A stretch of 34,594 nt of DNA from Rhizobium sp. (GTDB taxonomy: Bacteria > Pseudomonadota > Gammaproteobacteria > Xanthomonadales > Xanthomonadaceae). Positions 1 through 34,594 of the stretch are shown one piece after another. The position numbers and the translations under genes were made by a program. The notes beneath the pieces were generated by a model. That model saw only the letters and a list, made by a program, of their open reading frames with translations, had not been told where the DNA came from and did no database searches. Position 1 is the first letter of the stretch. The number at the start of each line of letters is the position of its first letter. The stretch lies in the NCBI GenBank assembly GCA_019459185.1, contig JAIBEO010000084.1:1-34594 (forward strand), written 5' to 3'.

Positions 1-46
1 AGCCGCGAAGCCTTTCGCGAAAAGCTTCGCGGCTGAAGCCGCTCCT
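1..46. repeat. REP-like palindromic element at left edge
   Basis: Bases 1-11 (AGCCGCGAAGC) are an exact inverted repeat of 24-34, and the spacer holds a second palindrome TTTCGCGAAA at 13-22, so the whole can fold into one extended hairpin. It is followed by GAAGCCGCTCCTGCA. On the other strand this reads TGCAGGAGCGGCTTC, a motif I associate with the REP-type repeats scattered between genes in Xanthomonadaceae and pseudomonads. It lies upstream of the first gene and may be the 3' end of whatever precedes the window. The element may be cut by the window edge. Confidence 0.6.
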
Positions 47-101
47 GCAAGGGCCTTTGCGTTTGTTCTAGAGTGGGGGAGTCCGTTAGGGGAGCCCCTG
101 C

Positions 102-1487
102 ATGAAAGTACGTTTCCACGGCGCCGCCGGCGAAGTCACCGGCTCCTGCCACGAGGTCGAGGCCGCCGGCCACCGGCTGCTGCTCGACTGCGGCATGATC
201 CAGGGCAGCATCGAGGACGAGCACCGCAACTTCGAACCCTTTCCCTTCGACATAGAAGGGCTGTCGGCGGTGGTGCTCAGCCACGCCCACATCGACCACT
301 GCGGCCGCCTGCCGGTGCTGGTGGCGCGAGGCTATAAGGGTCCGATCTGGACCCACGTGGCCACCGCCGACCTGCTCAGGATCATGCTCGAGGACGCCGC
401 CTCGCTGGCCGAGATGGACGCCGAGCGCGACAACAAATACCGCCGCGAAGGCCACGCCCACCACAAGCCGCTGTTCACCCGCGCCGACGTGGGCAAGGTG
501 CTGAAGCTGGTGCGGCCCATCGGCTACGGCAAGCCCACCGAAATCCTGCCCGGCATTACCGTGACGCTGCGCGACGCCGGCCACATCCTCGGTTCGGCCA
601 GCGTGGAGCTGCGCGCGAAGGAAGGCGAACGCGAGCGCGTGCTGGTGTTTTCCGGCGACCTCGGCCCCAAGGGAACCCCCATCCTGCGCGACGCCCAGAC
701 GGTGCCGCACGCCGATTTGCTGCTGCTCGAATCCACCTACGGCGGCCGCGCCCACCGCGACCGCGAGGCCACGCTGGTGGAGATCGCCGAGGTGCTGGAC
801 AGCGCCTGGGAGGCGGGCGGCAACGTGCTGATTCCCGCCTTCGCCGTCGGCCGCAGCCAGGAACTGCTGTACTGGTTCGCGCGACACTGGGACGACTGGG
901 AGATGTCGCGCTGGAAGATCTTCCTCGACAGTCCCATGGCCGCCAAGGTGGTGGGGGTCTACGACGGCCACGAATCGCTGTTCGACGAGGAAGCGCAGGA
1001 CGTGTGGCGCGGCAGGCCGCATCCGTTCCGCCTGCCGAACCTGAACTTCACCGCCGAAACCGAAGAGTCGATGGCCATCAACCGGCACAAGGGCGGCGCG
1101 ATCATCATCGCCGGCTCCGGCATGTGCAACGGCGGCCGCATCCGCCACCACCTGCGCCAGAACCTGGGCCGCAAGGAGGCGCACGTGATGTTCGTGGGCT
1201 ACCAGGCGCAGGGCACGCTGGGCCGCCGGCTGGTGGATGGCGCGCGCGAAGTGAAGATGTTCGGCGAAGTCATCCACGTGAAGGCCCAGTTGCACACCGT
1301 GGGCGGCCTGTCGGCGCACGCCGACCAGCCCGGTCTGGTGGACTGGTACAGGCAGATCCCCAACCGCCCGCCGGTGGTGGTGGTGCACGGCGAGGACGAC
1401 GCCCGCGAGGCGCTGGCCAAGGTGATGCGCGCCGACCTGCAGGCCGAGGTGATGCTGTCGCGGCCGGGCATGGAAGTGGAGGTCTGA
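102..1487 (+). CDS. MBL-fold beta-CASP ribonuclease
   Basis: Predicted zinc-dependent RNA endo/exonuclease of the metallo-beta-lactamase beta-CASP family (461 aa), cytoplasmic. The zinc-site motifs are all visible: HAHIDH at residues 61-66, the motif 3 histidine in DAGHILGSA (H161), and the motif 4 aspartate in FSGDLG (D186). The beta-CASP signatures follow: DSPMA, then SGMCNGG with RIRHH, and LSAHAD (H406) near the end. Length fits the stand-alone bacterial RNases of the TTHA0252 type, and no KH domain is appended. An AGGGGAG Shine-Dalgarno sits 8-14 nt before the ATG. The next gene starts 4 nt after the stop, so the two are probably co-transcribed. Substrate cannot be told from sequence. 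Confidence 0.93.
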   Translation: MKVRFHGAAGEVTGSCHEVEAAGHRLLLDCGMIQGSIEDEHRNFEPFPFDIEGLSAVVLSHAHIDHCGRLPVLVARGYKGPIWTHVATADLLRIMLEDAASLAEMDAERDNKYRREGHAHHKPLFTRADVGKVLKLVRPIGYGKPTEILPGITVTLRDAGHILGSASVELRAKEGERERVLVFSGDLGPKGTPILRDAQTVPHADLLLLESTYGGRAHRDREATLVEIAEVLDSAWEAGGNVLIPAFAVGRSQELLYWFARHWDDWEMSRWKIFLDSPMAAKVVGVYDGHESLFDEEAQDVWRGRPHPFRLPNLNFTAETEESMAINRHKGGAIIIAGSGMCNGGRIRHHLRQNLGRKEAHVMFVGYQAQGTLGRRLVDGAREVKMFGEVIHVKAQLHTVGGLSAHADQPGLVDWYRQIPNRPPVVVVHGEDDAREALAKVMRADLQAEVMLSRPGMEVEV

Positions 1488-1491
1488 GCCC

Positions 1492-2247
1492 ATGCAGGAG
1501 GCCGAACGCCCGTTCGCGGTGCCCTGCGCCACGCTCGATGCCGGCGCGCCGTTGCGCTGGTTGCGGGCCGGCTGGCGCGATTTCCTGCGCGCGCCGGGGC
1601 TGAGCCTGATGTTCGGCGCCATGGTGCTGCTGGTGAGCGTGGCGGTGTCGGCGCTGGCCTGGTCGTTGGGGCGGTTCGCGCTGCTGGCGGCGCTGCTGTC
1701 GGGCTTCGTGTTCGTGGCGCCGCTGATCGCCGTGGGGCTTTATTGCGTCAGCCGCGAACTGGAGGCGGGCCGCCGCCCCGAGCTGCGCGATTCCTTCGTG
1801 CTGGCGCGGCGCGTGGCGGGGCAGGCGGGCGTGTTCGCGCTGGCGCAGCTGGTGGTGCTGATGCTGTGGTCGCGCGCCGGCATGATGGTGAACGCGCTGG
1901 TGCCGGTGGAGAACAACGACCTGGTCACCTGGGTCGAGTTCCTGCTGATCGGCTCGGCCGCGGGTTCGGTGTTCGCGGCTTTCACCTTCGCCACGGCGGC
2001 GTTTTCGCTGCCCATGATCGCCGACCGCGACGTGGACATGGTGACCGCCGGCGTCTCCAGCGTGAACGCCGTGCTGCGCAACAAGGGCGTGATGTTGCTG
2101 TGGGCGGCGCTGATCGCGCTGCTGACCGCGGTGGGTTTCCTGACCGCCTACCTCGGGCTGGTGGTGGTGATGCCCTGGCTGGCCTATTCGGCCTGGCACG
2201 CCTACCGGGAAACGCTGGACGCCACGGCCTGGCCGCGGCTGGATTGA
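1492..2247 (+). CDS. DUF2189 integral membrane protein
   Basis: Multi-pass inner-membrane protein of 251 aa that looks like the DUF2189 family, which is often described as cytochrome-oxidase-subunit-I-like although no enzymatic role is established. A hydrophilic N-terminus precedes RWLRAGWRDFLRAPGLS, a family-like amphipathic lead. About six hydrophobic segments follow, including LMFGAMVLLVSVAVSALAW, the stretch around LLSGFVFVAPLIAVGLY, and two at the C-terminus. No heme-ligating pattern is evident. It starts 4 nt after the RNase stop and is convergent with the next gene, the two stops being only 9 nt apart with no hairpin between them. Function unknown. Confidence 0.85.
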   Translation: MQEAERPFAVPCATLDAGAPLRWLRAGWRDFLRAPGLSLMFGAMVLLVSVAVSALAWSLGRFALLAALLSGFVFVAPLIAVGLYCVSRELEAGRRPELRDSFVLARRVAGQAGVFALAQLVVLMLWSRAGMMVNALVPVENNDLVTWVEFLLIGSAAGSVFAAFTFATAAFSLPMIADRDVDMVTAGVSSVNAVLRNKGVMLLWAALIALLTAVGFLTAYLGLVVVMPWLAYSAWHAYRETLDATAWPRLD

Positions 2248-2256
2248 GGCCGGGCG

Positions 2257-2604
2257 TCAGCCGTTTCGGCGCGTGAACTGGGCTTCGGCCCAGGCGACGG
2301 CAGGCAGCAGGAACGCCAGGTATTCGGCGCGGTTCCAGACCGCCCAAGCATCGTCGTCGTCGCCGCCCGTGGTCCAGCCGCGCGGGCTGAGTGCCTGCAG
2401 GCGCAAATAGTCGTCCGCGCCGGCCGCACCGAGCGCGAACGAAAATTCGAAGTATTCGGGGATTTTCCAGTAGCGCGTTGGCGTGGCGTCGGCGGTAGGC
2501 TGGAATGCGGCCAGTGCCTGGAGCAGGGCGCCCTGCAGCAGGGTGGCGGTGGGTTCGTCGGCACAGTCGGCGAATAAGCGGAGCGTTAGCAAGGCGGTGC
2601 CCAT
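2257..2604 (-). CDS. Hypothetical protein, 115 aa
   Basis: I do not recognise this family. It is a soluble protein of 115 aa without a signal peptide, with aromatic-rich segments (RYWKIPEYFEF, AWAVWNRAEYLAF) and an acidic GGDDDD turn in the middle. The pattern resembles small alpha/beta proteins of the immunity or DUF type, but nothing decides this. Its ATG lies 7 nt after the stop of the DUF1801 gene, so it is probably the last gene of that transcript. Codon use is normal for the region, with GC-rich third positions, which supports a real gene. Confidence 0.7.
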   Translation of the reverse strand: MGTALLTLRLFADCADEPTATLLQGALLQALAAFQPTADATPTRYWKIPEYFEFSFALGAAGADDYLRLQALSPRGWTTGGDDDDAWAVWNRAEYLAFLLPAVAWAEAQFTRRNG

Positions 2605-2611
2605 GCGCGAC

Positions 2612-3049
2612 TCAGGCCCCGGCGGTGTCGATGCGCTGCGGCGCCATGGCGGCCACCGAGCGCGTGACCAGTTCCTCCAGCACGGCCAGGTCCACGTCGG
2701 CCAGGCGCTTGAGGTAGAGGCAACTCTTGCCGGTCTTGTGTTTGCCGAGTTTCGCCATCAGCGCCGCCTGGGGTTCGAAGCCCGGCATGAGGTAGAGCGT
2801 CAGGTCGTTCTTGCGCGGCGAGAAGCCGGTGACCATCCACTCACCCTCGCGGCCGCTGTCGTAGCGGTAGCGGTAGCGGCCGAAGCCGACGATGGTCGGA
2901 CCCCACATCACCGCGGGCGCGCCGGTGGCGGCCTCCATCAGGGCGCGCACGCGGCGGCAGTCGTCGCGGCGCTGCGGGTCGGCGATGGCGTCCAGGAAAG
3001 CGTCCACGCTGGCCGCGGTAGCCTGGGTCTTGTTTCCGGCTTTGCTCAT
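2612..3049 (-). CDS. DUF1801 domain protein
   Basis: Small soluble protein of 145 aa matching the DUF1801 (YdhG-like) fold related to the iron-chaperone frataxin-like group; biochemical role unsettled. Family landmarks are the N-terminal helix SVDAFLDAIADPQRRDDCRR, the VMWGPTIVGFG strand region, GFSPRKNDLTLYLM, and a C-terminal GKHKTGKSCLYLKRL segment followed by a helix. Its ATG overlaps the stop of the upstream GNAT gene by 4 nt (ATGA, 3046-3049), suggesting translational coupling. The gene downstream follows after 7 nt. Confidence 0.85.
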   Translation of the reverse strand: MSKAGNKTQATAASVDAFLDAIADPQRRDDCRRVRALMEAATGAPAVMWGPTIVGFGRYRYRYDSGREGEWMVTGFSPRKNDLTLYLMPGFEPQAALMAKLGKHKTGKSCLYLKRLADVDLAVLEELVTRSVAAMAPQRIDTAGA

Positions 3050-3501
3050 GGCGGGCCCCCGGGCGGCAGCTTACACGCCATGTGCAGCACGCCGTCCAGC
3101 TCGGCCACGACCGCGAAGCCCAGGCGTTCGTAAAGCCGCCTCGCGGGGTTCTCGGGGAAGACGCGCAGGCGCAGTTCGGGTTTTCCCAGTTCAGCGGCGC
3201 GCCGGAACGCCTGCCGCACCGCCCAGGCGCCCAGCCCGCGACCCTGGTGCGCGGGCAGCAACTGCAGGTCGCGGATCTCGAGCGCGTCGGGCAGCCCATG
3301 CAGGCGCAGCACGCCAACCGCGACGCCACGTGATTCGATCACGCGGTTGTCGAAGCTCGCCCAGCTGGCCTCGAAGCGCGCCGGGTCCCAGGCGATGTTC
3401 CGCGCGGCGCGGTAGGCGGCCATGTTGTCGTGGCTGAGCCGCTCGGCGAAGGCGCGGTCGGCGGGCGTGGCGGGGCGAAGGGTGGCGGGTTCCTCTCCCA
3501 T
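3046..3501 (-). CDS. GNAT-family N-acetyltransferase
   Basis: Predicted acetyl-CoA-dependent N-acetyltransferase, 151 aa, cytoplasmic. The acetyl-CoA pyrophosphate-binding motif A is clear in LLPAHQGRGLGAW (Q/R-x-x-G-x-G/A), and motif B follows as NPARRLYERLGF. The start is placed at the internal ATG giving MGEEPATLRPAT, because the longer frame would run into the upstream gene. This leaves a 2-nt gap to that gene's stop and puts the beta-1 strand at the normal distance from the N-terminus. The 3' end overlaps the DUF1801 start by 4 nt. The acceptor substrate is unknown; such genes beside DUF1801 proteins are typical small accessory enzymes. Confidence 0.88.
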   Translation of the reverse strand: MGEEPATLRPATPADRAFAERLSHDNMAAYRAARNIAWDPARFEASWASFDNRVIESRGVAVGVLRLHGLPDALEIRDLQLLPAHQGRGLGAWAVRQAFRRAAELGKPELRLRVFPENPARRLYERLGFAVVAELDGVLHMACKLPPGGPP

Positions 3502-3503
3502 GC

Positions 3504-4076
3504 TCAGCGCGCGTCGCGGTAGGCCTTCATCGCCGGCTCGATGCAAGGTTCGAGTTTCTTCACCGCCCCGGCGACGGCCAGGGACACCGGGTGCTGGTCG
3601 TCGTCGTAGGACACCGCGTTGTCATTGCCTGATCCATCGCTCCACTGAAGGTGGAAGGTGGTGGCGTGCAATCGAAGGATGAAGCCGGAATCGAAGTCCC
3701 GTCCGACGGGAATCGCCGTGGCGAGCAGTGCTTCCCTGGCCTCCGGCGCTGCGTCGCAGGCAGCCAGCGGCGTGCGGGTGACGCAGGTGCGGAACAGGTC
3801 GCCGACCGCGACGATCAGTACCGGCTCTTTGTCCGCGCGCAGCGAGCGATTGAGTCCCCTGTCCATCGCCACGACGACGGTGGGGCCCCGCCCCGCGTCG
3901 GGCTCCACCGCGAAGCGCAGGCTGGAGGTCGATCGCGGCGTGTCGTGCCAGGCGCGCAGGGAGGCGGATACCGACTGCTCGTGGCAGCCGGCGTCGATCG
4001 GATGCCAGGTGGTTTCCCCGGCCTTTGCCGGAGCGGAGAGGCACGCGATGAGCAAGAGCGCCATGCCATGTTTCAT
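3504..4076 (-). CDS. Exported hypothetical protein, 190 aa
   Basis: I do not recognise the family. The N-terminus MKHGMALLLIACLSAPAKAG is a classic Sec signal peptide with an AKA-type cleavage site, so the product is probably periplasmic. The mature part has four or five cysteines (for example in DAGCHEQS, FRTCVTR, AACDAAP, EPCIEPA), consistent with disulfides, and ends in a short helix. An AGGAG ribosome site lies about 8 nt before the ATG, which fixes this start against a much longer frame that continues upstream. Neighbours are a small membrane protein upstream and a GNAT gene 2 nt downstream, so it appears to be in a transcript with them. Confidence 0.75.
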   Translation of the reverse strand: MKHGMALLLIACLSAPAKAGETTWHPIDAGCHEQSVSASLRAWHDTPRSTSSLRFAVEPDAGRGPTVVVAMDRGLNRSLRADKEPVLIVAVGDLFRTCVTRTPLAACDAAPEAREALLATAIPVGRDFDSGFILRLHATTFHLQWSDGSGNDNAVSYDDDQHPVSLAVAGAVKKLEPCIEPAMKAYRDAR

Positions 4077-4117
4077 GCGTCTTCTCCTGGCGGGTCGTTG
4101 GGGGGGCGGACGACTGC

Positions 4118-4537
4118 TCAGGCCGCGCTGGCGATCCACCCGCCCACGTAAGCGGCGAGGGCGAGGCTGACGCCGCGGAACGGCACGCTGAACCAGTAGC
4201 GGCGCGCGAGTACGGCCATGGCCAGCAGGTAAGCCAGGCCCAGGCCGAGCAGGAAGCGCGAGCCCAGCAGGAAGTGGCTCGGCTCGAACGCCAGGTGGAG
4301 GTACACGAGCCCGAACAGCATGGCGCCCAGACTGTGGCTGGCATGAAAGCCCTGGCCGGCGCGCCACAACGTGGTCTGGCGCGAGATGACCGGGGAAACC
4401 TCCTTCATGCGCGCAAGCAGTCCGGCGTCCCTGGGCTCGAAGCGCTTGCTGCGGAAAGTGAGCACCAGGTGCAGCGTGCCCAGCACCAGGACGATGGCCG
4501 CGCTGGCGGCGAAGAGCATCTGCGGGAGGGTGGGCAT
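4118..4537 (-). CDS. Small four-helix membrane protein
   Basis: A 139-aa integral membrane protein with four hydrophobic segments: MLFAASAAIVLVLGTLHLVL, LGAMLFGLVYLHLAF, FLLGLGLAYLLAMAVL and a C-terminal one ending in GGWIASAA. A conserved-looking loop reads TLWRAGQGFHASHSLG. The layout resembles the LIC_13387-type family, but I hold that assignment loosely. The start at MPTLPQ is preferred over an in-frame ATG 19 codons upstream, because it begins directly before the first membrane helix and has GGAGGG-like purines nearby. It lies 41 nt before the exported hypothetical gene and 63 nt after the NTF2-like gene. Function unknown. Confidence 0.7.
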   Translation of the reverse strand: MPTLPQMLFAASAAIVLVLGTLHLVLTFRSKRFEPRDAGLLARMKEVSPVISRQTTLWRAGQGFHASHSLGAMLFGLVYLHLAFEPSHFLLGSRFLLGLGLAYLLAMAVLARRYWFSVPFRGVSLALAAYVGGWIASAA

Positions 4538-4600
4538 GGCCCGAGTCTGGCGCGTCACCGCGGGTTCGATCAAGGCCCCGGCGCGGCGCGTCAAGAGGGC

Positions 4601-5101
4601 CTACGTGCCGGAGGCGGGCCGATGGGCCGGGAGGTCCCGCTGGTTGTCGGGCACGTGGTAGTACAAGGAAAGCACCCGCCACCGCTCCCCGTCGAAATGC
4701 AGCTGCAGGCTGTTCTCGCCGGTGAAGTCGGCTTTGGGCGCGTCGCGTTCGGTGCGTGATTCCACCACGCTGTACACCGTGGCGAAGCGGTCGACGGCCT
4801 GCACGTCCCGGTGGATCTCGGATTCGTGGAAGCCGGCCTCGTCCACGCTGTCCAGCGCCGCCAGGAACTCGGCCGCGCTGCGGCGGGTGAGGCTCGGCTT
4901 GCCGTCGCGGGTGCGGCTGCCGAAGACCACGGCGTCTTCGTGGAAGAGTTCGCGCAGGGTGGCCAGGTCGGGGCGTTCCCCGGGTTCGTGCGACAGGGCG
5001 CGCCACAGGGTGGCCACGGCCTGTTCGGGGGTGTTTGCCGCGGCCTGTGCCAGCGCGGGCGCCAGCAGCAGCGTGAGCAGCAGCCGGGCGCCGCGCTTCA
5101 T
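4601..5101 (-). CDS. Secreted SnoaL/NTF2-like protein
   Basis: A 166-aa protein with an N-terminal signal peptide (KRGARLLLTLLLAPALAQA, cleavage after AQA) followed by an NTF2-like cone fold: helix TPEQAVATLWRALS, LRELFHEDAVVFGSR, a central helix, and terminal strands LQLHFDGERWRVLSLYYHV. This layout is typical of SnoaL-like/DUF4440 proteins, which range from ketosteroid isomerases to ligand-binding proteins without catalysis. The start codon overlaps the stop of the PNPOx-like gene by 4 nt (ATGA at 5098-5101). Together with the DUF4440 lipoprotein further upstream, it makes two NTF2-like proteins in one cassette. Substrate unknown; periplasmic location predicted. Confidence 0.85.
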   Translation of the reverse strand: MKRGARLLLTLLLAPALAQAAANTPEQAVATLWRALSHEPGERPDLATLRELFHEDAVVFGSRTRDGKPSLTRRSAAEFLAALDSVDEAGFHESEIHRDVQAVDRFATVYSVVESRTERDAPKADFTGENSLQLHFDGERWRVLSLYYHVPDNQRDLPAHRPASGT

Positions 5102-5580
5102 GCCTGCGGCCCCGGACGCAGCACGCCATAGGTGCGGAGCGCGGCCTCCACTTGCGAGGCTTCGGTGGTATCCCCTGGGAAAAGCCGGTAGCTGGGCGCG
5201 ACGATGGGCTCCACCGCCTCGGCCTTCACCACGAACACGCCGTGGATGGGGAAGCGGTCGCCGGCCATCGTTCGCAGCGGCGCCACCCAACGCGGGAAGT
5301 CCGGGTCCGCCGGTTTCACCTCGGTAGCAGTGCCCCGCACCTTGAAGCCCTTCTGCACGAAGATGTCCACAAACGACAGGCACACCTTCGGATTGGCGCA
5401 CAGGTTGCGCGCGGTGGCCGGCGAGGCGATGTTCGCCACCACCATGTGAGTGTCGTCCGCTACGGCGAAGATTTCCTTGGGCGACACGTTCGGCTGCCCC
5501 TGCGCGTCGGTGCTGGCCAGCCAGCACAGCACGCTGCGCCGCGCCGCGTCCTCCACCGCCGGGCCGAGCAGGGCGCTCAT
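5098..5580 (-). CDS. Pyridoxamine 5'-phosphate oxidase-fold protein
   Basis: A 160-aa cytoplasmic flavin-reductase-like split-barrel protein of the pyridoxamine-phosphate-oxidase-related group, which usually binds FMN or F420 or heme. The family core is visible as VLCWLASTDAQGQPNVSPKE, then MVVANIASPATARNL, then CLSFVDIFVQKGFKVRGTA. It is shorter than true PdxH (about 215 aa) and lacks the PdxH C-terminal signature, so it is a general PNPOx-family oxidoreductase or binding protein rather than the vitamin B6 enzyme. Both ends overlap neighbours by 4 nt (ATGA with the DUF3224 gene upstream and with the NTF2-like gene downstream), suggesting coupled translation. Confidence 0.87.
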   Translation of the reverse strand: MSALLGPAVEDAARRSVLCWLASTDAQGQPNVSPKEIFAVADDTHMVVANIASPATARNLCANPKVCLSFVDIFVQKGFKVRGTATEVKPADPDFPRWVAPLRTMAGDRFPIHGVFVVKAEAVEPIVAPSYRLFPGDTTEASQVEAALRTYGVLRPGPQA

Positions 5581-5981
5581 TCGCTGCCCGGCAGCGTGTA
5601 ATCGAAGCGGTAGAAGTGCGCGCCGCCGGTGATGTCGATGGCCATGCTGCCGCGAAGGCCCACCAGTTGGCCGCTGCCGGAATCCGGCACCACGTGCAGG
5701 TCCAGCTGCTTGGCTCCGCGGTCCATGGTGCCCGAGTGCTGCAGCACGAAGCCTCCCACGCGACCGTCCAGGCTTCCTTCCACGCGCTCCATGGCCACGT
5801 AGCCGGCCGAACCCTCCACGCCGCTGCGGAAGGCCAGCATCTGGCCTTCGCTGCGGGCGTCGAGCGCGCCGTGGAAACGCTTGTCCAGCGTCAGCCGGGC
5901 GATGGCCGCGCCCAGCTCGCGCTCGTCGGCGGGCTGCGGACCCAGTTTGACGTCGAACGCGCCCTGCACGTGCCGGCTCAT
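5577..5981 (-). CDS. DUF3224 domain protein
   Basis: A 134-aa soluble protein resembling DUF3224, a small lipocalin- or AttH-like beta-barrel family of unknown function. Characteristic segments are an N-terminal strand GAFDVKLGPQP, the central ARLTLDKRFHGALDARSEGQ, YVAMERVEGSLDGRVGGFVLQH, and the end in GSMAIDITGGAHFYRFDY. It has no signal peptide. The start is the ATG within the ATGA overlap with the upstream lipoprotein gene (5978-5981). A second ATGA overlap joins it to the PNPOx-like gene downstream. DUF3224 proteins commonly sit as isolated genes, so this coupled context is informative. Confidence 0.85.
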   Translation of the reverse strand: MSRHVQGAFDVKLGPQPADERELGAAIARLTLDKRFHGALDARSEGQMLAFRSGVEGSAGYVAMERVEGSLDGRVGGFVLQHSGTMDRGAKQLDLHVVPDSGSGQLVGLRGSMAIDITGGAHFYRFDYTLPGSE

Positions 5982-6442
5982 TGCGCGCCCTGCGGCTTGC
6001 ACAGGCAGGTGCCGTCGTCGAACACCACCTTCCAGCGGCCGTCCGGTTCGCGGCGCCAGGTGGAGCGGAATTCGGCGATGGGCTTGCCGCTGGGGTCGAA
6101 CACCGGGCCCTTGGTGGCCGCCAGCTGACCGGCGGCGCTCACCACCACGGTTTCCGGGCGCCACGAAAACGGCGCCTGTTCGCCGTCGAAGTACTTGCTC
6201 CAGGCCGCCAGCACCGCCGCCTTGCCGCGCAGCGTGTTCGGGCCCGGCGAGAAGATGGCGTCGTCGGCGATGAAGCTGGCGAAGGCGTCCAGGTCGCGAT
6301 CGGCCATGGACTGCGCGAACGCGGTTTCGGCGGCCGTGGCCTGGCGCACCAGTTCGGCGTTGTCTTCGGCGGGAACGCCGCCCGTGCTGGCGCAGCCGGC
6401 GAGGGCGAGGGCAAGGGTGGGGAAAATCAGGCGGGCCTTCAT
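5978..6442 (-). CDS. DUF4440/SnoaL-like lipoprotein
   Basis: A 154-aa lipoprotein. The N-terminus MKARLIFPTLALALAGCAST has a lipobox (LAGC, Cys17), so the mature protein should be lipid-anchored in the inner or outer membrane facing the periplasm. The rest is an NTF2-like fold of the DUF4440 type: helix AETAFAQSMADRDLDAFASF, then DDAIFSPGPNTLRGKAAVL, and final strands STWRREPDGRWKVVFDDG. Two cysteines near the C-terminus (GTCLCKP) are unusual for the family and might form a disulfide or bind metal. It starts 2 nt after the acidic lipoprotein gene and overlaps the DUF3224 gene by ATGA. Confidence 0.87.
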   Translation of the reverse strand: MKARLIFPTLALALAGCASTGGVPAEDNAELVRQATAAETAFAQSMADRDLDAFASFIADDAIFSPGPNTLRGKAAVLAAWSKYFDGEQAPFSWRPETVVVSAAGQLAATKGPVFDPSGKPIAEFRSTWRREPDGRWKVVFDDGTCLCKPQGAQ

Positions 6443-6444
6443 GC

Positions 6445-7086
6445 TCAGCCGCCGATGAACTTGAACAGCAGGCCGATGTTCTGGGCGCGCAATTCGGCCA
6501 GGCGCGCCTGCTTGGCGCGCAGGGCCCCGGCGAGGTCTGCGTCCATGCCTTCGAACGGGTCCGGCATTTCGGCCACCATCTCGTCCATGTTCTTCTTCGC
6601 TTCGGCCGCGGTAGCCGCGTCCATGCCGCTGGTATCGGCGCCCTCGAAGTCCTTGATCACCATCTCACGCATCTCGATGGCGCCCAGCACCTCGAACAGC
6701 TGGTCCTTCAGCACCGCGTACTCCTCGGGGTCGAGGCCGGCGGCGTCGGCGGCTTCGGTGTCGATTTCCTCGATGTCCACCTCTCCCAGGGCAAGCAGCT
6801 TGCCGGCGTCCGTGTCGGCTTCCGCCAGCTTGTCCAGCGCGGCCTGCAGGCGTGCGTTCTCCTGCACGAGGCCGCTTTCGAGGCCGTCCAGGTGCGCGGC
6901 CGCCAGTGCCACCGTCGGCTCGTTCTCCATCGCCTCGTCGCCGTCGTCGGCATAACCGTCGCCGGAATCTTCCAGCGCCATTTCCTCGGTGTCCTCGGAA
7001 ACGTTGGCGTCGTCGCTGCCGCCGCAGCCACCCAGGGCAAGCAGCGCGGCCAGGGCCAGGGCGAGGGGGGTCTTGTTGAAGCTCAT
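6445..7086 (-). CDS. Acidic lipoprotein of unknown function
   Basis: I do not recognise a family. This 213-aa protein has a lipoprotein signal (LALAALLALGGCGGSDD, lipobox Cys21). It continues with an extremely acidic linker (residues about 24-55, almost all D, E, G, A and M), then a largely helical Ala/Glu/Asp-rich region that could be a helical bundle or coiled coil. The C-terminus ends RAQNIGLLFKFIGG. There is a good AGGA ribosome site before the ATG. The stop is 2 nt from the next start and the upstream DUF885 gene ends 19 nt before it, so it is probably co-transcribed with both. A periplasmic, membrane-anchored scaffold or cation-binding protein is conceivable but unsupported. Confidence 0.75.
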   Translation of the reverse strand: MSFNKTPLALALAALLALGGCGGSDDANVSEDTEEMALEDSGDGYADDGDEAMENEPTVALAAAHLDGLESGLVQENARLQAALDKLAEADTDAGKLLALGEVDIEEIDTEAADAAGLDPEEYAVLKDQLFEVLGAIEMREMVIKDFEGADTSGMDAATAAEAKKNMDEMVAEMPDPFEGMDADLAGALRAKQARLAELRAQNIGLLFKFIGG

Positions 7087-7105
7087 GCGTTCAGTCCTTT
7101 TGGGG

Positions 7106-8917
7106 TCAGTTCTTGCGGGAAGCGATCCAGCGGTCCACCTTGGCCTCGAGCACCGCCAGCGGCACCGAGCCGTCGCGCAGCACTTCGGCGTGGAAGCCGC
7201 GGATGTCGAAACGGTCGCCCAGCTCGCGTTCGGCGCGGGCGCGCAGTTCCTTGATCTTGAGCTCGCCGATCTTGTAGGCCAGGGCCTGGCCGGCGATGGC
7301 GATGTAGCGCTCGGTTTCGGAAACGGCCTCTGTCTGGCTGGTGGCGGAGTTGGCCAGCATGTATTCGATCACCTGCTCGCGACTCCAGCCCTTGCTGTGA
7401 AGGCCGGTGTCGACCACCAGGCGGATCGCGCGCCAGAGCTCGGCCTGCAGGCGGCCGAAGTACTGGTAGGGGTCGGTGTAGGCGCCCAGCTCTTTACCCA
7501 GCGATTCGGCGTACAGGCCCCAGCCCTCGGCGAAGGCGGTTTCGCCGCCGAAGCGGCGGAACTTCGGCAGTTCGCCCAGCTCCTGCTGCAGCGCCAGCTG
7601 GAAGTGGTGGCCCGGGATGGCCTCGTGCAGGTACAGGCTTTCGCTGTCCCAGCGCTTGCGGGTGGGCAGGTCGTAGGTGTTGACGTAGAAGATGCCCGGG
7701 CGCGTGCCGTCCTCGCTGGGGCGCATGTAGCTGCCGCCGGCGGCCGACTGGGCGCGGAAAGCTTCCACCGGGCGGATCTCGAACGGCGCCTTGGGCGTGA
7801 GCGAGAACAACTCGGGGATGCGCTGGTTGATCTTCGCTTCCAGCGCGCGGTAGGCCACCAGCAATTCATCCTCGCTGCCGAACTGGAATTGCTTGTCCTT
7901 GGTGACGAACTCGAAGAACTGCGCGCGCGTGCCGGCGAAACCCACCTGCTTCATCACCGCGTCCATCTCGCCGTGGATGCGCGCCACCTCTGCCAGGCCG
8001 ATGTCGTGGATCTGCGCCGGGCTCATGTCGGTGGTGGTGGACTGGCGCACGCGGTAGGCGTACCAGGCCTCGCCGTCGGGCAGGGCCGACAGCGAAACCG
8101 TGTCGCGCGCGGCCGGCAGGTATTCGTCGTTCACGAAGCGGCGCAGTTCGCGGTAGGCCGGCATCAGCTGCGTGGCGATCAGTTCGCGGTAGGCGGCGGT
8201 GAGGCGGGTCTTGTCGGCGTCGCTGAAGCCGGCCGGGAATTCGGCCACCGGGCGCCAGAACAGGGTGTCCTCGGGCTTGTCCTTGATGAGCGCGTCGATC
8301 TGCGGGATCACCTTGGCCATCAGCACCTTCGGCTGCACCACGCCGTTGGCCATGCCGGTGCGCATGTTGGCCTGCATGCTGCGCATCAGCGCCGGGAACC
8401 GGCCGGCGCGCTTGAGCCAGTTGTCGTAGTCCTGCACGGTCTTGAACGGCTGCGCGCTCGAACCCGAGCCCAGCTGCGCGAACAGGCCGGTGACGTTGTA
8501 GAACTGGTTCAGCGGCTGCTGCCAGTCGGGGAAACGTTCGCCTTCGATGCTGGCCTCGAGGTCGCGCACGAAGATCTGGTAGCTCAGCAGGTCCTGGCCC
8601 TGCAGGCCGTCGCTGCCGATGGCCTGGGCGCGGCCCAGCCACTCGCGGTTGAAGGTGGCTTCCTTCGAGCGGAACTCCGCGGCGAAGAGGTTCGGCATCT
8701 GGTCGTTGTAGCGCGGGTCGCCGACGAAGGTGGCGTTGAGCGGGTTCAGCGCCAGCGAGGCTTCCCAGTAGTCGGCGTAGAGCTGCGAGAGCTGCGCGGC
8801 GCGTTCGCCGGGCTGCGGGGCGGTGGCAGGCGCGGCCGCGGCGGTGTCAGCGGCGGGCGTGGTGGCGCAGGCCGACAGGGCGAGGGCCAGGGCAAGGGCG
8901 AGCGGGCGCAGGGTCAT
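7106..8917 (-). CDS. DUF885 family lipoprotein, putative metallopeptidase
   Basis: A 603-aa protein of the DUF885 family, believed to be zinc-dependent carboxypeptidase- or dipeptidase-like enzymes. The N-terminus MTLRPLALALALALSACATT gives a lipobox (LSAC, Cys17), so it is a periplasmic lipoprotein. The hallmark HEAIPGHH lies at residues 431-438, and a downstream GETAFAEGWGLYAESLG supplies the conserved glutamate that would complete the metal site. Length is normal for the family. The start is supported by AAGGAA about 8 nt upstream; frames continuing upstream are not needed. It is preceded by the DUF5694 gene (29-nt gap) and followed after 19 nt by the acidic lipoprotein. Substrate specificity cannot be read from sequence. 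Confidence 0.92.
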   Translation of the reverse strand: MTLRPLALALALALSACATTPAADTAAAAPATAPQPGERAAQLSQLYADYWEASLALNPLNATFVGDPRYNDQMPNLFAAEFRSKEATFNREWLGRAQAIGSDGLQGQDLLSYQIFVRDLEASIEGERFPDWQQPLNQFYNVTGLFAQLGSGSSAQPFKTVQDYDNWLKRAGRFPALMRSMQANMRTGMANGVVQPKVLMAKVIPQIDALIKDKPEDTLFWRPVAEFPAGFSDADKTRLTAAYRELIATQLMPAYRELRRFVNDEYLPAARDTVSLSALPDGEAWYAYRVRQSTTTDMSPAQIHDIGLAEVARIHGEMDAVMKQVGFAGTRAQFFEFVTKDKQFQFGSEDELLVAYRALEAKINQRIPELFSLTPKAPFEIRPVEAFRAQSAAGGSYMRPSEDGTRPGIFYVNTYDLPTRKRWDSESLYLHEAIPGHHFQLALQQELGELPKFRRFGGETAFAEGWGLYAESLGKELGAYTDPYQYFGRLQAELWRAIRLVVDTGLHSKGWSREQVIEYMLANSATSQTEAVSETERYIAIAGQALAYKIGELKIKELRARAERELGDRFDIRGFHAEVLRDGSVPLAVLEAKVDRWIASRKN

Positions 8918-8946
8918 GCGGATTCCTTGGGTGTGGAAGAGGGCGG

Positions 8947-10002
8947 TCAGGGCGCGAGCAGCGCCTCGCCGTCGACGACGTCCACCCAGGGCAGGGCCCG
9001 GAGCGACGCCTGGAGGAAGGGGCGGTGGGCGGCACCGATCAGCAGCAGCGTGCGGCCGCCATCCTCGCGCGCCAGTTCGCGGGCGAGCCGGGTCGTGATC
9101 TCGGCGTTGCGTGCGTGCCACAGCATCAGCCGGCGCCGGCCGGCGTCGTGCTTGCCGGCGGTGTTGTCGAACACCGCCCATTCGGCGGCCAGGTCGGCGC
9201 GCGCGTAGTCGTCGGAGTTCATCCAGCGCAGCAGCGCCAGCAGCCCGTCGGGCCGATCTGCGCGCCAGTGTTTCGCCTGTTCGTCGTTCAGCGCTTCCAG
9301 CCCCTGCTGCACGGCGGGCGTGGAGAGGCGCGGCAGCAGTTCATCGGCCAGCGCGCTGACGCCCAGCTCGTCGGCGAACGGGTCCACGGCGCACAGTTCG
9401 CGCTGGCCCAGCTGGCGCGCCAGGCGCAGCGCGATCGAGGCGATCTCGTTGTCGCTGGCGGCCAGGGCGTCGAGTCGCTCCACCGCGATCTGGCCCAGCG
9501 TGGCGGCGGCCGATTCGCGGGTCGCGGGCGACAGCGCGCTCCAGTTCAGCGCGGCCGACCAGGGCTCGTATGCGGCCAGCTGCAGCGAGACCAGGGTCAG
9601 CCGCTGCATTTCGTCGAGCGTGTCCTGGGCCACGAGGCTGCCGGCTTCGATACGGGCCTGCGCGGCCGGGCGCTGGCGCCGCACCTGCTGTTCGCCGGCC
9701 AGGCGAACGGCGTTCATGGCGAAGGTGGAGAGCAGTTCGCCGTAGCGCGCCGGCTCGGCGGCGAAGGCTTCGACCGACTCGCCGGGCACGGCCTCGATGC
9801 AGACGCGGGTGGGCGCGAACCTGGCCAGCCGCTCCACCACCGCCGCCTGCTGCACCGGCGTGGTGGCGGGTTGGAGTTGTGCGAGGTGGGCGCTGCCGAG
9901 CACCAGCACTTCTGCGCCCGAGGCCAGCGCAGGCAGCAGCGCGGCGACCAGCAGCAGCGCGAACCGGCGGTTCAGGGGCAGGGGGCGGCGGGTCGTGACC
10001 AT
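8947..10002 (-). CDS. DUF5694 (TraB/Tiki-related) exported protein
   Basis: A 351-aa protein beginning MVTTRRPLPLNRRFALLLVAALLPALASGAEV in outline: a signal peptide with an ASG-A type cleavage. The mature domain opens with EVLVLGSAHLAQL and closes with TLLLIGAAHRPFLQASL. This pair of strand-GxxH motifs is typical of the TraB/PrgY/Tiki-related superfamily and of DUF5694, and E96-like acidic residues (IEAVPGES) fit the same fold. Such proteins are proposed metalloproteases, but activity is unproven here. The start is placed at this methionine because the 27 codons upstream are outside the signal peptide. The gene leads into the DUF885 lipoprotein gene. Confidence 0.82.
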   Translation of the reverse strand: MVTTRRPLPLNRRFALLLVAALLPALASGAEVLVLGSAHLAQLQPATTPVQQAAVVERLARFAPTRVCIEAVPGESVEAFAAEPARYGELLSTFAMNAVRLAGEQQVRRQRPAAQARIEAGSLVAQDTLDEMQRLTLVSLQLAAYEPWSAALNWSALSPATRESAAATLGQIAVERLDALAASDNEIASIALRLARQLGQRELCAVDPFADELGVSALADELLPRLSTPAVQQGLEALNDEQAKHWRADRPDGLLALLRWMNSDDYARADLAAEWAVFDNTAGKHDAGRRRLMLWHARNAEITTRLARELAREDGGRTLLLIGAAHRPFLQASLRALPWVDVVDGEALLAP

Positions 10003-10089
10003 GGCAGGGCTCGGGACGGGGTGCAGGGAACTCACCCCCCAGTGTGGCGCAGCCGGTGCGTACTGGCCCGGGCTGGAAGTCACGCCGGC

Positions 10090-10854
10090 TCAGCCCCGGG
10101 CGGCGGCGGCGCGCAGCTGGGCGGCCTGGTCGCGGCCCAGCCAGGCGGTGATGCCGCGCCGCACCAGGTAGAGCAGGGGGATCAGGGCGACGGCGCAGGC
10201 CATCTTGTAGGCGTAGTTCATGGTGCCCACCACCAGGAACAGCGAGGTGGGCCACTGCTGCGGCCCCAGCACGAAGGCGATGTAGAGCACGATGAAGCTG
10301 TCCACCAGCTGCGACACCGCCGTGGAGCCGGTGGCGCGCAGCCACACCATCCGTTCGCCGGTGGCGTGGCGGATGCGGTGGAACACGCTCACGTCGATCA
10401 GCTGGCCGATGAGGAAGGCCACCAGCGAGCCGCCGATGGTCCACAGGCCCTGGCCGAACACGGCGCCGAACGCGGCCTGGTAGTCGGGTACGCCTTGCTC
10501 CGCGGCCACGCCCACCCACCACGAGGCCGGCGCCAGGCCGATGGCCACGTAGGCGAACACGAAGCCGTAGACGATCACCGCCACCGCCAGCCAGCTGATG
10601 AAGCGCACGCCGCGCTTGCCGAAGAATTCGTTGACGACGTCGGTCATCACGAACACGATCGGCCAGAGCAGGGTGCCTGCCGTGAAGTTCAGCGAGCCGC
10701 TCTGCCCGAACAGGTTCCACTCGAAGGGACGCAGGCCCAGGGTGTCCTCGAGCGCGAAGATCTTGACGCCGATGAACTCGGCCAGCAGCGCGTTGCTGAC
10801 GAAGAACACCGCCAGCACCAGGAACAGGCGGTTGGCGCGTTCGGCGCTGGTCAC
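10090..10854 (-). CDS. yhhQ: Queuosine precursor transporter YhhQ
   Basis: Inner-membrane importer of 7-cyano/aminomethyl-7-deazaguanine, the precursor used for queuosine in tRNA (VUT/DUF165 family), 254 aa. It has about six transmembrane helices, and the family core FVMTDVVNEFFGKRG and QLIDVSVFHRIRHATGE are clear, followed by GSTAVSQLVDSFIVLYIAF. The start is GTG, overlapping the stop of the DUF502 gene by 4 nt (10851-10854), which suggests coupled translation. No queuosine biosynthesis genes lie nearby. The polar, charged residues inside the helices are those expected of this transporter family. The family call is secure, the substrate is by homology. Confidence 0.92.
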   Translation of the reverse strand: MTSAERANRLFLVLAVFFVSNALLAEFIGVKIFALEDTLGLRPFEWNLFGQSGSLNFTAGTLLWPIVFVMTDVVNEFFGKRGVRFISWLAVAVIVYGFVFAYVAIGLAPASWWVGVAAEQGVPDYQAAFGAVFGQGLWTIGGSLVAFLIGQLIDVSVFHRIRHATGERMVWLRATGSTAVSQLVDSFIVLYIAFVLGPQQWPTSLFLVVGTMNYAYKMACAVALIPLLYLVRRGITAWLGRDQAAQLRAAAARG

Positions 10855-11501
10855 GCGGCCGGCCCGGGGCGCTCGAAGGGGATGGTGTCGGGGCTGACCG
10901 CGCCGCCGGAGATGATGAAGGACATCGCCTCGTCCACGCTCCAGTCGGTGGGCGTCAGGCGGTCCACCGGCACCACTTCCAGGTAACCCGAGGTGGGGTT
11001 GGGCGTGGTGGGCACGTACACCGCCGCCAGCTCGCGGCCGGTGCCCTGCTCGCGCATCACCCGGGTGACGAAGCCCACGCACTTCATCTCGCGGTGCGGG
11101 AAATCGATGAGCACCACGCGCTGGGTGCCGTCGGGCTTGGTCTGCAGCAGGTCGAGCAGCTTGCGGGCGCTGCCGTAGACCGTCTTCATGAGAGGGATGC
11201 GGGCGATCAGCGCCTCGAACCAGGCCAGCATGCGCTGGCCGATGACGCGCCGCGCCAGCGCGCCCACCGCCACGATCACGAACACGGTGGCCACCACGGC
11301 GAACGTGGACTGTGCCCAGGGGTCGTCCATCCAGCCCAGCCATTCCGGGTGGGCAGCGGCCAGGCGACCCGACAGCGGCGCCACCAGCGGCTGGCTCATG
11401 TCGGAGAGCAGCACCAGCACGAACTTGAACACGATCCAGACCAGCCAGATCGGCAGCAGGGTCAGCAGGCCGGTGAGGAAATAGGCACGAAGTCGTCGCA
11501 T
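10851..11501 (-). CDS. DUF502 family membrane protein
   Basis: A 216-aa inner-membrane protein of the DUF502 family, whose role is unestablished though plant relatives (COV/LCV) act in vascular patterning. Two transmembrane segments are evident: LTGLLTLLPIWLVWIVF near the N-terminus and TFAVVATVFVIVAVGALA around residue 70. The soluble domain follows with the family motifs RIPLMKTVYGSARKLLDLL, VVLIDFPHREMKCVGFVTR, and YVPTTPNPTSGYL. It overlaps yhhQ (GTGA), so the two are probably one transcript. The upstream kinase gene ends 36 nt away. No strong Shine-Dalgarno is visible before its ATG. Confidence 0.92.
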   Translation of the reverse strand: MRRLRAYFLTGLLTLLPIWLVWIVFKFVLVLLSDMSQPLVAPLSGRLAAAHPEWLGWMDDPWAQSTFAVVATVFVIVAVGALARRVIGQRMLAWFEALIARIPLMKTVYGSARKLLDLLQTKPDGTQRVVLIDFPHREMKCVGFVTRVMREQGTGRELAAVYVPTTPNPTSGYLEVVPVDRLTPTDWSVDEAMSFIISGGAVSPDTIPFERPGPAA

Positions 11502-11537
11502 GCGGGGCAGTGTAGGGCAGGCCGCGTCGCGGCGGGG

Positions 11538-13850
11538 TCAGCGCTTGCCCAGCTCCCCGGCGGGCACGCTGCGCACGAGGCGGAAGCCGATGTCGTCGAA
11601 GCCGGTGCCGGCGTCGAAGTCATTGCTCTGCGTCGGGTTGGCGCGATTGGCGCCGTCGCGCCAGCCCACGCCGGCGGCCAGGCGGCGCTGGCAGCCGCGG
11701 GTGCAGTCGCTCACCCATTCGCGGGCGTTGCCGCGGGTGCCGGCCAGGCCGATCGGGCTCAGCGGGCCCTGGGCGGCGTTCACCGTGCCCTCGACGCCGG
11801 CGCAGCCGATGCGGCCGTCCTGGCAGGCGTTGCCGCTGCCGCGGTAGTCGGCCAGCGGGCGCCATTCGGCCAGGGTGGGCAGGCGGTAGTCCTTGCCGCT
11901 GCGGCGGCTGAGCCACTGCGCGTAGGCCTGGGCATCGTCGTAGCTCACGCAGAGCACCGGGTGGTTGCCGCTCTGGTTGAAGCCCGGGTCGTCCCAGGTG
12001 CGCTTCTTGATGCTGATGGGCGCCAGGCGGTTGCGGCAGCGCGCGGCCGGTCGGCCGGTGGCGCTGGCGAAGGCGGCGTACTCGGCGCGGGTGACTTCGT
12101 TGCGCATGGCGGCCAGGCCGGCGCGGCTGCCTCGCGGCGTGCGCGCCAGCACCATGGCCACCGCGGTGTCGGCCAGCGGTTCGCCCGCCTTGGGCAGGGC
12201 GACGGCCTTCGACCAGGCTGGCTCCAGGCTGGCCGGCGGCACCGCCAGCGCGGTGGCCAGGGCCTTGGTGGCCTCCACGGCGTCGGCGTCGAGCTCGGCC
12301 AGGTTGGCTTCCAGCCGCGCCAGCAGCAGCGGCGGCAGCGCGGTGGTGAGCTCGCGCCAGGGCTTGCCTTCCAGGCGGTCCATCTCGGCGGCGAAGGGCG
12401 CGGCCTTTTCGTGGTTCTGGCGGGCCTCGTCGTCGTTGCCGGCGCGCACGGCTTCCAGCACGCGGGTGCTGTAGAAACCGATCACTTCGTCGGACAGGCG
12501 GAACAGCGCCGGCTCGCGCGGCGCGAGCTGGCGCGCGCGGCGCAGCGAATCCATGGCGTTGTCGCCGGGCGGCAGGCTCAGGCGCTGGCGGTCGATCTGG
12601 CGGCGGGCGGCGGCCAGTTCGCGGGCGCCCGGGAGGGTGGGGTCGTAGTCGAGCGTGAACACCGTGACTTCGGCCTTGGCCTGGGCGAACGGCGTGGGGC
12701 CGGCGGGCGCAACCGCGGGTTCCGGCGCGGCGTCGGGCGTGGCGGGCGCGGCTTCCGGCATGGCGGTTTCGGCGGCGACCACGGGCGCGGCTTCCGCCGG
12801 TGCGGGTTCGGCGGCCGGGGCGGCGTCCTCGACGGTGAAGAAATCGCTTTCCGGGGCTTCGGGCGGACCCGGGTCGCGCATCAGCCAGACGATGGCGGCA
12901 CCGGCCAGCACCGCGCCCGAAACCGTGGCCAGCACCGGCTTCCACCAGCGTCCGGCGAAGGCCTTGAGCTTGCCCGGGTCCACCAGCGGCGCGGACGGCT
13001 TGCCTTCGGCCAGCTGGTTGAGCGCGCCCAGCATCTGCTGCGCGTTGCGGTAGCGGTTGTCCGGCGACTTGGCCATCGCCCGGTCGATGAAGGGCTGCCA
13101 GTGTTTCTTGTCGACTGGCAGGCGCGGCACCGGGTCCTGGGCATGCATCAGCGCCAGCGCCAGCGGGTCGGCGGCCTGGAAGGGCAGCTTGCCGGTGAGC
13201 AGTTCGAAGGCCAGCACGCCGACGCTGTAGAGGTCGGCGCGGCCGTCCACCACTTCGCCGCGGGCCTGTTCCGGCGCCATGTAGCCGCCGCTGCCGACGG
13301 CCAGGCCGGCGGTGGTGATGCGGGTGGCGTCGCGTTTGCTCAGCGCGATGCCGAAGTCGGTGAGCAGCGGCCGGTCGGCGTTGTCGAACAGCACGTTCTC
13401 GGCCTTCACGTCGCGGTGCACGATGCCGCGGGCGTGAGCGTATTCGAGCGCCGAGAGCAGCGAGCGCAGCACTTCGATGGCGCGCGGCTCGTCGTGGGTG
13501 AAGTCGCGCTGGCCCAGGTGGCCCTTGGCCAGGTAGGGCAGCACGTAATACAGCAGGCCCTGGCGCGTGCGTCCGACCTCGTGGATGCCGACGATGCACG
13601 GGTGCTCGAGCTTGGCGATGGTGCGCGCCTCGTGCTCGAAGCGCTGCTTGGAGATTTCGTCGGTCAGCGCGGTGGGCGACATGACCTTGATTGCCACCTG
13701 CCGGTCCAGCGATTCCTGCACGCCCAGGTAGACCTGGGACATGCCGCCCTTGCCGATGCGGCGCAGCACCCGGTAGCCCGGGATCTCCGGCATGTAGCTG
13801 GAGAGCAGCGCAGTCAGCTCGTCAGGGGAAAGGTCTTCTTCCTGCTGCAT
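11538..13850 (-). CDS. Transmembrane Ser/Thr kinase with FGE-like domain
   Basis: A 770-aa Hanks-type receptor kinase. The cytoplasmic kinase domain (about residues 26-280) is complete: glycine loop GKGGMSQVYLG, Lys55 in VAIKVM, helix-C Glu74, catalytic HRDVKAEN (Asp147), DFG at 165-167 and APE at 192-194. One transmembrane helix (about 304-324) leads into an Ala/Pro-rich linker, a helical region and a C-terminal formylglycine-generating-enzyme/sulfatase-modifying-like domain (about 575-770), placed outside the membrane. In that domain the two catalytic cysteines expected after the GSW-like segment (here GVGWRDG, from residue 727) are missing, so it is probably a binding or sensor domain. The start is chosen at MQQEEDL; an ATG 14 codons upstream (13892) is an alternative, but it would fall in a likely -10 box. 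Confidence 0.93.
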   Translation of the reverse strand: MQQEEDLSPDELTALLSSYMPEIPGYRVLRRIGKGGMSQVYLGVQESLDRQVAIKVMSPTALTDEISKQRFEHEARTIAKLEHPCIVGIHEVGRTRQGLLYYVLPYLAKGHLGQRDFTHDEPRAIEVLRSLLSALEYAHARGIVHRDVKAENVLFDNADRPLLTDFGIALSKRDATRITTAGLAVGSGGYMAPEQARGEVVDGRADLYSVGVLAFELLTGKLPFQAADPLALALMHAQDPVPRLPVDKKHWQPFIDRAMAKSPDNRYRNAQQMLGALNQLAEGKPSAPLVDPGKLKAFAGRWWKPVLATVSGAVLAGAAIVWLMRDPGPPEAPESDFFTVEDAAPAAEPAPAEAAPVVAAETAMPEAAPATPDAAPEPAVAPAGPTPFAQAKAEVTVFTLDYDPTLPGARELAAARRQIDRQRLSLPPGDNAMDSLRRARQLAPREPALFRLSDEVIGFYSTRVLEAVRAGNDDEARQNHEKAAPFAAEMDRLEGKPWRELTTALPPLLLARLEANLAELDADAVEATKALATALAVPPASLEPAWSKAVALPKAGEPLADTAVAMVLARTPRGSRAGLAAMRNEVTRAEYAAFASATGRPAARCRNRLAPISIKKRTWDDPGFNQSGNHPVLCVSYDDAQAYAQWLSRRSGKDYRLPTLAEWRPLADYRGSGNACQDGRIGCAGVEGTVNAAQGPLSPIGLAGTRGNAREWVSDCTRGCQRRLAAGVGWRDGANRANPTQSNDFDAGTGFDDIGFRLVRSVPAGELGKR

Positions 13851-13887
13851 GGCGCGGGCGGGGCTGGGCGGGGGGACGGGGCTGTCC

Positions 13888-13915
13888 AGCATACGGCAGC
13901 CGCCCGTTCAGGCAA
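13888..13915 (-). promoter_or_regulatory. Putative sigma70 promoter of the kinase gene
   Basis: On the minus strand TTGCCT (13910-13915) and TATGCT (13888-13893) are separated by 16 nt. They resemble -35 and -10 boxes at near-ideal spacing. The transcript would start about 13880 and give a leader of about 30 nt before the ATG at 13850. This box lies over the alternative upstream ATG of the kinase frame, which favours the shorter protein. Matches are suggestive only. Confidence 0.35.
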
Positions 13916-13963
13916 GCCATTTGTGAAAACGTGAACGGCGTCACGGTTCCCGCCGGCCGGGAC

Positions 13964-14422
13964 TCAGGCGTCCGGTTTGGGGCGTTTGCGGCGCACGTAA
14001 ACCTGCTTGCGCACCCGGGCCACTACGTGGCCTTCGCCGTCGCGCACTTCGGTGTCGAACCAGTGCAGCACTTTCGAGCCGTCTTCGGCGGCGGCCCGCA
14101 GCGCCTCCACCACGGCTTCGGGCAGGTCGAACTCGGCCACCACGGTGCCGCGGCCGGGCTTCTCGAACTTCACTTCGCCGGCCTGGTCCCACACCAGGTA
14201 ACCCGGGCCGAGCCGGCGCATGACCAGGATCATCCAGAACGGATCGGTCATGGCGAACAGGCTGCCGCCGAAGTGCGTGCCCACGTAGTTGCGGTTGTAC
14301 CAGCGCTGGCGAAGCTCCACCCGCGCATGGCTGAAGTCGTCGGCCAGGCGGGTGACGCGGATGCCGGCGAACAGGAAGGGCGGCCAGACGTTGAACAGCA
14401 GCCGCAGGCGGGAAGCTTTCAT
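13964..14422 (-). CDS. DUF4442 hotdog-fold thioesterase-like protein
   Basis: A 152-aa protein of the DUF4442/YiiD C-terminal type, a hotdog-fold family related to PaaI acyl-CoA thioesterases. Typical landmarks are the N-terminal WPPFLFAGIRV, RQRWYNRNYVGTHFGGSLFAMTDPFW (hotdog helix with a conserved Asn and His), the LVWDQAGEVKFEKPG strand, and a basic C-terminus VYVRRKRPKPDA. No signal peptide. Acyl-CoA substrates are plausible but unproved, and family members often lack demonstrated activity. It lies between cnoX upstream (10 nt away) and the kinase gene downstream, so it may share the cnoX transcript. Confidence 0.86.
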   Translation of the reverse strand: MKASRLRLLFNVWPPFLFAGIRVTRLADDFSHARVELRQRWYNRNYVGTHFGGSLFAMTDPFWMILVMRRLGPGYLVWDQAGEVKFEKPGRGTVVAEFDLPEAVVEALRAAAEDGSKVLHWFDTEVRDGEGHVVARVRKQVYVRRKRPKPDA

Positions 14423-14432
14423 GGGCGTGGGC

Positions 14433-15296
14433 TCAGAACAGCAGCGACGCCATCTTGCGCCGGTAGGTGCCCACCAGGTCCTCGTCTTCGACCACGCGGA
14501 AGGCGTCGATCAGCGCCTTGCGCGGCAGGCCTTCGGCGTAGTTGCGGTCGCGGCGAAGCATTTCCAGGAACTGTTCCAGGCCGTCCTGCCAGCGGCCGGC
14601 GACGATGTCGGCGGCGCCCAGCAGGTGGCGGGCGCGCAGATCGGCGGGGTCGGCGGCCAGGGCCTGGCGCAGTACTTCGGCCGGCGGTGCGTCCTTGAGC
14701 AGGGCCAGGAAGGCCAGGCGGGCGCGGCCGCGCAGGGCGCGGTCGTCCTGGGCCAGGTTGGCCGGCAGGGCGTCGAGCAAGGTCTCGGCTTCGGCCACGG
14801 TGCCGGTGCGCAAGAGCGCCAGCGACAGGTCGAGCTTCAGCTCGTCCTTGTCCGGTTCGGCCAGCACGGCGGCGCGCAGGCGCACTACTTCTTCGTGCGG
14901 GTCGGTGGGCGCGGCGGCCTCGGGTTCGGCCGGGGCCTCGGCTTCCTTCGCGGTGATGCCGTGGTGGGCCAGGAACTGGCGCAGCTGGCCCTCGGGCAGG
15001 GCGCCCGGGAAACCGTCGACGATCTGGCCGTCCTTCACCAGCATCACCGTCGGCACCGACTTGATCTGGAAGTAGCCGGCGAGCTGCTGCTCCTTGTCCA
15101 CGTCCACCTTGGCCAGCAGAAAGCCGCCGTTGAATTCGGCGGCCAGTTTTTCCAGCACCGGCCCCAGGGTCTTGCAGGGGCCGCACCAGGTGGCCCAGAA
15201 GTCCACCAGCACCGGGATTTCCTTGGACTTGAGCAATACGTCGACCTCGAATTTCTCGAGGCCGGCGTCGAAAACGTGGGGATTGGCGGGGGTCAT
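14433..15296 (-). CDS. cnoX: Chaperedoxin CnoX (thioredoxin + TPR, YbbN)
   Basis: A 287-aa cytoplasmic co-chaperone that protects oxidised clients and passes them to GroEL or DnaK (by homology to CnoX/YbbN, 284 aa in E. coli). Residues 20-115 are a thioredoxin fold with the active site WCGPC (Cys38 and Cys41) and the cis-proline region SVPTVMLV. Residues about 130-287 form TPR-like helices ending in LRRDRNYAEGLPRKALIDAF and VGTYRRKMASLLF. E. coli CnoX has lost the CXXC and thioredoxin activity; this protein keeps both cysteines, as the Caulobacter protein does, so it may be a true reductase. The thioesterase-like gene follows 10 nt later. Confidence 0.92.
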   Translation of the reverse strand: MTPANPHVFDAGLEKFEVDVLLKSKEIPVLVDFWATWCGPCKTLGPVLEKLAAEFNGGFLLAKVDVDKEQQLAGYFQIKSVPTVMLVKDGQIVDGFPGALPEGQLRQFLAHHGITAKEAEAPAEPEAAAPTDPHEEVVRLRAAVLAEPDKDELKLDLSLALLRTGTVAEAETLLDALPANLAQDDRALRGRARLAFLALLKDAPPAEVLRQALAADPADLRARHLLGAADIVAGRWQDGLEQFLEMLRRDRNYAEGLPRKALIDAFRVVEDEDLVGTYRRKMASLLF

Positions 15297-15363
15297 GGCG
15301 GGTCCGTCCGGAAAGGCATCACCCGCAGATGGTGCCAGCAGCGGCCGGACTCAAGCCAATGCT

Positions 15364-16118
15364 TCAGTCGGCTTCACGTCGCTGGAAGGCCCACAGCCCG
15401 GCCAGGCCCGCCACCAGCGCGCCGGCCACGCTGTAGCCGACCACGGCCATCGGGTCGGCCTTGGACATGGCCTGCACCGGCAGTGACCACGGGAACCAGG
15501 GGCCGAAGCGCGCCGACTGCCCGATGAGGAAACCCATCACCGTGGCGCCCATGCCCACGCCCACGGCCACGGTGAAGCTGCGCCAGCGCACGGCGATGAA
15601 GGTGTGAAGCGCCACCAGCAGCAGGCTGGCCGCGGTGACCAGGACCAGTTTTTCCAGCAGCAGGGCCCAAGGCACCGGCCCGGCGATGCCGAACCCGGGC
15701 CTCAGCAGCGCCAGCAACCAGCCACCGAGCGGCAGCAGCGCCAGCATGGCCAGCTGCGCCAGCGCCAGCACCCCGGCCAGGGCCAGCAGCTTGGCCAGGT
15801 AGTGCACGGCGCGCGGGACCGGCAGCGCCAGCAGGTGTTTCCATTGCTGGTTGGCGTGTTCCTGGCCGGCCAGCAGCGCGGCCTGCAGGGTCACGAACAG
15901 CGGCACCATCAGGAAGGCCCACAGCGCCAGCGTCGACTGCGCGAACGCCAGCCAGGCCTCGGCGGGTGCCGGGGGCGGCCGGTCGGCCGGCAGGCGCACC
16001 ACGGTCATCTGCAACACGTAGACGGCCACCACGACCGCGGGGGCCACCACGCACAGCCACAGCGCCAGCGTGCCGCGAAGCTTCAGCCATTCCGCCGACA
16101 GGGCCCGGGCCAGCGCGC

Positions 16119-16122
<4 letters not shown>
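15364..16122 (-). CDS. ABC-2 type transporter permease
   Basis: A 252-aa inner-membrane permease with about six transmembrane helices and the N-terminal cytoplasmic lead ALSAEWLKLRGTLALWL, typical of ABC-2 permeases in BcrB/LanE-like exporters. It has a large polar loop after helix 2 (LAGQEHANQQWKHLLALPVPR, containing the family motif E-x-x-x-x-x-W) that would dock on the ATPase. Its start overlaps the ATPase stop by 4 nt (ATGA), so the two should be coupled subunits of one transporter. No second permease gene is present, implying a homodimer. The exported substrate is unknown. Confidence 0.9.
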
Positions 16123-17036
<914 letters not shown>

Positions 17037-17042
17037 GGCTCA

Positions 17043-17091
17043 GGCGGGGAGGGGCGATGGCCGCAGCTTGACGCCGCGGCCGCGCCCCGCC
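17043..17091. other. GC-rich hairpin in the gap between amidohydrolase and ABC genes
   Basis: GGCGGGG (17043-17049) pairs with CCCCGCC (17085-17091) and inside it GGCCGC (17059-17064) pairs with GCGGCC (17076-17081). A smaller hairpin GGGTTG/CAACCC lies at 17101-17114. The 96-nt gap (17037-17132) follows the stop of the amidohydrolase gene and precedes the ATPase start, so these may slow transcription between them, but there is no T-run on the minus strand, so a canonical terminator is not supported. No other element is seen in this gap. Confidence 0.3.
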
Positions 17092-17132
17092 ATGTGCCAA
17101 GGGTTGCCCAACCCCCGTCACGCGCCGGCGGC

Positions 17133-21145
<4,013 letters not shown>

Positions 21146-21149
21146 TCGG

Positions 21150-21641
21150 ATGCGTCGTCTGCTAGTTGTGCTGTGCGTCGTCGCGCTTTTCGCGGGCTGT
21201 GGCTTCAAGCCGCGCGCCCAGCTGGCGCTCGCTTCCGACCTGGGCCCGGTGGCGGTGAGCACCGCCGACCCCTACAGCCCGCTGGGCCAGGGCCTGGCCA
21301 CCGCGCTGCGCCGCGCCGGCGTGGCCGAAGCGGTCGCCGGCCAGCCTTCGGCCACGCTGCAGGTGGTTTCCGAAAACATGCGCACCCGCCCGCTGGCCGT
21401 GGACGCCGCCGCCCAGGTGCGCGAATACGAAACCATCTACACGGTCGAGTTCGAGCTGCGCGGCGCCGACGGCGCGGTGCGGGTGCCGCGCCAGGCCGTG
21501 GAACTGTCGCGCGAATACACCTACGACGCGCTGGCCTCCGCCGGCAGCCCGGCCGAGCAGCAGCTGCTGCAGGACGAACTGCGCCGCGACATGCAGGCCG
21601 CCATCCTGCGCCGCGTCGACGCCGCCCTGCGCGCCGACTGA
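21150..21641 (+). CDS. lptE: LPS-assembly lipoprotein LptE
   Basis: Outer-membrane lipoprotein that plugs LptD and completes LPS translocation to the cell surface, 163 aa. The lipobox FAGC (Cys17 of MRRLLVVLCVVALFAGCGFK) follows a short signal sequence. Downstream GFKPRAQLAL, the Ser/Thr-rich TLQVVSENM and EYETIYTVEFEL strands, and the C-terminal helix LLQDELRRDMQAAILRRVDAAL agree with the family, which is poorly conserved. Identification rests largely on position between leuS and holA, as in E. coli. The stop TGA shares one base with the ATG of holA (TGATG). Confidence 0.93.
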   Translation: MRRLLVVLCVVALFAGCGFKPRAQLALASDLGPVAVSTADPYSPLGQGLATALRRAGVAEAVAGQPSATLQVVSENMRTRPLAVDAAAQVREYETIYTVEFELRGADGAVRVPRQAVELSREYTYDALASAGSPAEQQLLQDELRRDMQAAILRRVDAALRAD

Positions 21642-22672
21642 TGGAGCTCAGGCCGGACCGCCTCGAGCGCCAGCTCGCCGGCGAGCCGCTGCGGCCGGTG
21701 TACCTGGTCGCCGGCGCCGAGCCGCTGATCGTGCTCGAGTGCGCCGACGCCATCCGCGCGAAAGCGCGCGAGGAAGGCTACGGCGAGCGCGAGGTCTACG
21801 ACGTCGAGGCCGGCTTCGATTGGAATTCTCTCAGCCGCGGCCTGGCCTCGATGAGCCTGTTCTCTAGCCGCCGCCTGTTCGACCTGCGCCTGCCCACCGG
21901 CAAGCCCGGCAAGGAAGGCAGCGAGGCCCTGCGCGAGTACTGTGAAAACCCGCCGCCCGACACCGTGCTGCTCATCACCGCGCAGGAATGGAGCAAGCAG
22001 CATGCCGGCAAGTGGAGCGAGGCCATCACCAAGGTCGGCCACCTGGTGACGATGTATTCGCTCAAGCCGCACGAGCTGGGCGACTGGCTGCAGCGCCGCC
22101 TGCGCAGCCGCGGCCTGGTGGCCACGCCCGACGCGGTGCGGCGCCTGGCCGACCGGGTCGAGGGCAACCTGCTGGCCGCGGCCCAGGAAGTGGACAAGCT
22201 GGCCCTGCTGGTGGCCGACAAGCGCGAGGCCATCGACCTGGCGCAGATGGAGGCGCTGGTCGCCGATTCCTCGCGTTTCGACGTGTTCAAGCTGGTGGAC
22301 GCCGCCCTGGCCGGTGAATTGGCGCGCGCCGTGCGCATGCTGGCCGCGCTGCGCGCCGAGGGCGAGCAGGTGGCCGGCCTGGTGCCGATGGTGGCCAAGG
22401 AAGTGCTGGTGCTGTGTTCACTGGCACGCGCAGGCAGCGGCGGGAACCTGATGTCGGCCATGCGCGAGGCGCGCATCTGGGAGAGCAAGCAGGCGGTGTA
22501 CCGCCGCGCGGTGGAGCGGCACCCTCCTTCGCGCTGGGAAGCCTTCGCCGCCGAGTGCGGGCGCATCGACCGCAGCGCCAAGGGCCGCGGCGACGGCGTC
22601 CCCTGGCTGATGCTCGAGCGCCTGCTGGTGTCGATCGCCGAGGCCCGCGCCCGCAACCTGCTGGTCTCGTGA
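21641..22672 (+). CDS. holA: DNA polymerase III subunit delta HolA
   Basis: Clamp-loader subunit that opens the beta sliding clamp, 343 aa, the same length as E. coli HolA. It has an N-terminal AAA+-like domain opening with PVYLVAGAEPLI; delta itself lacks a working Walker A. The beta-interacting region MSLFSSRRLFDLRLP is present near residue 70, as are DTVLLITAQEWSKQ and SRFDVFKLVDAALAGE. The start is the ATG within the TGATG junction with lptE. The nadD GTG start overlaps its stop by 4 nt. Position between lptE and nadD is the expected order. Confidence 0.96.
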   Translation: MELRPDRLERQLAGEPLRPVYLVAGAEPLIVLECADAIRAKAREEGYGEREVYDVEAGFDWNSLSRGLASMSLFSSRRLFDLRLPTGKPGKEGSEALREYCENPPPDTVLLITAQEWSKQHAGKWSEAITKVGHLVTMYSLKPHELGDWLQRRLRSRGLVATPDAVRRLADRVEGNLLAAAQEVDKLALLVADKREAIDLAQMEALVADSSRFDVFKLVDAALAGELARAVRMLAALRAEGEQVAGLVPMVAKEVLVLCSLARAGSGGNLMSAMREARIWESKQAVYRRAVERHPPSRWEAFAAECGRIDRSAKGRGDGVPWLMLERLLVSIAEARARNLLVS

Positions 22673-23310
22673 GCTTCACGGCCCTGTACGGCGGCACCTT
22701 CGACCCGGTGCATGCCGGGCACCTGGCCGTGGCCCGCGCCGCCCGCGCGGCCCTGGGCGCCGCGGTCCGGCTGGTGCCGGCCGCCGACCCGCCGCACCGC
22801 GCCGCCCCTGGCGCCGGTGCCGACGACCGCGCGGTCCTGCTGGAACTGGCCATCGCCGGCGAGCCGGGGCTGTCGGTGGACCGCCGGGAGCTGCACCGCG
22901 AAGGCCGCTCCTACACCGTCGATACCCTGCGCGGCCTGCGCGCCGAACTCGGGCCGACGGCGCCACTGGCCTGGATCGTCGGCGCCGACGCCTTCCGCGG
23001 CCTGCCGACCTGGCACGACTGGACCGAACTGTTCGGGCTGGCCCACTTCGTGGTGGCCGTGCGTCCGGGACACGGGCTGGAGCACCTGCCGCCGGCGCTG
23101 GAGGGCGCCTGCACCGGCCGCTGGGCCACCGACGTGGCCGAGTTGGCCGCCAACCCGGCCGGGCGCCTGTGGCGCCTGGACATGCCCCTGCACCCCGCCT
23201 CGGCCACCGAACTGCGCCGCCGGCTGCGTGAAGGCGCCGACACCGGCGACTGGCTGGACCCCGCCGTCGCCGCCGAAATCGCCCGCCGCGGTCTTTACCG
23301 GGCGCCCTGA
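22669..23310 (+). CDS. nadD: Nicotinate-nucleotide adenylyltransferase NadD
   Basis: Converts nicotinate mononucleotide and ATP to deamido-NAD in de novo and salvage NAD synthesis, 213 aa (the same as E. coli). The nucleotidyltransferase signature is YGGTFDPVHAGHL near the N-terminus, with the HAGH catalytic motif, and the second motif is SATELRR near residue 185 (the SxTxxR ATP-binding motif). The start is GTG overlapping the holA stop by 4 nt, so translation is coupled. The downstream gap of 48 nt carries a TATAAT. Confidence 0.97.
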   Translation: MSFTALYGGTFDPVHAGHLAVARAARAALGAAVRLVPAADPPHRAAPGAGADDRAVLLELAIAGEPGLSVDRRELHREGRSYTVDTLRGLRAELGPTAPLAWIVGADAFRGLPTWHDWTELFGLAHFVVAVRPGHGLEHLPPALEGACTGRWATDVAELAANPAGRLWRLDMPLHPASATELRRRLREGADTGDWLDPAVAAEIARRGLYRAP

Positions 23311-23322
23311 GCGCCCCGGGCG

Positions 23323-23328
23323 TATAAT
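23323..23328 (+). promoter_or_regulatory. Perfect -10 (TATAAT) upstream of rsfS
   Basis: A consensus TATAAT lies in the nadD-rsfS gap. No convincing -35 is present: the nearest T-rich stretch, TTTACC at 23294-23299, is 23 nt upstream, too far. The box could drive rsfS independently of the leuS transcript. It lies 30 nt before the TTG start of rsfS, leaving a leader of about 23 nt. Confidence 0.45.
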
Positions 23329-23358
23329 CCGGCCCGTCTTTCCCGCCAGAGCAGCCCG

Positions 23359-23760
23359 TTGACCACCCAAGCCCACGTCATCAAGACCCAGATGCCCGAC
23401 CCGGCCCCGCAGCCGGAAGCCATCCTCAAGCAGGTCCGCCTCGCCCTCGAGGAAATGAAGGCCAAGGATGCCGTCGAGATCGACGTGCGCGGCAAGACCA
23501 GCATCGCCGACTACCTGGTGGTCGCCTCCGGCACCTCCACCCGCCACGTGAAGTCGGTGGCCGACGAAGTGGTGAAGTTCGCCAAGAAGTGCGGTGTGAT
23601 GCCGCTGGGCGTGGAAGGCGAGCGCGAGGCCGAGTGGGTGCTGGTGGACCTGGGCGACGTGATCGTGCACGTCATGCTGCCCCGCATCCGCGAGTTCTAC
23701 GCCCTCGAGCGCCTCTGGACCGTCGGCGACCAGCCGCCCGAGGGCTCCTCCGCGGTGTAG
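23359..23760 (+). CDS. rsfS: Ribosomal silencing factor RsfS
   Basis: Binds ribosomal protein L14 and blocks subunit joining in stationary phase or starvation, 133 aa. The conserved core (about residues 30-115) reads [40 protein letters not shown], and the later [17 protein letters not shown]. The start assigned is a rare TTG, which puts [10 protein letters not shown] in front; an ATG 11 codons in (23392) is the alternative and would still preserve the whole core. Relative to E. coli RsfS (105 aa) there is an N-terminal extension. It keeps the usual nadD-rsfS-rlmH order. Confidence 0.93.
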
Positions 23761-23767
23761 CTTTTTG

Positions 23768-23871
23768 TTTGAACGCGGATCAGGGCGAAAAAGGGCGGAT
23801 AAAAGCGAATGGATCAATTAGTTGTCCGATTCACTCTAATCCGCTTTTTTCCGCGTAAATCCGCGTTCAAA
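23768..23871. repeat. Long palindrome with 10-nt GCGGAT-type repeats, copy 1
   Basis: The ends TTTGAACGCGGAT (23768-23780) and ATCCGCGTTCAAA (23859-23871) are a 13-nt exact inverted repeat. Each arm then carries further GCGGAT-like units at about 10-nt spacing, for example GCGGATCAGG, GCGAAAAAGG, GCGGATAAAA on the left and GCGGATTTAC, GCGGAAAAAA, GCGGATTAGA on the right (read on the other strand). The centre CAATTAGTTG can form the loop. It sits between rsfS and rlmH. The same family recurs at 31882-31997. I think it is a Xanthomonadaceae interspersed repeat, but have not searched. Confidence 0.85.
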
Positions 23872-23891
23872 TCAAGCTGTCACGTCAAGCC

Positions 23892-24362
23892 ATGAAAGCC
23901 CGGCTGGTGGCGGTGGGGGAGAAGGCGCCCGGGTGGGTGGCCGAGGGGTTCGCGGAGTACCAGAAGCGGCTGTCGCACTGGTTGCCGCTGGAACTCGTGG
24001 AAGTGGCGCCGGGGCTGCGGGGCAAGGGCCGCGATGCCGCCCGCGCCATCGCCGACGAAGGCGCCCGCGTGCAGGCGGCGCTGCCGCGTAATGCCTGGGT
24101 GGTGGCGCTGGACGGCCGTGGCAAGGCCTGGTCGTCCGAGCAGCTGGCGCAGCGCCTGGAGCACTGGCGCCAGCAGGGCCGGGACCTGGCCTTCCTGATC
24201 GGCGGTCCCGAGGGCCACGCCCCCGAAGTCCTGGCCGCCGCCGACGAAAGCTGGTCGCTGGGACCACTCACGCTGCCGCACATGCTGGTGCGCCTGGTGC
24301 TGGCCGAGCAGGTCTACCGCGCCGCCAGCCTGCTCGCCAACCACCCCTACCACCGCGCCTGA
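23892..24362 (+). CDS. rlmH: 23S rRNA pseudouridine-1915 N3-methyltransferase RlmH
   Basis: SPOUT-family methyltransferase that methylates pseudouridine 1915 of 23S rRNA in helix 69, using SAM, 156 aa (155 in E. coli). The family features are the N-terminal MKARLVAVGEKAPGWV, VVALDGRGKAWSSEQLA, the SAM-binding knot loop FLIGGPEGHAPEV, and the C-terminal tail LANHPYHR. The ATG has no clear Shine-Dalgarno; the preceding 130 nt are mostly occupied by the palindromic repeat. It is separated from maf by 52 nt. In E. coli the following genes are mrdA/mrdB; here the maf-rng-yhdP-tldD set follows instead. Confidence 0.97.
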   Translation: MKARLVAVGEKAPGWVAEGFAEYQKRLSHWLPLELVEVAPGLRGKGRDAARAIADEGARVQAALPRNAWVVALDGRGKAWSSEQLAQRLEHWRQQGRDLAFLIGGPEGHAPEVLAAADESWSLGPLTLPHMLVRLVLAEQVYRAASLLANHPYHRA

Positions 24363-24414
24363 ACGCCCTTCGCGGGTGATGCCCCGCGCGGCGGTCAAAG
24401 GCTATGCTTGCGGC

Positions 24415-24984
24415 ATGCTCTATCTCGCCTCGCAATCGCCCCGCCGCCGCGAGCTGCTCACGCAGCTGGGCATGACCTTCGGACGGCTCGACGTGGACGT
24501 GCCCGAGGAGCGCATGCCGGGCGAGCCGCCCGAGGCCTACGTCAGCCGCGTGGCCCGCGAAAAGGCCGGCGCCGGCCTGCTGGCCGTGGTCGCCAACCCC
24601 CAGGCCGTGGTGCTGGGCGCCGACACCGAGGTGGTGCTCGACGACGTGGTCTACGGCAAACCCGCCGACGCCGCCGCCGCCGCGCGCATGCTGCGCACGC
24701 TTTCGGGCCGCACCCACCGCTGCATTTCCTCGGTGTGGCTGGTCAGCGCCGGCCGCGAGGCGCATGCCACCTGCATCACCGACGTGCGCTTCGAGCCGCT
24801 CACCGACGCCCGCATCGACGCCTACGTCGCCAGCGGCGAATGTTTCGGCAAGGCCGGCGCCTACGCCATCCAGGGCCGCGCCGCGGCCTTCGTCGCCCAT
24901 CTCTCCGGCAGCCATTCCGGCGTGATGGGCCTGCCCCTGCACGACACCGCGCGCCTGCTGCGTGGTTTCGGCCTGCTGGACTGA
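24415..24984 (+). CDS. maf: Maf-like dTTP/UTP pyrophosphatase (YhdE type)
   Basis: House-cleaning nucleoside triphosphate pyrophosphatase of the Maf family, 189 aa. The nucleotide-binding motif SQSPRRRELL is at the N-terminus, VLGADTEVV follows, then the KP motif (YGKPADAAAAARMLRTLSG) and the GAYAIQGRAAAFV loop. The pattern matches YhdE (dTTP/UTP-specific) rather than YceF (m7GTP). The ATG at 24415 is chosen because the protein begins directly with MLYLASQSP; an upstream in-frame ATG would add a nonhomologous 13 aa. Followed after 9 nt by rng (maf-rng is conserved in E. coli). A small hairpin CGCGGG/CCCGCG lies just upstream (24371-24388). Confidence 0.95.
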   Translation: MLYLASQSPRRRELLTQLGMTFGRLDVDVPEERMPGEPPEAYVSRVAREKAGAGLLAVVANPQAVVLGADTEVVLDDVVYGKPADAAAAARMLRTLSGRTHRCISSVWLVSAGREAHATCITDVRFEPLTDARIDAYVASGECFGKAGAYAIQGRAAAFVAHLSGSHSGVMGLPLHDTARLLRGFGLLD

Positions 24985-24993
24985 GGGGGCGCC

Positions 24994-26478
24994 GTGTCCG
25001 AGGAAATCCTGATCAACGTCACCCCGCGCGAGACCCGCGTGGCGGTGGTCGAGAACGGCATGCTGCAGGAGCTGCACATCGAACGCACCTCGCGCCGCGG
25101 CGTGGTGGGCAACATCTACAAGGGCCGGGTGCAGCGGGTGATGCCCGGCATGCAGGCCGCCTTCGTCGAGATCGGGCTCGAGCGCGCCGCCTTCCTGCAT
25201 GCCTCCGACATCATCAAGGTGCCGGCCGCGCAGTCCGAGGCCGAGCCCGACCCCGCCGCCGTGCCCGCGCCGACCCCGGCCATCAGTTCGCTGGTGCACG
25301 AAGGCCAGGAAATCGTGGTGCAGGTGGTCAAGGACCCGATCGGCAGCAAGGGCGCCCGGCTCACCACGCAGATCTCCATTCCCTCGCGCTACCTGGTGTT
25401 CCTGCCGCACTCGCGTGTACTCGGCGTGTCGGCGCGCATCGAGGACGAGGGCGAGCGCGCGCGCCTGAAGGCCATCATGGCCGAGCTGGCCAACGGTAGC
25501 GGCCAGGGTTACATCGTGCGCACCAATGCCGAGGGCCAGCCCGCCGAGGCCCTGGCCGAGGACGTGGCCTACCTGCGCCGGGCCTGGGACGTGGTGCGCG
25601 AGGCCAGCGCCAGCCGCAAGGTCGGCCAGCGCATCTACGAAGACCTGGCGCTGCCCATGCGCGCCGTGCGCGACCTGATGCGCAAGAACGTCGACTCGGT
25701 GAAGGTGGATTCGCGCGAGGCGCACGAGCGCCTGAGCACCTTCGCGCGCCAGTTCATGCCGGCGCTGGCCTCGCGCATCGAGCACTATTCCGGCGAGCGG
25801 CCCATCTTCGACCTCTACGGCGTCGAGGACGAGATCCAGCGCGCGCTGCAGAAGGAGGTGCCGCTCAAGTCGGGCGGCTACCTGGTGATCGACCAGACCG
25901 AGGCCATGGCCACGATCGACGTCAACACCGGCTCCTTCCTGGGCCAGCGCAACCTCGAGGAAACGGTGTACCGAACCAACCTCGAGGCCGCGCAGGCGGT
26001 GGCGCGCCAGCTGCGCCTGCGCAACCTGGGCGGCATCATCATCATCGACTTCATCGACATGACCGACGACGAGCACAAGCGCCAAGTGCTGCGCACGCTC
26101 GAGAAGGGCCTGGCGCACGACCACGCCCGCACGTCCTTCCATGAGTTCTCGCCGCTGGGCCTGGTGGAGATGACCCGCAAGCGCACCACCGACAGCCTCG
26201 AGCGCCAGCTCTGCGAACCCTGCCACGAGTGCAACGGCCGCGGCACGCTCAAGACCGCCGAAACCCTGACCTACGAGATCTTCCGCGAGATCACCCGCGC
26301 CGTGCGCCAGTTCGAGGCCCAGCAGCTGCTGGTGATCGCCTCGCCCAAGGTCGTCAACAAGATCACCGAGGAGGAATCGGCGGCCGTGGCCGAGCTCGAG
26401 GAATTCCTGGGCAAGTCCATCCGCTTCCAGGCCGACGAGCAGTACGCGCAGGAGCAGTACGACGTGGTCCTGCTGTAA
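24994..26478 (+). CDS. rng: Ribonuclease G
   Basis: Endoribonuclease that matures the 5' end of 16S rRNA and decays some mRNAs, 494 aa (489 in E. coli). It has an N-terminal S1 RNA-binding domain (about residues 35-130). Catalytic Mg-binding aspartates lie in TIDVNTG (Asp309) and DFIDM (Asp352), the same 43-residue spacing as in RNase E. A zinc-link CxxC (Cys407/Cys410 of CEPCHEC) follows. There is no long disordered C-terminal tail, which separates it from RNase E. Start is GTG preceded by GAGGGGGC. yhdP begins 6 nt after the stop. Confidence 0.97.
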   Translation: MSEEILINVTPRETRVAVVENGMLQELHIERTSRRGVVGNIYKGRVQRVMPGMQAAFVEIGLERAAFLHASDIIKVPAAQSEAEPDPAAVPAPTPAISSLVHEGQEIVVQVVKDPIGSKGARLTTQISIPSRYLVFLPHSRVLGVSARIEDEGERARLKAIMAELANGSGQGYIVRTNAEGQPAEALAEDVAYLRRAWDVVREASASRKVGQRIYEDLALPMRAVRDLMRKNVDSVKVDSREAHERLSTFARQFMPALASRIEHYSGERPIFDLYGVEDEIQRALQKEVPLKSGGYLVIDQTEAMATIDVNTGSFLGQRNLEETVYRTNLEAAQAVARQLRLRNLGGIIIIDFIDMTDDEHKRQVLRTLEKGLAHDHARTSFHEFSPLGLVEMTRKRTTDSLERQLCEPCHECNGRGTLKTAETLTYEIFREITRAVRQFEAQQLLVIASPKVVNKITEEESAAVAELEEFLGKSIRFQADEQYAQEQYDVVLL

Positions 26479-26484
26479 GCCCGC

Positions 26485-29400
26485 ATGACCACCGCCCTGC
26501 GCCGCCGGATCCGCCACACCCGCCGCCTGCTGGGGTATGGCTTCCTCGTCGTGCTGATCCTGCTGGCCACCGCGGTGGGCGCGCTCAACCAGCTGCTGCC
26601 GCTGGTCGAGCGCAACCCGGCGAAGGTGGCCGGTTGGCTGTCGCAGCGCATCGGCCAGCCGGTGGCCTTCGACGGCGCACGCGGCGAATGGACCCGGCGC
26701 GGCCCGCGCTTCACGCTCGAGGGCCTGAGCGTCGGCGCCGGCGAGCGCCGGCTCGATATCGGCCGCGCCGAGCTGCTGGTGGCGGTGTATTCGGGCCTGC
26801 TGCCCGGCGAACCGCTGACGGAACTGAAGGTGCGCGACCTGGCCCTGGTGCTCGAGCAGGGCGAAGACCGGCGCTGGCGCCTGGCCGGCCTGCCGTTCGA
26901 ACCCAAGCCCGGCGTGGACCCGCTCGACACGCTCGAGGCGCTGGGCGAGCTGCAGGTGGAGCGCGCGCGGCTGGAAGTGCGTTCGCCCAACTTCAAGGTG
27001 CCGCTGGAGCTGCCGCGCGTGGACCTGCGCCTGCGCGTCAGCGGTGGCCACGTGCTGGCCGGCGTGCGCGCCTGGGCCGAACCGGCCGGGCAACCCATGA
27101 GCGCGGTGGCCGACCTGCGCCGCGGCGACTGGTCGGGCAAGCTCTGGGCCGGCGGCAAGCGCCTTGACCTCGGGCAGTGGTCGCGCCTGCTGGCCGACAC
27201 CGGCCTGGTGGTGGCGGGCGCCGCGGAAGTGGATATGTGGGCGCGCATCGAAGCGCAGCGCATCATGGACGTGCGCACCCGCGCCGAATTCGCGCCGCTG
27301 GCCCTGGGCGCTCGCCGGCCCTGGCTGCCGGACGCCGACGGCGAACCCACGTCGCCACCGGTGGCCTACGAGCGCGTGAACCTGCTGGCGCGCTGGCAGG
27401 CCGGGGAAAGTGGCTGGCAGTTGCACGCTCCTGAACTGCATTTCCACGAACCGGGCAGGGTCGAGCCGCGCAATTTCGACGGCCTGTGGCTCGCCGGCGG
27501 CGAACGTTTCGCGCTGCAGGCGCCGCGCCTGGACCTGGTGCCGGCGCGGCAGCTCGCCAGCCTCAGCGAGCGCGTGCCCGAAGGCCTGCGCCAATGGCTG
27601 CACCGCGCCGCGCCCGACGGCGAGTTGCGCGACGTGCGGGTCGGCGGTCGCGAGGGCGACTGGTCGGGCTCGCTGCGTTTCCACGATGTCGGCTGGCAGC
27701 CCTACGAAACCCGCCCGGGCCTGCAGGGCCTCGACGGCAGCGCGGCCTTCGACCAGCGCGGCGGCGTGTTGCAACTCGAACCCTCGCCGGCGGCGTTCCA
27801 GTGGCCGGGGCGTTTCCGCGCGCCGCTGGACCTGCGCCTGGACGGTCTGCTGGGCTGGTGGCGCGAGGGCGGGCAGTGGAGCCTCGGTGCCAGCCGGCTG
27901 CGCGTGCGCGGCCAGGACTTCGGCACCAGCGTGCGCGCCGAACTGCAGTTCCATGGCGACGGCAGCAAGCCGCGGCTCGACCTGGCCGCCGCACTCGATC
28001 CGACCACCGTGGTCGCGGCGCGCAAGTTCTGGATCGAAGGCAAGATGCCGCCGGCGACGATCAAGTGGCTGGACGAGGCGCTGCTGGAAGGCGCGGTGCT
28101 GGACGGCCGCGTGGTTTTCGCCGGCGACCTCGACGACTGGCCCTTCCGCGAGGGCGAGGGCCGTTTCGACGCCCACACCCGCGTGGCCGGCGCGCGCGTG
28201 CGCTTCAACCCGGCCTGGCCCGACGCCGAGAACATGAACCTCGACGTCGGCTTCGACGGCCCCGGCATGACGCTCGAAGGCACGGGCGAAATCGCCGGCA
28301 ACCCGGTCGAGCGCGTGGCCGGCGACATCGCCAGTTTCAAGGACCCGCGCCTGCGCCTGGACATCGTTTCGCCCACCCGCGGCGAACCGCTGCAGGCGCT
28401 GATGCTGGCCAGCCCGCTGCGCGAGAAATACGAAACGCACCTGCGTGCCGCCAGCGTGGCGGGTGACGCGCGCGTGGAAGTGCAGCTCGACCTTCCGCTG
28501 GCCGCGCGCCTGGGCGGACGCCGCATCGAGGGCACGCTGGCGCTGTCGAATGCGCGCCTGGCCGATCCGCGCTGGGACATCCTGTTCACCGACGTCCAGG
28601 GCCTGACGCGCTTCAGCGACGGCGGTTTCTACACCGAAGACCTACAGGTGCAGTTCGAAGGCCAGCCGGCGGTGTTCAACCTGGTCGTCGGCAGCGACAC
28701 CGACGACCCGGCCCTGGCTGCGCGCGCCAGCCTGCAGGGCGAATTCCCGGCCGAATCGCTGCTGGCCCGGCACGAGCCGCTGGCCTGGCTGCGCCCCTAC
28801 CTGCAGGGCCGCGGCCGCTGGGACATCCAGGTGGACGTGCCGGCGACGGCCCCCGGCCAGCCCGCGCCGGCCTCGCGCCTGCGGGTGGAAAGCGACCTGG
28901 CCGGCGTGGCCATCACGCTGCCGGCGCCACTGGCCAAACCCGCCGAAGTGGGCCTGCCGCTGCGCCTGGACGCGCCGCTGCCGGTGGCCGGCGGCGAAGT
29001 GCAGGTTCGGCTGGGCGAATTGCTGCGCCTGCGCGGCCGCGCGGGCGAAGACGGCAGCATGACCGGCGTGATCCGCATGGGCGAAGGCGGCAACCTGGCG
29101 ATGCCGGAGCAGGGCCTGGTGGTGCGCGGCCGCAGTGCCACGCTCGATGCCGCCGGCTGGGTGGGCTTCGCCGCGGGCGGCGAGGGCACCGGCGGCCTGC
29201 GCGAAGTGGACCTGCAGGTGGATTCGCTCGACCTGCTGGGCTCGCCCTTCGCCGATACCCGCGTGCGCCTGCTGCGCGAACCGGCGCGCACCCGAGTCGA
29301 CCTGGCCGGCCCGGCCGTGGCGGGTGAAATCCTGGTACCCGCCGAACTGGCACAGGGCGTGGTGGGCCGCTTCGCGCGCCTGCACTGGCCCGAGCGCGAA

Positions 29401-30369
29401 ACGCCGGCGACCGCCGAGGCGTTTCCCGTCGACGACACGCTGGCCACCGCCGGCGAGGCGCTGGCGAACATGCCGCCGCCGCCCGAACCTCAAGCACCGG
29501 AGGAAGAAGGCCAGGATCCGCGCAAGCTACCGCCGCTCGACTTCACCGTGGACGACCTGCGGATGGGCGCACTGGCGCTGGGCAAGGCCGAGTTGAAGGC
29601 GCGGCCGGCTTCCGAGGGCCTGCGCGTCGAGCGTTTCGCCACCCGCGCGCCGAGTTTCGAACTCACCGCCGCCGGCGACTGGATTCGCACTTCGGCCGGG
29701 CGCTCGCGTTCGCAGTTCGAGGTGGATTTTTCCGCCGGTGCGCTGGGCGACCTGCTCGGCGCATTCGGGCTGTCGGGCATGGTCGAGGGCGGCCGCACCA
29801 AGGGCCGGCTGGACGGTTACTGGTCCGGGTCGCCGGGCGAGTTCGCGCTGGCGCGCTTCAACGGCCGCTTCAAGGTCGAGGTGGGCGAGGGTGCGCTGCT
29901 GGAAGTCGAGCCGGGTGGCGGCGGGCGCGTGCTGGGCCTGATTTCGCTGGCCGAAATCCCGCGCCGGCTGACCCTGGATTTCAAGGATTTCTTCGCCAAG
30001 GGTTTCGGCTTCAACACCATGGGTGGCGAATTCGTGTTCGCCAACGGCCAGGCCAGCACCGACCTGCTGCAGATCAACGGCCCGGCCGCGGAGATCCGCG
30101 TCAGCGGTTCCACCGACCTGCGCCGCCAGCGTTACGACCAGCGCATCGAAGTGCTGCCCAAGGCCGGCGGCGTGCTGCCCGCCATCGGCGCGATCGCCGG
30201 TGGCCCGGTGGGCGCGGCGGTGGGCGCGGTGGCGCAGGCGGTGCTGCAGCAGCCGCTGAAGCAGGCCGCGCGCACGGTCTACCGCGTCACGGGGCCCTGG
30301 GCAGAGCCCGAGGTGGAGGTGATCGAACGCGGCCCGCCGCCGGTGGACAATCCCCCGCGCCAGCCTTGA
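26485..30369 (+). CDS. yhdP: YhdP family AsmA-like envelope protein
   Basis: Giant inner-membrane-anchored envelope protein of the AsmA/TamB/YhdP class, implicated in moving phospholipids to the outer membrane and in outer-membrane integrity, 1294 aa (E. coli 1266). One N-terminal transmembrane helix (about residues 16-37, GYGFLVVLILLATAVGALN) is followed by the DUF3971 and AsmA-type repeats. These have the usual hydrophobic groove pattern of short amphipathic strands, and the conserved C-terminal block is near VVEVDFSAGALGDLLGAFGLSG-like sequence. A Pro/Glu-rich linker (PPPPEPQAPEEEGQDP) sits near residue 1000. Co-directional after rng and before tldD (59-nt gap), as in E. coli. Confidence 0.96.
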   Translation: MTTALRRRIRHTRRLLGYGFLVVLILLATAVGALNQLLPLVERNPAKVAGWLSQRIGQPVAFDGARGEWTRRGPRFTLEGLSVGAGERRLDIGRAELLVAVYSGLLPGEPLTELKVRDLALVLEQGEDRRWRLAGLPFEPKPGVDPLDTLEALGELQVERARLEVRSPNFKVPLELPRVDLRLRVSGGHVLAGVRAWAEPAGQPMSAVADLRRGDWSGKLWAGGKRLDLGQWSRLLADTGLVVAGAAEVDMWARIEAQRIMDVRTRAEFAPLALGARRPWLPDADGEPTSPPVAYERVNLLARWQAGESGWQLHAPELHFHEPGRVEPRNFDGLWLAGGERFALQAPRLDLVPARQLASLSERVPEGLRQWLHRAAPDGELRDVRVGGREGDWSGSLRFHDVGWQPYETRPGLQGLDGSAAFDQRGGVLQLEPSPAAFQWPGRFRAPLDLRLDGLLGWWREGGQWSLGASRLRVRGQDFGTSVRAELQFHGDGSKPRLDLAAALDPTTVVAARKFWIEGKMPPATIKWLDEALLEGAVLDGRVVFAGDLDDWPFREGEGRFDAHTRVAGARVRFNPAWPDAENMNLDVGFDGPGMTLEGTGEIAGNPVERVAGDIASFKDPRLRLDIVSPTRGEPLQALMLASPLREKYETHLRAASVAGDARVEVQLDLPLAARLGGRRIEGTLALSNARLADPRWDILFTDVQGLTRFSDGGFYTEDLQVQFEGQPAVFNLVVGSDTDDPALAARASLQGEFPAESLLARHEPLAWLRPYLQGRGRWDIQVDVPATAPGQPAPASRLRVESDLAGVAITLPAPLAKPAEVGLPLRLDAPLPVAGGEVQVRLGELLRLRGRAGEDGSMTGVIRMGEGGNLAMPEQGLVVRGRSATLDAAGWVGFAAGGEGTGGLREVDLQVDSLDLLGSPFADTRVRLLREPARTRVDLAGPAVAGEILVPAELAQGVVGRFARLHWPERETPATAEAFPVDDTLATAGEALANMPPPPEPQAPEEEGQDPRKLPPLDFTVDDLRMGALALGKAELKARPASEGLRVERFATRAPSFELTAAGDWIRTSAGRSRSQFEVDFSAGALGDLLGAFGLSGMVEGGRTKGRLDGYWSGSPGEFALARFNGRFKVEVGEGALLEVEPGGGGRVLGLISLAEIPRRLTLDFKDFFAKGFGFNTMGGEFVFANGQASTDLLQINGPAAEIRVSGSTDLRRQRYDQRIEVLPKAGGVLPAIGAIAGGPVGAAVGAVAQAVLQQPLKQAARTVYRVTGPWAEPEVEVIERGPPPVDNPPRQP

Positions 30370-30428
30370 AGCAGGCGGCATCGGGCCGCATCTGACAAGC
30401 TATCCCCTTCCCGTATCGGCACCCCCGG

Positions 30429-31871
30429 ATGACCCAGACCCTGACCCTGGCGCAGTCGCGCCTGCTCGCCCCCGCCGGCCTTGGCCTGGAGGTGCTTGAC
30501 CAGGCCTTCGGGCGCCTGATGGGCCCGGGCGTGGACTTCGGCGACCTGTATTTCCAGCACAGCCGGCGCGAGAGCTGGATGGTCGAGGACGGCATCGTCA
30601 AGGACGGCTCGCACGCGATCGAGCAGGGCGTGGGCGTGCGCGCGGTCAGCGGAGAGAAGACCGGTTTCGCCTATTCCGACGACATCCGCGCCGAGGCGCT
30701 GCTGGAATCGGCCGCCGCCGCGCGCGCCATCAGCCGCGACGGCCACCAGCACCGCGCCGGCCAGCGCATCGTGGTGCCGGGCCGCGAGCTGTACGCGCCG
30801 CTCGACCCGATCGAAGGCCTGGGCGCCGACGAGAAAATCAGCGCCCTGCGCGCCGTGGACCAGTGGCTGCGCGAGGCCGACCCGCGCGTGAAGCAGGTGG
30901 TCGTGAGCCTCTCGGGCGGCGTCGACACCGTGCTGATCGCGCGCAGCGACGGCGTGCTGGCTTCGGACGTGCGGCCGCTGGTGCGCTTCAACGTGCAGGT
31001 GATCGTCGAGCAGGACGGCCGCCGCGAGCAGGGTTATGCCGGCGCCGGCGGCCGCTATTCGTACGAAGAACTGTTTTCCGGCGGCCGTCCGCAGGCCGTG
31101 GCGCGCGAGGCCCTGCGCCAGGCGCTGGTGAACCTGGAAGCGGTGGACGCGCCGGCCGGCACGCTGCCGGTGGTGCTGGGCCCGGGCTGGCCCGGCGTGC
31201 TGCTGCACGAAGCCGTGGGCCACGGCCTGGAAGGCGACTTCAACCGCAAGGGCACCTCGGTGTACGCCGGCCGCATCGGCGAGCGCGTGGCGGCGCCGGG
31301 CGTGACCATCGTCGACGACGGCACCCTGGCCGGCCGCCGCGGTTCGCTCAACGTCGACGACGAGGGCACGCCGACGCAGTGCACCACGCTCATCGAGGAC
31401 GGCATCCTGCGCGGCTACCTGCAGGACACGCTCAACGCCCGCCTGATGGGCATGGCGCCCACCGGCAACGGCCGCCGCGAGAGCTTCGCGCAGCTGACCA
31501 TGCCGCGCATGACCAATACCTACATGCTGGCCGGCAACTACGACCCGGGCGAAATCATCGCCTCGGTGAAGAAGGGCCTGTACGCGCCGAACTTCGGCGG
31601 CGGCCAGGTGGACATCACCAGCGGCAAGTTCGTGTTCTCGGCCTCCGAGGCCTACCTGATCGAGGACGGGAAGATCACCCGCCCAGTGAAGGGCGCCACG
31701 CTCATCGGCAACGGCCCGGAAACCATGACCCGCGTCTCGATGGTCGGCCGCGACCTGGCGCTGGACGATGGCGTGGGCATCTGCGGCAAGGACGGCCAGT
31801 CCGTCCCGGTCGGCGTCGGCCAGCCCACCCTCAAGATCGACGCCATGACCATCGGCGGCACGCGGGCGTGA
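30429..31871 (+). CDS. tldD: Metalloprotease TldD
   Basis: Zinc metalloprotease subunit of the TldD/TldE heterodimer, which degrades unfolded peptides and matures leader peptides of modified natural products, 480 aa (481 in E. coli). The HEXXXH motif is HEAVGH (His260, Glu261, His265), followed by [10 protein letters not shown]. The C-terminal Cys452 in GICGKDGQS is the expected third metal ligand. The TldE partner (pmbA) is 707 nt downstream, beyond darP on the opposite strand. Its 59-nt leader after yhdP shows no strong Shine-Dalgarno; CCCCCGG precedes the ATG. The palindromic repeat copy 2 lies right after the stop. Confidence 0.97.
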
Positions 31872-31881
31872 GGGTTCCGTA

Positions 31882-31997
31882 TTTGAACGCGGATAAGAGC
31901 GGATCGAAGCGGATAGAAGCGAATAAAGCGAGACCAATTATTGGCTCTCGCTCTATCCGTGTTTATCCGCTTCAATCAGATTTGATCCGTGTTCAAA
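31882..31997. repeat. Long palindrome with 10-nt GCGGAT-type repeats, copy 2
   Basis: The ends TTTGAACGCGGAT (31882-31894) and ATCCGTGTTCAAA (31985-31997) differ from perfect inversion by one base. The left arm repeats GCGGATAAGA, GCGGATCGAA, GCGGATAGAA, GCGAATAAAG; the right arm holds GCGGATAAAC and ACGGATAGAG on the other strand, plus a degenerate unit. The centre GCGAGACCAATTATTGGCTC gives a tight loop with CCAA/TTGG. The element fills the gap between convergent tldD and darP (stop codons at 31871 and 32003) and could act as a two-way transcription or RNA 3'-end structure. It is the second member of the family seen at 23768-23871. Confidence 0.85.
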
Positions 31998-32002
31998 CCC
32001 CA

Positions 32003-32542
32003 TCACTCGCTTTCCGACGGATGCGAGAGCAGTTCGCGGAGTTCGCGGAAGAGTTCGCGGAAGGCGTGCGGGGGTTTGTTCCTCAGGCGTTCGGCCTGGG
32101 CGTTGCGCGCCAGTTGGCGCAGGTGCTGGCGGTTGGCTTCCGGGTATTGCGCCAGCAGCTCCGACAGCGCGTCGTCGCCTTCCGCGACCAGGCGGTCGCG
32201 CCAGTATTCGACCTGGTGCAGGGCCTGCGCCTCGCGCCGATGGTCGGCCTTGTCGTGGTCGAGCGCGGCGCGGATCGCTTCCAGCGCTTCGGGCTCTTCG
32301 CGCCGCATGTGCTTGGCCAGGTACTGCACCTGCCGCTTGCGGGCGATCTGCGCGGTGATCCTGCGCGAGGCCAGCACCAGGTCGCGCAGGTCCTCGTCCA
32401 TGGGGATCTGGGCGATCTGCGCTTCGCTCAGCTCGACCAGGCGCAGGGCCAGCTCCAGCACCGCCAGGGCCTCGCGGCGCTGCTCGCTTCGGCTGGGGCC
32501 GAAATCGCCGTCTTCTTCGTTGAACTCTTCTTCTTCGTGCAT
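32003..32542 (-). CDS. darP: Ribosome biogenesis protein DarP (DUF615, YjgA)
   Basis: Dual-action ribosome assembly factor that acts on late 50S assembly (by homology to E. coli DarP/YjgA, 183 aa), 179 aa. It begins with an acidic stretch (MHEEEEFNEEDGDFGPS) then SRSEQRREALAVLELALRLVEL, SEAQIAQIPMDEDLRDLVLA, and the DUF615 core IARKRQVQYLAKHMRREE. The C-terminus is ELLSHPSESE with RNKPPHAFRELFRELR before it. It is convergent with tldD and divergent from pmbA. The start of pmbA is only 35 nt from its ATG, so the two promoters must be tightly packed or overlap coding sequence. Confidence 0.95.
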   Translation of the reverse strand: MHEEEEFNEEDGDFGPSRSEQRREALAVLELALRLVELSEAQIAQIPMDEDLRDLVLASRRITAQIARKRQVQYLAKHMRREEPEALEAIRAALDHDKADHRREAQALHQVEYWRDRLVAEGDDALSELLAQYPEANRQHLRQLARNAQAERLRNKPPHAFRELFRELRELLSHPSESE

Positions 32543-32577
32543 CGCAAACCATCCGTCCGGAGCGCAAGGATACGCCC

Positions 32578-33936
32578 ATGAACCCCATTGAAGCAGCTTC
32601 CGACGACTCCCGGGACCGGATGGACCGCCTGTCCGCGGCCGCCCGCGAGGTCCTGCGCCTGGCCGCCGCCCGCGGCGCCAGCCAGGCCGAGGTGCTGATG
32701 AACGACGACCGCGGCCTGTCGGTGAACGTGCGCATGGGCGACGTGGAAACGGTCGAGCGCACCTCCGACCGCGGCGTCGCCGTGACCGTGTACTTCGGCC
32801 AGCGCAAGGGCAATGCCAGCACCGCCGACCTGCAGCCGGGCAGCCTGGCGGCCACCGTCGAGCAGGCCTGCGCCATCGCCCGCTACACCGAGCCCGACCC
32901 CTGCAACGGCCTGGCCGACGCCCACCGCATGGCCACCGACCTGCGCGAATTCGACGGCTGGCACCCGTGGTCGCTCGACGCCGACGGCGCCATCGCGCTG
33001 GCGCTGGAAGCCGAGGCCGCCGGCCGCGCCGCCGATCCGCGCATCGCCAACTCCGACGGCGCCTCCACCTACACCGGCGACAGCGTGTCGGTGTACGCCA
33101 ACACCCACGGTTTCCTGGGCGCCGAGCGCGGCACCAACCACTCGCTCAGCCTCTCGCTCATCGCCGGCCGCGGCGACGGCATGCAGCGCGACTACTGGTA
33201 CACCAGCGCGCTTTCGCCCGACGACCTGGAATCGCCGGCGCAGGTGGGCCGCAAGGCCGCCGAGCGCACCGTGGCCCGGCTCGATCCGCGGCACATCCGC
33301 ACCGGCGAATACCCCGTGCTGTTCGCGCCGGAAATGGCGCGCAGCCTGGTGGGCCACCTGCTGGGCGCGGTGTCCGGCGGCGCGCTGTACCGCCGCGCCA
33401 GCTTCCTGCTCGACCACGCCGGCAAGCGCATCCTGCCGCACTGGTTCTCGATCGTGGAGCGCCCGCACGTCATGCGCGGCCTGCGCTCCTCGGCCTTCGA
33501 CCACGAGGGCGTGGCCACCGTCGATTCCGACCTGGTGCGCGACGGCGTGCTGGTGCGTTACCTGCTGGGCAGCTATTCGGCGCGCAAGCTGGGCCTGGAG
33601 AGCACCGGCAATGCCGGCGGCGTGCACAACCTGGAGGTGTCGGCGAACGCGCGCGACCTCGACGAGATGGTGCGCGGCATGGGCACCGGCCTGCTGGTGA
33701 CCGAGCTGATGGGGCAGGGCGCGAACACCGTGACCGGCGATTATTCCCGCGGCGCCTCGGGCTTCTGGGTGGAAGGCGGGCGCATCGCGCACGCGGTGGA
33801 CGAACTGACCATCGCCGGCCGCCTGCCGGAGATCTTCCAGGCCATCGAAGCCGTGGGTGCCGACGTCGACCGTCGTTCGCACGTGGGCATCGGCTCGGTG
33901 CTGGTGGGCCGCATGACGGTGGCCGGCGAGGCATGA
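32578..33936 (+). CDS. pmbA: Metalloprotease TldE/PmbA
   Basis: Catalytically silent partner of TldD in the TldD/TldE peptidase, 452 aa (450 in E. coli). It keeps the family fold: EVLMNDDRGLSVNVRMGDVE, then DPRIANSDGASTYTGDSVSVY, and FDHEGVATVDSDLVRDGVLV, and ends with the characteristic SVLVGRMTVAGEA. The HEXXXH motif of TldD is absent in the corresponding FAPEMARSLVGHLLG region, as expected for TldE. It begins with an AAGGA site. In E. coli pmbA and yjgA (darP) are also divergent neighbours, so this arrangement is conserved. Confidence 0.96.
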   Translation: MNPIEAASDDSRDRMDRLSAAAREVLRLAAARGASQAEVLMNDDRGLSVNVRMGDVETVERTSDRGVAVTVYFGQRKGNASTADLQPGSLAATVEQACAIARYTEPDPCNGLADAHRMATDLREFDGWHPWSLDADGAIALALEAEAAGRAADPRIANSDGASTYTGDSVSVYANTHGFLGAERGTNHSLSLSLIAGRGDGMQRDYWYTSALSPDDLESPAQVGRKAAERTVARLDPRHIRTGEYPVLFAPEMARSLVGHLLGAVSGGALYRRASFLLDHAGKRILPHWFSIVERPHVMRGLRSSAFDHEGVATVDSDLVRDGVLVRYLLGSYSARKLGLESTGNAGGVHNLEVSANARDLDEMVRGMGTGLLVTELMGQGANTVTGDYSRGASGFWVEGGRIAHAVDELTIAGRLPEIFQAIEAVGADVDRRSHVGIGSVLVGRMTVAGEA

Positions 33937-33946
33937 GCCCCGAACC

Positions 33947-33975
33947 TTGACAGCTTCTTCACGAGGCCCGACAGT
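33947..33975 (+). promoter_or_regulatory. Possible promoter of the DUF4870 gene
   Basis: A consensus -35 TTGACA (33947-33952) is followed 17 nt later by GACAGT (33970-33975), a weak -10 with 3 of 6 matches. The transcript would start near 33982, just before a hairpin (33985-34001). The gap from the pmbA stop to the ATG is 90 nt, room for a leader. I rate it a candidate only. Confidence 0.3.
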
Positions 33976-33984
33976 GGCCGGCGA

Positions 33985-34001
33985 GCCTGCCACGGGCAGG
34001 C
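33985..34001. repeat. Hairpin in DUF4870 leader
   Basis: GCCTGCC (33985-33991) and GGCAGGC (33995-34001) form a 7-bp stem with the loop ACG. It sits 25 nt before the ATG of the DUF4870 gene. No T-run follows, so it is not a terminator for pmbA. It could be a small leader structure or an mRNA end for pmbA. Confidence 0.5.
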
Positions 34002-34026
34002 CTACCACCACGCAAGGGGAAACAAG

Positions 34027-34449
34027 ATGTCGGATCCGATGGAAAACGCAGCGCCGCCGCCGGCGCCCTCCGGCTCGCCGTCCGAGGACGAGCGCCAGTG
34101 GGCCATGTTCGCCCACCTCTCCGCCCTGCTGGGCGGCCTGCTGACCGGCGCCGTCGGTGGCTGGGGCTGCTTCCTGGGCCCGCTGGTCATCTGGCTGATG
34201 AAGAAGGACACCATGCCCTTCGTCGATGAGCAGGGCAAGGAAGCGCTCAACTTCAACATTACCATCGCCATCGCGATGGTCGCGCTGACGATCTTCTCCA
34301 TCGTCACCCTGGGCATCGGCCTGGTGGTTGCGGTGCCGCTGATGGTGATCATCGGCATCGGCGCGCTGGTGCTGATCATCATGGCGTCTATCAAGGCGAA
34401 GGACGGCATCGCGTACCGCTACCCGATGACGATCCGCCTGATCAAGTAA
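34027..34449 (+). CDS. DUF4870 membrane protein
   Basis: A 140-aa membrane protein of the DUF4870 family. The hydrophilic N-terminus (proline-rich, NAAPPPAPSGSPSEDERQW) precedes WAMFAHLSALLGGLLTGAVG (TM1). Then come GPLVIWLMKKDTMPFVDEQGKEALNFN, the family signature, and two or three more hydrophobic segments, including ITIAIAMVALTIFSIVTLG and VVAVPLMVIIGIGALVLI. The C-terminus ends with YRYPMTIRLIK. An AAGGGG site at 34013-34018 precedes the ATG. Function is not established; it may be expressed alone from the leader promoter. A strong terminator follows 22 nt downstream of the stop. Confidence 0.92.
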   Translation: MSDPMENAAPPPAPSGSPSEDERQWAMFAHLSALLGGLLTGAVGGWGCFLGPLVIWLMKKDTMPFVDEQGKEALNFNITIAIAMVALTIFSIVTLGIGLVVAVPLMVIIGIGALVLIIMASIKAKDGIAYRYPMTIRLIK

Positions 34450-34471
34450 TCGCCGCTTCGGCGGAAATACG

Positions 34472-34502
34472 AAGGGCGGCCCTGGGGCCGCCCTTTGTTT
34501 TT
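34472..34502 (+). terminator. Rho-independent terminator after the DUF4870 gene
   Basis: AAGGGCGGCC (34472-34481) pairs exactly with GGCCGCCCTT (34486-34495) around the loop CTGG, followed by TTTGTTTTT. This is a canonical intrinsic terminator positioned 22 nt after the DUF4870 stop codon. Confidence 0.92.
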
Positions 34503-34543
34503 GGCTCTTCACCCAAGTCCGGGACCGGCGCCGTCGCCACGGC

Positions 34544-34594
34544 GGAAGCGAGGGTCGCTTCCCGCTCAGTGGAGCCTTTATTTCGCGGGAAGCG
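34544..34594. repeat. Overlapping inverted repeats at right edge
   Basis: GGAAGCGA (34544-34551) pairs with TCGCTTCC (34555-34562) over a 3-nt loop. In addition CGCTTCCCGC (34556-34565) pairs exactly with GCGGGAAGCG (34585-34594), the last bases of the window. The two hairpins share bases and exclude each other. The structure probably continues past the edge, and it may be a REP-type repeat or the start of a downstream leader. Bases 34503-34543 show no gene. Confidence 0.55.

Follow-up and report, generated by a model that had tools for sequence, protein, structure and literature searches.

Fusions of a Ser/Thr kinase to an FGE-type domain have been in print since 2005 (PMC1262709). The chlamydial kinase Pkn1, which carries a C-terminal FGE-type domain of the NirV/DUF323 kind, is described in these terms (PMC1262709, PMC3581485) and has been predicted to be cytoplasmic (PMC5177608). 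In cyanobacteria, Ser/Thr kinases are reported fused to a C-terminal C-type-lectin-like (C-lectin) domain, often diversified by retroelements, and relief of autoinhibition by a ligand has been proposed for them (PMC7517822). A receptor kinase with a regulatory periplasmic part, PknS, has been described from Xanthomonas citri; this part is made up of TPRs, and the kinase has a sigma factor and a type VI secretion system (T6SS) as its working partners. According to the same account, no phosphorylation is seen with full-length PknS unless there is a cue, whereas it is seen with forms lacking the periplasmic part, which cannot complement (PMC13147305).

The same fold is found in TvpA, Mtd, and PorK, whose structurally aligned chains have no kinase domain. 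TvpA and Mtd are retroelement-variable proteins, and FGE-type C-lectin folds are reported to bind ligands in Mtd and, as the authors infer, in TvpA (PMC5006420). PorK is structural and is described as a repurposed FGE fold (PMC12421860). PvdO, finally, is a stand-alone periplasmic protein of pyoverdine maturation, likewise without a kinase.

Here we describe a kinase-FGE fusion encoded in an Arenimonas assembly (GCA_019459185.1), on the minus strand of a 34,594-nucleotide stretch of contig JAIBEO010000084.1 that is referred to below as the window. Like Pkn1, the protein combines a Ser/Thr kinase with a C-terminal FGE-type domain, but a hydrophobic segment, a linker, and a stalk lie between the two. 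It shares a kinase and a C-lectin-like domain with the cyanobacterial proteins, although its own genome has no match to the reverse transcriptase family PF00078, which was found in 3 of 14 control genomes; there is thus no sign of a diversifying retroelement, and a retroelement-diversified receptor (a DGR variable protein) was rejected. With PknS, which comes from the same order, it has in common the probable layout of a receptor kinase, but no sign of a sigma factor was found among the 30 window ORFs scanned, nor of a T6SS in a search of its genome with one family.

The gene occupies positions 11538..13892 and encodes 784 amino acids from ATG to stop. The initial annotation had ended it at 13850, which is a second in-frame ATG (Met15 of the full frame); by eye, no obvious Shine-Dalgarno sequence precedes either ATG. 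The putatively cytoplasmic Ser/Thr kinase domain (aa 40-286, 13035..13775, PF00069 E = 1.6e-40) retains every motif that had been called intact, namely the glycine loop (GKGGMSQVY at residue 47), the VAIK lysine (motif at 66), HRD-x-K-x2-N (HRDVKAEN at 159), DFG (179), and APE (206), and by family match and motif set together it is a Hanks-type Ser/Thr kinase. It is followed by a single hydrophobic segment, read from the sequence and presumed to span the membrane (aa 316-337, 12882..12947), a poorly conserved Pro/Ala-rich linker (aa 338-400, 12693..12881), a stalk that AlphaFold2 predicts as helices with pLDDT mostly >90 (aa 401-590, 12123..12692), and an FGE-type (C-type-lectin-like) domain (aa 594-774, 11571..12113, PF03781 E = 9.5e-23, over the cut-off). 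Within the stalk, Leu438, Pro441, and Asn445 are invariant among 33 aligned sequences. This arrangement agrees with the receptor kinase that had been proposed at first and would place the N-terminus inside the cell and the C-terminus in the periplasm.

All 17 Arenimonas rows have a kinase domain of 84-100% identity (at least 95% in 10 of them), which together with the open frame rules out a pseudogene. Identity in the linker is 25-54% in 16 of the 17, the exception being A. malthae with 78%, and across orthologues the FGE-type domain varies faster than the kinase domain. The nearest named records over the FGE part are UBA12134 (99%) and A. malthae (98%), among the 80 of 137 relatives retained from a search with the window's own peptides. 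The orthologue of Arenimonas daejeonensis (NZ_CP042453.1, L038:4273-6594) is split over several frames, through either real decay or sequencing indels. A plus-strand ORF overlying the gene (11094-13934) was taken as a high-G+C shadow. Scanning 10600-15500 returned no promoter-like site (0.1 in shuffles) and one terminator-like site on the other strand (2.6 in shuffles), results that say little in such G+C-rich DNA.

An AlphaFold2 model of the ectodomain (aa 398-784, 33 input sequences) reached a mean pLDDT of 89.4 and a pTM of 0.73. It was compared by VIA-align with Foldseek's best 1000 PDB chains, with Z values taken from the 50 entries listed. Among the matches listed, the strongest were PvdO (5hha; Z 23.4, 206 residues aligned, rmsd 2.8, 27% identity), CalU17 (22.7), and CarF (21.9), followed by FGEs (20.2-21.8), TvpA (21.0), and human pFGE (20.5), and at lower values by four PorK entries (14.7-19.3), EgtB types (14.9-17.3), and Mtd (14.1-14.6). 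Sequence match and predicted fold together place the domain among the FGE-type C-lectin folds of family PF03781. By profile, too, the closest relative with a solved structure is PvdO (E = 1.2e-29), and in that alignment it has cysteines at the places of residues 648, 730, and 734 and a further one a few residues off the place of 619. The protein nevertheless scores only 42.9 bits against the NCBIfam PvdO equivalog model NF051459, whose cut-off is 500.

Two further FGE-type proteins were observed in the same genome. One (L001, G000:C188:57679-61302) has a lipoprotein-like signal by eye. Its PF03781 match is divided between two frames (59179-59802 and 58980-59150), which means that the reading frame is broken or mis-assembled; some 11 kb from it there are matches to a kinase and to FHA. 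The other (L002, G000:C99:16116-19802) stands alone and, by eye, adjoins apparent genes for nitrite reductase and a cbb3 oxidase, as in the NirV arrangement. In Lysobacter concretionis (NZ_AVPS01000004.1; L085, L041), too, the contig of the kinase orthologue encodes another FGE-type protein about 14 kb away, with 28% identity over the domain.

At the place of the FGE catalytic cysteines, the protein reads GVGWRDGANRA (aa 741-751, 11640..11672). The letters GVGWRDG and the absence of cysteines there are as the initial annotation gave them; the motif with which it compared them, GSW-C-x4-C, is one residue short before the first cysteine. Among 117 domain-matching ORFs in the fetched loci, 13 carry GGS[FYWH]LC-x4-C and represent catalytic-type relatives (a different search pattern matched 8). 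A simple offset puts Asp746 and Ala751 at the two catalytic places, while alignment with the 13 catalytic-type rows gives a three-residue gap for the first and Ala748 for the second; by neither route does a cysteine of GGS-x-x-C-x4-C appear, and a catalytic FGE is ruled out. Nor does a catalytic pair lie elsewhere in the fold, and the protein has no cysteine after residue 734. In that wording, the proposal that the cysteines had been lost is not supported. None of the 44 rows compared has a cysteine at either place, and there is accordingly no indication that they were lost recently at the kinase locus. Since L158 and L159, which represent two further families of the order, lack them too, and the same three-residue gap recurs in three non-catalytic, non-orthologous rows (L047, L059, and L062), the domain was most likely inherited already without its catalytic cysteines.

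The whole protein has seven cysteines, one in the kinase domain (Cys99) and exactly six, where about six had been counted before, in the outer part. Their distribution among 34 aligned orthologous domains suggests three pairs. Cys619 (12036..12038) and its inferred partner Cys648 (11949..11951) occur together in all 34 rows, in a surrounding where Trp633, Pro636, and Gln640 are invariant as well. Cys690 (11823..11825) and Cys697 (11802..11804) are both present in 23 rows and both absent from 11, and Cys730 (11703..11705) and Cys734 (11691..11693) are both present in 30 and both absent from 4. The number of cysteines per domain is accordingly always six (20 rows), four (13 rows), or two (1 row), with no half pair in 102 instances (three pairs in 34 domains). 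Because cysteines are gained and lost strictly pairwise in 34 of 34 rows, the outer domain very probably contains three disulfides, as had been proposed, on evidence that is strong but circumstantial; conservation in orthologues holds in the same sense, the rows with fewer than six missing whole pairs only. The window, L035, and L036 are near-copies within this alignment, and L035 and L038 are partial frames. It omits the fragments L020 and L021, two copies from family f11 with no DUF502 gene alongside (L032, itself with six cysteines, and L034), and second copies, drawn from another collection, of genes already represented (L033, equal to L159; L023 and L024, equal to L040 and L038; likewise L003, L005, L006, L009, and L011).

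From the 11 rows without Cys690/Cys697, which come from Lysobacter and its kin, about 35 residues are missing, the GN-x-x-EW loop and this pair among them. In the kinase tree these rows group as a single clade with good support (99/100), and the loss is therefore best counted as a single event. Their kinase domains are still 61-68% identical to that of the window, and 10 of the 11 retain two cysteine pairs, with one pair left in L028. The third pair was lost in L017, L018, and L022, for which the kinase-domain tree implies three changes, of which well-supported branches force only one, and again separately in L028. A model of a trimmed copy from Lysobacter arvi is weaker (pLDDT 78.8, pTM 0.47) and matches CalU17, PvdO, CarF, pFGE, and FGEs at Z 13.7-15.1 and TvpA at 13.1 (rmsd 3.4-4.4), and all 18 members of its alignment, 7 of them untrimmed, match PF03781 at E ≤0.01. 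In human FGE, calcium is bound by an Asn and an Asp of the first loop and by the GN-x-x-E motif. If the calcium sites are as in human FGE, the first would be shortened in Arenimonas copies and both would be lost in the Lysobacter-side copies.

All six cysteines are present in L158 (family f3) and L159 (family f12), two copies in which the loop enclosed by the second pair is longer and whose long branches meet in the kinase-domain tree. Since these copies, each from a different family within the order, have the full set, the outer cysteines are an old structural set. The cysteine pattern can therefore not be read, as it was initially, as a mark of repurposing for a new kind of sensing.

From the kinase motifs, the predicted fold, the missing catalytic cysteines, the paired cysteines, and a conserved gene block we infer a Hanks-type receptor kinase that was passed on by vertical inheritance in the Lysobacterales. 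In it, a single membrane span, a flexible linker rich in Pro and Ala, and a helical stalk would connect a cytoplasmic kinase with an FGE-type domain in the periplasm that is inactive as an FGE and stabilized by as many as three disulfides. This domain would recognize a ligand or a partner protein, recognition would set the pairing and autophosphorylation of the kinase, and the active kinase would then phosphorylate its targets. We give a probability of roughly 0.65 to the central proposition, that the FGE-type domain recognizes a periplasmic ligand or partner and controls the kinase. Sensing of a ligand in particular is plausible by analogy with the ligand-binding C-lectin folds and the kinases described above. 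The absence of about 35 residues from 11 copies in which the kinase is kept is easier to reconcile with a scaffold than with an enzyme common to all copies, although the erosion of the Lysobacter-side domain could equally mean relaxed constraint.

Alternatively, the FGE-type domain might serve for docking only, anchoring the kinase to a periplasmic or envelope complex as PorK does in the type IX secretion ring and sensing nothing. The PorK structures among the matches listed, together with the account of PorK as a repurposed FGE fold, lend this some appeal, and the invariant loop with Cys619, Trp633, Pro636, Gln640, and Cys648 could be a contact surface. The secretion system of which PorK is a part, however, comes from another phylum, and no conserved gene for a periplasmic partner was identified in the block. 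Docking alone is an unlikely explanation, if the chief rival to the favoured one.

The kinase gene lies in a conserved order of genes for a thioredoxin-TPR protein, a DUF4442 protein, the kinase, a DUF502 protein, and VUT. In the window, the thioredoxin-TPR gene (14433..15296, PF00085 E = 7.7e-27 and PF14561 E = 2.4e-25) and the DUF4442 gene (13964..14422, PF14539 E = 6.6e-21) lie upstream of the kinase in conserved synteny, and the gene for the DUF502 membrane protein (10851..11501, PF04367 E = 5.3e-29) begins 36 nt after it, all on the minus strand. The kinase match is followed by DUF502 in 31 of 38 loci, several of the 38 being duplicates of a gene present in both collections; the other loci are L020 and L021 (in both of which the contig ends in the kinase), L030, L031, L032, L034, and L085. 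In L158 the kinase, DUF502, and a VUT-like ORF stand together with, by reading, a DUF4442-like ORF upstream, and in L159 the kinase adjoins DUF502. A strong kinase orthologue, in some cases split over contigs or frames, occurs in 20 of the 26 other Arenimonas genomes. The remaining six (G001, G006, G007, G014, G015, and G024; 1.5-2.2 Mb) have only a weak match, three of them (G007, G015, and G024) being only 74-85% complete. In the rest of the family, 6 of 10 genomes match the kinase at E = 1.4e-106 or better, and G027, G030, G032, and G036 have no strong match. The block is kept in much of one family. The kinase is dispensable, a strong match being missing from 6 of the 26 other Arenimonas genomes and from 4 of the 10 sampled in the rest of the family. 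Elsewhere in the window, the plus strand at 24994-33936 carries ordinary housekeeping genes for the envelope and RNA, encoding RNase E/G, YhdP, and a pair of PmbA/TldD peptidases.

The recurrent adjacency of the kinase and DUF502 genes, also in families f3 and f12, raises the possibility that the kinase and DUF502 act in one pathway, with DUF502 as a substrate or partner and a candidate by position; this would be compatible with a sensing receptor kinase. DUF502, however, is present in all 26 other Arenimonas genomes, including the six where the kinase is missing, and is in this respect independent of it, and the conservation of the whole block means that adjacency may reflect mere shared transcription or inertia. 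We regard the pathway as a doubtful, position-based suggestion. Bolder, and in our view improbable, is the idea of an order-old envelope-sensing operon in which the disulfide-braced dead-FGE kinase would report on the periplasm and act on DUF502, its sensor having been trimmed stepwise, first in the loop between the second cysteine pair and then by some 35 residues of the core, and the kinase left intact. No such operon was found in the literature searched, nor, in titles and the starts of abstracts, a bacterial function of DUF502.

It is quite improbable that the domain has kept an enzymatic activity of the PvdO type, on which the kinase would report or which it would control. The case for such an enzyme is that PvdO is the nearest relative of known structure and that the final oxidation of pyoverdine is reported to depend on it; the same source describes purified PvdO as inactive and with no detectable cofactor (PMC6206403). 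The low equivalog score, the loss of the segment with the GN-x-x-EW loop from 11 of 34 orthologues, and a domain more variable than the kinase all speak against an enzyme, and the families found in the block include no biosynthetic cluster. Our literature search returned no paper linking PvdO with formylglycine.

A kinase of the PknS/ECF43 type switching on a sigma factor and a T6SS is very improbable despite the same order and general layout as PknS, given that PknS has periplasmic TPRs (PMC13147305), that no sigma-factor family occurs among the 30 window ORFs scanned, and that the genome has no match to PF05591, the one type VI secretion family searched. The neighbours on both sides belong to families other than the ECF sigma factors whose genes would be expected beside an ECF43-linked kinase (PknS, PknT), and a type VI secretion kinase (PpkA) was rejected along with an ECF43 kinase. 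The statement that no phosphatase or FHA gene lies nearby holds for the same 30 ORFs, of which 13 match no family and some are surely not genes; around the kinase (7109-21262), 9 of 10 ORFs match one. Elsewhere in the genome there are five FHA matches and a single PP2C_2 match (C256, G000:C256:5815-7959), which lies beside another kinase and whose product could serve the window kinase in trans.

The literature search, among the matches listed from open-licence papers, returned no description of a periplasmic kinase-FGE form. The fusion type itself is already known, and the age of both the fold reuse and the cysteines reduces the novelty initially read into them. The favoured receptor kinase would represent an example, passed on by vertical inheritance, in which a membrane kinase has been fitted with a reused FGE fold, placed beside DUF502 in most of the loci examined, and its natural variants without one or two cysteine pairs allow direct comparison. 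In other respects, it extends the known range of bacterial receptor kinases in an ordinary way.
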